A program made the position numbers and the translations under genes. A stretch of DNA of 64,000 nt from Lineus longissimus (lineage: Eukaryota > Nemertea > Pilidiophora > Heteronemertea > Lineidae), in contig NC_088314.1 of assembly GCF_910592395.1 (NCBI RefSeq), forward strand, positions 9,674,001 through 9,738,000, written 5' to 3'. The notes under the pieces are model-generated. The model worked only from the letters and a program-made list of their open reading frames with translations, searched no databases and was not told the origin of the DNA. Below, piece by piece: positions 1 to 64,000 of the stretch. Positions within the stretch are counted from its first letter, which is position 1, and every line of letters starts with the position of its first letter.

Positions 1-1
1 G

Positions 2-258
2 TGTCCGTTGCAAATTCGATCCAAAATCTCATCAATGCTTTGTGACGAGTGGCTCTTGCAATGGTTGGAGCGATGATCCGGAATTTTGCACTAAGTATGC
101 ACCAAAGGCTGCGTATGAATCCTTGACGACAAAATAAAAAGTCAGGATTGTGGAACACTGCCGCAATCAAAATACGGCGCGGTGCATCTTACGATGAAAA
201 GCATTGCAATCCGCTCTTTACGCCCAATAAGTTATGGAACCACGACGATCTTAATTGA
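2..258 (+). pseudogene. Last exon of secreted cysteine peptide gene, damaged copy
   Basis: This is the counterpart of exon 3 of the gene at 53541-55607. The window opens on the final G of the splice acceptor, so the exon starts at base 2. Compared with the intact copy, one serine codon is missing near base 53, an Arg codon has become Cys, and an extra A near base 132 shifts the frame so that TAA at 135-137 ends the protein after about 44 residues. The homologous DNA continues to the old stop at 256-258. The lost part includes the last cysteine of the intact protein. It could be a pseudogene or a shortened variant; earlier exons are outside the window. Confidence 0.7.
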
Positions 259-1379
259 TGAAAACAACATATTTTTGAGCTATTACGCACCGGAATGGAC
301 TTAAAAGCGTATTTACTAAGTGAAAACTTGCTTGTAAATAAATACCGGCGTATCACTGAAACACTTTATAATAAACAGAAATTCACATCTGCGTAACTGC
401 TGGTGAGATACGTGACCTGATGTTCTGGAGAGATAACAGGGACAGTCCCGTTGTAAATAGAAATGAACTGTTTAAGACTATCAAATATCTTTGTACTTCT
501 TAATGTATATTCACATTAAGTGTTAACCGGATAAGGGAACAGGTATACCGCTAGAAATTGTATATGCACGTTGCACCGCTTTTATGTGCCGTTTGCGCGC
601 ACACTCTTTTATGTAAGCTTTAAAGGGACACTATAGGTAGCAGCTAGGCAGGCAAGATAAAGTTACACAAAGTCGCCAAGAGGGACCTCTCGCATCTCAA
701 AGTACGTCAAAACTATTCACTATTCATGTAGCGGTGAACCTATATGACATTTTGCCCTTACTGAGCTTATTAGTCACCCAATAATGGCCAGTTTTACCCC
801 TCTGCTCCTGCCTAGACCCACTTTAAGAGTGTACATAATCAAGAAGAATTAATTTATCTTTCCATCAATGTTTCAGGTGGAAATCGATCTGGATTGGCTG
901 TTCAAAGACTTCCGAATGCCTCCCAGGCCATGTTTGCGAACGTAATGTTAAAAACTGCGCATTTCCAAAAGACAACAGGTGTTGCCTTTTAGGATAGGAC
1001 GCCCTGGCACAACGATACCATATGTAAAGTATCGGAAAGTTCGCATTCTTCGAAATGTTTGATTAAATTGGTTATCATTGTGTATGTTGATACCTTACAA
1101 TAAATAGACGTCTGGAAAATTCTTCTATTTATTTCTTCACTGCGGTACAAAGTAAATTTTATGTTATTCCATGTCGTTGTAGTGCAAATTATACATGTAT
1201 ATTTCCGAGTAAACAGTTTTAAACAGAACTTCCCCAAAATGTTTGAACGCATTTCATAGGGAGCAACCATCACTACTATTCATAGCCTTTGGTGGCCCAC
1301 AAATGTAGTACTTCTTGATACTGGTATCCCTGGAGCTTAAAGTGCATGTAAACGGCACAATATCATGTTTCGACTCATA
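259..1379. other. Duplicated host sequence without a recognised gene
   Basis: This is the region 3' of the peptide exon, matched by 55608-56746. I see no convincing coding exon. Short open stretches here differ between the two copies by frame-breaking changes, which argues against coding. Confidence 0.6.
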
Positions 1380-1644
1380 GGCCCATTATGCGGACGAACC
1401 AGTCCAGGCATAATTGATTTTATGATTGAAGCAAGAGTGACTAATTTCTATTTATAACTGTGCTGACTCTGCATGTTATCATCAGGGGCAGCGGTGCAGA
1501 TTCTGGGAATCGGCGGGATCTTTCAGCCAATCAGGGGGCCGTCTTTCCCCGGCCTATTTACCCACGCGGATGAATCTCGCGCGAACCCGCCATTCCAGGA
1601 ACTTGCTTCTGATTAGCAAGACAACTTCTGTGATTTTTCGCTAA
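1380..1644 (+). repeat. Split direct repeat A1 (left end of Ngaro-like element)
   Basis: This 265-bp segment matches 8085-8349 almost base for base (one clear substitution near 1610). It begins GGCCCATTATG directly at the insertion junction. Confidence 0.92.
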
Positions 1645-1863
1645 TTTCTGGAATCGTTTCACTCGGTAGTATAATATTTATATATTCTGTCGATCTTGTT
1701 AGGGGTACATTTCAGGTACAGCCACTTAGGGTGGACGTGTCACCTGCTTAAGTGCCTATTATCGACTTTTTTCTACCGACTTTTTCCACTGCTCGGTATT
1801 CCGTGTACATTTGCAGTGCATTCCATCCCCTCACGTACTTTTCCTTTGTCTTCAGTTGGCGCT

Positions 1864-2559
1864 ATGGCGGCCCATCTTGTTCATGCTGCCGGCGTTGGTA
1901 ACTACCAACGAAGACCTCAGACTCGCGTATCTGTAGTGGGACATAGCTACGTGAGGCGTTTGATGGAATTTTCACGCGATTTCGCGTCAAAAGAGGCTTT
2001 TGTTGATGTGCACCCAGCCCAACCTCGGCCCAACTTGTTTGATCTGGATGACTGTGCCATCCGTTGGCATCACATCAGTGGGGGCACCGTCTCATCTCTG
2101 TCCAACAATCAGGCTGTATGGCGCAATTTACGAGCTTTCCAGCCTAACATTCTGTTCCTACAGATTGGATCTAATGACTTGGATGGGATGGGTTGGGGTG
2201 CTCAGCCCATGCATGTGGCATATGCTGTGTCCGAGTTGGTTGATGAATATGTCAGGGAATTACCTGGCTTATCTAAGGTTTTTGTCGGCCAACTAATCCA
2301 ACGACTAAGGACCCGTACCAGACATCTTTCAGTGTCTGATTACAACGCCAGGATACATCAGACCAATGGATACGTCCGTAATTTCTGTAACCCCAATGGT
2401 ACAGTGCCGGTCATCTTCTGGCGCCACAAGGGTCTATCACGGTCGACACAGCATGTCCATCATCATGACGGGACCCACCTCAATGACCTGGGTCATCTTA
2501 AACTCTACAGGAGCATTCGCGGTGCTGTCAGATCTTGTGCCGTAGGAGCCCGCGGCTAG
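1864..2559 (+). CDS. SGNH/GDSL-type hydrolase-like ORF of the Ngaro-like element
   Basis: The product is a 231-residue protein with the blocks of SGNH hydrolases: Ser28 in VVGHSYVRR, Gly102-x-Asn104-Asp105 in IGSNDL, and Asp202-x-x-His205 in DGTHLNDLG. All catalytic positions are present, so an esterase-like activity is plausible, though its role in transposition is unknown. I chose the ATG at 1864. The frame is open upstream to a TTG at 1696, but the conserved part begins just after 1864 and the start MAAHL resembles the MAA start of the next ORF. Hydrolase ORFs are known from Ngaro elements and CR1 LINEs; here the ORF comes first in the element. Confidence 0.8.
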   Translation: MAAHLVHAAGVGNYQRRPQTRVSVVGHSYVRRLMEFSRDFASKEAFVDVHPAQPRPNLFDLDDCAIRWHHISGGTVSSLSNNQAVWRNLRAFQPNILFLQIGSNDLDGMGWGAQPMHVAYAVSELVDEYVRELPGLSKVFVGQLIQRLRTRTRHLSVSDYNARIHQTNGYVRNFCNPNGTVPVIFWRHKGLSRSTQHVHHHDGTHLNDLGHLKLYRSIRGAVRSCAVGARG

Positions 2560-2720
2560 GAATATACATGTAGGCCAGTTACAGCTGCGTAGCCTTTTGG
2601 GGTATGCGTCTCATGAGGTACTCTGGTTTTGCTCAATCTATTGTACATTAGAGGGCGCCTCAGGCACCCCCCCTCACTTGGCATGGTTTAATTTTCCCTT
2701 GCCTCGTCTCAAATTACCTT

Positions 2721-2965
2721 AGGCTCTTGTGTCCTTGGTTCTTTGGAGCCCCTGGACACCCTGAGCCAACAATTTATTAATCCCTTTTATGGTAACATCC
2801 TTGGCTTCTTCGGTCCTTGGATGCACTGTCGGATTAATCAATACAAATTTTGCGCTCTTGTGTTCTTGGCATATTTTGCCCCTGGACACCCGGAGCAATA
2901 ATCTTTTATTGCGCTCTTGTGTTCTTGGCATATCCTGCCCCTGAACACCCTGAGCTAACTTTCTG
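2721..2965 (+). repeat. Diverged short tandem repeats between SGNH and gag ORFs
   Basis: A unit of roughly 59 bp starting GCGCTCTTGTGTTCTTGG occurs at 2852 and 2911, with a looser copy at 2721. Each unit ends with a CCCCTGRACACCC-type tract. The stretch lies in the 600-bp non-coding interval between the first two ORFs. Confidence 0.7.
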
Positions 2966-3167
2966 TTGCACGGCTGTAACATGCGGTGTTTTTCGTTCTT
3001 GTGGCTCTTTGTCACCATGGACATCTTACATTATACTTTAGCCTGGGTCCTATTGGCCTTCTCAGGCATTTATGCTCTTTGTTTTGCATACTTACATGTA
3101 TGTCACATCAAAGAGTTTTCACCTCTATTTTATGCAAGGTTCTGGATTCCGCTCCCTCGTTTCAGGT

Positions 3168-4517
3168 ATGGCGGCGCAACCGCAAGGCACCAGAGCCAAG
3201 GGCAAGAAACGGGCGGCCCCTTTGCCTGCAACAGGAAACCAGGCGCCCAGGCCTGCTAGGAGGAGAAGAAACATACCAGCAGCCGCTGGCTCCAGCGATG
3301 CCCTCGCCATGTCATCTGGTAGCCAAGACGGCCCCTCGTTGGCGGACAATGCTAGCAGTACCCAAAGCGTACCATCAGTAGCGGACATGTTTGCTGAAAT
3401 GAAAACCATGATGTCAACCATGGTTACCCTTATAGCAGGACAGCATAACGTCCGCAATGACGGCCCAAACGTCGGCGTTGGAGGGGGCATTAATGCAGTG
3501 GCGCAACCCCACGGGAGTGTTGTTACGATGCAGCCAGGTCATGGACTCAGCTCAACTATCCATCCGTACAACCCAATACAGTCGTCACATTCGGTACAGC
3601 CGGCTTCCAATTTGGGCGACCCCACAGCAGCCAGCCCGTCGATGAATCTACATGTGCAACAACCTGGAAACATGGAACATTGTAACGCTACTGCAATTCA
3701 CCTTAACGGGCCCCTTCTGGGGCAGGTAACAGGTACAGCTGTGGCTAATGCAGTTTACCCCGTAGGCTCGCCGTCGTATTCTGCCAGAGACCGAAATGGG
3801 TCTATGATATCGGCTGCTAGGCCTCTCTATTATGGTGTGCCCGACAAGGTAAAGGAGAGGGTTTGGGCGGGGAAGTATGTGGATTTCCACGACTTCCAAA
3901 CCCCATCATACGACAAGCCTCAGAGGCCCAGGTCCACCATTATATCAACAGATGGCGACGGGGAGCCTATTACTCTATCTATTGGAAGGGAGAGGAAGGA
4001 TAAGCCTCTGTCCATCTTCCAGTGGTTGTCATGTTTTGACATATTCGCGTCGGTACACTGTATGAAGACGCCGGGAGATGCACAGAGGCTTATGCGCTAC
4101 TCCGCCCTTATTAAAGAAATTTGCGACGACGGAGGGGATTGGCGTTTTTACGATGAAAGTTTTAGGCGATGGCGGGAGGAGGAACCCCTAGAGTGGTCCG
4201 AAATTGCCCATGTACTTTTGTACAAGGCACATTCTCGGGGACGGCCGGAGTATAAAGATTCTGACAGGAAGGGATCTTCCGTCAAAAAATCACATGCTCA
4301 GTCCTTTCGTCCCGGCCAGTCCTCTGCCTCCTTCCCCAGAGGGTCATGCTGGCGCTTCCAGAAACACGGGAAGTGTGTCAAAGGCGACAAATGCGCCTTC
4401 CCCCACACTTGCACCAAGTGCCAGGGTTCTCACCCCAGCTTCCAGTGTAGACACACCCCCACTTTCAAAAAGGACAGCGCCAAGCCTTCAGATTCCAAAC
4501 AACAGTCCCAAAAATAA
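3168..4517 (+). CDS. Gag-like protein with two zinc fingers (Ngaro-like element)
   Basis: From the ATG at 3168 the protein has about 449 residues; the frame is open back to an ATG at 3072, but 3168 starts MAAQPQGT, like the first ORF. The N-terminal half is low-complexity and rich in Pro, Ser and Gln. The centre holds a Trp-rich helical domain (FQWLSCFDIFASVHC, then WRFYDESFRRWREEEP) typical of DIRS/Ngaro gag-like proteins. Near the C terminus are a C-x8-C-x5-C-x3-H finger (CWRFQKHGKCVKGDKCAFPH) and a C-x2-C-x3-H-x4-C knuckle (CTKCQGSHPSFQC), suiting RNA binding and packaging. The end overlaps the pol frame by about 300 bp, so pol may be expressed by frameshifting or a separate start. Confidence 0.82.
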   Translation: MAAQPQGTRAKGKKRAAPLPATGNQAPRPARRRRNIPAAAGSSDALAMSSGSQDGPSLADNASSTQSVPSVADMFAEMKTMMSTMVTLIAGQHNVRNDGPNVGVGGGINAVAQPHGSVVTMQPGHGLSSTIHPYNPIQSSHSVQPASNLGDPTAASPSMNLHVQQPGNMEHCNATAIHLNGPLLGQVTGTAVANAVYPVGSPSYSARDRNGSMISAARPLYYGVPDKVKERVWAGKYVDFHDFQTPSYDKPQRPRSTIISTDGDGEPITLSIGRERKDKPLSIFQWLSCFDIFASVHCMKTPGDAQRLMRYSALIKEICDDGGDWRFYDESFRRWREEEPLEWSEIAHVLLYKAHSRGRPEYKDSDRKGSSVKKSHAQSFRPGQSSASFPRGSCWRFQKHGKCVKGDKCAFPHTCTKCQGSHPSFQCRHTPTFKKDSAKPSDSKQQSQK

Positions 4518-5865
4518 TCACCTACCCTCCTTGAAAACGCCTCTCCCCTCCCCAGTCAAAGGTGAGATCCTGTGCTCCTATCTTAACGGCTATGACCCTG
4601 TTAAGACTAATTATCTTAAGAACGGTTTCTCTGTTGGTTTTAGGTTAAATTACCAGGGTAGTCCTGGCTCATTAGTTTGTGATAATTTGACCTCCTCAAA
4701 AATTCATCATGATATTGTATCCTCCAAAATTCAAAAAGAGCTAGCGGCAGGGAGAATAGCTGGTCCTTTCACTAACCCTCCTTTTCCCAATTTTCATGTT
4801 TCCCCTTTAGGGGTAGTCCCTAAAAAGACTCCGGGGGAGTTCAGGATGATTCACCATCTCTCATTTCCTGAAGGATCTTCCGTCAATGATGGCATCCCCT
4901 TTGAATCCAAACATGTAAATTATGCCTCTATTTGGGAGGCCATTAACAAAATTAAATCACTTACAAATCCAGTTTTCCTTGCAAAAACCGACATCAAGTC
5001 GGCTTTTCGTATCATACCTATTCACCCTTCCGATTATCACTTGCTCGGTTTTACCTGGGAGGGCAAATATTATTATGACAAGGTGTTGCCCATGGGGTGT
5101 GGCAGCAGTTGCTCCATCTTTGAAGCCCTGAGTACTGCTGTTCAATGGATAGCAGTAAACAAACTAGGTATTTCTGCTATGGTACATATTTTAGATGACT
5201 TTTTACTCATTATTCATGGACGAGTTCGATGTGCTCAGAAGTTAGATCTGTTCAAAAAGTTATGTATTGTAGTGGGCATTCCACTTGTTCTTAACAAAAC
5301 TTTCGGCCCAGAGCAGGTCATGCCGTTTGTGGGCATCGAACTCGATACAATTATTTTTCAAGCCCGCCTCCCCGCTGACAAGTTGGCAAAATGTCGGTCC
5401 CAAATCTCATTTCTTCTCAACAGGTCGTCGGTTACCCTGCGGGAATTACAGTCGGTCATTGGGCTTCTCAACTTTGCCTGCTCCGTCGTCCTGCCTGGTC
5501 GCGCCTTCCTCCGGCGCCTTATCGACCTCACCATCGGGTTTTCCCGCCCATTTCATCATATCCGCTTGAATTCTGAAGCGAAAGCCGACTTGTCTGTTTG
5601 GAACGCATTTCTTGCTAATTTCAACGGTGTTTCCTTTTTTCATGGTGATATCTGGGTTTCTAGCACTAAGCTCAAACTACATACCGACTCTGCTGGGAGT
5701 CTGGGTTTTGGGGCGATTTTTGGCTCCCACTGGTTATTTGGAGCTTGGCCCTCACGGTGGAAATCATTTCACATCACCTTTCTAGAATTCTACCCTATTG
5801 TAGCCGCTCTGTTTGTATGGGGGCCACCTTTGGAAGAACCAATGCATTGTGTTTCTCTCGGATAA
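4210..5865 (+). CDS. Reverse transcriptase and N-terminal part of RNase H (frame broken)
   Basis: This frame is open from before 4210 to the TAA ending at 5865; the first ~300 bp overlap gag and may not be translated. RT motifs run from about 4780 to 5330: LAKTDIKSAFRIIPI (motif A), PMGCGSSCSIFEAL (motif B) and HILDDFLLI (motif C, with LDDF in place of YMDD, as in DIRS/Ngaro RTs). RNase H starts near 5680 (LHTDSAGSLGFG, catalytic Asp; then TFLEFYPIV, catalytic Glu). A run of five G at 5819-5823 then throws the protein out of frame and it ends 14 codons later. The rest of RNase H continues in the next frame. This is a one-base indel in the element or in the assembly. Confidence 0.85.
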   Translation: MYFCTRHILGDGRSIKILTGRDLPSKNHMLSPFVPASPLPPSPEGHAGASRNTGSVSKATNAPSPTLAPSARVLTPASSVDTPPLSKRTAPSLQIPNNSPKNNHLPSLKTPLPSPVKGEILCSYLNGYDPVKTNYLKNGFSVGFRLNYQGSPGSLVCDNLTSSKIHHDIVSSKIQKELAAGRIAGPFTNPPFPNFHVSPLGVVPKKTPGEFRMIHHLSFPEGSSVNDGIPFESKHVNYASIWEAINKIKSLTNPVFLAKTDIKSAFRIIPIHPSDYHLLGFTWEGKYYYDKVLPMGCGSSCSIFEALSTAVQWIAVNKLGISAMVHILDDFLLIIHGRVRCAQKLDLFKKLCIVVGIPLVLNKTFGPEQVMPFVGIELDTIIFQARLPADKLAKCRSQISFLLNRSSVTLRELQSVIGLLNFACSVVLPGRAFLRRLIDLTIGFSRPFHHIRLNSEAKADLSVWNAFLANFNGVSFFHGDIWVSSTKLKLHTDSAGSLGFGAIFGSHWLFGAWPSRWKSFHITFLEFYPIVAALFVWGPPLEEPMHCVSLG

Positions 5866-6124
5866 CCAAGCCGTTGTCCACATTATCAATAAGCAATCGT
5901 CCAAGGATAAACGGGTTATGTGTTTGGTTCGTAAGCTTGTTTTGCATTGTTTACAACTTAATATCCGCTTCAGGGCCGAGCACGTCCCTGGGAAGCTTAA
6001 CACCTTACCGGATATGATTTCCCGGTTTCAGGTCAATGCGGCACGCCAGTTGGCCCCATGGTTGGACCAAGACCCGTCACTGCTTCCGGAAGATATATCC
6101 CCCAGGGGGTTGCTGATTCCTTGA
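5825..6124 (+). pseudogene. C-terminal part of RNase H, frameshifted from RT
   Basis: This is the displaced second half of RNase H. It contains FLSDNQAVVHIINKQSS (third catalytic Asp) and the closing RAEHVPGKLNTLPDMISR block, usual in DIRS/Ngaro RNase H. It is in the frame +1 relative to the RT segment and has no good start of its own. It overlaps the recombinase ORF at 6058-6124 in another frame, as is common in these elements. Confidence 0.8.
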
Positions 6125-7005
6125 ACGTGTTGGTAGGAGGGGTGCTGAGCGAGTCAGCAAAGCAAAGTTACAATAGAGCCTGGACAATATATCTAAATTT
6201 TTGTACATACGTGTTACACTGTGATTGTTCTTTGCCATTATCGGTCTCTGATTGTACCTTGTTTGTAGCTTATCTATATTCTAAGAATTATGCGCCAGCA
6301 ACTATAGCGAGCTACCTGTCGGCCGTCTGCTTCACTATGAAGTGGCATGGGTATCCAGACCCTTCTTCATCCTTTCTAGTCAAGAAACTGCTGGGCGCTG
6401 CCCAGAATTTGAAGGGGAGTTCCGACATTCGTCTCCCTATAACAAAACCTATTCTGGTCAGGTTGCTCGCTGCAGTTCCTCGGGTATTCCCCCTTAGGTA
6501 CCAACAACTTTTAGTGCGCGCCATGTTTTCTACCGCTTTCCATGCATGCCTTAGGATCGGGGAAATGGTACCTAAAACCTGTAACCCGTTATATAGTTCC
6601 ACTTGTATTCAGCTGGGCGATGTCACCGTTGCACGGGGCGAGGCCACCATTTCCGTCTTGAGGTTCAAGTCCAGCAGGACGCAAGGACCGCAGTTTATAC
6701 ACCTCGCTTCAGGTTCAGCACCCTGCCCTATTGCAGCATTAACAGATTATTTGTCACTTAGGGGGGCTACTCCAGGGCCTCTCTTTTTGGCTCCGTCCGG
6801 TGCACCCCTCCTCAGGAGGGACTTTGACCGCATGTTGAAACTTGTATTGGCTTTCTGCGGCCTGGACTCGAGTAGGTTTAAAGGCCATTCATTTAGGATC
6901 GGTGCTAGTAGCGAAGCAGCACGGCAAGGCAAGTCAGACACTCAAATACGTCTGCTAGGTCGATGGTCTTCTGACGCCTTTCGTAAATACATTCGTATTA
7001 ATTGA
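6058..7005 (+). CDS. Tyrosine recombinase (Ngaro-like element)
   Basis: This intact 315-residue ORF is a tyrosine recombinase of the retrotransposon type, which replaces the DDE integrase and inserts a circular DNA intermediate. All catalytic positions are visible: Arg166 in CLRIGEM, Lys204 in LRFKSSRT, His277 and Arg280 in GHSFRIGA, Trp303 in LLGRWSSDAFRKY, and the nucleophile Tyr311. An N-terminal SAM-like core-binding region precedes them (about residues 30-120). The ATG at 6058 lies inside the RNase H tail. Absence of a target duplication at the element ends fits this enzyme. Confidence 0.92.
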   Translation: MVGPRPVTASGRYIPQGVADSLNVLVGGVLSESAKQSYNRAWTIYLNFCTYVLHCDCSLPLSVSDCTLFVAYLYSKNYAPATIASYLSAVCFTMKWHGYPDPSSSFLVKKLLGAAQNLKGSSDIRLPITKPILVRLLAAVPRVFPLRYQQLLVRAMFSTAFHACLRIGEMVPKTCNPLYSSTCIQLGDVTVARGEATISVLRFKSSRTQGPQFIHLASGSAPCPIAALTDYLSLRGATPGPLFLAPSGAPLLRRDFDRMLKLVLAFCGLDSSRFKGHSFRIGASSEAARQGKSDTQIRLLGRWSSDAFRKYIRIN

Positions 7006-7800
7006 TATACCACAACTTTTGTGTCGGGCCCTCTGTCTCATGCAGGGGCTCGCGACGCTACCACTTATGTGTGTGTATCAGGCAGCCAGCCAATGCAATC
7101 TGGGTTTTTTCTGTTCAAAGTTGTACTCCTAATTGGTACATCCATCTCTTTAAATTGCAATTTTCTCTATGTAAGTGATGTTCTTCCTTTCGTATCCTTT
7201 GTCTCCATCTCACGCGGGACTAGGAGTGAGAGAGGATACACCACACCTGCACATATGTATGTAACTTAAACTTACACCACTTTTATCAGGGACCACAGGG
7301 TCTCGTATCCATTTTAACGTGGTCCCAAACGGGTCCATGCAATTTGATCTATTTAAATCCCAAATCTATCAATTCCATATTATATTTTGCATACTTATTT
7401 TTATAGGGGCAGTATGGTCTTCTAACAAGGGGTATCTGTCTCAGGCAGTACCACTTGCAGGAGGACCATTCTGGCCCACCTTACCTAGGCCTGTTCAGGG
7501 CCTTGTTGGTATCTTCCAGTCAGTTACTTAGGTAACTTCCAGTCAACGTTTCATATCAAATTCTTTTACATGTATTTTTATTCCCTTATAGTCAGTCAAC
7601 TGAAACCTTGCTCAAGTAAGAATTCATGTACACTAGATACAATTACGTATGTAGTAAATTGGCAATTTGCCATCAACACCATGTAGCTATACTCAATCCA
7701 ATTTGGTCAAAATTTTTGTATTTGGGCTTATTTGACAGATTCCTTGTTCACATCCAAAGTCTTCCTTCCCAACTCCGGGGTGTGGCTTTGCCACTTGTTT
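7006..7800 (+). other. 3' non-coding region of the Ngaro-like element
   Basis: No ORF or domain is recognisable between the recombinase stop and repeat B1. The stretch is AT-rich with several CACGTGAC and GTGACGT-like boxes near its end, which continue into B1. Confidence 0.6.
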
Positions 7801-8084
7801 GGGGCACCCCTCGCTGGTCAGGTGACGTTACGTCACTCTTTTCTCGCGGCTCAGCAGGTCACACACCACTTAGGTCACGTGACCTTTTCTCCACCTGAAT
7901 TGCGTCATGCAGACTAGATGGGGTCACGTGACTGTTTATTTTCTGGTTTCCCTGCTGAATTAATTAAATGTATGTATTTTGGGGTTACGCCCCCCCTTTT
8001 CTTTCCGGTATCTGTCAAATAAAAATTTGGCCAAATTGATATACTATATCTGTGTTGTCTTGGTCATTCTTATGATGTCATAAA
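7801..8084 (+). repeat. Split direct repeat B1
   Basis: This 284-bp segment starts GGGGCACCCCTCGCTGG and is repeated at 8374-8658 with one extra C in a C run and few other changes. It contains repeated GGTCACGTGAC boxes and an AATAAA polyadenylation-like signal (8018-8025 area). Confidence 0.92.
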
Positions 8085-8349
8085 GGCCCATTATGCGGAC
8101 GAACCAGTCCAGGCATAATTGATTTTATGATTGAAGCAAGAGTGACTAATTTCTATTTATAACTGTGCTGACTCTGCATGTTATCATCAGGGGCAGCGGT
8201 GCAGATTCTGGGAATCGGCGGGATCTTTCAGCCAATCAGGGGGCCGTCTTTCCCCGGCCTATTTACCCACGCGGATGAATCTCGCGCGAACCCGCCATTC
8301 CAGGAACTTGCTTCAGATTAGCAAGACAACTTCTGTGATTTTTCGCTAA
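8085..8349 (+). repeat. Split direct repeat A2
   Basis: This is the internal copy of A1, directly joined to B1. A 24-bp CA-rich linker (8350-8373) separates it from B2. Confidence 0.92.
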
Positions 8350-8373
8350 CCGTCCTCCACCCCCACCACCTCC

Positions 8374-8658
8374 GGGGCACCCCTCGCTGGTCAGGTGACG
8401 TTACGTCACTCTTTTCTCGCGGCTCAGCAGGTCACACACCACTAAGGTCACGTGACCTTTTCTCCACCTGAATTGCGTCATGCAGACTAGATGGGGTCAC
8501 GTGACTGTTTATTTTCTGGTTTCCCTGCTGAATTAATTAAATGTATGTATTTTGGGGTTACGCCCCCCCCTTTTCTTTCCGGTATCTGTCAAATAAAAAT
8601 TTGGCCAAATTGATATACTATATCTGTGTTGTCTTGGTCATTCTTATGATGTCATAAA
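8374..8658 (+). repeat. Split direct repeat B2 (right end of Ngaro-like element)
   Basis: This copy of B1 ends the element with GTCATAAA at 8658. Host sequence resumes at 8659 exactly where the partner copy resumes at 56747. Confidence 0.92.
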
Positions 8659-9825
8659 TCATTTTGTGGTCGAGTCTGCTTGGGAATATGTAAAACTAGT
8701 TTCATGGATTTCTAAGCACCCATCGGTGGGAATCTCCTGTTGTTTAGGGACGTTATATGAATATTGCCCGCCACGGAGAGAAACATGCCGAATGTCGGCT
8801 TATTATGTGGTCTACTTCGGGATGAAAAGCTCCCCAGCGCCACCTAAATGCAACTTAAAAATAACTATAGCCTCGTTGGTCTATCGAATTACCGGAAACT
8901 CACAAAAGATAACTTTTCACTCAAAATAATGTCTTTAACAAAAGAAACATCACGGTGTTATCTATAAAACAGTAGTTATTCTTGTACAAATAAAAACATA
9001 ATGATTCAATGAAATACATGTAGCTATCCCCCGTAGAGACTTTCTAAATTGCATTGTATATCAAAACTGTTTTATTATAAAATATTTTTGGCTGACATCG
9101 ACAGTCAAACGTCTTCCACACAATGTAAGCTCATACAGTATTGTATATTCGGGATGTCCCCTTGTACACCGGTAGCCTATCCTATCTGATAATGTAAGTA
9201 GGACCATACATTTCGGACTAAGTAGGCCCTGGTCCCGCCTTTATTGTGACTTGTCATGCACAGTGTGCAAAGCGCCGCTTCCCAAACCGCGCGCCCTGAA
9301 ACATTGACTAACAAAACATTAGAAATACCCGCTGGTGTGACTTACAGATCTTTAGCCAATGACTGTGACGACCTGTGCATGCAATAACATTTAAATAACA
9401 CGGAGTTCATGGAGTATAAATAGCGAGTTGTAATACATGCAATATATGGCACCCCAAGAGGCCTCTTCAAAATGGCACCCGATACCGGTATTCACGAGGA
9501 CGACCTCTATTAACAATAAAAATACACGAATTATGCGTGTGTTCTGACATTCTTCTAAGCCGAAGCTGGTTGTACGTGGAGGAGTACAATGAATTGTCTC
9601 AACCGGATACATAACAGAATTATACGCGTTATACACGTGTTCACTGCGCATGAGGTAAAACTATGAATCGCCAATGTTGTACTTTTTTTTAAATTCCGTT
9701 TCTTGTGTTTTGTTTTGTTTTTTCGGTATGGTACTGTATGCATGATAACTTTATTTGCTATTTTCAAATCTTTTCCACTCACAACCTTACCCTCTTCAAA
9801 TTGATTAGTGAAAATAACTATTTCA
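8659..9825. other. Duplicated host sequence, no gene recognised
   Basis: This region matches 56747-57863. It is AT-rich, with no ORF whose frame is kept between the two copies, and is likely intergenic or intronic. Confidence 0.6.
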
Positions 9826-11175
9826 AAGAACTTTAGACCAGTCTCTAACCTTAGCTTTCTTTCTAAGGTCCTGAAAAAGGTAGTCTCGAAACAGCTTATG
9901 GAACATATACGAACAAATGGGTTGCAGACAAGGTATCAGTCGGCCTACAGGGAAAGGCATAGTGTCGAAACTGCTCTCCTACGGGTCCATAATGACATCG
10001 CCAGGGCACTGGGATCGAGGAAATGTGTTCTTTTAGTACTCCTTGATCTCAGCGCTGCCTTTGACACTGTCAACCACGAAATACTCATACGTCGTCTCCA
10101 AGCAATGGGTGTCGAGGGGATTGCGCTGTCTTGGATACGTTCCTACCTGACAAACAGGTCACAGCGTGTTCGCATTGGTACAGAAACATCAAGTCCGGTG
10201 GGCTTGAGTTGTGGTGTTCCACAGGGTTCCGTTCTTGGACCGGTTCTTTTCTCCCTCTACTCAAACCCCTTGGCTGGCATTCTCGAACGTGGTGCAGATG
10301 GCAACCACGATGGGGGCTACCATTTGTATGCCGACGATACTCAAGAGTACTTGGCTGTTCTTCTGTCAAATGCATGTGCCGCTGTAGAGACAATTAGTGG
10401 AAGTGCAACTGACGTTAGCCGATGGCTGGGCGAGAATGATCTCGCATGCAATAATGACAAGACTGTGTTCCTGTTTATACGATCAATGTACACTCGTTCC
10501 TTGCCGGATTTCCAAGGAATCAGGGTTGTGGACTGTGTTGTTGAGCCATCTGACTGTGCAAGGAATCTTGGAGTGATTTTCGACAGCCTGTTTACTTTTA
10601 AGCAGCATGTCTCCTCCACCGTCCAACGTGCGAATATGGCACTACACAACATAGGCAAAGTCAGGAGGTATCTCTCAGCAGATACAACTCGCTTGTTCAC
10701 CCAGCTTCTGGTAACCTCGAGACTGGATTTCTGCAATTCCCTGCTTGTTGGTCTCCCCGCAATCACAGTGGGGCCATTGCAGAAAGTGCAGAACGCTGCT
10801 GCTCGTCTGGTAGTCAGATGCCGGAAGTCGGTGCATATAACTCCAATTCTCCATGAACTGCACTGGTTGCCGGTAGCACAGCGAATTCAACACAAGGTTC
10901 TCATGTTTGCTTTTAAAGCAATCTATGGACTGGTTCCATCTTATATTTCCGAGCTCATTGTCGCGCAGTCTCACTCGTTTGACCTGCGATCGCGGGGGTG
11001 TGTCAGGCTGCGGGTGAGTCCAAAGCCGGTTGTACCATCATACGGTGACCGGACGTTCTCTCTCGCAGCCCCACAGCTCTGGAATGCTCTACCCGAGCGA
11101 CTGAGATTGTGCGACAACCTTAGCTCATTCAGAGTCCTTCTGAAAACCCACCTCTTTCGGGAGGCCTTTGGATGA
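9826..11175 (+). CDS. LINE reverse transcriptase, C-terminal ~450 residues, open frame
   Basis: The frame begins in the RT fingers (NFRPVSNLSFLSKVL) and runs unbroken to the natural stop TGA at 11173-11175. Visible RT blocks are LLDLSAAFDTVNHEI (motif A Asp), GVPQGSVLGPVLFSLYSN (motif B) and YADDTQEYL (motif C, catalytic YADD). The post-RT region has the blocks LDFCNSLLVGLP, LHWLPVAQRI and RTFSLAAPQLWNALP seen at the C terminus of L2/CR1 proteins. The endonuclease domain is absent because of the 5' truncation, so the copy cannot move by itself. The lack of stops suggests a fairly young insertion. Confidence 0.88.
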   Translation, partial: KNFRPVSNLSFLSKVLKKVVSKQLMEHIRTNGLQTRYQSAYRERHSVETALLRVHNDIARALGSRKCVLLVLLDLSAAFDTVNHEILIRRLQAMGVEGIALSWIRSYLTNRSQRVRIGTETSSPVGLSCGVPQGSVLGPVLFSLYSNPLAGILERGADGNHDGGYHLYADDTQEYLAVLLSNACAAVETISGSATDVSRWLGENDLACNNDKTVFLFIRSMYTRSLPDFQGIRVVDCVVEPSDCARNLGVIFDSLFTFKQHVSSTVQRANMALHNIGKVRRYLSADTTRLFTQLLVTSRLDFCNSLLVGLPAITVGPLQKVQNAAARLVVRCRKSVHITPILHELHWLPVAQRIQHKVLMFAFKAIYGLVPSYISELIVAQSHSFDLRSRGCVRLRVSPKPVVPSYGDRTFSLAAPQLWNALPERLRLCDNLSSFRVLLKTHLFREAFG

Positions 11176-11255
11176 GTTGGGGTTTTCCATTGTAAAGCGC
11201 ATTGAGCGGACTATTGTCTGGATACTGCGCTATATAAGCATCATTTATATATATA
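9826..11255 (+). mobile_element. 5'-truncated L2/CR1-type LINE
   Basis: The partner copy (57863/57864) has the uninterrupted site, which fixes both ends. The insertion begins inside the RT domain and ends with a 3' tail typical of L2/CR1-like LINEs: a conserved GCGCTATATAAG block near 11228 followed by a short TA-rich repeat. No clear target site duplication is visible. Truncation at the 5' end is normal for target-primed reverse transcription. Confidence 0.85.
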
Positions 11256-11496
11256 TAGACTATTCTGATTATCCTATAGCACCAACTGTGAAATTTGTTG
11301 TTTGAACTATTTTAAATTAATTTTAATGGTAGTTATTTATTCCTTTTTTGACCAAAAACAGCTATTTACTGGTTATATTCAATACTATTTCACTAATTTC
11401 ACAGTGTGCAAAATGAACTTCCAGATTTCACTCTGGTTATTTTTACTAATAAACTTTTCGAGTGTAATAATCATATTTGTTCATGATCGATTTAGA

Positions 11497-11638
11497 ATCT
11501 TATGGAAGTGGCAAGCACACTTTCCTTGCATGAAGTCCTTGAACCTTGACATGGTAATTGGAAAAGTGTCTATCACATCATAGTTATGGCTGGATGCAGT
11601 CTGGACTAGAGCAGTATTCACCCTATTTAGCACCGTAA
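11497..11638 (-). pseudogene. Internal remnant of NXPE-like last exon (left copy)
   Basis: This matches 58475-58618 inside the last exon of the NXPE-like gene. In this copy a deletion removes the splice acceptor and start of the exon, and another removes the stop-proximal half. The gene copy cannot encode the normal C terminus. Confidence 0.7.
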
Positions 11639-12075
11639 TCAGCTAATTCAAATAAGGATTCTCATGACTGGATCTCTCCAAAGGGACAACTTGGGTGTGG
11701 GATTTAGGTGGTCAGGGCCGGTATATTCATCAGTTCCGACCAAATGAAGTACGTGTGTCCCCGTCGTACGATTCGCACTAGCGGTATCGATCATACGCGA
11801 AGTCAGTGTGCAGGACGAAACCATCGAAATACTATCCCTGGTTGAACATCTTACTATAGGTGAGAACATCCGCAGAAGGACGTACGGTCATGGATTGAAG
11901 GACGCCATTGAACCACAGCCGAAGCAACAGAAAATATCATTTTCGCCCAAGCTGGCCACATCTATAGCCCGCAGCATAAGGTGAACCCATGCAACCCAAA
12001 TAAATCTACGGAAATGGACACTTTTCGACCGGCGTATGGCTGTCGATCAATACATGTATACATCTTGTTTGTATC

Positions 12076-13014
12076 GGCTTACTGGACTTTGCGCAACGAA
12101 ACGAAACGAGCGAAATGGGGGAGCGACCATTATGTTTTACCCCGGTACGTCAAGTTCGATACATGGTGTCAGTCACCAGTATGGATGTCTTTTCCGTTAT
12201 GAATACGTGTTTTTAAAAATCAAAATCATGAATTTCCTTTCCATTAGAAGAAAACGATGACGACGTTTCAGTTTAGGAGCCTAAGTTTTGTGGTCCCAAT
12301 GGCCAAATTAACCCCTCGTTGGCTGAAAAGTCGATTCACCGGTCACAAATGGTCGAAAATGACCCCCAAAACTTCAGACCTCCAACCTGGTAATTATCAC
12401 GGTCAGCCCACAACAAAATTTCTATGGTTTGAAGATCTAACCCCGGGCTGTATTATCTGCCGGAAATTGATTTTCATCGGCACGTCTTGGAAAAATCTAT
12501 GGGGCGCTAAACTTCACTTCACACTTTTCGGGGTTGAAAATGTACTCACGTAAATTACCAAAATTACATGCCAAATTCGCACATGACCTGTTATTTCTCA
12601 AAGCTTGGAAGCTCAAATTTCTGAATGTAATGTATGCGCGTAATGTATACTCTCAGCAAGCGAATAGTTGTGATCGTCGGTTTTTGATACGAATCGTTTC
12701 CTGTATGGCCGTTACAAGCCGTTGTCTGAATATGATGTGAACCTGTTTACCGTTCAATGCTGCTCCCTGTGACGCTGTACCCGCAAATGTTCAATGAATA
12801 AAATGCTGATAATGACTTACACGGCTTGTTCGCATCGTAAACGTAGTGGTACCCGGGTAACTGTATTTGCGTTTGGCCTAATTTTACAACGATTACTCCC
12901 CATGTAACCACGATCTAGGATGGACAGGCTGTGTATTATGAATAGGAAAAGTCACCTAGGGACCGTTGCGTAGAATACTTTTTTGGCGAAATATTGCGCA
13001 AAGTCCAGTAAGCC
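12076..13014. mobile_element. Non-autonomous TIR DNA transposon, 939 bp
   Basis: Perfect 21-bp terminal inverted repeats lie at 12076-12096 and 12994-13014 (left end GGCTTACTGGACTTTGCG). The 9-bp direct repeat GTTTGTATC at 12067-12075 and 13015-13023 is present once in the empty partner locus near 59259-59270. Depending on how the shared C/G at the edge is assigned, the duplication is 7 to 9 bp; 9 bp would fit a Mutator-like element. A 98-codon ORF inside (12257-12553) has no recognisable domain, so the element is probably mobilised in trans. Confidence 0.88.
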
Positions 13015-13098
13015 GTTTGTATCAGCTATGCCCTCGCATGCTTTAGCAGGCGTCCTTTCATCGCCTTGTTCCTCCTGCGTGGGCCTTGACCTGCTTAC

Positions 13099-13288
13099 CA
13101 GTAACAAGCTTCTCATACGATCGACTGGCTGGTGAAACCCTGCCCCGAATGATTTGATCATGACACGGACACCAGACAGTCCCAACTTGTCTAATGTCGC
13201 GGCCAAGGACTTGATGTGATTGCTGGTCAACCACTGGACACCACCGACCACCAGCACTGTATTGGAATTGTTTTGAAGGGGCTCGGAT
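13099..13288 (-). pseudogene. NXPE-like penultimate exon (left copy)
   Basis: This copy of the exon at 59346-59535 is open and encodes LVVGGVQWLTSNH and SFGAGFHQPVDRM. On the minus strand it starts after TTCCTTCAG and ends at CTG|GTAAGC, a standard GT donor, where the right copy has GC. The exon itself looks functional, but its downstream exon is destroyed (11497-11638) and a transposon sits in the intron, so the gene copy is likely dead. Confidence 0.6.
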
Positions 13289-14789
13289 CTGAAGGAAAAA
13301 AAAGACGATATATATATATATATGCGTACAGGGTTCCATATATAATCAAACTATTGATATCATTTGTATGTACGAATGAAGACATCTTTGGAGCAATAAA
13401 ATGTTCTGTGTGTTAGTCCATGGTCATGTCCTCTTCTTCTTCTTATCATGGTTAACAATATACAGCCTCGTCCCAGGTCATTATATGCGCCTGCACCAAT
13501 TCCTGATAGGAGGTTGGATTGTTGCCTCGTCATGAGATCTCGCAAGGAGGCTCGTGTTTTACCAGGCTGCGAAAACGTTCTTCAGTTCAATAGAACGACT
13601 GTTCAGTCCACATTTTATGATCTCGTCCTAATTTTGTTCTCTTGACGTGGAGTGGCAAGGGATACTGGAGACGCAGTAACTGGTTTTATCCAAAAGAAGA
13701 TTCTCAGGTAATTATTTCTTGTTTCCTACTTCTCGAGACCAAACTCGGTATAATTTTCTGTGTTTCTGTAAGTGAAAATTTCCCCTATGATATATCAGAC
13801 ATCGAATGGTTGTCGTGAATAGGGGAACAAAAAGGTTAACACTGAAATACGGGAAACACAGAGATGTTTCATGCCCGAGCTCCACTTGGCTTAGGCCTGA
13901 CTAGAACAGTCGGCATATCCCAATACAGAAGAATTGCATTCGTTCCCGAATGAGAGTTGTCTTATATTATCGTCATTTTCGCCTGTATAAGTATGTAAGC
14001 TGAGGCGGTTCGTCCATATGCCACGAGAGCCAAGGGAACACTAGCAAATGCCATCTTGCAGGGCACAGTAGAGGTAGCCGCCATCGCGGCCTTCCAAAGA
14101 GCGGTTGGATAACGTGACGCACTGGAATGGAAGACCCCTCGCCGAGGACAGAACCGCGTGGTGTCGCAACTTTAACAGCTTAATGTCGCCCCAATGGCCG
14201 CATGGCTGCGGGACATGATGATGATGATGTAGAAGAAGTATTGTATTCAGTTTATTTACTATTGAGTATTTTGAACTATTTCCTACTCGGTCCTTCACTG
14301 GGAGCTATTGGAGTTACCTGGTTATCGAGGTGACATGATCAAAAGAAGGGACAAGAGAGACTAGACCCTTGCAACAGCACCGAAAATGTAGTCACACGGA
14401 ATGAGGAACCTGCACAAATAAAAATCCAGATGGCCGCACCGGTACCGGTCCATCCAGTGCATTAAGTTTTGTTGATTTTCTCCCTAAAACTCATCAAAAT
14501 AGAATTAAGGACCAATAACACAACATTTTTGGTGCTATTTCCCCATGTAGAGTAATCAAGGAATGAAATATTCAAAGATCATTGACCCGGGAAATGGCTT
14601 TCTCATTACAACCATGGTCCACTTGCCTGCAGGGCTCCTATTGGCAGGTTTTGTTGTGCAGGTTCCTCATTGCATTGTACCCTTTACAGAAACCGGCTAC
14701 AATTCCTTGTCGGCAGCATTTACAGGCGCAACAGATCCTGTGCTATCACCACTAGCAGATGGTTTTTCCTACTTCATAATAGTTTCACT

Positions 14790-14965
14790 AACATTTTAAA
14801 CCATGAATACACCTTAAAGTAAAAGGTTAGTGATCTAAGCATAATCGTATTGTTTCGGTTAACATTTTTACCATGAATATACCTTAAAGTAAAATGTTAT
14901 ATATCATAGTATTCCATTGTTTCTGTCAATATTTGACCATATTATACACCTTAAAGTAAAACCTT
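14790..14965. repeat. Three diverged tandem units with ATACACCTTAAAGTAAAA
   Basis: The motif TACACCTTAAAGTAAAA recurs three times at about 70-bp spacing. The same array is present in the partner at about 61049-61224. No function is evident. Confidence 0.7.
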
Positions 14966-15027
14966 GCAACCAAACCTTCTCGGGTATGTAACGTACAGGG
15001 CGTGAACCGCCCCAAGCCGTCACGTTT

Positions 15028-15049
15028 GGGGGGGGGGGGGGGGGGGGGG
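15028..15049. repeat. G22 homopolymer
   Basis: The partner (61287-61306) has four G, one T and fifteen G. Length here is likely unstable or uncertain. Confidence 0.8.
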
Positions 15050-15476
15050 TTATCCACGGCCTCGCAGAGGTCAGATGCTCGACCGACTGTCTCCAGAGAT
15101 CCTTCCCCTAATGTACGTTAATAGCAAGGTCATCCGACCACGAAAGATAGTAACACGAAATTTGGGACTTACCCCTTGCTCTTTATTTGGGATGTGTTAC
15201 AAGACTCGGGAGGTCTTCTTAAAAGGCCTTGGTGTATTTCTTATTTCCCTTTTTACCCTGTGGCTCTTCCTCGGTCTCGCTCTCTCTCTCAGATGGGCGC
15301 CCTGTGGTCTGGTTTATATATAGGCCCTATAAGGGCCAGCCAATGATAGCCGGTCACATGATGTTTTCAGTTTTGGTAGACTCGCGGCAGGATGCCCGGA
15401 TTCCACGAACAATCCACCAGGTTAACTATAGTTACCCTGGCGAGCTATAAGGGAACCAGTACATCCCCACAGCTAG

Positions 15477-15522
15477 ATGAAAAACATTGTCCCAATGCTA
15501 AAGAGGAAAATTCAACCAGCAG
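15477..15522 (+). CDS. Possible initial coding exon (weak)
   Basis: An ATG opens 15 codons (MKNIVPMLKRKIQPA) and then meets a strong donor CAG|GTAAGT at 15523. A TATATATA box lies about 165 bp upstream (15313). The arrangement is kept in the partner near 61736-61781. No downstream exon or family was identified. Confidence 0.2.
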
Positions 15523-16035
15523 GTAAGTAATCAATTGGCTTGTCCACCGGCAACACCGACGTATGCTGATTTTGTAGAATGTACCTTTTAAGAGGTATTT
15601 ACCGAATCGTCATGGATTTTTTTGGCCAAACGTTCCCAGACTTGCAGGACCTCCATCTGTTTATTGTTACATATATTTATAATTTACTTAGGAATGTTGT
15701 TGAATGACCAGAGAGAGAACCATTTCAATAAATCCCGGAATTAAATTTCTGCATCAAGGCAGCATAGTATCCACAACCGATTCGTTCCAATAGACCAATA
15801 ACTTTCCAGCAAAACCGCTGCGAAACTTGCCCACCTCATATCTCACCGCTAATAACCGTTTGGTGAGCTACAAAACACAAAAGTTCCTCAAAAAATAAGC
15901 CAGGGCTGACAGGCTCACGAAAGGAGTCATGTCTAGTAGCCTGACTCTGGTTTTTAAATTGTACTAGCTGAGTCGACCTGTCAATGGAAGGAACCGTCAT
16001 AAATCTTCTGCCGCCCTGCTACCTGATATTCGTGT

Positions 16036-16153
16036 TATAAAGCCAGTTCCCCCGAGAGCATGCAGATACCCAGGGAACTTTCAGCCGACAAGATCACAAC
16101 GAAGACTACCAATTTCCAATCTTATTTCAATTTACTGATCTTGTCATTTCAAG
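16036..16153 (+). promoter_or_regulatory. Candidate TATA promoter with 5' non-coding exon
   Basis: TATAAAG at 16036-16042 is followed by a stop-rich exon-like stretch ending in a consensus donor AAG|GTAAGT at 16154. The whole unit is conserved in the partner (TATAAA 62295-62300, donor 62413). It could be the first exon of a plus-strand gene whose coding exons lie beyond the duplication breakpoint. Confidence 0.3.
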
Positions 16154-16566
16154 GTAAGTTACTTAAGAAACTTCCATAATCATATTTCGACTATTCTTCC
16201 AATTTAAAATACTCGATTTATAGAAGACCTCCCTAAAATACCTTTTTTATACAATTTATATACAATTTTCCATGAACATTCATGCATTAACTGAAAGGTT
16301 TTATCTTAACTTCTATGCCGCGTGCACCACTTTGCAATTTCCATTGTTTCTCCATCCAATATAATCTGAAGTGCTGTTTCGGTTTGGGTGAACTGAAGCA
16401 TGATAGAGCAAAGGAGTTCTTATTTTCATGTATCTGTCGAAGTCCAGGGATGAGGTCGGTTTTAACGAAAAGAATGCCAACATACGCGATGTTGCGAAAA
16501 ATTCCAATACAATAACTATTTCTGCACGGTATATGGTGCACTGCCACTTGCGATGTCGGAATCGCA

Positions 16567-18042
16567 AGGAGTCCTTGACTGCCACATTGTGAAATTGTCT
16601 TTGTCATCTTTTTAGAGTGGGACAGGAGCTGATGACGTCTTGACACAAACAATGACAGTGAACAAGATGAAGCTGGAGTGTAGCTCCATCAGAATGGAGG
16701 AGTACCAATGGATTGATGTCATAGTCCTTTCCCGGCCAACTGACTAGGGATAAGCTTAGTTGCCACTACCAGACTATCATGAACATTGGGCACTCTTCCT
16801 CAATAGGCATAACACCATGCCAGAGACTTAAAACAACCAAATATATTACTATTGCGTGAATTCTCATGTGTCTCATGTCCCGTGACATTTGGTTGTGACA
16901 GTGTCCCCGTTATATTGCGGTACTCTAGAGGCACTGCCAGTGCTTCAGTGACTGTTTCACTGCATGTTTATCATGCTTTGGATTCTCAATGTTTATCATG
17001 CTTTGGATTATCAATGTTTATCATTCTTTTGATTCTCAATGATTGTGACTGTGTGATGAACCTAAGTCGGTGAGACAAGCATGTCCTTGTGTACATGTAC
17101 ATTCTTTCGGGATGTTCAGAGTCCATGGTTGTGACAATGTCTCTCATATTCGGAATTCCACAAGCGGAACTACAGGTGGATTGGTCCTCAGACACCAGCT
17201 ACCTGCACAGTAATTTATGCCATTATCGTCGGAAACGGTAGGGGCCAACTTGGTTAATTACATGACAGGGCACCAGTCGGTAACATGCACATCTTGTTCT
17301 GTCAAGGTCTGTCAGAGTAGGGGTATACCAGTTGGCACTTAACGATACATTGTCTGTTCCTGCCTGGACACGTGGATTCCGTTGGTCTCAAGTTCTCTGC
17401 CCTAGCAAGAATGCAGCAATGTATCTCTTTGTCCTGAGAAGTTGGAGGATGGTGGAGCACAGTGGATGCACTGGCTGTGTCCTCAGTGCAGGCAACGATA
17501 CAACTGACTCGATCAAGTAAGACTACAATTCATGAATTTGAAAATGAAAATTCACTATGAATAATGTCAACATTAATGAGTGAAATCAACGTGCGTACGG
17601 TCTGACTCAAATGCCTGTCGTCTTACCTCAAAGGTTTGGAGGCGAAGAAAAAGTGTGTCGATGTATTTAAGAGAGATGGGCCTGTGAAGTAGGCCCTACT
17701 ATAGTTTTAAGACCGGTATGAAGCCTGACAAGAGATGTAAATGGCTGGTGCGCAACTAGCTTATCTGCACTGGCAGAGGAAACTGCCAACGGGAATGTGG
17801 AGGTATTGGCCGCTGCATTGACGGTAAGTGTTGTTTCATTACTCAATCCAGGACATTCTTCCTTTACTTTACAATGACTCGAACTTGGCCGAGGTCCAAC
17901 ATTCAAATTTAAGGCGTAAGACTGCCTAGGCAGGGAGTGCCAGCCTATGATGATGATCATGATGATATGCCTTAATCATTGTTTAGGAAATTCGTGAAAA
18001 CTTTTCTCCCACTCTTCCTTATCGCCATATACACGTTTTCAG
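16567..18042. other. Single-copy stretch with possible exons, unassigned
   Basis: Sequence unique to this side of the duplication breakpoint. A GTAAGT donor at 17824 follows about 95 bp of open frame ending in EEltANGNVEVLAAALT-like residues, possibly an exon joining to 18043. Nothing else was recognised, apart from the short tandem repeat at 16965-17039. Confidence 0.35.
16965..17039. repeat. 25-bp tandem repeat, three units
   Basis: Three head-to-tail units of TGTTTATCATGCTTTGGATT plus CTCAA differ by a few substitutions. Confidence 0.85.
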
Positions 18043-18562
18043 GATGTGAGAAGAGCAAGCTCCTTCCAAGGCGAAGTCATAGGTGCAAGTGCCGCTTTGG
18101 GAGATAGGCACCTGGGAAGTGGAACAAAAGGATCAACACGTTCCCATGAATCTGCAAGTAGGTATCAAAAGTGTGTCAAATGTCATCCCATGCCATTCCA
18201 CATCCTGCTCATTATATACATCTAGCCTATCTCATTATTATTATGCCAGCGCAAAGCTTGACAGCCTCTCTCTGTTTCAGATGTGCGACAATTCTCAGAT
18301 GTCGGCCAGTTCTCTAAAGACGAGGTTGCGTGAGGCACAAGTTGAGTTGCAGAAGAATCAGCAACTGGCTTATTTTTTGGCAAGGAAGAAAAAGACACGG
18401 AGTGCCGACAAGAACAATCCAGCTAGCGCTAGCACAGTAATTCAATCACTGGCAGCCTATGACAGCAACACTGGGGGAGACAGTGAGGATGAGAACATTG
18501 ACAGTGCTTTTGGACTTGTGACTTCGGATGAACCTATCCACTCCAAGGATCTGTCAACCTAA
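18043..18562 (+). CDS. Possible 3' exons of an unrecognised gene
   Basis: A probable exon at 18043-18157 follows an acceptor (CGTTTTCAG) and ends at A|GTAGGT; it encodes DVRRASSFQGEVIGASAALG and on, rich in Ser, Gly and Ala. A second exon follows a strong acceptor (CTCTCTGTTTCAG) at 18281. In one frame it encodes a 93-residue charged segment (KTRLREAQVELQKNQQLAYF, ending HSKDLST). The frame set by the first exon instead stops after 17 codons. The two frames cannot both be right, so exon pairing is unsettled. I do not recognise the family. Confidence 0.3.
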
Positions 18563-18913
18563 CTCCTGATGCGTATCCAATTTAAACAATGTTTCTCAAG
18601 TCCATGGGGATTCGATTCAAATGGCTTAAAAGGTCACCAAAGGTCACCCAAAAGAGATAAACGCGCGAATGAAGCAACTCGACTATTCTGAGCTCCGAGA
18701 GAGAACCACACGATTATTCTCACTGTTTTTTAATCAAACTTCAATTGCCGGGGGGTAAATACATGGCTGGGATGGACCAAAGTGGAATTAATTCTCAATC
18801 TGTGGTTGATTCTTAATCTTCAGAGTCAGGCCACAGCTGTTTCAGCTAGAATTGAAATGCATGTTTTATCAGAAGCCACCAGTAGTCCAGCTGCTAACCT
18901 TAGAATTGTGCAT

Positions 18914-19320
18914 GGTAGGGTGGTAGAACAGCCCCTAGGGGTCATTTATCGATTAAGACCCTAATTTTTTTCGCCATCTTGCGGTCACCATCTTGGAATC
19001 CAATATGGCCGCCATTTTTGGCCAGTTTCCTGCAATATCTCGGAATCTATTGAACGTACGGGTATAATTTTGACGGCTTACCCTCGGTTTTCAGGTATGG
19101 CGAATTCAACGGAACCAATGGAAATGCTGTAATATGGCCGCCATACTCGATTCCAAGACGGCCGCCACCGTGAGGTTCTATAATTATTTATCACCCCATA
19201 TATACATACTGGTTATTGATGGAGTCATGAAATTTGGCATATAGGTGACTGGACCCCTAAGGATCACTAATCGATTAAGACCCCAACGTGAAACGCCCCC
19301 TAGTGGCAGCCATCTTCAAT
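18914..19320. repeat. Satellite-like repeat rich in ATGGCCGCCAT, copy A
   Basis: Begins GTGGTAGAACAGCCCCTAGG and includes two to three diverged monomers of about 170 bp carrying ATGGCCGCCAT boxes, then ATCGATTAAGACCCC. It is repeated directly at 20050-20459. Confidence 0.8.
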
Positions 19321-20049
19321 TTGAATTCAATTGCCGGGGGGTTCGGGGGTTGTTAACTTTGTGTGTGTGATATTTATCAAATGCCTGTGTACTGAATTTT
19401 GTATTGTAAATGCCTGTGATCAGAATAGCGCACTGCGCATGCTCCATGAATAAAAGGGAAGTCCTCTTCCTGATGTAACGAGATTTCCGGCTGACGTGTT
19501 ATTATTTCATCCCTATTTGATCAGATTTTATCCGTCCAATCCTTGTGCTAAATAACCCCCGTCGCCCCAAAGTGAACTCTGGTAAGATGTCAACACCCCC
19601 CCCCCCCCCCCGACATATGTGTTTTGATTTTTGAGACTAGTAATAATTTCCAAAAGTCGCTTAAAATGGATATAATCCCGAATAAGCAAGCAAAAACCGC
19701 AGGCGTTTTGGGCAGAGACATGTATTCATCCACAGGCGGAAGTGTGGCTCTGACACATAGTCCGTCTTGAACTGTGAAGCTACTCTACCCGTGAAATGGC
19801 ACGTGATATTGAACGGGGGTGTGTCCGTAGTATGGGGAGGGGGAAAGGAAGGGGGAAAAGCAACCGTCCCAGCAACCAAACAGCCAGTGGCGTGACTGCC
19901 ACCAGTGACAGTACGATTGAGTGCGTGAAAACGTGTCGATGTATTTGCCCACTTCAGCACAAACTCTTTATGAGAGAACTGGAAAATGCAGCGATATATG
20001 GGAAGAAGGAGGTTGAGAAATTGGAAAGGGAAAGGGAAGAACATTAATT
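19321..20049. other. Insert between two satellite copies; possible solo LTR
   Basis: A stretch from 19349 to 19508 begins TGTTAAC, has AATAAA near its middle and ends TTATTTCA. That is LTR-like, but no target duplication or primer-binding site is convincing. A C run lies near 19601-19613. A plus-strand ORF at 19796-20047 is basic at its N terminus and has no recognisable domain. Confidence 0.3.
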
Positions 20050-20830
20050 CTGTGGTGGTAGAACAGCCCCTAGGGGTCATTTATCGATTAAGACCCTAAT
20101 TTTTTACGCCATTTGGCGGTCGCCATCTTGAAATCCAATATGGCCGCCATTTTTGGCCAGTTTCCTGCAATATCTCGGAATCTATTGCACGTACGGGTAT
20201 AATTTTGACGGCTCACCGTACGCTTTCAGGTATGGCGAATTCAACGGAACCAGTGGAAATGCCGTAATATTGCCGCCATACTGGATTCCAAGATGGCCGT
20301 CACCGTGAGGGCCTATAATATTATTATTTGTCACCCCATATATACATACTGGTTATCGATGGAGACATGAAATTTGGCATATAGATGACTGGACCCCTAA
20401 GGATCACTAATCGATTAAGACCCCAACGTGAAATGCCCCCTAGTGGCAGCCATCTTGAATTTCAAAATGGCCGCCATATTTTGGGCTTTCTCCCTGAATA
20501 TATCTGACACTATTGCAGGTATAATTTCATGCCTTACCCTAGGTTTTCAGGTATGACGAATCGAATGGAACCAACGAAAAATTTCATAAAATGGCCACCA
20601 TATTGGATTTCAAGATGGCCGCCATGATTTGCGTTTTTCTTGAATATCTCAAATACTATGGATGATACGGACTTGCTTTTTGTGGCATACCCTAGGTTTT
20701 TGGGTGTGACGAATCCAGTGGACCCACTGAAAATTCCGTAAAATGTTCGCCATCTTGGATTTCAAGATGGCCGCCATAATTACGTTTTTTTAAAATGTCT
20801 CTAATACTATGGCACATACAGGCTTCATTT
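20050..20830. repeat. Satellite-like repeat copy B with extra monomers
   Basis: Matches copy A over its first 410 bp and then continues with two more diverged monomers, each with CAAGATGGCCGCCAT and CCCTAGGTTTT blocks at about 170-180 bp spacing. Confidence 0.8.
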
Positions 20831-21266
20831 TTAGCTCAGCTGACAAAGTCAGCGAAGCTAGCAATATTACTAAGGTAATGGTGTCTGTCCTTCCTTCCTT
20901 CCATCCGTGTCACTTTTGGGCATTTTGTAACCGTAAGACCTGGGCACTTTGTTGACGCTGCTTAAAGGTCATATATCAAGGTTTTTTGCCATTTTCTGCT
21001 GTAAGACGATTTCAAAAGTGTACCTAACACTTTATACAATACAGAAAACCAAATGCAATTAGCTCCATCCATTTTGAAGATATAGCCAATTATGTGTTTG
21101 ACAACTTGATTACCTGATCAGGCTAGCAACTGGCTTGTTAGAGCCAGGCGGCGGGTTCAGCAAAAGTTGTGATGTAGATCAGGTCATCTGTACATGTCAT
21201 GCAATCATAAAAGCAGGAGGGCCTTAATTAATTATGCACACCTGGAAGTAATGTGTTTCATTCACT

Positions 21267-21629
21267 ATGGTGTATTGTGTGGCTCCGAATTGTGTCAAGG
21301 CTAGCACAAAGAACAATCGAATGACGGATGGGACCCATTTTCATGAATTTCCAAAGCCAGTTGAACGAGAGAGGAGGAAGCTGTGGATTCGGAAGTGCAA
21401 ACGTTTGGAGTGTTGGAAGCCTGGGCCTTCGGCCAAACTTTGCAGTGATCACTTTATAAGTTTATCGATACGGATTATCACATGAAGCCGGATATCTGCA
21501 TCCAACTGAATATTAAATGCCACTTGTTAAAAACAGCTGTTCCATCTGTATTCGATTTGACCAACCCCACTTACATGCGACAGCCTCCAAAGGAACGTTC
21601 GTTAGCCAAAAAACGTAAACATCAAGAAG
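21267..21629 (+). pseudogene. THAP zinc-finger domain exon, frameshifted
   Basis: The first 65 codons encode a C2CH THAP DNA-binding domain: Cys in VYCVAPNC, HFHEFPKP, then LCSDHF (the final Cys-x2-His). The open frame stops at 21485. Directly after DHF the frame must shift for the reading to continue (KPDICIQLNIKCHLL and on) to a GTGAGT donor at about 21630. It lies inside the TTAA element and was probably part of its transposase. Confidence 0.65.
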
Positions 21630-22155
21630 TGAGTTGAACACTATTTCATGATTTATACACTGCTGATGCACACAACACTCATACTACCCAAATGGCACAT
21701 GTCATCCACTGTACAGTGGCTACACAACCATGTCAATTGCGTTTAATGCCCGAGGCTGCTGAGGTCGGTTGTTATACATAATGTGTAGGCCTATTGGGGC
21801 CTGTGATACCGCATAGTGTCTTCTTGTGTTCCAGCCATAGCAAGGTGACAGCGACACAGGTCAGTGTCTGTGACAGCCACTGTCAATGACAGATTATTGT
21901 CATCTGACATCTAGGCCTATCTAACGTTGCACGGCATTATATCGTCACGTCAAGATGATTGTGCATAATACCGTCACTTTTCAATAGTAGTTCAGCGTCA
22001 TGACATAACTGGCGATACAACACAGACGAGGCGAAACAATATTGTGCAACATTAGTCTGTTCAAAAATCATACATGTTATGCATCTGCAACCATCTATCA
22101 ATGTCTTCTTTGCTATATCGGCAGGTCTGCCATGCAAATTGATTAACCACAAATT

Positions 22156-22308
22156 CTAATCACTTTCGTCCGAATGATCACTCTCATTATGATCTCGTGA
22201 TATTAATGGCTCGAACATGTACGGCTCAACGTTTAAATATCCTTCTGTATCGACCAAAACATCTTCAAATTCACTGCTCTCACTCTCTGAACTGTATGCG
22301 GAAGCCAT
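22156..22308 (-). pseudogene. Acidic ORF with EPYMFEPL motif (P2X7-like-associated?)
   Basis: On the minus strand an ATG at 22306-22308 opens 50 codons: a Ser/Glu-rich start (SSESESSEFEDVLVD), then VEPYMFEPLISRD, then a TAG. The same frame stays open for 72 codons past the TAG (to 21937). PYxFEP motifs after an acidic Ser-rich start are seen in P2X7-like proteins found near THAP transposons in marine animals; that link is from memory and weak. Confidence 0.3.
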
Positions 22309-23334
22309 CTTGCTTTGTTCTGACTGACCTGATCTACGTCATCAAAAAATCCCTAGCGGCCACATGTGGAACTAATCTAAAGTTGTGTGTGGTGGGAAAT
22401 TCAAATAGTTTAAAATTGAAAATTGAAATAACTAAATAATGACTTTATTATTAGAATGTTTTTAGTGTCTGGGATCTTGTTTGTTTAACCCTCAACATAT
22501 TTCATGAGTATCAAGCATGTTTTCAAACCTTGATATATGGCCTTTAATTAGGAGTAGCCCAAGGGGAACTCAGAAACCAAAAATCAGCGCGATCCGACCT
22601 ACATTCGGCGAATGAGGTCATCGGGAAGTTTTAACTTCTTTCCCTTATACCTTGGTCCACAGAGGAAATATTGTTTTCAAATCTGGCCGAATATTTTTTA
22701 ATAATTTTTCATTTTGACTTGTTATGGAATAAGTTTAGTTTTCACTGCCAGTTGGTGCTACAGGCACATTTGACTGATTTTTTGACGATTGAAAAGCCCG
22801 GGTTATGACGTATAGTTGCGCAGTTGTATTCTGCGCATTGAATTGGCCAAGGAACCAGGCTATATTTCCAGAGCATGCTCCGCACAAAACAGTTAAATTC
22901 AATCTTTACATGAGCACTAATAAAGTAGTCTTATTCCCAGTTAGCTGATGTAACCTGAGATTTTATAGTACAAATATTTGTGCATTTAATCGTGTTGTTT
23001 GATGTTTATTCACAGGTACATTGTACGTCAACTAACGATACAGCGCAGTGCGTGCGTGTACCATCTAAAACATGGGAGAGATGCAGCATTGTCCATTGGC
23101 TAATCGTCCAGTTGCACGAATTCCCGCTCTATTTGTGGCAGTCCATAAGGAGACCAAATTATGATGACGCAATGGATTGCCCCGATCAGAGAGTCTAGCT
23201 GCGTTGTGAACCGCTGAATGATATGAACCCTACCCTGAAGTTGATGATGTTTTACAATATCTTTCACGCAATGCATGATTAACTGGAAATATATAACGCA
23301 ATTGGGGCAAATTGCGAATGTATTCCCCCGCTCA

Positions 23335-24345
23335 CACCACAAAAGTTTGAAGTGTGTCAAACCTCTAGTTCTTCAGTTAACAATCGGAATACCAAAATCT
23401 AAGTTGGCTGCTGGCAGCCATATTGGATTTTGGAACACGCCCAAAATTGATAGAGAGCATCCCCTGAATGACCATTGCACCACAAAAGTTCGAAGTGTGT
23501 CAAACCTCTAGTTCTTCAGTTAACAATCGGAATACCAAAATCTAAGTTGGCTGCTGGCAGCCATATTGGATTTTGGAACACGCCCAAAATTGATAGAGAG
23601 CATCCCCTGAATGACCATTGCACCACAAAAGTTTGAAGTGTGTCAAACCTCTAGTTCTTCAGTTAACAATCGGAATACCAAAATCTAAGTTGGCTGCTGG
23701 CAGCCATATTGAATTTTGGGTCAGGCCCAATATCGACAGGGAACCTCCCCTACACAACCTCATCACACCACATAAGTTTCAGGTCTGTCACTCACTTGGT
23801 TCTTAATTTACGGGGCGGAATACAAATCACCAAGTCGGGGACCTGGTGGTCATCTTTGATTTCGGGTCTGGCCCAAAATCGATAGGGAACCTCCCCTACC
23901 ATAGACCATTACACCACCAAAGTATGAAGACTGTTGGACCTCTGGTTCTCCAGTTAACGAGCGGAATGCGAAAATCTAAGATGGTGGCTGGCGGCCATCT
24001 TTGATTTCGGGTCGGGCCCAAAATCGATAGGGAACCTCCCCTACCATAGACCATTACGCCACAAAAGTTTGAAGACTGTTGGACCTCCGGTTCTCCAGTT
24101 AACGAGCGGAATGCGAAAATCTAAGATGGTGGCTGGCGGCCATTTTGGATTTCGGGTCGGGCCCAAAATCGATAGGGAACCTCCCCTACCATAGACCATC
24201 ACACCACAAAAGTTTGAAGACTGTTGGACCCCTGGTTCTCTAGTAAACGAGCGGAATGCGAAAATCTAAGATGGCGGCTGGCGGCCATGTGGCGCCAAAA
24301 AATAATAGGGACCCTTTGACACACTAGGCCTACATCCCCTAAAAA
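23335..24345. repeat. Tandem array, seven units of about 145 bp
   Basis: Units start with CACCACAAAAGTTTGAAG at 23335, 23478, 23621, 23766, 23912, 24057 and 24202 (spacing 143-146 bp). The first three are near identical and the rest more diverged, which suggests recent local expansion of the left end. Each unit contains a (G/C)CTGGC(A/G)GCCAT box. Confidence 0.88.
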
Positions 24346-24607
24346 TTTCAAGTTAGCCGAGCAAGGGGTTCTTTAGTTATAGTCTGGAATTCAGTGCGGC
24401 GGACGCGGACGCGGCGGCGGCGGCCGGAAACCACCTAAGTACATAATGCCCCCACTTTAGCGGGGGCATAATTAAAGGAAATATCAGAGTACAGATACGT
24501 CGTCTGTCTTTAAATTCATGATCCTATATACAGAGAGTAATGCGTCGCCGCCACACAGATGGTTCGCCAAATCCGTTTCTGATCATGTAATATTTGGAAC
24601 AAGCTTA

Positions 24608-24844
24608 TCAAATCACCTCTCTCCTTTGTCTGAGGCTGAAGAGATCTAGTGCCTCTAGCCTTTCACTGTATACGTAAGATCCCTTATTCCTGTTATTAAT
24701 TTGGTGAATCTCCTCTGGACCTAAGAGATTAAAAACGCATAATCGTGTTTTCACGAAGGAAGAATTGTCCAACATGCCAATGTCCAAACCGCACAACCTG
24801 GGGGAAATTAATGATATGGTTTTCAAGGTAGAGGAAGTAAGCAA
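24608..24844 (-). pseudogene. Possible LINE RT-tail remnant
   Basis: The minus strand encodes SERLEALDLFSLRQRREV, resembling the block after the RT domain in many LINE proteins. Stops and a frame change follow at once. Low certainty. Confidence 0.35.
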
Positions 24845-26164
24845 GACTTACGAACTTGAATAAACCAGACAAGAATCCCGGTTGACGAAATGAACCCTAG
24901 GATCCTTAAAGAGATTAAGGGTAAAGTTCCAGAGGCGTGCACTATGCTATTCTAAATCATATAGTCCATCACAAATGTGAGGAATTCTAGTTCTAAATCC
25001 ATGCCAGTTCATCCAGAATACAAATCCTGGCTTCTCAAATCCGGGCCCAGTCATCTAGAGTGTCCTATCCTTACCACTTGAAAAATATCAAGTGAGTAGG
25101 AGTAACAGGTTGAAGTTGAAGTCGAGTATCAATGGAATTTTGAAACCAGTGCAGTGACGAAGCAGAATTTCCAAGCATTCATGAGAGCTTTGTGCTCAAT
25201 AATCCGACGCACATCCAGAATAAGCCCTATTAGACCTGGCTACAAATATTAAACCTTGCCCGAACCAACAACCATTTCAGTCGTTGGACTCCAAGCGTAG
25301 TGCAGTAGCATTTTTTCAAAAGGTAAGTGAATTCTGCCTTCTGACGACTAATTTCACGAGGATTTCCTGAATCAGGCAAATATATGATCTTGTGCTGAAT
25401 CTCAGAGACTTATGCAACCAATATTTTGAGGACTGAACAGCAGACGAACGTTTTTGTGAATCAACAAAGCGCGTTTTCATTGTCTCTATGTGTTGTTGTT
25501 GAATTTTCAATTTCCTGTTAAGAATACAGTTCGATTGTTCAAGAGCACATACATGACGCTGCCGAACTTTCAGGTTGCGACGGTAACGTGCATTTTTGCA
25601 AGACCTTTTCGGGCGTTTTCGTTTATCTTCATCAATTATGTGTGGCTCATGGGCTACAATGAATGATAAAATTACCTCGTTTTATTGTAAGCTACGTTAT
25701 GACATTTTGCTGTATACTTTTTACAATGCTATTTACCGTTCAGTCATAGACAATTTTTTCTTCACATTTCAGTCCTCTACATAATAATAAAACCATCAAA
25801 ATTTCCATCAAAATGATTAAGGCATGCATTGAATGTGACCATGAGCGATATTTAACGTAAATTAACCTGTTTTTGCGCTATAGTACTGTGGTTCTCGTTA
25901 AGTAACCAGACAGTTGTTATGGCCATCTTCCAGAAAGAAACCAGGCGTTTTTCTGGCTCTGTGTTCCCTCCAAAGGTGGACGTTTAAAGCCAGCATGTGT
26001 GGCTTCAAAAGCCTAGCACCAAAACAACACAGCATCCGGAAAACTTTTGGTTAATAATTCCAAAATAATACCTTGCAAAATGCCTGAGTATTCCCTTACA
26101 CATAGCATTCTAGAGCAAAGGCTTTATTTAAGTTTAATTCCTTACGCCTGTGACAGTAAGAACT
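24845..26164. other. Host sequence left of the Polinton, no clear gene
   Basis: A strong donor AAAG|GTAAGT at 25323 could end a 5' exon. At 25987-26042 a stretch (AAAGCCAGCATGTGTGGC, then CTTCAAAAGCCTAGCACCA) resembles 44935-44975 on the other side of the Polinton. Otherwise nothing was recognised. Confidence 0.4.
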
Positions 26165-26170
26165 GATGCA

Positions 26171-26432
26171 AGAATATATGTATTGTGGTGGTAGGAATCT
26201 AGGTAATTCTAAGCTATTTTAACAAAAGCCCTTACAGGCCTTTTTGTCTCAAATTAGCTTAGAAACCCCTAAGAACCAGACACCACAATACATATATTCT
26301 ATCATTCATGAGATTCCCAGTGAAGCGTTGCAATGAAATGGTCAGTGAAATGGTGAGGGAATACTAGAGTTCAATGGGTTAATGTAATCATGACTTACTG
26401 TATTCCAACAGAAAGTACACGTCAATAGCTTT
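26171..26432 (+). repeat. Polinton left terminal inverted repeat
   Basis: Inverted match to 44547-44808. Its outer 130 bp (26171-26300) is itself an imperfect palindrome: the terminal 20 bp AGAATATATGTATTGTGGTG recur inverted at 26281-26300, with more pairing inside. Confidence 0.95.
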
Positions 26433-27071
26433 CCAAGGATACATCATTGCAAATATCCGTTAAAAACTAGCAGAGAAATGAACCCTTGAAGTTCGCACAT
26501 CTTGACAGTCCCAGCGTATTCCAATAAATGCTGTAGGCCTACAAGACAGCTGTTACAGTGATTAATCATTGTTGCTTGAATCTATTGAAAATATTGTTGA
26601 CAGAGTCTGCATGTACATGGTAACATATGTTACCAAACAATACTCACGTCCCAAAGTATTACAAAGGTCTATTGTTCGTTAATGCGTTTATCCGACAGAA
26701 TTTCGAGACATTATTTTAACGACGCAAAAATAATTTTCAGCGCTGAAAATATTTTTCGAAAATTCTGTCAGATAAACGCATTAAGACACAATAGGCCTTT
26801 TCATGTCTTTGACAAGCAAAAATAATTAATGACTGCAACATCTGATATGGCCATTGTAATTTGCAAGCAAAAATAATTAATGACTGCAACATCTGATATG
26901 GCCATTGTACAACTGAATATCACTATGGTTTAAAGGCAAATGTTATTCTGTCCATGGAGACATGATGTTAACGTCACACTTCCTCCATCTGGTGAGATTA
27001 TTCCATTAAAATAAATGGCCTTTTTACTGTCTTCATTAACCAAAATTCAAGGAAAAATTCAAGTAAATTAA
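26433..27071. other. Polinton non-coding left region with hairpin and tandem repeat
   Basis: A long inverted repeat spans 26664-26799 (arms AATGCGTTTATCCGACAGAA and its complement), centred near the perfect palindrome TTTTCAGCGCTGAAAA (26734-26749). A 51-bp unit starting CAAGCAAAAATAATTAATGA is then tandemly duplicated at 26813 and 26864. There is no ORF. The palindrome could be a replication or transcription signal. Confidence 0.7.
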
Positions 27072-28433
27072 ATGTATTATCCAATAGCAAATCAACATAA
27101 AAGTAAATTCACCTATGACTTCTTTAATTTAGAAGTAACTGTTAATACTAATAACTTCTTCAGACTACAAGAAACTAAGATAACACCTGGGTTTTTGAGC
27201 CTGAAAAATAAGAAAGACTGTCTGCGACTGGAAAAGAATCCATTATCGTTTTACCAGAACCAATTTAACATGGCTGTTTGGTTTGCTACAACAGGTTGTG
27301 GTATTTCAATAGACGATCACTTGAATCACAGTGACCCATTGTTAAGGTCAATTTACAGGTTTCATGTTTACTATCAAATATTGAAGATCATGAAGAATCT
27401 AGAGATACCAATTCCAGGTGAAAGTGATTTTAATGAGACAAACAATAACATTAACCGTAGGAAACTAGGAGGGTTATTGAGTGAATTTGGTTTAAAAGAC
27501 GAGTACGATTTCTCGGTGTTTGAAAATAACGGTGGTTGGAGGTCATGGAATGTACCGGATTACAACCCGAACATAACTGATCCCGGATATTACATCAATG
27601 ATTCTAAAATCAATTTCTTCCTCATGCAAGTTCATGAAAATAGAATGCCACCGATGTTCAGTAAAGACTGGGATGCTGGAATGGCTAATTTCAAATATCC
27701 AGATATTTTCATCAAGGATCATGTCAGGAGACACAAGAATGTATTTGATGTAATTACACAAAATGAATGTCAAACCTATCAACAATTCATGATATTTAAA
27801 TCAAATGGTTTCTCTAATCCTGGAATAGAGAGGTTAAATGATACAATAAGAACATATGTTTACTGTATTCTGGGTGCTCAGGCGTTGACCAGAACACCAA
27901 TAATTGGAGTACCGGGTACAGAATTGGATGCACAGAAGGAATTTAACAAACTATTAAAGGACTCGATTAATCAACATCCTGATATTCCCACTTCAATTCA
28001 AAGATATCAAAAAGCAGTGAGTGACACTCATACAAGACTAGATTATGTAATAGCACCAGGATTGTATGTCATAGGTTCAAATATGGTACTCGTTATTGGT
28101 AAGCTGGATAACTACAATAATAACATTTTAATAGCACCAAAAAATGCTAAACCCGGTAAGAATGACATTAACCACAAAAAGACCTTACCACCACCACTGA
28201 TGGAAGGAAATAGTTCTAAGAAAATAAGAGTTAAGAGTAGCGTTGGTACATCAATAACCAGTCATAAACCAAATAGTAATGTTGATACACCAAAAACAAC
28301 TGAAACCTCAAAGAATACTCCTACTACTACTAAACTTGACACCAAAGTTGAGAAGGTGGATGATACTCATGAAACAATTAAATTCATGCTTTACTCAGTT
28401 GTTGATACATTGATTGTTTTTATGGTTAGATAA
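27072..28433 (+). CDS. Conserved Polinton protein, unknown function (453 aa)
   Basis: First gene after the left end; the ATG lies in TTAAATG. The body (residues 1-340) is globular, with SFYQNQFNMAVWFATTGCG and SIYRFHVYYQILKIMK near residues 60-110 and a helical block ending in RLDYVIAPGLYVI. The last 100 residues are Thr/Lys/Ser-rich linker followed by a short hydrophobic C-terminal helix (FMLYSVVDTLIVFMV), a possible membrane anchor. I recall similar proteins in animal Polintons but know no function. It lies 10 bp before the next gene on the same strand. A virion or membrane-linked role is an inference. Confidence 0.7.
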   Translation: MYYPIANQHKSKFTYDFFNLEVTVNTNNFFRLQETKITPGFLSLKNKKDCLRLEKNPLSFYQNQFNMAVWFATTGCGISIDDHLNHSDPLLRSIYRFHVYYQILKIMKNLEIPIPGESDFNETNNNINRRKLGGLLSEFGLKDEYDFSVFENNGGWRSWNVPDYNPNITDPGYYINDSKINFFLMQVHENRMPPMFSKDWDAGMANFKYPDIFIKDHVRRHKNVFDVITQNECQTYQQFMIFKSNGFSNPGIERLNDTIRTYVYCILGAQALTRTPIIGVPGTELDAQKEFNKLLKDSINQHPDIPTSIQRYQKAVSDTHTRLDYVIAPGLYVIGSNMVLVIGKLDNYNNNILIAPKNAKPGKNDINHKKTLPPPLMEGNSSKKIRVKSSVGTSITSHKPNSNVDTPKTTETSKNTPTTTKLDTKVEKVDDTHETIKFMLYSVVDTLIVFMVR

Positions 28434-28443
28434 ATAAGTAATT

Positions 28444-30021
28444 ATGGCTGAAGGAGGTGAAAATTATGAAATGAGTGATTACGATCCACAATCATCATCA
28501 TCATCATCATCATCATCAGGAACTTTTGAACAAATTCTAGAAATGAGAAAGAATCTCCCTTATCCAGATGACGGCACAACATACAACACAGGAGGTGAAT
28601 ATATCCAAATGGATGAGATAGATCCTAATACAAGTGAAACCAATAGAACTTTTCAAGATGACGGCACAACATACAACACAGGAGGTGGAAATCTTACTGA
28701 TGAAACTTCATTCAGTACACCAGAAAGAGTAAGAGGTATTGTCCCTGAATTGATGGAAAAGGAGTTAAGTTACGATACAATAGAGGATAAACTTGATACA
28801 GCATTGGGAGGATCAAACTGGAATTATGACAAGAAAAAATTGAGTAATCTTTCACCACACATTAGTTACAATGGAAACAAACTTTATTACAATCCGAAAA
28901 CAAAATATGAAGTTGATTTGATAAAAGGTAAACTTGAAAACGAAAATTTATTTGACTGGCGTAATAAGGATAAAACCATTATTACTAAGTTAATTCCTTT
29001 AACTAAGGATAATGGAAGCTTCTATGCTGAAGGCACATTAAAGACTAAGTTTGGTACTAGATTTGTTGACATGATTAGAGGTATGATTGCACCTGACCCA
29101 CCAGTAAGGGAACCTACATTAGTAACCCCTGAAACACAGGCAGTAATTAATGAGGTAAACAGTTCAAACCAACCAATAGATAAATTAATTGATTCTAATG
29201 ATGATGAACTTAAATCACTGGGTTTTACTGAATATGCCTTGAGAGAACTTAGAGGGTTAAAACAGGCTGGTGATAAACTAGCTGCAGTAAAGAGGGATAA
29301 GGACATGCAAATACAAGAACTAGAAAATAAACTTCATAATTTAACAAGAGACTATGTAAAGTCTGTAGAAGAAGATACTAAAGATAAAGTGGAGTTGAAA
29401 AAGCAAATAGATGAACTAAATGACAAATTGCATGAGGAACAGTCAAAGGTATTGAGGTTAGACAATGACAGGGAGTCACAAACTAGAAGAATTAAACGTT
29501 TAATTGTTGATGTTCTAAAGAAACCAGATTCAACTATTCCTCTGAAGGACAGAATAAAGTTACTTTTTAAGACGTATGGTGTAACCATTAGCGCCATAAT
29601 AACAGCTGTTGTAATGACATTTACAACTCTAGGTCTTAGTATCAGTAGTGCTTTAAGTGGTGCCACTAAATCTGTAAAACCAACTCCAGGACCAGGACCA
29701 TCTCCAGGACCAGACCCAACTCCAGGACCTACACCAGAACCAGGACCAAAACCATCAATACCAGATAAAGTAAAAGAAGGTCTCAAGAAGTTTGCTGAAT
29801 GGCTAAAAGAACTAGCCAAGAAATCAGCTGCGGCTTTACCGGGAATCATCGGTTCTATCGTATCATTTCTCCTGAAAACAATTGGTGCAGTTGTTGGCTT
29901 TCTAGCCGAACATCTGATCATAGCAGTTATTGCTATTGTTAGTTCCATAATTTATGGTTTAATTGGGGGTGTTAAAGCCTTAAAATCACGTAAAACAGTA
30001 AAATCACGTAAAAGGTCTTAG
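28444..30021 (+). CDS. Coiled-coil, proline-rich membrane protein of Polinton (525 aa)
   Basis: Domains in order: acidic start with a run of ten Ser; a 30-bp DNA repeat encoding DDGTTYNTGG twice (28567 and 28657); a globular block near residues 130-210; a charged coiled coil (about residues 275-350); a hydrophobic segment; a PGPGPSPGP-type hinge (about residues 415-440); an amphipathic Lys/Ala helix (KKFAEWLKELAKKSAA); two hydrophobic segments; and a basic tail RKTVKSRKRS. The C-terminal layout recalls membrane-active minor virion proteins. I know similar C termini from animal Polintons. Function unproven. Confidence 0.7.
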   Translation: MAEGGENYEMSDYDPQSSSSSSSSSGTFEQILEMRKNLPYPDDGTTYNTGGEYIQMDEIDPNTSETNRTFQDDGTTYNTGGGNLTDETSFSTPERVRGIVPELMEKELSYDTIEDKLDTALGGSNWNYDKKKLSNLSPHISYNGNKLYYNPKTKYEVDLIKGKLENENLFDWRNKDKTIITKLIPLTKDNGSFYAEGTLKTKFGTRFVDMIRGMIAPDPPVREPTLVTPETQAVINEVNSSNQPIDKLIDSNDDELKSLGFTEYALRELRGLKQAGDKLAAVKRDKDMQIQELENKLHNLTRDYVKSVEEDTKDKVELKKQIDELNDKLHEEQSKVLRLDNDRESQTRRIKRLIVDVLKKPDSTIPLKDRIKLLFKTYGVTISAIITAVVMTFTTLGLSISSALSGATKSVKPTPGPGPSPGPDPTPGPTPEPGPKPSIPDKVKEGLKKFAEWLKELAKKSAAALPGIIGSIVSFLLKTIGAVVGFLAEHLIIAVIAIVSSIIYGLIGGVKALKSRKTVKSRKRS

Positions 30022-30068
30022 GTGACCTTCTATCAAAACAATGTTTAAAAAATAATTATTATGTAAAT

Positions 30069-31298
30069 ATGAATAAATACATCTCATTAAAAGACTATTA
30101 TTCTAGTGAGTCGGACTTCGTCCTGAGAGCAGAGCTCGAGTGGAACAATGAGAATCTTAAAGGATACATTCGTCCTAGGGTTATGGATCGAGCAGAGCTC
30201 TCAGGACGAAGTCGGACTAGGACAAAGTCCCGAGAGCAAAGCTTGACTCGAGCAGAGCTCTCAGGACGAAGTCCGACTAGGACAAAGTCCCGAGAGCAAA
30301 GCTCGACTCGAGCAGAGCTCTCAGGACGAAGTCCGACTGAGACAATCAAAGTAGTCCTGCCAAGAATGAAAGAATATGACGTCAGTACCAACACTAATGC
30401 TCAATTCTGCCGTAATTGTAAAAGGTGGACCCTTTTTGAGTATCAAAAAAACTTGAATTCAGCAAGGTACGCAGCTAAAACTGTGAAGTATCAATTCTGC
30501 ACCAATTGCAATTCGACTACTTACGACGATGATTTTAAAACTCTTGAGATCAATATTGACAACAAGACACGTTACTTTGACAGTATTCTAAGGAAACTTG
30601 GATGGAGTCGGCTGTCCGAATCGGCAGTTAAGTATTTAAAGGACTTTGTGGAAGGGTATTTACAGTGCTACTTTTCAAGTCACAGTAAATGTCTTAGTAA
30701 GCAGAGATATGAAAGTACTCTTCAGTCAGCCCTAAAAATGGGTATTAACACTCTCCCCTCTAAGTTATGTAACCAAGGGTTACATGGTGAAGCCATGCTT
30801 TTTAAATTTCACTGTGGGGAATATGATTGGTTTCTTGCCATTGAATTTATTAACAGGGCAATTGGTAAACCGCAATTAACCGATGAGAATATCACTGACC
30901 TTAGACTAGTGTACTATGCTTTCCTTAGATTTCTGCATTACTGTGGTGTCAAGGTCACCATTAACTACAAGGTATTTTTACACCAAGCCTTTAAAACGCT
31001 GAAAATTGATTATGTAATATTTACACCTTTTTTAACCAACAAGGAGCGAGTAAATGATTTGGAGAGATTATGGTATGATTTCGCTCAAAGTATTTTCTTC
31101 CAGAATTACAAGGTTGAGAAGGAATATGACCAGGATATTGACAAGCAGTTTGACGTTTTACTGAGTGCCAGTGCAGGTCGAGACATTAACTGCATCAGTA
31201 ATATTAAGTTTACACCAGCCGGACTTCGTCCTGAGAGCATAGCTCGAGCCGGACTTCGTCCTGAGAGCATAGCTCGAGCTAGTGTTAAGATGCAATAA
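30069..31298 (+). CDS. Zinc-ribbon Polinton protein with in-frame repeat insertions (409 aa)
   Basis: A C-x2-C pair at residues 114-117 and another at 144-147 suggest a zinc ribbon, followed by a mostly helical 230-residue domain I do not recognise. The N terminus (residues 16-24 and 41-93) is built from double-hairpin repeat units: SGRSPTRTKSREQS repeats three times with a 20-residue (60-bp) period. The C terminus (about residues 388-406) is two 30-bp units read in another frame, GLRPESIARA twice. The native core is thus residues 95-385. It follows the preceding gene by 47 bp. Confidence 0.72.
   Translation: MNKYISLKDYYSSESDFVLRAELEWNNENLKGYIRPRVMDRAELSGRSRTRTKSREQSLTRAELSGRSPTRTKSREQSSTRAELSGRSPTETIKVVLPRMKEYDVSTNTNAQFCRNCKRWTLFEYQKNLNSARYAAKTVKYQFCTNCNSTTYDDDFKTLEINIDNKTRYFDSILRKLGWSRLSESAVKYLKDFVEGYLQCYFSSHSKCLSKQRYESTLQSALKMGINTLPSKLCNQGLHGEAMLFKFHCGEYDWFLAIEFINRAIGKPQLTDENITDLRLVYYAFLRFLHYCGVKVTINYKVFLHQAFKTLKIDYVIFTPFLTNKERVNDLERLWYDFAQSIFFQNYKVEKEYDQDIDKQFDVLLSASAGRDINCISNIKFTPAGLRPESIARAGLRPESIARASVKMQ
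30113..30140 (+). repeat. Double-hairpin unit in zinc-ribbon gene
   Basis: GGAC-TTC-GTCC followed by GAGC-AGA-GCTC; read as DFVLRAELE. Confidence 0.9.
30188..30340 (-). repeat. Double-hairpin array, 60-bp period, three units
   Basis: GAGC-AGA-GCTC and GGAC-GAA-GTCC alternate with GGAC-AAA-GTCC and GAGC-AAA-GCTC. Units start at 30189, 30249 and 30309, all in one open frame. Confidence 0.93.
31221..31279 (+). repeat. Double-hairpin pair, 30-bp period
   Basis: Two identical units GGAC-TTC-GTCC and GAGC-ATA-GCTC at the 3' end of the zinc-ribbon gene, read as GLRPESIARA. Confidence 0.93.
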
Positions 31299-31349
31299 AG
31301 TTGTGAAAACAGCATTTTGCACTTAACAGTCATTTTTCCATAATTTTAA

Positions 31350-32171
31350 ATGAATAATCAGCAAATGAATAGTCAGACATCTGCAGTGATTGAACAACAG
31401 ATGAAACAGATTGGTGTTATGAGTCCTGAGAGCTTAGCTCGAGTTGGGGCTTCTAACCAACAGAACACTGGTAGTTACCAACAAAACAGAACTAACTTTC
31501 AACAGAACTGCTCTACAAATCAACAAGTTTCAAACAAGCAGTTGAATAGTTCAAATTTTGTTAATCCTAGTCAAGGAATAGTTAATCCCAGTCAAGGAAT
31601 AGTCAATTCTAGTTGCCAACTAGGCTCAACTAGCAATCAACAAAATTTGAACTATTTGACTGATAGTGGCCTTAAAGCCAAACAAGACTTAGAGATTCTA
31701 GTTGCAACTGGTAAAAGCAAGGATTTCCTTAATAAACAAATAACTTTTAATGACTTAGATAATATGACTGAAAAAGAAATCTTAAAACACCATAGAATGT
31801 ATGAAACAAAGATGACTGCCAGACTTAATGATTCTTTGGGTAAGACAGTAATTAAAGCTTACACTAAATTATCAAGGTGGTTATTACCAATAGATGATGA
31901 AGATAATCTTTACCATGATCTTAGAAATGATTATTTGATAACTAACGAGTTGGATAAATGGCTTGGATGGTTGAGTTTGAGAATGGGTGCACTAACTGCA
32001 CTTGCCTCAACAACACTTATTACTTTAGGTCATTGTCATGAGGAATCATCTATGAATACATCGAGTATGACTGCATCAAATATGAATACACCAAATATGA
32101 CTGTCTCTGAATGTGACAAATCAATAGATGAAAGTCTAGATATCACAGGTAGTGATGATAAAGAAGACTAA
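31350..32171 (+). CDS. Gln/Asn-rich Polinton protein with conserved helical C terminus (273 aa)
   Basis: The start lies in TTTTAAATG. Residues 1-105 are Gln/Asn/Ser-rich and probably disordered, with a 21-bp tandem repeat (NPSQGIV) and one partial double-hairpin unit read as SPESLARV (residues 29-36). From residue 110 there is a helical domain with YTKLSRWLLPIDDEDNLYHD and a hydrophobic helix near LRMGALTALASTTLITL. I recall this C-terminal block in other animal Polintons; function unknown. The tail is Met/Thr/Ser-rich. Confidence 0.65.
   Translation: MNNQQMNSQTSAVIEQQMKQIGVMSPESLARVGASNQQNTGSYQQNRTNFQQNCSTNQQVSNKQLNSSNFVNPSQGIVNPSQGIVNSSCQLGSTSNQQNLNYLTDSGLKAKQDLEILVATGKSKDFLNKQITFNDLDNMTEKEILKHHRMYETKMTARLNDSLGKTVIKAYTKLSRWLLPIDDEDNLYHDLRNDYLITNELDKWLGWLSLRMGALTALASTTLITLGHCHEESSMNTSSMTASNMNTPNMTVSECDKSIDESLDITGSDDKED
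31421..31445 (+). repeat. Partial double-hairpin unit
   Basis: Only GAGC-TTA-GCTC keeps its stem; the first hairpin is reduced to GAGTCC. In frame in the Gln/Asn-rich gene. Confidence 0.75.
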
Positions 32172-32220
32172 ATTAACCTAGTTATGAGAACATAGTTCGA
32201 ATTAAATTCGGCCAAGATAA

Positions 32221-32727
32221 ATGGAACTTGAAACTGTAACTGATACTACTAAAGTTTCAGTGTCTAAGAAACCTCGATCAGAGAAACAATTAGCATGGTC
32301 TAGAGAACTGGGTAGAAGATCTAAGGAATTTAAGAGGATAAAAAAGGATAAGACGACATTTAAAGTACAGGACTCCTCACCAAACAACAGAGTTGTGGAA
32401 AAGGAGGAAGAAGAATTAGAGGAAGAAGAACCACAATCTCAAAATACTGATGTATCACTGCGTGAATCTAGTAGTAATACTTATGTCTATGTACTAGGTT
32501 TAGGTGCCGTTATTTTAGCAGCATTCATTATGTTTAAGAAACTTCCTAAAAAAGTAAGTAAAGAGCAGCGATCAGGCTTGAATCGAGCTATGCTCTCTGG
32601 ACAAAGTCCTAATCGAGCTATGCTCTCAGGACAAAGTCCGAATGAAGCAGTCATGAAGGGATCAATTAACCCTCTTGTTAAACCTGTAGTTAAAGAGAAG
32701 AAATGTACTATTCCTTTAATGGAATGA
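32221..32727 (+). CDS. Small single-membrane-span Polinton protein (168 aa)
   Basis: A basic N terminus (residues 12-48) and an acidic run EEEELEEEE (62-70) precede one transmembrane helix at residues 87-105 (TYVYVLGLGAVILAAFIMF). After a Lys-rich segment come two tandem 30-bp double-hairpin units read as RAMLSGQSPN twice (residues 122-141). The start lies in GATAAATG. Unknown function; could be a membrane or virion accessory protein. Confidence 0.65.
   Translation: MELETVTDTTKVSVSKKPRSEKQLAWSRELGRRSKEFKRIKKDKTTFKVQDSSPNNRVVEKEEEELEEEEPQSQNTDVSLRESSSNTYVYVLGLGAVILAAFIMFKKLPKKVSKEQRSGLNRAMLSGQSPNRAMLSGQSPNEAVMKGSINPLVKPVVKEKKCTIPLME
32583..32640 (-). repeat. Double-hairpin pair, 30-bp period
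   Basis: Two units GAGC-TAT-GCTC then GGAC-AAA-GTCC, in frame in the single-span membrane protein. Confidence 0.93.
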
Positions 32728-32739
32728 TCTCATCAGGTG

Positions 32740-32830
32740 GTCCGACTTCGTCTTGAGAGCTCTGCTCGAGTCGAACTTTGTTCTCTGGACCTTGTCTCAG
32801 TCAGACTTCGTCTTGAGAGCAGAGCTCGAT
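32740..32830 (+). repeat. Double-hairpin array between and into convergent genes
   Basis: Contains GAGC-TCT-GCTC, GAAC-TTT-GTTC, GGAC-CTT-GTCT and GAGC-AGA-GCTC with a 60-bp period. It fills the convergent gap and supplies the C terminus of the penton-like gene. Confidence 0.9.
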
Positions 32831-33751
32831 TCTTAACTCTAAAGAAACCTCTGTTCCTCTGAAATTAACTAGCTTACCATTCTCATCAGTGATTTCGAAT
32901 TTTATGTGATTAGTACACTTATTTATCGTTTTCTTACAATTCGGTTCGTATCGCTGCATTTTTATTTGGTCACCATCTTCTACAGGTATGATGCAGAAAA
33001 TGTTAGATGGTTTATTGTTGTAGAGGGTCTTAGCTTTGTCAACCAAATTAGCTTGCAGGAATAGATATTTCCTGTAAAAGTTGAGTGGTCTTGTGGAGTA
33101 GTATTTTCCTTTCTTGGTGAATTTAGTTTGCTTAAAGCCAAACCACTCATTCACCACTGTGAGCTGTTTTTCTATCACCTCTCTTATGGTTTTGCTTATT
33201 TGAAAACCTTCTGTGTTTCTCTCAATCTTGATTTTTTCATTTTTATCTAACTTGTCTACTTTCAGAGGGTACTCTTTATCCTCTGTAAGTTCAAGGGTTA
33301 TGTAATTATTGTTATCACAGTAAATTTTCACATGGCTTATTCCAATTTCTTTTATGTATTTTTGCCATACCTCACAAAACTCACTTAAACTAAAATGTCG
33401 AGAGTATGGAAATGTGTATTGAGTAATGGTGTCTTTAGTTGTGGTAGAATCATTTTCCAAATGCCGTTCGCAAATTTTCATGACTTCCTTTTCAAGTGTA
33501 TCTGTTTCAAGTCCAGGAGCAAATAATGTCCTACACCATAATTGTTTATCTAAGGGCTCATGTTTTGTAATTCTGGTTATTTCGACTAGAAATGAGAAAA
33601 TCCTTACTCCCTCTGGTAGAAAATCACCTGTCCACCATGAATTGTAAAAGGTTATCGATTTCAAAGTAATGGATTTTATGTCTAATTGGTCTGTTAAGTA
33701 GTACTCAAATTTGGCTTCATTACATTCTTGTTCATTGATTATGAAGTCCAT
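32801..33751 (-). CDS. Penton-like (single jelly-roll) capsid protein, second copy type (316 aa)
   Basis: The closing block HIKFEITDENGKLVNFRGTE is the hallmark strand pattern at the end of Polinton and adintovirus penton-like proteins, also seen in the protein at 42037-42804. The N-terminal two thirds are different and longer, so this could be a vertex or fibre component. The last ~9 residues (RIELCSQDEV) and the stop are supplied by a double-hairpin repeat unit. It is divergent from polymerase B, whose ATG is 57 bp away; the start is of the AAATAGAAATG type. Confidence 0.65.
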   Translation of the reverse strand: MDFIINEQECNEAKFEYYLTDQLDIKSITLKSITFYNSWWTGDFLPEGVRIFSFLVEITRITKHEPLDKQLWCRTLFAPGLETDTLEKEVMKICERHLENDSTTTKDTITQYTFPYSRHFSLSEFCEVWQKYIKEIGISHVKIYCDNNNYITLELTEDKEYPLKVDKLDKNEKIKIERNTEGFQISKTIREVIEKQLTVVNEWFGFKQTKFTKKGKYYSTRPLNFYRKYLFLQANLVDKAKTLYNNKPSNIFCIIPVEDGDQIKMQRYEPNCKKTINKCTNHIKFEITDENGKLVNFRGTEVSLELRIELCSQDEV

Positions 33752-33807
33752 TTCTATTTAATTCAAGAGATTTATTGAATTTAATAAATTTTAATCTAAT
33801 AAATAGA

Positions 33808-36800
33808 ATGACTGATAAGAATCAGAAAATACTTTGCACTACATGTGACAAGTACATATCCTACAATAATATGGCTATTCACAGGAGAACCAAAGGTCAC
33901 TTAAGTAAATTAAATCCGGATTATGTCCCTATTGCTCAACCCCGAGCCCAATCACTGATCCCTAAAACTATGGATAAGAAACTTGCATTTGAGGAAAATG
34001 AGCTAGATGGCATAAAGAAAGTGAGTGGAATAGAAATAGTAAAACAATTTGGCAAGCCTGTAGTCACCATTAGTTTGAAGATTGACAGAGAAGCTAAACA
34101 AGTGTATGAATACAGAGATAAATTAGAGGAGGTATTATTTCAACTCAATGATTACCATCACAAAATTAGCATATCAGTATTTGCTCAGTTTGATCGTCAG
34201 GGTGAAAGTGTAACACACCCCATACAGTCTCCAATGGAAAGCATAATTTCAAGGAACCAGGCAATTTATGCCATAACCAACCAGTTAAACTACATTAAGA
34301 CACAGATTGAGGAAAGGTACTTTCAAGGTTCTGGACTTACTTTAAATAAAATAGAGTCTTGTAACATGACCATCTGTTCTTACAAGAGGTGTAAAGGTGG
34401 TCATTGCACTAAATTACCATTTAAAACAAAAGCAGTAATAAATGTGGAATCAAATGACAATAAATGTTTTCTCTGGTCTTTATTGGCCGCTAAATATCTG
34501 AAAGAAAATCCAGAGACGGACTTTGTCCTGAGAGCAGAGCTCGAGAGTACATTCAATATCACTACCGATATGCTAGAAATGACTTCGTCACGTGAACAGA
34601 GTTCGAAAACTACTGATATCAAAATCAAATCATTTCCTGTATGTATTCAAAAGGATATCCCTAAGATAGAGAGTGATAATAATCTCAAAATTAATGTGTT
34701 CAAGTTAGAGAACGAATCGGCTAAGAGCACCTGTGAGGCAAAACTAGAACCTCTCTACCTGTCCAAGAATTATGATGATGATGATGTCATCGATCTGTTG
34801 TATTTCAAGGACCATTTCATGTACATAAGAGACATCAATCTTTTCTTCAGGACACTAGCTCATAGAGTGTATCTTTGCAGGAGATGCATGAATTACTTTT
34901 ACAGGAAGTCAACACTAGATAAACATAAAAAGAAATGTGGAGAACACGATTACTGTAAGATTACTTTGCCTCCACCTAACAGTAAATGGTCACAAATTAA
35001 ATTTGAAAAACACTCATTCAAAAATAGAGTTCCGTTTGTGATCTATGCTGATTTCGAAGCGATAAGCGAACCTTGTTCTTCTGCCGAAGGCAACATACCA
35101 GTAGTATCAGTAGAGCCACCTATGATGAAAGAACCGAGTTCAAAGAAACTTTTTAAACAAAATGCATCAGCTGTTGGTGTTTATGTTCACTCAGACTACA
35201 CACACCTTTACAGTAGCCAGTATGTGTCTCGCAGGGGTGCTGATGTTGTAGATGTGTTCTGTAATTGGTTAATCAGGATGGAAGAACAATTCTCTAATTT
35301 ATTGAACTGTAACTTTCCTCTAACAATGACAGATGAAGACTCGAGCTCTGCTCTCAGGACGAAGTCCGACTGGCATAAATATCAATTAGAGACACATTGT
35401 TACTATTGTAATCAACCTTTGGGATATGACAAGGTCAAGGATCATGATCACTACTGTGGTAGATATCGAGGTGCTGCTCACAACTCGTGTAATTTGAATG
35501 AAAAGAAAGCTATGTTTGTTCCAGTGTTTTTTCACAATCTCAGTAATTACGATTCTCACTTATTTATTAAAGAATTAATGAATAAGCTACCGAAGTACAA
35601 GAAACTGAAAATACTTGCCAAAACATCAGAGGAATACATTTCATTTCAGTTCGGTTGTTTCAGGTTTTTGGACTCGTACAGATTCCTGCAGTCCAGTTTA
35701 GACAACATAACCAAATCAATGTTGGATGATGATTTTAAAATTACCAGACAGCTGTTCCCAAATACCACTGACTTTAAGCTATTGAGGAAGAAGGGTTCAG
35801 TACCTTACTCTTTTTACACATCACATGAAAGCTACAATGTTACTTACCTAGAAAAGTCTATGTTTTTTGACGAATTGAAAAATGAAATGGCACCTGATTC
35901 TGCCTATGATGAGGCTAAGGTAATATGGGATCATTTCAAGATCAGGAATCACGGTGAGTTCATTGACCTCTACCTCAAAACTGATGTGATCCTTTTAGCT
36001 GATTTATTTGAGAAATTCAGGGATGTCAATTTGAACTACTTTCAGATAGATCCATGTCACTGTTACTCGGCACCAGGCCTAACCTGGCAAGCTGGTTTGA
36101 AGTACACAGGAATAAACCTAGAACTACTGACTGATACCAACATCTTACTTACTTTTGAGAAAGCAATACGAGGTGGAATTTCGGGTGTTATGGGAACAAG
36201 ACATGTCAAGGCAGATGAACACCACAAACTACTCTACGTAGACGCAAATAATCTCTACGGCTGGTCCATGATGGAACCTCAACCCTATGGTAGTTTTGAA
36301 ATGATAGATATTGATCCACTCGAGCTATGCTCTCAGGACAAAGCTCGACTAGGACAAAGTCCAGAGAACAAGGTTCGACTTAACATGAATGTTATCAGTA
36401 AAGAGCAGATTATGGCAATTCCAAGTGATAGTGAAGTAGGCTACTTCTTAGAGGTTGATTTGGAGTATCCAGGAAATATTAAATTTAAGTCAAGGAACTT
36501 TCCATTCTGTCCCGAATCTCTCTTTATTGAAGATGATGAATTAAGTCCTTACCAGAGAGAGTTACTGGGCGATGATAAAAGATCAAATGTAGAGAAACTA
36601 ATACTAACACAAAAGGATAAAACTAATTACATAGTGCATTACAGAATGCTACAATTTTACCTCAAGCACGGAATGGTACTTAAGAGGGTTCATTCAGTGA
36701 TAAGCTTTAAACAATCAAAGTGGTTAGCACCATACATTGATTTTAACACTAAAAGACGTATGGACTCTAAGACTGATTTTGAGAAAGATTACTTTAAATT

Positions 36801-37629
36801 AATGAATAATGCGTTCTATGGAAAAACTTGTGAGAATGTAAGGAACAGGGTTGAAATTGAATTTGTATCGGACGGGGAGAGAGCCAGGAATGTAATGGCC
36901 AATCCCAGGTTTTCATCGATATGCGTATTTGACGAACATAATGCTGCTATTAGCATGAGGAAAACATCAATGAAATTCAACAAACCAATCTACATAGGAG
37001 CTTCAGTACTTGAATTGTCTAAATTATTAATGTATGAATTCTATTATGAAGTTCTTCAACCGTACTTTGGTGAGAAAAATATTGAACTGCTGTATCTAGA
37101 TACAGATTCCTTTGTACTTAACATTAATACTGATGACTTAACTAAAGACTTAAAGGAGTTGAGACACTATTTTGACTTCAGTAATTATCCAAAAGATCAT
37201 ACACTCTATGACACCAGTAAGAAGAAGGTACCAGGCTACTTTAAGGATGAGCTAGGAGGAGTAGAGATGACTGAATTCATTGCCCTGAGAAGTAAGATGT
37301 ACGCTTACAGGACCAAGACTATGTCTGGAGAGCAAGGATCGACAAAAGATTACGATTCTAAGAAATTGAAGGGTATTGCCAAGAATGTAGTAAGGAGAAA
37401 TATCTCATTTGATGACTATGTTGATTGTCTTGAAAAGAGTAGGTCATTTTACCACAAGATGAGACACTTAAGATCAGATAAACACCAAATCTATTTGGAA
37501 GAAGTTGACAAAAAAAGCCTCAGTCCTTTTGATGACAAGAGGTTCATACTTGAAGATGGAATAAGCACCTTACCATTTGGAATGTATTATGAAGGCTACA
37601 TAGATTACAGCGATTCAAACTTCGCTTGA
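33808..37629 (+). CDS. pPolB: Protein-primed DNA polymerase B (Polinton pPolB, 1273 aa)
   Basis: This is the replicative polymerase of the element. In order: a C2H2 finger (CTTCDKYISYNNMAIH, residues ~9-25); a Cys-rich region (CRRCMNYFYRKSTLDKHKKKC); 3'-5' exonuclease ExoI YADFEAI (~residue 413); an HNH/endonuclease VII-like insert (CYYCNQPL, DHDHYCGRYRGAAHNSC, ~530-560); ExoII NLSNYDSHLF; ExoIII LKTDVILLAD; polymerase motif A YVDANNLYGW (~811); motif B NNAFYGKTCENVRN (~1000); and motif C YLDTDS (~1096). Four double-hairpin insertions are read through in frame (residues ~237-247, 259-267, 511-521, 837-858). I start at ATG 33808; the frame extends upstream only to a TTG at 33775. Complete and apparently functional. 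Confidence 0.95.
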   Translation: MTDKNQKILCTTCDKYISYNNMAIHRRTKGHLSKLNPDYVPIAQPRAQSLIPKTMDKKLAFEENELDGIKKVSGIEIVKQFGKPVVTISLKIDREAKQVYEYRDKLEEVLFQLNDYHHKISISVFAQFDRQGESVTHPIQSPMESIISRNQAIYAITNQLNYIKTQIEERYFQGSGLTLNKIESCNMTICSYKRCKGGHCTKLPFKTKAVINVESNDNKCFLWSLLAAKYLKENPETDFVLRAELESTFNITTDMLEMTSSREQSSKTTDIKIKSFPVCIQKDIPKIESDNNLKINVFKLENESAKSTCEAKLEPLYLSKNYDDDDVIDLLYFKDHFMYIRDINLFFRTLAHRVYLCRRCMNYFYRKSTLDKHKKKCGEHDYCKITLPPPNSKWSQIKFEKHSFKNRVPFVIYADFEAISEPCSSAEGNIPVVSVEPPMMKEPSSKKLFKQNASAVGVYVHSDYTHLYSSQYVSRRGADVVDVFCNWLIRMEEQFSNLLNCNFPLTMTDEDSSSALRTKSDWHKYQLETHCYYCNQPLGYDKVKDHDHYCGRYRGAAHNSCNLNEKKAMFVPVFFHNLSNYDSHLFIKELMNKLPKYKKLKILAKTSEEYISFQFGCFRFLDSYRFLQSSLDNITKSMLDDDFKITRQLFPNTTDFKLLRKKGSVPYSFYTSHESYNVTYLEKSMFFDELKNEMAPDSAYDEAKVIWDHFKIRNHGEFIDLYLKTDVILLADLFEKFRDVNLNYFQIDPCHCYSAPGLTWQAGLKYTGINLELLTDTNILLTFEKAIRGGISGVMGTRHVKADEHHKLLYVDANNLYGWSMMEPQPYGSFEMIDIDPLELCSQDKARLGQSPENKVRLNMNVISKEQIMAIPSDSEVGYFLEVDLEYPGNIKFKSRNFPFCPESLFIEDDELSPYQRELLGDDKRSNVEKLILTQKDKTNYIVHYRMLQFYLKHGMVLKRVHSVISFKQSKWLAPYIDFNTKRRMDSKTDFEKDYFKLMNNAFYGKTCENVRNRVEIEFVSDGERARNVMANPRFSSICVFDEHNAAISMRKTSMKFNKPIYIGASVLELSKLLMYEFYYEVLQPYFGEKNIELLYLDTDSFVLNINTDDLTKDLKELRHYFDFSNYPKDHTLYDTSKKKVPGYFKDELGGVEMTEFIALRSKMYAYRTKTMSGEQGSTKDYDSKKLKGIAKNVVRRNISFDDYVDCLEKSRSFYHKMRHLRSDKHQIYLEEVDKKSLSPFDDKRFILEDGISTLPFGMYYEGYIDYSDSNFA
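34519..34606 (+). repeat. Two double-hairpin units inside polymerase B
   Basis: 34519-34546 has GGAC-TTT-GTCC and GAGC-AGA-GCTC. 34581-34606 has GAC-TTC-GTC and GAAC-AGA-GTTC, a covarying stem. Both are in frame. Confidence 0.88.
35341..35371 (-). repeat. Double-hairpin unit inside polymerase B
   Basis: GAGC-TCT-GCTC then GGAC-GAA-GTCC, read as SSALRTKSD just before the HNH-like insert. Confidence 0.9.
36319..36380 (-). repeat. Double-hairpin units between polymerase motifs A and B
   Basis: GAGC-TAT-GCTC, GGAC-AAA-GCTC (stem partly broken), GGAC-AAA-GTCC and GAAC-AAG-GTTC. About 21 codons, in frame. Confidence 0.9.
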
Positions 37630-37630
37630 G

Positions 37631-37720
37631 TCGAGCTTTGCTCTCTGGACCTTGTCCTAGTCCGACTTCGTCTTGAGAGCATAGCTCGATTAGGACACGT
37701 CCAGAGAACAAAGTTCGATT
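37631..37720. repeat. Double-hairpin array after polymerase B stop
   Basis: GAGC-TTT-GCTC, GGAC-CTT-GTCC, GAGC-ATA-GCTC, GGAC-AC-GTCC and GAAC-AAA-GTTC in the convergent intergenic gap. A lone GGAC-GTA-GTCC hairpin follows at 37825-37835. Confidence 0.9.
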
Positions 37721-37849
37721 AAACTAATGAATAGGGTGGTGCTGATGGTAGTGTTACTTGGTGAAATTCATCCCTAACACCGAAGTCATGATAATAGTGA
37801 TAGTGATACACCACATTAGGATTAGGACGTAGTCCGGGTCCTGTTTGAT

Positions 37850-38509
37850 TTACTGAACTTTTAGTTTTTCTAGCATCTCTGTCTGTGCTAGTTTTTTTCC
37901 TTCTTCTAAAAAAGTCTTCTTTAAAGACTCTACATCAACAGCTGAACTTGCCTCCCTTTGTTTTTTCCTAATGGCATTTTTCATCGAAATGTATTTCTCC
38001 TTCTCCTTGAGAATCAAAGTAAACTCATCTGTAGATATGTGAGAATCGGTTAAGGCTTTACTAACCAAATCATTGATTGTGTTCAGTTTTGAAATTGCCA
38101 ACATTCTGATATTCTCATGCTTTTCAATTTTCCTTAGAATATTCTTTTTCTCCCAGCCTAAGGCTGATGAAATAATGGCACTACCTATTGTTACGCCACC
38201 CAAAGCTAAGCCTATCGGTGCCGTGATGACACCAGCTAGAGCGGAAACACCAACAGAGCCAGCTGCTACGCTAGTTAAATTAAGGAAGTGGCTAATGCCA
38301 GTAATTACGCTAAATGCTTTTTTGTACTTTGAAAATATCTTTCTTCTAAATTCAATCTCGCTTTCTAAGAAACTCTTAACCTCACATATTTGTTGTAGTC
38401 TGAAAGCCTGAGGGTTACTTTCTGTATGCTTTTCAGACCTTTCATAGTTCAATTGACTTTCAGAATTTAAATTACTTAAATCTGGATAAACATTATTGTC
38501 TCCATCCAT
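37850..38509 (-). CDS. Conserved Polinton membrane-associated protein (219 aa)
   Basis: The centre (residues ~68-115) is Gly/Ala/Val-rich and hydrophobic (SVAAGSVGVSALAGVITAPI), flanked by charged helices that could form coiled coils. A conserved block follows: LAISKLNTINDLVSKAL and STDEFTLILKEKEKY. I recall this pattern in many animal Polintons, without a known function. The start lies in ATTAAATG, and the next gene upstream on the same strand ends 5 bp away. Insertion into a lipid layer or membrane disruption is an inference. Confidence 0.65.
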   Translation of the reverse strand: MDGDNNVYPDLSNLNSESQLNYERSEKHTESNPQAFRLQQICEVKSFLESEIEFRRKIFSKYKKAFSVITGISHFLNLTSVAAGSVGVSALAGVITAPIGLALGGVTIGSAIISSALGWEKKNILRKIEKHENIRMLAISKLNTINDLVSKALTDSHISTDEFTLILKEKEKYISMKNAIRKKQREASSAVDVESLKKTFLEEGKKLAQTEMLEKLKVQ

Positions 38510-38513
38510 TTAA

Positions 38514-38783
38514 TTAGTGGGAATAACTAGAATCAGTTGTTCTGTCATTTCTAGTGTTTAGTGTTGATCCTGCAGACACTACAGGTTTTTGTTGTACATT
38601 AAATTTTAAAGGTTTTTTTGACCCAACAGGTTTTTCTGACCCAGCAGGCACAGCAGGTTTTAAAGGTTTTTCGGGACCAGGCTCCAACTTTGACTCTACT
38701 TCTGCCTCTAATTCTCTATGAAATCGTTCTAATCTTTCTTTCCAATTACGTGGTCGTTTTGTGTAACCCCAAGTTCTATTCAT
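38514..38783 (-). CDS. Small basic Pro/Lys-rich Polinton protein (89 aa)
   Basis: A basic start (NRTWGYTKRPRNWKERLERF), then a Lys/Pro/Ala low-complexity stretch with repeated GSEKP and KKPLKF pieces. The ATG is in ATTAAATG and both neighbours are tightly packed (4 and 19 bp). A DNA-binding or core-protein role is possible but not shown. Confidence 0.55.
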   Translation of the reverse strand: MNRTWGYTKRPRNWKERLERFHRELEAEVESKLEPGPEKPLKPAVPAGSEKPVGSKKPLKFNVQQKPVVSAGSTLNTRNDRTTDSSYSH

Positions 38784-38802
38784 TTAATTAAGTAAAATAA
38801 AA

Positions 38803-39744
38803 TCAATTCACTGCAAAGAGTAAATTTCTTTCAAGTCCATTATTCAACTTAATCATCTCGTTTATGATTTCTGTCTGACTACATATGTTAATGTTCTGGT
38901 TCATTCTCATGTTATTATTTAAATTCGATAATCTATCAAGCAGAATCATATTTTCATCACGAAGATAATCCCCGAAATGCTGTGATATCACTATTTTCCA
39001 ATTTGGTATTACATCCTGGTCTCGAAAGACAAACCAGTTTTCACTTCTCATTTTTACCATGAAATCCATTGACCTATCCAATTGATCCTTAAATAGTGTG
39101 TAGTCTACTTTAGCACTCTTCTGTCTGTTTTGTGTTTTAGACATTGGTCTAATGTTAAACCAAGCAAAGCACAGTTCAGGTTTATCTTTGAATTCCTTGA
39201 TTGGTAAGACATGATCCAACTCTTCTTCTACTATTCGAACTCTGTTCTCGGGACTTTGTCCTATTGGAGATAGACTCCTCTGGTACTCTAACCACTGTGA
39301 GAAGAAACTGTCTGTACATCCTAGATTGAATGATGAATTACCGGTACACTCTCCGTTAGAAATGCGGTTTAGACCAACTCTAATTTTGTGTCTGTCTCTA
39401 TTACCATTTTGGTCAAGGTAATCCTTTTTGTAATATGAATTAAAACATGATCTACAGTTACCTCTATTTCCGTCTTTACCAAATTCACCATCACTTAGTA
39501 ATTTATTTTCATAACATTTATTACATCCCTTGATTTTACTTGAACCACATTCTTTACAGTAATCAAGTAGTTTATTACGCCTGTTCTTTTCAAAATTAAT
39601 TTCAGGTTTTGTTACATCGCACTTAACACATTTAAATGTAGGCCCTGAAACTACTGGTTGATACTGATAAACAGGATACTGATTAACAGGATACTGATAA
39701 ACATTGACAGTACCATAGTTAACGTTAAATATCTGTCCTTCCAT
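38803..39744 (-). CDS. HNH endonuclease-like zinc-ribbon protein (313 aa)
   Basis: The N-terminal 100 residues hold four C-x2-C pairs (39/42, 63/66, 74/77, 97/100), consistent with two zinc ribbons, after a Tyr/Pro/Val-rich repeat (NQYPVYQYQP). An HNH-like core follows: ELDHVLPI (Asp177-His178), then FAWFNIRPMSKTQN (Asn197, Asn206). This pattern fits HNH nucleases of the viral or homing type. A double-hairpin unit is read in frame between the ribbons and the HNH (residues 160-170, PIGQSPENRVR). The start is AGAAATG. It might cut DNA during replication or help the element home; both are inferences. Confidence 0.7.
   Translation of the reverse strand: MEGQIFNVNYGTVNVYQYPVNQYPVYQYQPVVSGPTFKCVKCDVTKPEINFEKNRRNKLLDYCKECGSSKIKGCNKCYENKLLSDGEFGKDGNRGNCRSCFNSYYKKDYLDQNGNRDRHKIRVGLNRISNGECTGNSSFNLGCTDSFFSQWLEYQRSLSPIGQSPENRVRIVEEELDHVLPIKEFKDKPELCFAWFNIRPMSKTQNRQKSAKVDYTLFKDQLDRSMDFMVKMRSENWFVFRDQDVIPNWKIVISQHFGDYLRDENMILLDRLSNLNNNMRMNQNINICSQTEIINEMIKLNNGLERNLLFAVN
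39234..39262 (+). repeat. Double-hairpin unit inside HNH gene
   Basis: GAAC-TCT-GTTC followed by GGAC-TTT-GTCC; in frame on the minus strand. Confidence 0.88.
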
Positions 39745-39779
39745 TTCTAGCTTGATTTAAAGGATAAAAAGATTTTAAA

Positions 39780-40934
39780 TTAAGGTTTTAAGCTTTTTAT
39801 TCCTGAAATTGGTAACCATTCATTGAACTTATCACTGTAACCCTTCCACTTCACTAATCCGTATTTCTTGCCTTTACTGGTCTTGTACCTTAGGATTTTC
39901 TCGATCTTGTACTCTAGCTGGTCAGGATTAGGAACATAGCTCAATTCCTCTTCATAGAAATATCCTTGAATTTCTTCTTTGTGGTAATCCTCAAGCTGGT
40001 AGACGATAGGGTGAGTAAAGATGATCTGTTTGATTTGGAACACCTCCTCAGTGTAGTTGGGCATGTAACCTTTACCGAAAATGGACTTGTACTTTGAAAT
40101 TCTTACACTGTCACCTACTTTGTACTTTGGATCACCAAATGTCTCTTTGAGGTGAAGACCGTAAAGATTGTACCACACTGTTCCTTCGTTTTCCATCTTT
40201 CTGGCGTCTACAGGTTTCATACCTATTGATGAGTGAAATGTGTTATTGTAGCCGCTGACCAGGTCATCCAGAACGTCAATCCACTTGTCAGTCTCCTTAG
40301 CGGTGAAATAACGCCACATTTTTTCTTTAAGGGTTCTATTGAATCTCTCTACTACTGCTGCCTTCTTATCAGATTTTGTGGAGAACCATTCTATGTCATT
40401 TTCTGTTAAGAGTTCCTTGAAGTGTTTGTTGTAAAATTCTTTACCGTCATCAAACTGGATTTTCGTTGGTTTTGCTTCCTCAAATATCACTTTAAATGCA
40501 TCTCTGATTTCTTCTCCCCTCTTACTCTTAACTGCTAGAGCCCAAGAAAAACGACTAAATAGATCTATGACTGTTAAAATGAATCTGTTGCCTTTATTTT
40601 GTTTCTCGAATTTTTGCATGTCAACCAGATCTGCTTGCCACTGTTGATCGATGTACGATACCATTGTCTTCCTGAAGGTGAATTTCTTAATGGCCGGTTT
40701 GTGTAGTTGGTGAGTTGGTAGTGTTTCTAGAAATTCTTTCACTTCTTTTTGTTTAATAAGTTTTCCTGAGCGGTACTTTGTCCCTAACAACGAAGTTGTG
40801 CTCTGCTCTCGTGACGAAGTCATATCTTCCTTGACCTGTTTCCAGATTTTACTCAAAGAACTGTAAGCCACGGGACTCTCAGGGCTGTAGTACAAATCCC
40901 TTAGATACTGCTGTGTGTCATCCTTTACATTCAT
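39780..40934 (-). CDS. INT: Retroviral-type integrase with chromodomain (384 aa)
   Basis: The catalytic core has Asp102 (WQADLVDM), Asp162 (FDDGKEF) and Glu196 (VVERFNRTLK), with 33 residues between the last two, as I count it. Asp replaces the more usual Arg or Asn after the second catalytic Asp. A C-terminal chromodomain covers about residues 335-380 (YKIEKILRYKTSKGKKYGLV, then WKGYSDKFNEWLP), which could target chromatin. The HHCC zinc finger is absent. Residues 39-46 (TSSREQST) come from a double-hairpin repeat. It is divergent from the ATPase gene; both ATGs lie within the palindrome CATTTAAATG at 40932-40941. Confidence 0.95.
   Translation of the reverse strand: MNVKDDTQQYLRDLYYSPESPVAYSSLSKIWKQVKEDMTSSREQSTTSLLGTKYRSGKLIKQKEVKEFLETLPTHQLHKPAIKKFTFRKTMVSYIDQQWQADLVDMQKFEKQNKGNRFILTVIDLFSRFSWALAVKSKRGEEIRDAFKVIFEEAKPTKIQFDDGKEFYNKHFKELLTENDIEWFSTKSDKKAAVVERFNRTLKEKMWRYFTAKETDKWIDVLDDLVSGYNNTFHSSIGMKPVDARKMENEGTVWYNLYGLHLKETFGDPKYKVGDSVRISKYKSIFGKGYMPNYTEEVFQIKQIIFTHPIVYQLEDYHKEEIQGYFYEEELSYVPNPDQLEYKIEKILRYKTSKGKKYGLVKWKGYSDKFNEWLPISGIKSLKP
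40773..40823. repeat. Degenerate double-hairpin units inside integrase
   Basis: Contains ACTTTGTCCC, AACGAAGTT, GTGCTCTGCTC and GACGAAGTC; stems are shortened. Read in frame as part of TSSREQST. Confidence 0.65.
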
Positions 40935-40941
40935 TTAAATG
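40932..40941. promoter_or_regulatory. Shared palindromic start CATTTAAATG of INT and ATPase
   Basis: The 10-bp palindrome holds the minus-strand ATG of the integrase (40932-40934) and the plus-strand ATG of the ATPase (40939-40941), with TTAA between them. Any promoter must lie in the opposite coding sequence or in these bases, like late-promoter motifs overlapping the start codon in some large DNA viruses. Confidence 0.6.
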
Positions 40942-41559
40942 AGTGAAGTATTTATTTACGAGCCACACAATATGTTAATTTCTGGTGTTACCAATTGTGG
41001 TAAGACATATTTTGCCCTTGACCTCTTAGAAAAGGAGTATCGGCACAAGTTCCAGAACATAGTCATTTTCTGTCCAACATATTTCAACAATAAGACATAT
41101 GAAAGGAAATGGATTTACCAAGACAAGAACGTCTACATAGTTAATCCCGAAGCTGTGGCCAGTAATTTGGACCTTGTGCTTCAGTTTGCTACTCTGACCT
41201 TCGCTGGTTCTAACACATTATTCCTCATTGATGACTGTGCTAATTTGAGAGACACAAAAAAGAAGGTGTCCGAGTTATGTAATCTTGCCTTTTCCGGCAG
41301 GCACTACAATCTCACTGTTTGGTTACTAGTTCAGAAGTACAATTCAGTTGTCAAGGACTACAGAGAGAACATAAGAATTTTAGTATTATTTTTTAATAAG
41401 GATGAATCAGCCATGAAAGATGCCTTAGAAGAAAACAGTGTTATTCCTAAGGAGAAAAGACAGTACTACATAGAAGAACTTAAGATGAAAAAAGGATCAA
41501 AACTGATCATTAGACTACAACATCCATTTGGATTTACTCTTTCACATCAAAAATCTTAG
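40939..41559 (+). CDS. ATP: A32/FtsK-HerA-like genome packaging ATPase (206 aa)
   Basis: Walker A is GVTNCGKT (residues 16-23) and Walker B TLFLIDDC (93-100), followed by a sensor-like block near LAFSGRHYNLTVWLLVQ. Size and motifs match the ATPase that pumps DNA into capsids in Polintons, virophages and related viruses. It is the only plus-strand gene in the right half and ends with its stop overlapping the convergent gene at 41556. Confidence 0.93.
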   Translation: MSEVFIYEPHNMLISGVTNCGKTYFALDLLEKEYRHKFQNIVIFCPTYFNNKTYERKWIYQDKNVYIVNPEAVASNLDLVLQFATLTFAGSNTLFLIDDCANLRDTKKKVSELCNLAFSGRHYNLTVWLLVQKYNSVVKDYRENIRILVLFFNKDESAMKDALEENSVIPKEKRQYYIEELKMKKGSKLIIRLQHPFGFTLSHQKS

Positions 41560-42014
41560 TCCCGCTTCTCATCAGTTGTCTTAGTCTTTCTAACCCTAGT
41601 AAAATAATAAATTATTAACCCTAAACCACTAAGTCCTAGGATAATCCATAGGTACTCGTATTTCTTCATTTCATCACTAGGTTGGTAGTAATCACTTAAT
41701 TGTGGTCGCTGAGGTAGTACAATAGTTCTTTCTGGATGTAAATGATTGTAAACAGTAAGTGCTGAATCAGTATTGTTAAGATCAATAGAAGCGTCTCTTT
41801 CTCTCTTTAATTCAAGATTAACGAAGTCAATGGTACTTTTCCTATGCTCCTCCCATTCGGTTGAAGCTCTTTGTAATTGCTCCTGAGCCAAATCATGTCT
41901 TTTCACTTCAGTCTCATAGCCATTCTTGTCTAGTTTTTTAAAAAGGTAACCGGATCCAGTGAATGCTAATCCATTGATTATTGCAGATCCAAATAACATG
42001 CCAATGCCAGCCAT
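41556..42014 (-). CDS. Conserved two-span membrane protein of Polintons (152 aa)
   Basis: An N-terminal hydrophobic helix (GIGMLFGSAIINGLAFTGSG, residues 3-22), a charged helical middle (EEHRKSTIDFVNLELKRERD), the motif QLSDYYQPSDEMKKYE, and a second membrane helix (LWIILGLSGLGLIIYYF, ~122-138) with a basic tail. I recall very similar proteins beside capsid genes in cnidarian and other animal Polintons. Role unknown, presumably virion membrane or assembly. Start in ATTAAATG. Confidence 0.75.
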   Translation of the reverse strand: MAGIGMLFGSAIINGLAFTGSGYLFKKLDKNGYETEVKRHDLAQEQLQRASTEWEEHRKSTIDFVNLELKRERDASIDLNNTDSALTVYNHLHPERTIVLPQRPQLSDYYQPSDEMKKYEYLWIILGLSGLGLIIYYFTRVRKTKTTDEKRD

Positions 42015-42036
42015 TTAATTCCAATGAATTTTAATT

Positions 42037-42804
42037 TCAATGATGTGTCCCTGAGAGCATAGCTCGAGTTGATACCAATTGGTACTGTACATTATGACCA
42101 TTAAGATCGATGATGTCACCTTTTTCATCAGTTAAGCGAATATTCAGCTTATTGAATCTTGGTTTACAGGGAATTGCTATTGGTTTCTCAAATGTGTATG
42201 CTATTAAATCTCCAAAATTAGCTTCCTTTATTGGTCTTGTGGTTAGCACATCAGATGCTTCACCATTACTTAATACACTATTAGATTCGATTATGTCACA
42301 GTGAAAAACAAAATGGTTAATTGGTCTAAAATTGATGGGTTTCTCGCTTACAACATCATCCTTACTTTTATTGTCTAAAGGATAAGGCCATTCTGATTTC
42401 ATGCCAAATAATTCATTACTTTTACCAAGAAAATAGATCTGATAATGCGCCTCATTTTTTCTCTTTAGGAAGTGTAAGATGGCCTTACCTGTTGGTTCTT
42501 CAAGGTCAAATCTGACAGCACCTCTACTCATACTATTTTCTTTCAACTTATCCGCAAATACTTTTGAAAAGCTCTGTAGGTCATAGAGACCATCTGGTAG
42601 CGTAATCTCTGCCACATCAAACCCCTTAACTTTGATTCGGTTATTCTCCCTGGCTGCACTTATGTTGTAGAATGTACAAGGTATTACTGCAAAAGTTAAA
42701 GTGATGCTACATGCATCTTGAATTTCAGTCTTGAGATTGACTGTTAAATCACTTGAACTCTGATCTGGATAGTCACTTGAATCTATGTTCATTACAGTAA
42801 CCAT
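42037..42804 (-). CDS. PX: Minor capsid (penton-like) protein (255 aa)
   Basis: This matches the Polinton minor capsid or penton protein in size and in its C-terminal jelly-roll strands (FNKLNIRLTDEKGDIIDLNG, then HNVQYQL). It lies between the membrane protein and the major capsid gene, the usual neighbourhood. The last ~10 residues (STRAMLSGTHH) derive from a double-hairpin repeat unit at 42047-42069, which also sets the stop. Start in GTAAATG. Confidence 0.85.
   Translation of the reverse strand: MVTVMNIDSSDYPDQSSSDLTVNLKTEIQDACSITLTFAVIPCTFYNISAARENNRIKVKGFDVAEITLPDGLYDLQSFSKVFADKLKENSMSRGAVRFDLEEPTGKAILHFLKRKNEAHYQIYFLGKSNELFGMKSEWPYPLDNKSKDDVVSEKPINFRPINHFVFHCDIIESNSVLSNGEASDVLTTRPIKEANFGDLIAYTFEKPIAIPCKPRFNKLNIRLTDEKGDIIDLNGHNVQYQLVSTRAMLSGTHH
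42047..42069 (+). repeat. Partial double-hairpin unit at PX 3' end
   Basis: GAGC-ATA-GCTC complete, first hairpin truncated to GTCCC. Forms the last codons of the minor capsid gene. Confidence 0.8.
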
Positions 42805-42861
42805 TTACTTAAGCAAATTTTCGTTTTCAAATTTACCTTTTATCAAATAAGTAAATTATTC

Positions 42862-43098
42862 TTACTTCATAATATTTCTGGGTAGGATTCCTTGATCGTA
42901 AAGGTACTCTAATGTTCCATTACTAATAGCTACAGTTCCACCCAGTTTAAGAATTTCCTCTAGGTTGGCCTGACTTGGGGGACCAATATTGATTCTCAAG
43001 AACCTTTTCAGTAACATAGAGTAACCAATTGTTGTTGATGCCAACAGTAAACTTTGATACAGTGTATTTATGATATCTTTCTTTCCTGGTGTATCCAT
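42862..43098 (-). CDS. Small conserved Polinton protein (78 aa)
   Basis: A hydrophobic N-terminal helix (LYQSLLLASTTIGYSMLL) precedes a short conserved end (TLEYLYDQGILPRNIMK). It sits between the two main capsid genes, so it may be an assembly or minor virion protein. I recall similar small ORFs in this position in other Polintons. Start in ATTAAATG. Confidence 0.6.
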   Translation of the reverse strand: MDTPGKKDIINTLYQSLLLASTTIGYSMLLKRFLRINIGPPSQANLEEILKLGGTVAISNGTLEYLYDQGILPRNIMK

Positions 43099-43162
43099 TT
43101 AATTACTTAGAAAATCACTAGTAAAACTCATTTATCTAGTATTCAGTATTTAATTTAGTGTT

Positions 43163-43226
43163 GTACGAACTTTGTTTCAGTGTTGGAGCGAACTTTGTTC
43201 TTGCAGCACCTCAGTGTTGGAGTGAA
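43163..43226. repeat. Diverged hairpin pair between MCP and small gene
   Basis: GAAC-TTT-GTTT and GAAC-TTT-GTTC within a TGTTGGAGCGAACTTTGTTC-like repeat of about 35 bp. Confidence 0.65.
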
Positions 43227-44467
43227 GCAATCTGAGAATTCTGGATGTTTACCTGGGCGTCAGAAACCACGAATATGTGCATTTTGTATGGTCCCTTTCC
43301 AGATTTCTTTGTAATAGATAATTGAATACCATCTTTTGTGTTCTGGAGCTTCTTTCCTGATCCGTGAAGACGATTATCCTCAGAAGTTCTCAGGTCCAAC
43401 CATAAACCATAGTGATTAGAATCACCATAGTATTTTTCCATGGTCATGTTACAGTCATGAGTTTTCTTCAAATCTTCAGACATAAAATGTTTCTTGATCT
43501 CCTCCCATTGATCCATCATTCTCATTCCTTCTGGGAACACCTGATTGGCAACACCCTCTATTGTGATCTGCACTTTACTTATGTTAGGGTTTTCAAACTT
43601 CTCTGAATCTCTAGCTCCATCTACATAGTCAGACACAAATAGTAATAATAATCCTTTAATAGACATTCTTGGAAAGTTGATGTTCTCATTAATTAGTGTT
43701 TCATTAGCAGTAACATTGACTGTCTTAAAATGGTCTACCCAATCATAAAATATTGAGAATCCAGAGTTGTACTTGTTACTCAATTGACTAGCAATCATTT
43801 TGTTGGCTACGGTATCATATTCAAAACAAATATTCTCTAGTTTGTAGCCCATGCTAGCTGTGGTTGTGGTGACTATGATTTCCTCCTTTGGTGCTAAAGT
43901 TATTTCAATGATAACATCTTCTTGAATTGGAAACTTGTAAAATGGAGCATGATGATGGAATAGTTCAAAATCTAATGGTATTTTGTACTTCTTGTCAAAC
44001 ACTTTCTTTAAAGTCTTTTCATTAGCTGTTTCTCCAGTGACATCAGCTTCAGCGACTCCTGATCTTAATTCTCTAAGATTTTTTGACTGAATACCCTGAA
44101 AAACTCTATCATTTCTTTCTTCTTCTGTAAACCACAGATCTTTAAATGTAGAATAATGACTGTATTCGTCAAGGTCAAATATCTGCTCTGTTCCCCACTT
44201 AACCACCATCTTTGAGATTAGGTTTCTACCAAGATTATTTACAACACTATTTTTAGAATCACCAGAAATGGTTACATCAGCAGACAGATAAAGAGATTTA
44301 GGTACAAAGAATGTATTCTCTCGCAATGCAGGTATTCTAACATACAGTGTTTCTTTGGGGTTAGCAGATGATGGGTTATGAGTAATGATATGATGCTGCC
44401 TCTCAGCTTTCAAACCAAGTGGAATCTTATGTGCCCTTTCGGTATTTAATAAATATCCTGTTGCCAT
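43211..44467 (-). CDS. MCP: Major capsid protein, double jelly roll (418 aa)
   Basis: The length and conserved blocks identify the Polinton PY protein, the double jelly-roll major capsid protein: near the N terminus AHKIPLGLKAERQHHI and RIPALRENTFFVPKSLYL, and in the second half RMSIKGLLLLFVSDY, then SEKFENPNISKVQITIEG and GMRMMDQWEEIKKHFM. It would form the icosahedral shell with the penton-like proteins. It is the last gene before the right terminal repeat, with a start of the AAATAGAAAATG type. Confidence 0.92.
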   Translation of the reverse strand: MATGYLLNTERAHKIPLGLKAERQHHIITHNPSSANPKETLYVRIPALRENTFFVPKSLYLSADVTISGDSKNSVVNNLGRNLISKMVVKWGTEQIFDLDEYSHYSTFKDLWFTEEERNDRVFQGIQSKNLRELRSGVAEADVTGETANEKTLKKVFDKKYKIPLDFELFHHHAPFYKFPIQEDVIIEITLAPKEEIIVTTTTASMGYKLENICFEYDTVANKMIASQLSNKYNSGFSIFYDWVDHFKTVNVTANETLINENINFPRMSIKGLLLLFVSDYVDGARDSEKFENPNISKVQITIEGVANQVFPEGMRMMDQWEEIKKHFMSEDLKKTHDCNMTMEKYYGDSNHYGLWLDLRTSEDNRLHGSGKKLQNTKDGIQLSITKKSGKGPYKMHIFVVSDAQVNIQNSQIASLQH

Positions 44468-44546
44468 TTTCTATTTATTTACTAGTAAAATTATGTACAT
44501 GCAGTGAACAGTGCCAACATCATATATCAGGTAAAATGCACGGAAA

Positions 44547-44808
44547 AAAGCTATTGACGTGTACTTTCTGTTGGAATACAGTAAGTCATGATTACATTAA
44601 CCCATTGAACTCTAGTATTCCCTCACCATTTCACTGACCATTTCATTGCAACGCTTCACTGGGAATCTCATGAATGATAGAATATATGTATTGTGGTGTC
44701 TGGTTCTTAGGGGTTTCTAAGCTAATTTGAGACAAAAAGGCCTGTAAGGGCTTTTGTTAAAATAGCTTAGAATTACCTAGATTCCTACCACCACAATACA
44801 TATATTCT
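44547..44808 (-). repeat. Polinton right terminal inverted repeat
   Basis: Exact complement of 26171-26432, with the outer 130 bp (44679-44808) again forming a near-palindrome. Confidence 0.95.
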
Positions 44809-45631
44809 GATGCATTTCTTTCATTGTAAATATTTGTAACTGACCATTTCCACTGGGTTCAGCTCTGTAAAGTGTTTTTGAAAAGGCAAATGTCTTCTCA
44901 ATCGGTGAACTTCTGAAAGCCAGAGAGGTTGGCTTCAAAAGTCTAGCACCAGAGAGACATCCAGCATTGGAAAAACTACTCCTGGCCGAATGATTTGTGT
45001 GGACCGGTCGCATAGAAAACATGCAGCAGGAAGCAGCCCGTCACTAACCAATATACATGTATTCATCAATAAACACTTTCTGAAAACCAGGTGGGTCCTC
45101 CGCATTTGCGAAGTTGTCTACGATGGTCGATTTTTTTGATCCGCGGTGTCTTCTCTTTTCCATTGTCCTGAAATTATCAACAAAAAATCCATCAATTGCA
45201 ATGAATGATGACATGCATTAGTGATCATAGATAAACGTAGAATAGAATTAAAAGTGCCAACACAAAACGGTGTCGCTATAATATGATAACTACATTAGCA
45301 AACACCTGAAAACACTCAATATTAACTAAGCAAGACGGGTAAAATGTAACTAACATGTTTGCACGGTTTGCTAATCTTTCCCCACGCCATTCACTGAACG
45401 CAGAAAACCCGCATGGCGCGCTGAGTAACAACGCAAATAATTTACAATAATCTTCGCATGCTGGACATAAAGAGTAATTTGTTGGGCTAGGCTTACCGAA
45501 GAGTTTAATGTCATATGGACATGAACTTTTTTGACTGGGTCGACATCGAGGTATACGCTATACGGACACGCCAGTCAACACAGGCTTGACAAAGGGTTGA
45601 AGACTGTGAAGCCTTTGTTACCGGTGTAATG

Positions 45632-45677
45632 TTTTTGAGTGTTTCTGTTTTTGAGTGTTTCTGTTTTTGAGTGTTTC
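45632..45677. repeat. 15-bp tandem triplicate
   Basis: TTTTTGAGTGTTTCTG-type units, three in a row. Confidence 0.8.
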
Positions 45678-46680
45678 CCCTCATTGTTTGGGAACGCTCA
45701 AAAATAGATTGACGAGTTTTTCTGTGTATCCCCCCTATTGAAAAGTCATGGTCTCTCTAGCTGCCTATTGTTTGGAAACACTGACACATGGGAAACAACC
45801 ACAGATGTTACACCGGCGTGCCGTGTAGAGTATAACTTTGATGTAAAATCAGTCAAATGTCGTTGGTGATGACGGTTTGCTGATCTTTATAATTTCCGGA
45901 TATGGTAATTATGGGGACGCAGCCACTCACCGCAGTGCTTTTCCAGACTGGAGGCCGCCTATGCGCCAATGGTAGACACGCATTTACGTGATAGGCCCCT
46001 CTACATAACGCGGAGATTTTTGCCATTCAGTTCTGCCCACATTTATGACAATTTGTTTGGCGGGAATATATCTGATAGCAACAGGAAATTGTTATCGAAA
46101 AGAAGCAAAATTAAAAGTTCCCATGCAAACGCTGACACCATTCTCAACTCCAACAAAGACATTACCACTTATTTATTATCAAAAACATTCTTGTGCCTGA
46201 CCCAGGACTTATATCCCATGTCTACATTTGGGTGAAATGACAAGTAAGCGATTTCGTAATAAAAAATCCGCTTTGCCCAATAAAAAAACCCAAATAGGCA
46301 CCAAAAGGCACGACCGGTGTAGAACTAGAAAATGCCCCCCTGGAAAAAGAGTCAGACCCTATTGTATTCTGACGGATTATATGATTCTATAGAGGCCATG
46401 ACCGTAGCTCAGAGATCAAAGCACATAATATAATCCTTTGTTCCCCGGAAATTCTATCCTAGGACATTTCAAAATTCTGCGACGGTTCAAAATCTAACGA
46501 TGCCCCGCGGTGAAATAGAATGCCATGCCCTCTCATATAGGAAGCTCCCTCCCCGTATTCTAATATGCACGTAATCTCTATAGGTTATGTTAAATATCCT
46601 TAGAGATGTTATCTCTTTCCCTTAATCCAAGTAAAACTTTTAACTAGAACAATTGTCAACGTGGCTTTTCGTTGAGACGA

Positions 46681-47013
46681 TCACGATATTTCAGCAGAAC
46701 CATCCCTTAGCAACGCCAGAGAAACGTCACTCCACTTAACGCGGTTAAGAGGAGGTGATAAGACAAGGACAGCTTCAATTAGCGAATGATTAATACTTGT
46801 CAAACTATGAGTGCTGAGGTCCAGCTCCGCGTATTCGGATTCGCTGTCACCAACAACGATCGACCCAGTGTTACCAGGTACCTGATCTGTCCCAATTTGA
46901 ACTTGCGCACGGTTGGCGGGGAACTTATTTTTCCTTATTGTTGAGGGGTGCTCGGAAAATGTTGATCTACATGATCCAGCCCCCCCCCCCTCCCCCAAGT
47001 AAACATGAGTCAA
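46681..47013 (-). CDS. Possible cytoplasmic-tail exon with ITIM-like motif (weak)
   Basis: The minus-strand ORF of 110 codons contains SESEYAELDLSTHSL; SEYAEL fits the ITIM pattern S-x-Y-x-x-L seen in inhibitory receptor tails. The upstream end runs into a Gly/Pro-rich stretch encoded by a C run, so the exon probably starts inside. No partner exon was identified. Confidence 0.25.
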   Translation of the reverse strand: MTHVYLGEGGGAGSCRSTFSEHPSTIRKNKFPANRAQVQIGTDQVPGNTGSIVVGDSESEYAELDLSTHSLTSINHSLIEAVLVLSPPLNRVKWSDVSLALLRDGSAEIS

Positions 47014-47758
47014 GCTGGACAGTGATTCAGGACGTTTTCCCCTTTAGTAAATGTAACGACATGACGTAACATATTTTCAACTGCTCGACATGCCATGTAT
47101 TCAGTTCTTCGACGAAATAGAATTTCGGCCTTGTGTATTATGAGGCGCCATGTGGGAATTAAATTATTTGACGAAATTATTTGAAATAAGCAAATTATAT
47201 CGAAATAAATGAGTGAACGAAGTTAAGATTATTTCCAAACCATAAATTTGCTTATTCCAATTGTATTCAAACCATTTACTGTTCCTATCGATATTGTTTC
47301 AAACAATGAATTTGCTCTCTTTTGATTATATTCATCCAATCAAACAACGTAACTTCATTGTTTTCAAATAATACATTTTCTGAATATCCGTGGTTTCAAA
47401 TAATCAAACTGTCTCGAAATGATGGTTTGTTAAATAATCAAAATTAAAAAAGTCATGGTTTCTCAAACCAGGAAATTGTCCATTGCATTGGATGATAAAC
47501 AATCACGCACAAAATCATTATTTCCAAACCATCACTTTAACAAACTGATTGTCTCAAATCATGAAAGTATGCACGAAATTATTTGTATACAATCTAATTG
47601 TACTCATCTAATGTTGATTATTTGCATCCCAGCAACGTTTTTTCAAACCATGAAAACGCGAACTCTGATTGTTTGCATCCAATCACTTCCAAAAGTCATT
47701 GTTTCCATCCAAGCAAAACTACGTTCATGGTATGCGCACATGGTTTGCGCAGTAGACG

Positions 47759-47818
47759 TGGTATCCACAAACCCCAACTAGGCGCTGATGCGCTAGCGCC
47801 TAGCGGAGGTTTGTGGTA
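47759..47818. repeat. 60-bp hairpin
   Basis: GGTATCCACAAACC pairs with GGTTTGTGGTACC, and the inner TAGGCGC pairs with GCGCCTA. Confidence 0.75.
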
Positions 47819-49534
47819 CCAAACTCATCCGTTTAAGTTGTTCAAACATCTAACTCTCTATTTTAATTGAATCCATGCATCTGCGGTGGGCTACCCAAGA
47901 ATGAAATCCCCTTGACCTTGATGATTCTTGAGGGAAAATACAAAGATGGCTACTGTTGATATGCTGACAGTGCTTGTCCAGAGGAAGAGAAGGGCAATTT
48001 CGATTTTATTTAGGGATTTGATATGCTTGTACTTGTATTCTTTAGACGTGACATATCCCTGGTCGATCCTGTACCAGCTCTATGAATTTGAAGGTTTCCG
48101 CCGTAGATATGTTACAAGTATCTGCCAGAGCTCCTCTTCTATTCAGTATACAAGATACTACTGACCAAATGCCCACTACACAGCATCTTCAGACACAGGA
48201 ATGCAATCTGGTATCACTCAAAACACCAGAAATAGACCTATTTTGAGGTCATTACCATTGACCAACTCAGTTTAGATACCAACACACCTGTCAACAACAG
48301 GCCAAGATAAACAAATTGCTTGGTGAGAATAGAGCAGTCTCCCTCAGCGGCCAACACTTGGCAGAGTACCTCCCCGGTATCAAATTACTTTGCAAAGAAA
48401 GGTTTGTGGACCAGACACACTGCCATGGAAGTTGCCTGAAGGGGTGGTATCAATTAAAACACTTTAGATAGATGGTAGTCTGTGTCCGCCTTTATAGTTC
48501 CGGGATAGAGTATATGCACACACGTTTCAAGGTCAAGTTTGAGAAGCCAAAGGGCGTTTTGTGGACTGTCTATATTGCTAATTTTACCATTGCCATCGTG
48601 TAGTATTGTTATTATTATCGTCATCAATTTACATATCAAATACATCATCTAGTTACGAGTGACCTTTTCGGCATAGTAAATATGGTCATGCAACGCTGAT
48701 ATTGGGATAATTACACTTTTATTCAAAGGATGTAACTATCGTTTTATAAGTCACCCGGCCTCAGTATTATGTTAGTGAAATATACCGAAAAGCCACTTTT
48801 CAAGTCTTTCCTTCAAAGCCATTATTAGATGATCTAATACCTGCGAATTCATGATTATTACACTAAAAAATGTCATTCATTTGGGTGGGGGGGGGGGGAT
48901 TCAATAACATTTGTTCGTGTTCTCATTGCGATGTGGAACAATGGATTGGCGTTCGCGTTCGTGGTTCGGGGGCTTTGCGAAAATTCGTCTACTAAAATAA
49001 TAAGTTGATGGGCGTCCGATAGTTGTTTCGCGTACATGACATTGGTTGCTGAAAGTGTCTATTATCTCAAGTTTGGTATACTTCAAAAATAAGAGGAACC
49101 ACCGCCATGTAAAAAGAGCTACTTCCGATAAACAATCGATTTGAGTCTATATGACCTAGGAGCAGCTGTGTCATGTCAAGATTAGACTACCATCAAGTAG
49201 CTGTTTAGCTCATAATTTCGTTTGGCGACCACCGCCCGGAGAAATATCCAGTTTTCCCGACCACAGAAAGAAAAAAATTAAGAAATAGAGTAAACCGAAC
49301 TCATCTTAGAGATGCAGAAACCACAAAACGCCCACATCAGACTGGTCCTTGCTCTATGTTCCTTAATTGAAACAAAGATACACAGCCTTTGAAAGTCTCT
49401 GCTCCATCTTAGTTTTAATGTATAATGTGCAAATTAACCCACGAAAGGAACTGGACAAAAATGTTGAAACTATAAGTTACTAACTAAGTATTTGGAACCA
49501 TTTGTTCTCAGATAAGTAAGACGCTAGTTACCTT

Positions 49535-49786
49535 TTAGTTCAAATATTTAACTGAAGCAGCAAAGGAAACATTCGGCAAACCACACAGATATGTTACGGT
49601 ATCGAGGAATTGAAGTACATCGTGGAAGAAAATGACAAACAATCCTTCACTATGTGCTTCCTCTATGTCGATATCCTCTATGTTACAACAAAAAATTAAA
49701 GCTGTTGCAAAAGCTGCTGGGCACGAGAAAATGATAGCATGTCGTGCTTCAGTTAGATGCTCCATTATTGACATGGGGGGATACAC
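49535..49786 (-). pseudogene. TIR-domain-like fragment, degenerate (weak)
   Basis: Residues SIMEHLTEARHAIIFSCPAA and GLFVIFFHDVLQFLDTVTYL resemble the alphaB-betaC and betaD blocks of Toll/IL-1 receptor domains. A TGA lies in frame 18 bases upstream of the first block, and key residues of the family are not clear. It could be a dead copy or chance similarity. Confidence 0.25.
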
Positions 49787-50193
49787 AATACCAAGAACTC
49801 AATCTGCAAATAAAAAAGTGTATGCTTCGAAAGGAGTGCGATTTCAGGTTATTTTTCATTACTGCTGGCGTGTGATATCATAATGGAAAATGGCAATGGT
49901 CGATAGGACAGCAAGATTTTTGAGAGCTTTTCTGCGAGATATACACGACCACTATATATTGGGGTAAGACTATTCCTGTCATGCGATGAAAATGTGTTTA
50001 AATAAGTTCGGTATTCTGGGTATTTGTAGGAGAAAATTAATTGTGTATTACAAGCACGGTGAATCTATTCAAATTGCGCTTCAACAAAGGCAATCATTTT
50101 GAAATACAAAAGCTAGACAGTCAACATAACTGTCATAAGAAATACAACAAGTTCCACATTAACGAGTGAAAATGGTCGAATATAACATGCGTT

Positions 50194-51540
50194 TATGGCA
50201 AGCCGTTCGTCCAATAATTAAGAAAACCTAGTTTTTTTGAAAAAAGCATGGTTTTCTTCTTAAAAAACATAGTTTTCTTCAAGAAAACCTAGTTTTTTTC
50301 AATGAAACTAAGTTTTTTAACAAGAAAACATGGTTTTCTTGAAGAAAACTATGTTTTATTGAAGAAAACCAGGTTTTCTTCCATGAAACTAGGTTTTTAA
50401 AAAAATAACTTATTCTTTTTGCATAAAGTGTAGGTTCCATGATTTCTCTTCAAAACCAAGTTTCGAAAAAAGAAAAAACTATGTTTTTATCCAGCCATTT
50501 GACTAATAATTAAAACAACCATGTTTTTATCATAAAAACCTGGTTTTCTTCCAAAATAACCTATAGTTTCGTTGAAGAAAACAAAAAAACCATGTTTTTT
50601 AACAGGAAAACGTAGTTTCGAAAGAAGAAAACCTGGTTTCGAAACAACCCAGTCTTTTTACCCCGTCCCCTCAGCACGCGCGTGACCTTTGGGGCGAGAT
50701 TGGCGATCCACCGCAGTTTACCCGGGTTGTGCGGCCTTTGGTACGTCTGTTCCTTTCCTTCTCACGAAAGAATTCTTCCTTCTCACGCACGAAAATATTC
50801 TTTTGCATCTATTTCATGACTTCTACAGCGATCATCGTTGTCATAATTGTTGAATCATTAGCTCAAATATCATCGTCAAGTACATACCATGCATTCCGCT
50901 TCATTGCGTATTTGTACTTTTAGAACATTTACTGTCCTAGCGGTTTTGACCATCTTGTTGACTGTTTTGGAAACTTCCTTTGTTGTTCAGGCCATTCCGA
51001 ATCGTGCTGAGAGGGCTTCTCAAGCCACCCTGGGTACATTCTACAGGGAAATTGACAATGTCCTGCGGCAGCTGTCTCTTTATTTGGAAAGGAAAAAAAA
51101 AACGAGCACAAAGTGAGAAAGAAAACTTACTATTGATTGTGACATTCGATCTCTCCTGTCAAAATCCTCCTGTCATGCATTCAACATGTGCGATCGACGA
51201 GCTCACTGCGCATGCAGAGTAAGCGTAAATCCGTAGCCCGGGTTGCTAACCCGGGTAAGCAAAATCCAACCTCTCCCCTGCCATGCTCAGGCCAAACAGG
51301 GACGAGGTAAAAAGACTAGGTTATGAAAAATAACCTGGTCTTTTCCATTAAAAACTTGGTTTTGAAAAAGAATTGCATATAACGTAGTTTTCTTCAAGAA
51401 AACCATGTTTTCTTCCATGAAACTAGGTTTTCTTCGAAAAAGCATAGGTTGATTAAAAAAACCAAGTTATCTTGTTAAAAAACCAGGTTTTTTAAAAGAA
51501 AACTAGGTTTTCTTAATTATTGGACGAACGGCTTGCCATA
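50194..51540. mobile_element. Foldback-type DNA transposon, 1.35 kb
   Basis: The ends are perfect inverted repeats of about 42 bp (TATGGCAAGCCGTTCGTCCA and on), with TGCGTT duplicated at 50188-50193 and 51541-51546. Inside both ends lie arrays of AAAACCTAGTTTTCTT-like palindromic repeats (to about 50650 and from about 51310), as in foldback elements. A locally duplicated sequence near 52320-52332 (ATAACATGCGTTATGTGGC) shows the empty site with a single TGCGTT. The centre is GC-richer and carries a short ORF. Confidence 0.85.
50889..51116 (+). CDS. Small secreted-peptide-like ORF inside foldback element
   Basis: 75 codons. The N terminus has a signal-peptide-like core (FTVLAVLTILLTVLETSFVV) ending near QA, then a charged helix (ATLGTFYREIDNVLRQLSLY) and a LERKKK tail encoded by an A10 run. 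It lies in the GC-richer centre of the element and may be a captured host exon. No family recognised; expression is unknown. Confidence 0.35.
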   Translation: MHSASLRICTFRTFTVLAVLTILLTVLETSFVVQAIPNRAERASQATLGTFYREIDNVLRQLSLYLERKKKTSTK

Positions 51541-51546
51541 TGCGTT

Positions 51547-53540
51547 ATGTGGCTCCTGTTCTACAGTCTTACCTATTTATGTGACAGACTTATATTGAAA
51601 GACATAGGACCTTCGTCAAGCACAGTAATTCGTTTAATGTCAGGCCGAGGAAATCTGCGATTAGCTTCTGACGTATTTCAAAGAAAATGGCCAAAAGACA
51701 CATTTGAACAACCGAAAATGATCGTTGGGAAGATAAAAAATACGTTTTTTTTTCGTTGAAAAGTTCCAACTGGTCAGAAACTCATGTGCAATTTCATTTT
51801 AAGCAGCAGCTTGAGGGCAAATTTACTAAGAAAGGTTAATTACAGTGAAGCTATACGGAAGGTTTTTCCATTAATGAGCATGCTTATTTGGACCATAGCT
51901 AACTTAGAAATAGAGAAATTGTACCAGTGAGGGCAAGTTTCGAGCGGAAGTATTGTCAACATGCTAAATTAAAGAAAACTCATTCCATGTGCTTTGATGT
52001 CATATATCTGGTGGCCCTAAAAAACGTCCTCAACTTTAAGGGTTAAGAACGCAGTAAATGTTGCACAGACTACAAATTGATACGATGCAAAACCTCGGCG
52101 GTCAAGGTGCACGCGGTATAAGTAGGCTCGGTAGTCTAAGGGTATTTAAGTAATGCAAGCTCAATCACAACTGTAGGCTAACGCCGTTTTAAATTGTTCT
52201 TTACAAATGAAATTGTTTTGAGTGATCAACAACACTATCACGAAAAAACAAAACAATGTCGGAGTTCAACATAAAGGAGTGAAAATGGTTGATGAGGACC
52301 ACATAGCCATATTGCCGATATAACATGCGTTATGTGGCACCTGTTCTGCAGCCTTACCTATTTATGTGACAGAAGACATAGGACCTTCAAGCACAACAGT
52401 TTAAATGTTTGTGACACTATCAGCGATTAGCTTCCGATTTATTAATACCAGAACTCGGTTTTAATCGGAATGATTCTTTGGGAACCACCAAGCAGTGCAT
52501 ATAATCACATTTCAATTGGGCAGGATGATGCATTTTAATTAACTCCCGCCCCCCCCCCCCTTACTTCCTATGTCGGCCTACCTTGAATATAAGCCTGTAT
52601 ATCAAAGAACTGCAGTGTCGTGAGCCTGTTTGCTTATGGTCTAATAGATCCTCTACTTTGTAGGACTAAGTCAAAGCCAAGTACAATTTTCTTTACTACA
52701 ATTTTAAGCCTGGCATTGCGGTTTACCCGAGTGTTGTCCTAAACTCTCAGCTACCACAACCAGCGCATTGAAGGCCTATTGAAAAATGGCTTTGAAGAAG
52801 AAATGAGGTAAAGAACTTCGGTGACACCATTTCAGTTGGGAATCAAAAGAAAATCAAAGAAAACTTACCTTATTTATTTTATTTGTGTTGGAAAAATGTC
52901 CGCGAACGAATCCATAGCGCAGAAACACTGGCAATGATATGAAACGCTGGCGCTCATAATTTCCCTCCATTTTTGCGTGTGACGTCATTGGCGCTCTTCG
53001 GTTTCACCGTAAATAGGTCAATCATAGATGCCGCCACTGCATTGGGATAGGCATCTTCTGGAACTACGTGGAACAACAGAAATTTTATGTGGACAATTCG
53101 GAATATTTTGGCTCTACATCGTTCATGAGGTTATAAAGCGATTTGGGGACAATGTTTTATGTGGACCGACCTTTGGCACATGACTCGCAGCCGGTCCCCA
53201 TAATAGAGTAAAATGTACATTGAAAGCAGCACAACTCAGTGCCTATAAATATATATAACATTATTTCAAAATAAAATATTTTCAGAGTTGTATTTACTGG
53301 TGTCTGTAGTTTTAAGCGACAACGGCAATGTTAAATCTACGATGAGTTTGCATTCACACATCTGAAACTTTTCAAATTCAATAACAAATTTCAAATTTTC
53401 ATCGAACGGCGTAGACCTTTTACATAGCATGTACATGTACTTCGGTATAGGGGGTTGGGCACTAAAAATATGCAAGTGTGTTGCACCACGGACAAGTCTG
53501 TGTTGCACTCAAAAAATAATGGTCCTTTTTTCAGCTCAAG
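51547..53540. other. Intergenic, with diverged local duplication
   Basis: 52250-52440 repeats the sequence that flanks the foldback element (GAGTGAAAATGG, CTTACCTATTTATGTGACAG, GACATAGGACCTTC). A C run lies at about 52546-52560. No gene was recognised. Confidence 0.5.
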
Positions 53541-55607
53541 ATGAAGTGTCTCGTTGTTGCAGTCATCATTACATTGGTTGTTCAAAGCCTAGCTTCTGGT
53601 AAGTAGACCCTGAATGTAACCATATAAAGGACCACCGAAGAAAGAGGACATGTTCGTATACATTAATTAAAAGAGGTCCATTAATATTTAATGACACGTG
53701 TTTCTTCACTTTTATTTGATGGCATATTTTCGTTGTACCTGGGTTGACCATGATCATTTCAGGATTTGGGAGATTTGACAATTTTGATCCGTGAATTGAC
53801 TTTTAGGCCGTGACTGGTTCATTTTGACCCATGATTCCACATTATTTAGGCTTTTGAACTGAAACTTCATCATTTTACCCCATATATACAGAATAAATTC
53901 AAAATTTATGAAAATACGGTTGATGATAATGAAACCTATCCATACTGTCGAGTGAAACCGTATATTCAAAAATCAAATCAAATTTCTAGTGTGTAACCGT
54001 ACGTTTCTGCGGCGGCCATTGACCGTTAGTAACTTTTGAAACCAGGTGGTACCGCCTGGTACCGCCTCATTCTTCCGCCGGCTGGAGTGTGCCATGGGTC
54101 ATCCAACCCCCAGCGGCTTGTACCACGTCATACTTCCGCCGGCTGGAGTATGCCATGGGTCATCCAACCCCCAGCGGCTTGTACCACGTCATACTTCCGC
54201 CGGCTGGAGTGTGCCATGGGTCATCCAACCCCCAGCGGCTTGTACCACGTCATACTTCCGCCGGCTGGAGTATGCCCTGGGTCATCCAACCCCCAGCGGC
54301 TTGTACCACGTCATACTTCCGCCGGCTGGAGTATGCCATGGGTCATCCAACCCCCAGCGGCTTGTACCACCTCATACTTCCGCCGGCTGGAGTGTGCCAT
54401 GGGATATCCAACCCCCTGGCGTTTTGTTCCACCTCATACATCTGCCGGCTGGAGTATGCCATGGGTCATCCAACCCCCAGCGGCTTGTACCACCTCATAC
54501 TTCCGCCGGCTGGAGTATGCCATGGGTCATCCAACCCCCAGCGGCTTGTACCACCTCATACTTCCGCCGGCTCGAGTATGCCATGGGCCATCCAACCCCC
54601 AGCGGCTTGTACCACCTCATACTTCTGCCGGCTGGAGTATGCCATGGGTCATCCAACCCCCAGCGGCTTGTGCCACCTCATACTTCCGCCGGCTGGAGTA
54701 TGCCATGGGTCATCCAACCCCCAGCGGCTTGTACCACCTCATACTTCCGCCGGCTGGAGTGTGCCATGGGTCATCCAACCCCCAGCGGTTTGTACCACCT
54801 CATACTTCTGCCGGCTGGAGTGTGCCATGGGCCATCCAACCCCCTGGCGTTTTGTTCCACCTCATACATCTGCCGGCTGCAGTGTGCCACGGGTCATTCT
54901 AACCCCAAGCGTTTTGTTTCACGTGATCGCATACTTCCGCCGGATGGCTCATCTGCATGCTCATAAAAGGCATTTATAACGTATTACTTCTTGCTGGGGT
55001 AGCATCGGATTAACATTGCACGGGTTTTACACGATCGAAAGTACCGAAGGTCCCAAAAAGAATGCAATCATTTTACATGTTATTTCTCTTTATGGCCTGC
55101 ATGGGGTAACGGAAGTAAGTTAAGCCGAACTAGTGTTGTACCCCAGGTGGATGACATAGTATTAATAGTATTTTTACACTTTGTGAATCTAGTTTGATTA
55201 CAACGCTTATGATATTGATCCCACGCATGAATTAGAAACTGTAAAAAATTTTTCAGAAATGGAAAGCGACTTTCAAATGCAGGCGCTCAAGAAAAGAGGG
55301 TGAGTAAAACTTATAAACTTTTTGCGATTAATTCCAACATCATTTTAGTGTCCGTTGCAAATTCGATCCAAAATCTCATCAACGCTTTGTGACGAGTGGC
55401 TCTAGTTGCAATGGTTGGAGCGGTGATCCGGAATTTTGCACTAAGTATGCACCAAAGGCTGCGTATGAATCCTTGACGACAAATAGGCAGTCGGGATTGT
55501 GGAAGACTGCCGGGATCAAAATAGGACGCGGTGCGTCTTACGATGAAAAGCATTGCAATCCGCTCTTTGCGTCCAATAAGTTATGGAACCACGACGATCT
55601 TAATTGA
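53541..55607 (+). CDS. Secreted cysteine-containing peptide precursor, three exons (119 aa)
   Basis: Exons: 53541-53598 (phase 1, donor GTAAGT), 55257-55299 (acceptor TTTTTCAG, donor GTGAGT) and 55349-55607 (acceptor CATTTTAG). Exon 1 encodes a signal peptide (MKCLVVAVIITLVVQSLAS). Exon 2 is a short acidic-to-basic propeptide ending KKR, a likely furin-type cleavage site. Exon 3 encodes a ~85-residue mature part with four Cys (RCK, SSC, EFC, KHC) and a Gly/Trp-containing end. TTTTTTCAG just before CTCAAGATG suggests an upstream 5'UTR exon. Family unknown; a defence or toxin-like peptide is possible but not shown. A truncated copy is at 2-258. Confidence 0.72.
54059..54960. repeat. 61-bp minisatellite, about 15 units, in intron 1 of the peptide gene
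   Basis: Units contain CCGCCGGCTGGAGTRTGCCA, then TGGGTCATCCAACCCCCAGC. The period is 61 bp (for example TACCACGTC at 54121 and 54182). Two units carry a shared variant (CCTGGCGTTTTGTTCCACC). Because 61 is not a multiple of three and the unit lacks stops in plus frames, all three plus-strand frames stay open for about 290 codons; this is not evidence of coding. Confidence 0.95.
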
Positions 55608-58334
55608 TGAAAACAACATATTTTTGAGCTATTACGCACCGGAATAAACTTTAAAGCGCATTCACTTAGTAAAAACTTGCTTGTAAATAAATACCGGCGT
55701 ATCACTGAAACCCTTTATCATAAACAGAAATTCACATCTGCGTAACTGCTGGTGTGATTCGTGACCTGATGTTCTGGAGAGATAACAGGGACAGTTCCGT
55801 TGTAAATAGAAATGAACTGTTTAAGACTATCAAATATCTTTGTACTTCTTAATGTATATTCACATTAAGTGTTAACCGGATAAGGGAACAGGTATACCGC
55901 TAGAAATTGTATATGCACGTTGCACCGCTTTTATGTGCCGTTTGCGCGCACACTCTTTTATGTAAGCTTTAAAGGGACACTATAGGTAGCAGCTAGGCAG
56001 GCAAGATAAAGTTACACAAAGTCGCCAAGAGGGACCTCTCGCATCTCAAAGTACGTCAAAACTATTCACTATTCATGTAGTGGTGAACCAAATATGACAT
56101 TTCGCCCTTACTGAGCTTATTAGTCACCCAATAATGGCCAGTTTTACCCCTCTGCTCCTGCCTAGACCCACTTTAAGAGTGTACATAATCAAGAAGAATT
56201 AATTCATCTTTCCATCAATGTTTCAGGTGGAAATCGCTCTGGTTTGCCTGTTCAAAGACTTCCGAATGCCTCCCAGGCCATGTTTGCGAACATAATGTTG
56301 ATAACTGCGTAATTCCAAAAGACAACACGTGTTGCCTTTACGGATAGGACGCCCTGGCACAACGATACCATATGGAAAGTATCGGAGTCACATAAAGTTC
56401 GCATTCTTCGAAATGTTTGATTAAATTGGTTATCATTGTGTATGTTAATACCTTACAATAAATAGACGTCTGGAAAATTCTTCTATTTATTTCTTCACTG
56501 CGGTACAAAGCAAATTTTATGTTATTCCGTGTCGTTGTAGTGCAAATTATACATGTATATTTCCGAGTAAACAGTTTTAAACAGAACTTCCCCAAAATGT
56601 TTGAACGAATTTATCAACATTCATAGGGAGCAACCATCACTACTATTCATAGCCTTTGGTAGCACACAAATGTAGTAGTTCTTGATACTGGTATCCCTGG
56701 AGCTTAAAGTGCATGTAAACGGCACAATATCATGTTTCGACTCATATCATTTTGTGGTCGAGTCTGCTTGGGAATATGTAAAACTAGTTTCATGGATTTC
56801 TAAGCACCCATCGGTGGGAATCTCCTGTTGTATAGGGACGTTATATGAATATTGCCGGCCACGGAGAGAAACATGCCGAATGTCGGCTTATTATATGGTC
56901 TACTTCGAGATGAAGAGCTCCCCAGCAACTTAAATAACTATAGCCTCGTTGGTCTATCGAATTACCGGAAACTCACAAAAGATAACTTTTCACTCAAAAT
57001 AATGTCTTTAACAAAAGAAACATCACGGTGTTATCTATAAAACAGTAGTTATTCTTGTACAAATAAAAACATAATGATTCAATGAAATACATGTAGCTAT
57101 CCCCCGTAGAGACTTTTTAAATTGCATTGTATATCAAAACTGTTTCATTATAAAATATTTTTGGCTGACATCGACAGTCAAACGTCTTCCACACAATGTA
57201 AGCTTATACAGTATAGTATATACGGGATGTCCCCTTGTACACCGGTAGCCTATCCTCTCTGATAATGAAAGTCGGCCCTGGTCCCTTTATTGTGACTTGT
57301 CATGCACAATATGCAAAGCGCCGCTCCCCATACCGCCCTGAAACATTGACTAACAAAACATTAGAAATACCCGCTGGTGAGGCTTACAGATCTTCAGCCA
57401 ATGACTGTGACGACCTGTGCATACAAAAACATTAACACGGAGTTCATGGAGTATGAATAGCCAGTTATAATACATGCAATATATGGCACCCCAAGAGGCC
57501 TCTTCAAAATGGCACCCGATACCGGTATTCACCAGGACGACCTGTATAACACCCCAACGCGTACACCGCTCTTAACAATAAAAATACACGAATTATGCGT
57601 GTATTCTGACATTCGTGGAGGAGTACAATGAATTGTCTCAACCGGATACATAACAGAATTATACGCATTATACACGTGTTCACTGCGCATGAGGTAAAAC
57701 TATGAATTGCCAATGTTGTATCTTTTTTAAATTCCGTTTCTTGTGTTTTGTTTTGTTTTTTCGGTATGGTACTGTATGCATGATAACTTTATTTGCTATT
57801 TTCAAATCTTTTCCTCTCACAACCTTACCCTCTTCAAATTGATTAGTGAAAATAACTATTTCATAGACTATTCTGATTATCCTATAGCACCGACTGTGAA
57901 ATGTGTTGTTTTAACAATTTCAAATTAATTTTAATGGTAGTTATTTACTCCTTTTTTGACCAAAAACAGCTATTTACTGGTTATATTCAATACTATTTCA
58001 CTAATTTCACAGTGTGCAAAATGAACTTCCAGATTTCACTCTGGTTATTTTTACTAATAAACTTTTCGAGTGTAATAATCATATTTGTTCATGATCGATT
58101 TAGATGCCCAAGTACTTTGCATTTACAAGCTACAATCCCTGTCTTTTCATCCGCCGCACCAAGCTGCAGCTGTGCGGAAGTCCTGTTGCCCAGCCCATGG
58201 TTGAACTACCACCTCGCACATTTTGATATGCAGCGGCCTGGTACTCAATTTGGCGAAAATCGTCAATCGTAAAACCGATCTCCTTTTTCTAATTGATATT
58301 CCTACGAATAAAAATACTCTTATTTTCGATTTCG
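55608..58334. other. Duplicated non-coding sequence
   Basis: Counterpart of the left copy, with the empty sites of the Ngaro-like element (56746/56747) and the LINE (57863/57864). No gene recognised. Confidence 0.6.
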
Positions 58335-59535
58335 TCACCTATTCTCTGAACATATACTATTGATCAACATCTCTGAACAGAGTTTGTTTATTTCTCCTTC
58401 AACGTGATATCTCCCGGTTGTCGTACCAACACGCATGCCCTCTGGAATGAGGAACCCTTCATCAGTCAGCTCTCGAATCTTATGGAAGTGGCAAGCACAT
58501 TTTCCTTGCATGAAGTCCTTGAACCTTGACATGGTAATCGGAAAAGTGTCTATCACATCATAGTTATGGCTGGATGCAGTCTGGACTAGAGCAGTATTCA
58601 CCCTATTTAGCACCGTAAACTCACTCTGAAACGTAAAAACGAGCATCGAGGTCAAGGTGATCTACGTTGTGAATGGCCAAGTCAAAACCATAATGTAGAT
58701 GAAGCTTTCCTTGAGAGACACCTGAGTAGTTTCAACGACCAAACAAGTAGGTGATCTCATGCTTTAAGTAACAATTCAGATAACATTTCAGACTCAAGTA
58801 AGTGTTTGGCATAACAGTTCATCACCAAACTACTACAATCAGCTAAATAAGGATTCTCATGACTGGATCTCTCCAAAGGGACAACTTGGGTGTGGGATTT
58901 AGGTGGTCAGGGCCGGTATATTCATCAGTTCCGACCAAATGAAGTACGTGTGTCCCCGTCGTACGATTCGCACTAGCGGTATCGATCATACGCGAAGTCA
59001 GTGTGCAGGACGAAACCATCGAAATACTATCCCTGGTTGAACATCTTACTAGAGGTGAGAACATCCGCAGAAGGACGTACGGTCATGGATTGAAGGACGC
59101 CATTGAACCACAGCCGAAGCAACAGAAAATATCCTTTTCGCCCAAGCTGGCCACATCTCTAGCCCGCAACATAATGTGAACCCATGCAACCCAAATAAAT
59201 CTACGGAAATGGACACTTTTCGACCGGCGTATGGCCGTCGATCAATACATGTATACATCTTGTTTGTATCAGCTGTGCCCTCGCATGCTTTTGCAGGCGT
59301 CCTTTCATCGCCTCGTTCCTCCTGCGTGGGCCTTGACCTACTTGCCAGTGACAAGCTTCTCATACCATCGACTGGCTGGTGAAACCCTGCCCCGAATGAT
59401 TTGATCATGACACGGACACCAGACAGTCCCAACTTGTCTAATGTCGCGGCCAAGGACTTGATGTGATTGCTGGTCAACCACTGGACACCACCGACCACCA
59501 GCACTGTATTGGAATTGTTTTGAAGGGGCTCGGAT
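58335..59535 (-). CDS. NXPE-like (neurexophilin/PC-esterase) gene, last two exons
   Basis: Penultimate exon 59346-59535 (acceptor TTCCTTCAG, starting in phase 2) encodes NTVLVVGGVQWLTSNH and SFGAGFHQPVDGM. The last exon 58335-58625 (acceptor ACGTTTCAG) encodes NRVNTALVQTASSHNYDVID, then TFPITMSRFKDFMQGKCAC and HFHKI, and ends MLINSICSENR. Both phases are zero when the intron starts with GC (CTG|GCAAGT), a GC-AG intron; the left copy has GT there. The layout and the C-terminal catalytic-type region fit NXPE family members, type II membrane or secreted proteins expanded in marine invertebrates; assignment is from recall. Upstream exons were not found with confidence. Confidence 0.6.
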
Positions 59536-62500
59536 CTGAAGGAAAAAAAAGACGATATATATATATATATATATACGCACAGAGTTCCATATATAATCAA
59601 ACTATTGATATCATTTGTATGTACGAATGAAGACATCTTTGGAGCAATAAAGTGTTCTGTGTGTTAGTCCATGGTCATGTCCTCTTCTTCTTCTTATCAT
59701 GGTTAACAATATACAGCCTCGTCCCAGGTCATTATATGCGCCTGCGCCAATTCCTGATAGAAGGTTGGATTGCTGCCTCGTCATGAGATCTCGCAAGGAG
59801 GCCCGTGTTTTACCAGGCTGTGAAAACGTTCTTCAGTCCAATAGAACCGAAGTTCGACTGTTCAGTCCACATTTTATGATCTCGTCCTAATTTTGTTCTC
59901 TTGACGTGGAGTGGCAAGGGATACTGGAGACGCAGTAACTGGTTTTATCCAAAAGAAGATTCTCAGGTCATTATTTCTTGTTTCCTTCTTCTCGAGACCA
60001 AACTCGGTATAATTTTCTGTGTTTCTGTAAGTGAAAATTTCCCCTATGATATATCAGACATCGAATGGTTGTCGTGAATAGGGAAACAAAAAGGTTAACA
60101 CTGAAATACGGGAAACATGGAGATGTTTCATGCCCGAGCTCCACTTGGCTTAGGCCTGACTAGAACAGTCGGCATATCCCAATACAGAAGAATTGCATTC
60201 GTTCCCGAACGAGAGTTGTCTTATATTATCGTCATTTTCGCCTGTATAAGTATGTAAGCTGAGGCGGTTCGTCCATATGCCACGAGAGCCAAGGGAACAC
60301 TAGCAAAAGCCATCTTGCAGGGCTCAGTAGAGGTAGCCGCCATCGCGGCCTTCCAAAGAGCGGGTGGATAACGTGACGCACTGGAATGGAAGACCCCTCG
60401 CCGAGGACAGAACCGCGTGGTGTCGCATCTTTAACAGCTTAATGTCGCCCCAATGGCCGCATGGCTGCGGGACATGATGATGATGATGTAGAAGAAGTAT
60501 TGTATTCAGTTTATTTACTATTGAGTATTTTGAACTATTTCCTACTCGGTCCGACACTGGGAGCTATTGGAGTCACCTGGTTATCGAGGTGACATGATCA
60601 AAAGAAGGGACAAGACAGACTAGACCCTTGCAACAGCACCGAAAATGTAGTCACACGGAATGAGGAACCTGCAGAACTAAAAATCCAGATGGCCGCACCG
60701 GTACCGGCACTTCCAGTGCATTAAGTTTTGTTGATTTTCTCCCTAAAACTCATCAAAATAGAATTAAGGACCAATAACACAACATTTTTGGTGCTATTTC
60801 CCCATGTAGAGTAATCAAGGAATGAAATATTCAAAGATCATTGACCCGGGAAATCGCTTTCTCAGTACAACCATGGTCCACTTGCCTGCAGGGCTCCTAT
60901 TGGCAGGTTTTGTTGTGCAGGTTCCTCATTGCATTGTACCCTTTACAGAAACCGGCTACAATTCCTTGTCGGCAGCATTTACAGGCGCAACAGATCCTGT
61001 GCTATCAACACTAGCAGATGGTTTTTCCTACTTCATAATAGTTTCACTAACATTTTAAACCATGAATACACCTTAAAGTAAAAGGTTAGTGATCTAAGCA
61101 TAATCGTATTGTTTCGGTTAACATTTTTACCATGAATATACCTTAAAGTAAAATGTTATATATCATAGTATTCCATTGTTTCTGTCAATATTTGACCATA
61201 TTATACACCTTAAAGTAAAACCTTGCAACCAAACCTTCTCGGGTATGTAACGTACAGGGCGTGAACCGCCCCAAGCCGTCACGTTTGGGGTGGGGGGGGG
61301 GGGGGGGTTATCCACGGCCTCGCAGAGGTCAGATGCTCGACCGACTGTCTCCAGAGATCCTTCCCCTAATGTACGTTAATAGCAAGGTCATCCGACCACG
61401 AAAGATAGTAACACGAAATTTGGGACTTACCCCTTGCTCTTTATTTGGGATGTGTTACAAGACTCGGGAGGTCTTCTTAAAAGGCCTTGGCGTATTTCTT
61501 ATTTCCCCTTTTTACCCTGTGGCTCTTCCTCGGTCTCGCTCTCTCTCTCAGATGGGCGCCCTGTGGTCTGGTTTATATATAGGCCCTATAAGGGCCAGCC
61601 AATGATAGCCGGTCACATGATGTTTTCAGTTTTGGTAGACTCGCGGCAGGATGCCCGGATTCCACGAACAATCCACCAGGTTAACTATAGTTACCCTGGC
61701 GAGCTATAAGGGAACCAGTACATCCCCACAGCTAGATGAAAAACATTGTCCCAATGCTAAAGAGGAAAATTCAACCAGCAGGTAAGTAATCAATTGGCTT
61801 GTCCACCGGCAACACCGACGTATGCTAATTTTGTAGAATGTACCTTTTAAGAGGTATTTACCGAATCGTCATGGATTTTTTTGGCCAAACGTTCCCAGAC
61901 TTGCAGGACCTCCATCTGTTTATTGTTACATATATTTATAATTTACTTAGGAATGTTGTTGAATGACCAGAGAGAGAACCATTTCAATAAATCCCGGAAT
62001 TAGAGTTCTGCATCAAGGCAGCATAGTATCCACAACCGATTCGTTCCAATAGACCAATAACTTTCCAGCAAAACCGCTGCGAAACTTGCCTACCTCATAT
62101 CTCACCGCTAATAACCGTTTGGTGAGCTACAAAACACAAAAGTTCCTCAAAAAATAAGCCAGGGCTGACAGGCTCACGAAAGGAGTCATGTCTAGTGGCC
62201 TGACTCTGGTTTTTAAATTGTACTAGCTCAGTCGACCTGTCAATGGAAGGAACCGTCATAAATCTTCTGCCGCCCTGCTGCCTGATATTCGTGTTATAAA
62301 GCCAGTTCTCCCGAGAGCATGCAGATACCCAGGGAACTTTCAGCCGACAAGATCACAACGAAGACTACCAATTTCCAATCTTATTTCAATTTACCGATCT
62401 TGTCATTTCAAGGTAAGTTACTTAAGAAACTTCCATAATCATATTTCGACTATTCTTCCAATTTTAAATACTCGATTTATAGAAGACCTCCCTAAAATAC

Positions 62501-62826
62501 CTTTTTTATACAATTTATATGCAATTTTCCAATGAACATTCATGCATTAACTGAAAGGTTTTATCTTAACTTCTATGCCGCGTGCACCACTTTGCAATTT
62601 CCATTATTTCTCCATCCAATATAATCTGAAGTGCTGGTTCGGTTTGGGTGAACTGAAGCATGATAGAGCAAAGGAGTTCTTATTTTCATGTATCTGTCGA
62701 AGTCCAGGGATGAGGTCGGTTTTTACTGAAAGAATGCCAACATACGCGATGTTGCGAAAAATTCCAATACAATAACTATTTCTGCACGGTATATGGTGCA
62801 CTGCCACTTGCGATGTCGGAATCGCA
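59536..62826. other. Duplicated sequence upstream of the NXPE-like exons
   Basis: Contains an AT microsatellite at about 59556-59573, the ATACACCTTAAAGTAAAA tandem units at 61049-61224, a G-rich run at 61287-61306 and the candidate promoter exon at 62295-62412. No further exon could be assigned. Confidence 0.5.
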
Positions 62827-64000
62827 TTTATCCACTTCAAATGACGCAAAGCAAAAGCTTTTGCTGGTTCGATTTGGGTGAACTGAAGCATGATAGAGCA
62901 AAGGCGTGCACGTGCGTTCTCGCAATTTCATTCAGTGGTAACCTACCATATAAAGGTGTAGGAGTTAGATATATATATTGTCGCCGAACGCGAATTTGCT
63001 TGAATGGTTTGTCTGGGTGTTTGGGCGAGCAGTGGAGCGTAAAATAACAAAGCCGTATGAATTGCGTGCGTTGCCGCAACCGTAATTTCATGTAGTGGAA
63101 ACCTCAAAGAATGCAAATGACTCTTGGCATCGTCTTTTTGCGCCCCCTTTAACAAACCGAACGGACAGAATACGACAACGCATGCAATGCTTTTTTAATT
63201 TACGCCACATTGTACTGTCCTAAAACAAATCCAAAATCTCAATACGTTGAAATTCACACGTATACTAGACCAGTTTGCTTTCATCGCCACAATAAACAGG
63301 GGCTATTTAGCAGTCTGTGATGGCTCGTGTTTCTAACTGCTCTCTAAGGTTTTGTCAAACCAGCCATCATACCTCCACCATTCTCCAAAGCAGTCATGCC
63401 TTCTCTCCTTGCCCTGGTGATTGGCTTTTCACGCATCGTAGAGCGTGGTATAAAGCATAGAGCATGGATAAGATGAAAAAAGAACAAAACCACCTCTTTT
63501 TGACGTACAAAATAACATGTCGAATGAAGAATAAAGAAAAGGACCAGTATGGAAAAATAGCTTTATGGTGACACCTTGGTCAGGGAGAACCTCCCTCCCA
63601 CGTTGTTACCCTCTGCTGATGGCAATGAGAGAATTTTTGGCAGAATACACTTACCTTTTGAAGTTTTATACGAGAAAGATTCATCTGGCAGGTGTCAATC
63701 TATAATTTGTTTGATGTACCAGTTCATTTAAACTTACTTCCATGTGGTACCTTTGATATATGCTCCAGCTTAATTCTATCATATTGTCATCAGGGCCCAA
63801 TTTTCGGAGGGTGTCTGGCGGGCCTTATGCAGCAGACAAAATGTCTGGCATTGGGCATTTTATACTCAGCAGAGTGTAATTGTTAATTTCAAATTGGTTT
63901 TGTTTGGTATCTCCAATGTTTGATCCAGCATGAAATTTTGGAACCCTTATGGGGGGTCTGGGGGGGGGGGGCTTATGCAGAGGACAATTTGTATGGCAAT
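62827..64000. other. Unannotated right edge
   Basis: The 43-bp repeat at 62632 recurs at 62862. Near the end, two related stretches (GGGCCTTATGCAGCAGACAA at about 63818 and GGGCTTATGCAGAGGACAA at about 63968) form a diverged repeat next to a G12 run. No gene recognised. Confidence 0.5.

Follow-up and report, generated by a model that had tools for sequence, protein, structure and literature searches.

A 27-bp double-hairpin unit with features of a minimal mobile element in Polintons of Lineus longissimus

MITEs are short, non-coding sequences that occur in many copies and carry a target duplication. Short adjacent hairpins with kept stems and variable loops are described from mitochondria, as the double-hairpin elements (DHE) of fungi and the RHE of sponges, and these are also scattered and probably mobile (PMC2800124, PMC10085805). 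According to one report, the Allomyces DHE have no flanking duplications, several mechanisms have been proposed for mobile organellar hairpin elements with none settled, and the obstacle named for sponges in 2009 was that there were too few sequences from closely related species (PMC2800124). The small inverted repeats of placozoan mitochondria (GGVBCC-N3-GGVBCC) are single hairpins with a short stem and a 3-nt loop, in which the stem varies as a complementary pair and proliferation is lineage-specific; the accessible text mentions no target duplication (PMC7813641). Rickettsia palindromic elements (RPE), bacterial and about 150 bp long, lie in-frame in many unrelated genes (PMC10969869), and the translational-bypass inserts of Magnusiomyces mitochondria are likewise many, short and located inside genes (PMC5009743).

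The unit described here, a 27-bp sequence in a Polinton of Lineus longissimus, resembles each of these in part. Like DHE and RHE it consists of two adjacent short hairpins and is scattered, but it resides on multi-megabase contigs rather than in mitochondrial DNA, lies mostly inside genes and is accompanied by a 3-bp duplication. With the placozoan repeats it shares short stem, 3-nt loop, complementary stem variation and lineage-specific spread. Its in-frame position in genes recalls RPE, although it is much shorter and belongs to a virus-like element in a 391-Mb genome. It is open and keeps the frame, so that, in contrast to the Magnusiomyces inserts, no bypass is needed. The unit shares with MITEs the shortness, the lack of coding capacity, the target duplication and the high copy number, but is far shorter and has no clear terminal repeats beyond an imperfect CGRRC of about five bases at its ends. 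We know of no transposon as short as 27 bp. A literature search whose coverage takes in few subscription papers turned up no description of units of this kind from a Polinton, and a search of positions 29900-43500 against Rfam at the gathering threshold returned 0 families.

The window, a stretch of 64,000 nt of contig NC_088314.1, contains the carrier at positions 26171-44808. It was identified as a Polinton by its terminal inverted repeats (26171-26432 on the plus and 44547-44808 on the minus strand, 262 nt, 100% complementary), by the 6-bp duplication GATGCA on both sides, and by three genes: a Polinton-type family B DNA polymerase (33775-37629, plus strand; PF03175, E = 2.9e-19), an integrase with rve and chromodomain (39780-40934, minus strand) and an A32-like packaging ATPase (40939-41559, plus strand; PF04665, E = 6.8e-15). 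An endonuclease VII-like ORF, a candidate junction nuclease, is located at 38803-39744 (minus strand; phrog_1035, E = 8.6e-9), and a capsid-like ORF at 43211-44467 (minus strand; Capsid_N, E = 0.002, under the curated cut-off). The polymerase gene contains seven units, the integrase and the endonuclease VII-like ORF one each, and the ATPase and the capsid-like ORF none. No relatives of the polymerase, the integrase or a conserved polymerase piece were confirmed in viral contigs, and solved structures gave no match to the polymerase.

Each unit has two hairpins with 4-bp stems and 3-nt loops, separated by 3 nt, in the order one base, stem A, xGA, stem B, G. The hairpin motifs are far more frequent in the window than in shuffled sequence: GGACN3GTCC occurs 15 times (0.51 expected), GAGCN3GCTC 18 times (0.26) and GAACN3GTTC 9 times (0.90), with all matches between 30113 and 43200. 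A covariance model trained on 27 units recovers 28 (E from 5e-10 to 3e-4), 27 of them by construction, the match outside the training set being 37315-37341. The two neighbouring mini-hairpins noticed in the sequence-only reading are thus real, and so is their confinement to the Polinton within the window: there are 17 perfect double hairpins (4-3-4, 3 nt, 4-3-4) in the Polinton and 0 in the rest of the window, where the model found no units and its best score was E = 0.56. Other parts of that reading needed revision. The family of about 25 units at some 16 loci comprises 28 units at fewer places, several being in arrays; the unit had been drawn too short, as it is 27 bp long and often lies between two identical triplets; and of the range given, 30113 to 43226, the right end holds only a lone GAACTTTGTTC hairpin (43190-43200, plus strand) below the threshold (E = 0.33). 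Loops do vary, but less freely than supposed, since TTC/GAA and AGA/TCT are partly one loop seen on opposite strands; when all units are read in one orientation, TTC, TTT and AAA predominate in loop A and ATA, AAA and AGA in loop B.

Identical triplets flank 16 of the 28 units in the window, where about 0.56 would be expected at 0.020 per pair; a perfect match is missing in the other 12. In 21 sequences, they border 206 of 314 perfect double hairpins. The 3-bp duplication, the in-frame 30-bp step and the reading of units in six frames had not been part of the earlier description.

Stem pairing was counted in 21 sequences. The variable pair of stem B was G-C in 282, A-T in 58, G-T in 3, A-C in 1 and another combination in 4 of 348 cases, so covariation is strict there; in the outer pair of stem A it is weaker (Watson-Crick in 269 of 323). 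A dimeric protein site at which either side accepts both G and A was rejected as an explanation, because the mixed combinations G-T and A-C, which would then be common, make up just 4 of 348. Four units were folded. As DNA they are weakly stable (-1.3 to -4.1 kcal/mol; z from -1.4 to +0.4), and as RNA both hairpins form in three of the four (z from -0.7 to +1.0); unusual folding stability was rejected on these ordinary z-scores. It had been proposed that selection or copying acts on the hairpin rather than on the primary sequence. That insertion or copying acts on the unit holds, but the opposition does not, as primary sequence and stems are both conserved and folding is ordinary.

Evidence for movement comes from comparing the Polinton in the window with 20 further copies. 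Orthologous sites are filled in some and empty in others, an outcome that the sequence-only reading had named as support, and lengths differ in steps of 30 bp, the sum of the 27-bp unit and a duplicated 3 bp, in most cases AGT, ACT or ATT. Among 43 distinct combinations of flank and core with equal flanks, AGT accounts for 13, ATT for 12 and ACT for 12. Of the 35 distinct cores whose flanks are equal, 7 were found with at least two different triplets, and since identical units carry different triplets, the triplet derives from the target. At 30112-30138 (plus strand, AGT/AGT), 6 of 20 copies have the same length, 6 are shorter by 30 bp with a clean empty site, and the other 8 are shorter by 33 bp with diverged flanks. 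The window itself has an empty ACT at 31629-31631 (plus strand), where five of 20 copies (L009, L010, L013, L026, L028) have a full and three (L019, L023, L027) a truncated unit, and an empty ACTACT at 32245-32250 (plus strand), where 13 of 20 copies have 30 additional bp, six have 60 and L024 has none. Sites in the integrase of L056 and L057 are also filled or empty, in L057 with an exact 3-bp overlap (GAT).

Each of two diverged Polintons is empty at one site that is filled in the window: the unit in the polymerase at 35342-35368 (minus strand) is absent from L059 and from 15 of 18 covered copies, and the two inverted units at ACT in the same gene (36321-36377) are absent from L058 and reduced in number in many copies. 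These units are therefore gains. The first of them lies immediately upstream of a stretch with a weak match to an endonuclease-VII-like domain. An old unit in the polymerase (37315-37341, plus strand) is filled in the outgroup L058, yet 10 of the 17 copies covered there have a clean empty site. Units are therefore also lost, precisely excised or exchanged from copy to copy. Another old unit, in the endonuclease VII-like gene (39236-39262, minus strand; AAT/AAT), is common to L053/L059 and L054. The unit at 34579-34605 (plus strand; stem A TGAC/GTCA) is missing from L017 and L019. An imperfect duplication is seen at 34212, 34579 and 37315, three of the sites for which an empty allele was found. 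When mapped on a tree of 19 rows, seven sites require between 2 and 9 changes each, a pattern that could also result from recombination among copies.

The remaining units comprise an array of five with alternating strands and ACT at the junctions (30189-30335; 30189-, 30219+, 30249-, 30279+, 30309-), a tandem pair of variable copy number at 32584-32640 (minus strand; ATT in unit orientation, AAT on the plus strand), three units at 32742-32828 (32742+, 32772-, 32802+) and three immediately downstream of the polymerase gene (37632-37717). Single units lie between genes at 32173-32199 (plus strand; stem A TAAC/GTTA) and in the integrase at 40797-40823 (minus strand; stem A TGAC/GTCA, one mismatch in stem B). 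Partial or degenerate units are located at 31415-31441 (plus strand; only stem B intact, E = 2.7e-5), 35067-35093 (minus strand; stem A TGCC/GGCA) and 42040-42066 (plus strand; stem B intact), the last at the 3' end of the ORF 42037-42804.

Within ORFs lie 22 of the 28 units, in six frame and orientation classes. Every one of the six possible reading frames is used, and a common protein motif was considered and rejected. The spacer TGA would be a stop in one frame, and none of the five units read in that frame has it. Among 36 polymerase matches scored from 1394 candidates, 29 have open frames whose lengths fall, as read from the table of matches, into two series with increments of 10 codons, and the same table gives internal stops for 8 of the 36. 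A step of 30 bp is divisible by 3 and the unit is open in most frames, so that genes can tolerate insertions.

A genome-wide pattern search gave 3325 matches (1668 + 1657), while the control pattern gave 0. The first 100 of these 3325 places, all on contig C1, form 10 clusters, and Polinton DNA was found in all 10; as far as examined, the unit is confined to Polintons. It does not behave as an ordinary satellite of the host, as the clusters among these first 100 places are Polinton DNA and not long tandem arrays across the host genome. Neither of the two results that the sequence-only reading would have taken as its refutation, a satellite spread through the host genome or stems without covariation, was thus obtained in the material covered. 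Across the 20 copies, the number of perfect double hairpins ranges from 9 to 21, counted over 9.9 kb in each. In viral contigs the unit was found 0 times, and once, in a single contig, when the search was relaxed; in genome contigs it was also found 0 times, and the relaxed search gave 23 stretches with one match each, against a chance estimate of about 30 in 257 Gb.

The most probable reading, at roughly 60%, is that of a minimal transposon-like element without coding capacity, seen to date in Polintons alone, whose insertion duplicates 3 bp. It would insert at a short target beginning with A (mostly AGT, ACT or ATT); units occur in both orientations, and a site can have several of them. Movement would be in trans, by a putative enzyme that recognises paired or palindromic DNA, and may take place during extrachromosomal replication or recombination of the Polinton. 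One candidate is the endonuclease VII-like protein that the Polinton encodes. The integrase is a less favoured one, since the duplication around the Polinton measures 6 bp and not 3. Arrays may then gain and lose units through renewed insertion at the duplicated triplet and through slippage by 30 bp. Several observations count against this reading: a length below that of any transposon known to us, the units that have no perfect triplet match, the imperfect duplications at three sites, two sites of invariant length (31220 and 34517), the presence of the unit at 37315 in an outgroup although many copies are empty there, and the weakness of the hairpins.

Replicative template switching could dispense with a transposase and is a possible, though rather unlikely, alternative: a stalled Polinton strand would pair through about 3 bases at the flank of a unit elsewhere, copy the unit and return, the triplet being microhomology. 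The predominance of three triplets, the two orientations and the nested arrays agree with this; moreover, the element encodes a Polinton-type polymerase, and the protein-primed replication of such polymerases leaves single strands exposed. However, the different triplets at 7 of 35 cores imply that the triplet need not accompany the donor, and the step at single sites is almost always 30 bp.

It is improbable that the unit is a cis-acting signal for replication, packaging or transcription, kept by selection while its copy number drifts. The nearly constant complementarity in stem B and the perfect double hairpins in every one of the 20 copies would fit, as would two sites of invariant length, the tandem pair at 31220-31276 (plus strand, AGC; 20 of 20 copies) and the unit in the polymerase at 34517-34543 (plus strand, AGA/AGA; 19 of 19 covered copies). 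Against it, unit number and positions differ among nearly identical copies, two diverged Polintons have just 1 and 2-3 units in the stretches read, and units lie inside genes and on both strands.

Still less probable is mobility via a small structured RNA, as suggested for the Allomyces elements (PMC2800124). Stem B covaries and three of four units form both hairpins as RNA, but G-T, the usual intermediate in RNA stems, is rare (3 of 348), units occur on both strands, the 3-bp duplication suggests a staggered DNA cut, and no Rfam family reached the gathering threshold in 29900-43500. Ordinary tandem-repeat slippage with recombination among copies, which the 30-bp steps of arrays and apparently chimeric units at 34212 recall, can hardly apply beyond the arrays, as it is contradicted by scattered solitary units that have clean empty sites, by sites empty in an outgroup and by neighbouring units in inverted orientation.

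If the unit is a transposon-like element, it may, as a tentative extension, be a 27-bp hyperparasite: the shortest such element, living only inside a virus-like transposon, moved by Polinton machinery, such as the endonuclease VII-like protein, acting on hairpins of the replicating strand and keeping genes in frame by its 30-bp step. One genome here offers many near-identical Polinton copies that differ in whether a given site is occupied, together with target duplications, chimeric units and outgroups, and the movement of so short a DNA thus becomes directly testable. A virus-like element would itself be colonised by a parasite that resides in its core genes.

The Polinton at 26171-44808, in a genome of 391 Mb on 30 contigs, has terminal inverted repeats of 262 bp (100% complementary) and is flanked by a 6-bp direct duplication, GATGCA. 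It encodes a family B DNA polymerase, an integrase with a chromodomain, an A32-type ATPase and an endonuclease VII-like ORF; the capsid match is weak. An imperfect palindrome (26652-26811, arms of 66 nt, 76% complementary) lies just inside its left end, and inverted copies of 34 bp (97% complementary) are found at 28916-28949 and 42815-42848.

All three hairpin patterns are far commoner in the window than in shuffles. The sequence-only reading had described two mini-hairpins about 3 nt apart with no copies outside the Polinton, and both points were borne out: the window scan gave 17 perfect double hairpins with a 3-nt spacer inside the Polinton and 0 elsewhere. Spacers of 2, 4 and 6 yielded none anywhere in the window, the remaining spacers between 0 and 8 totals of 2-9 inside and outside together. 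Once set in one orientation, 27 units align without gaps, and the covariance model built from them recovers these and one more (28), matching nothing in the window outside the Polinton. The unit is 27 bp long: one base, stem A with a 3-nt loop, xGA, stem B with a 3-nt loop, and G. Stem A is mostly GGAC/GTCC, stem B GAGC/GCTC or GAAC/GTTC. Two subfamilies are seen in the alignment, one starting with C with loop TTY and one starting with A with loop AAR, and both strands are used.

Identical triplets flank 16 of the 28 window units (chance about 0.020 per pair), and shifting the two ends by as much as 4 bases shows that identity peaks at this boundary (16; runner-up 10). Over the window and 20 other Polinton copies of the same genome, 206 of 314 perfect double hairpins, a set that includes one plainly not a unit, have equal triplets. 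This holds for 43 of 90 distinct flank and core combinations (AGT 13, ATT 12, ACT 12, AGC 3, AGA 2, AAT 1). Since 7 of the 35 equal-flank cores are found with at least two different triplets, the triplet is part of the target. The unit is a 27-bp insertion with a 3-bp target duplication, and targets starting with A are preferred.

The 20 copies, aligned over 9.9 kb each and 94.8-97.9% identical to the window's Polinton, differ in length by 30-bp steps. Site 35342 has no unit in 15 of 18 covered copies. By length, site 36321 holds no unit in 4 of 18 covered copies, one in 7 and two in 6, with other inserts in one further copy. Site 32247, empty in the window and in copy L024, is longer by 30 bp in 13/20 copies and by 60 bp in 6/20. 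Site 30112 is a clean, empty AGT in 6 of 20 copies and filled in 6, and its flanks have diverged in the other 8; at 31628, a full unit is present in 5/20 and a truncated one in 3/20. A unit with stem GTAC/GTAC and triplet ATT is present at 34621 in copies L013 and L022, and the integrases of two further Polinton sequences, L056 and L057, have one further site each, that of L057 with an exact overlap of 3 bp. Three sites (34212, 34579 and 37315) have imperfect duplications; sites 31220 (20/20 copies) and 34517 (19/19 covered) are invariant.

Several units can share one triplet. In many cases the second has the opposite orientation and belongs to the other subfamily; simple tandem duplication therefore does not account for these. 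Even so, slippage is also indicated by chimeric-looking units at 34212 and by the 30-bp changes within arrays. Other insertions also occur: 30 bp at 34189 in 11/20 copies (first stem CGACC-TTT-GGTCG, second degenerate), alleles unlike the unit of 42 bp (L012, L016) and 39 bp (L018, L020, L025) at sites among 30351, 32770 and 34189, and 4468 bp at 32138 in copy L028.

Two diverged Polintons, read in part, served as outgroups. L058 contains one unit and has 74-81% DNA identity to the window across some 3.6 kb of its 8.0 kb; L059 contains two units by the covariance model, three counting a degenerate one, and has 70-86% identity across most of its initial 6.8 kb. Because 35342 is empty in L059 and 36321 in L058, the units there were gained. 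Those at 37315 (shared with L058) and 39236 (shared with L059 and another Polinton, L054) are old. Of 17 covered copies, 10 cleanly lack the 37315 unit, which shows that loss or exchange occurs as well. Placed on a 19-row tree comprising the window and 18 copies, seven sites each require 2 to 9 changes, with three-state scoring for 36321, 34212 and 32247.

Covariation across the 24 distinct units of the window scores 0.236 versus 0.121 in shuffles (0/500 as high); 14 cells are changed on both sides (reached by 0/500) and 4 pairs show change on both sides (reached by 11/500); further pair types are not raised (7 versus 8.0). The reported matched change from GAGC/GCTC to GAAC/GTTC was confirmed, and covariation proved strong in stem B and looser in the outer pair of stem A: in 21 sequences, whose counts include orthologous copies and therefore few independent events, the stem B variable pair is G-C 282, A-T 58, G-T 3, A-C 1 and other 4 times, and the stem A outer pair is Watson-Crick in 269/323. 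Four core pairs differ solely at the stem B variable bases, with no intermediate seen for three and both for the fourth; all three core pairs differing solely in the stem A outer pair have at least one intermediate. Folding energy is ordinary. Stem B is better explained by pairing, or by one arm being repaired from the other, than by a protein site.

A shared protein motif was rejected: ORFs contain 22 of the 28 units, which fall into six frame/orientation classes and encode quite dissimilar peptides (for example SDFVLRAELE, RAELSGRSP, GLRPESIAR, LELCSQDKAR, SSSALRTKSD, RTKSREQSS), so the unit is inherited as DNA. In the class where TGA in the spacer would end the reading frame, none of the 5 units has it. 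Of 1394 candidate polymerase matches in the genome, 36 were scored; the open-frame lengths of 29 fall on two ladders with 10-codon steps, and 8 of the 36 have internal stops.

Genome-wide, the relaxed pattern has 1668+1657 matches, the reversed control 0. The first 100 listed of these 3325 form 10 clusters on one contig, and all ten match Polinton DNA where examined (by polymerase match in two, an aligned copy in one and short sequence stretches in seven, three of these being single places), which among the matches listed favours Polinton confinement over an ordinary host satellite. Bacterial and archaeal contigs (257 Gb) gave 23 single matches, about chance level by our estimate. The window also contains tandem arrays at 54059-54911 (period 61 bp, 13.9 copies, 93% matches) and 23334-24288 (period 145 bp, 6.6 copies), and, at 3072-7005, adjoining ORFs matching reverse transcriptase and, below cut-off, a phage-integrase-type recombinase, presumably a DIRS-like retrotransposon. 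Near the Polinton, a MITE-like element (50202-51540) has inverted ends of many AAAAC-N3-GTTTT-type hairpins, a separate case of arrays with variable 3-nt loops.

Insertion probably relies on an enzyme that makes a staggered cut in Polinton DNA outside the chromosome; the main rival is that template switching moves the unit. The Polinton integrase is not favoured as mover, since the duplication flanking the Polinton itself measures 6 bp. Family resemblance makes the endonuclease VII-like protein a candidate; T4 endonuclease VII cuts branched DNA.

Our literature search found no report of such units in Polintons. Mitochondrial hairpin elements and the palindromic elements of Rickettsia come nearest in the passages available (PMC2800124, PMC10085805, PMC10969869, PMC5009743, PMC7813641, PMC2670323), and none of these passages concerns a Polinton. 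The Allomyces elements are described there as lacking flanking duplications (PMC2800124), whereas the Polinton unit has its 3-bp target duplication. We file the unit as a mobile hairpin element outside any named family.
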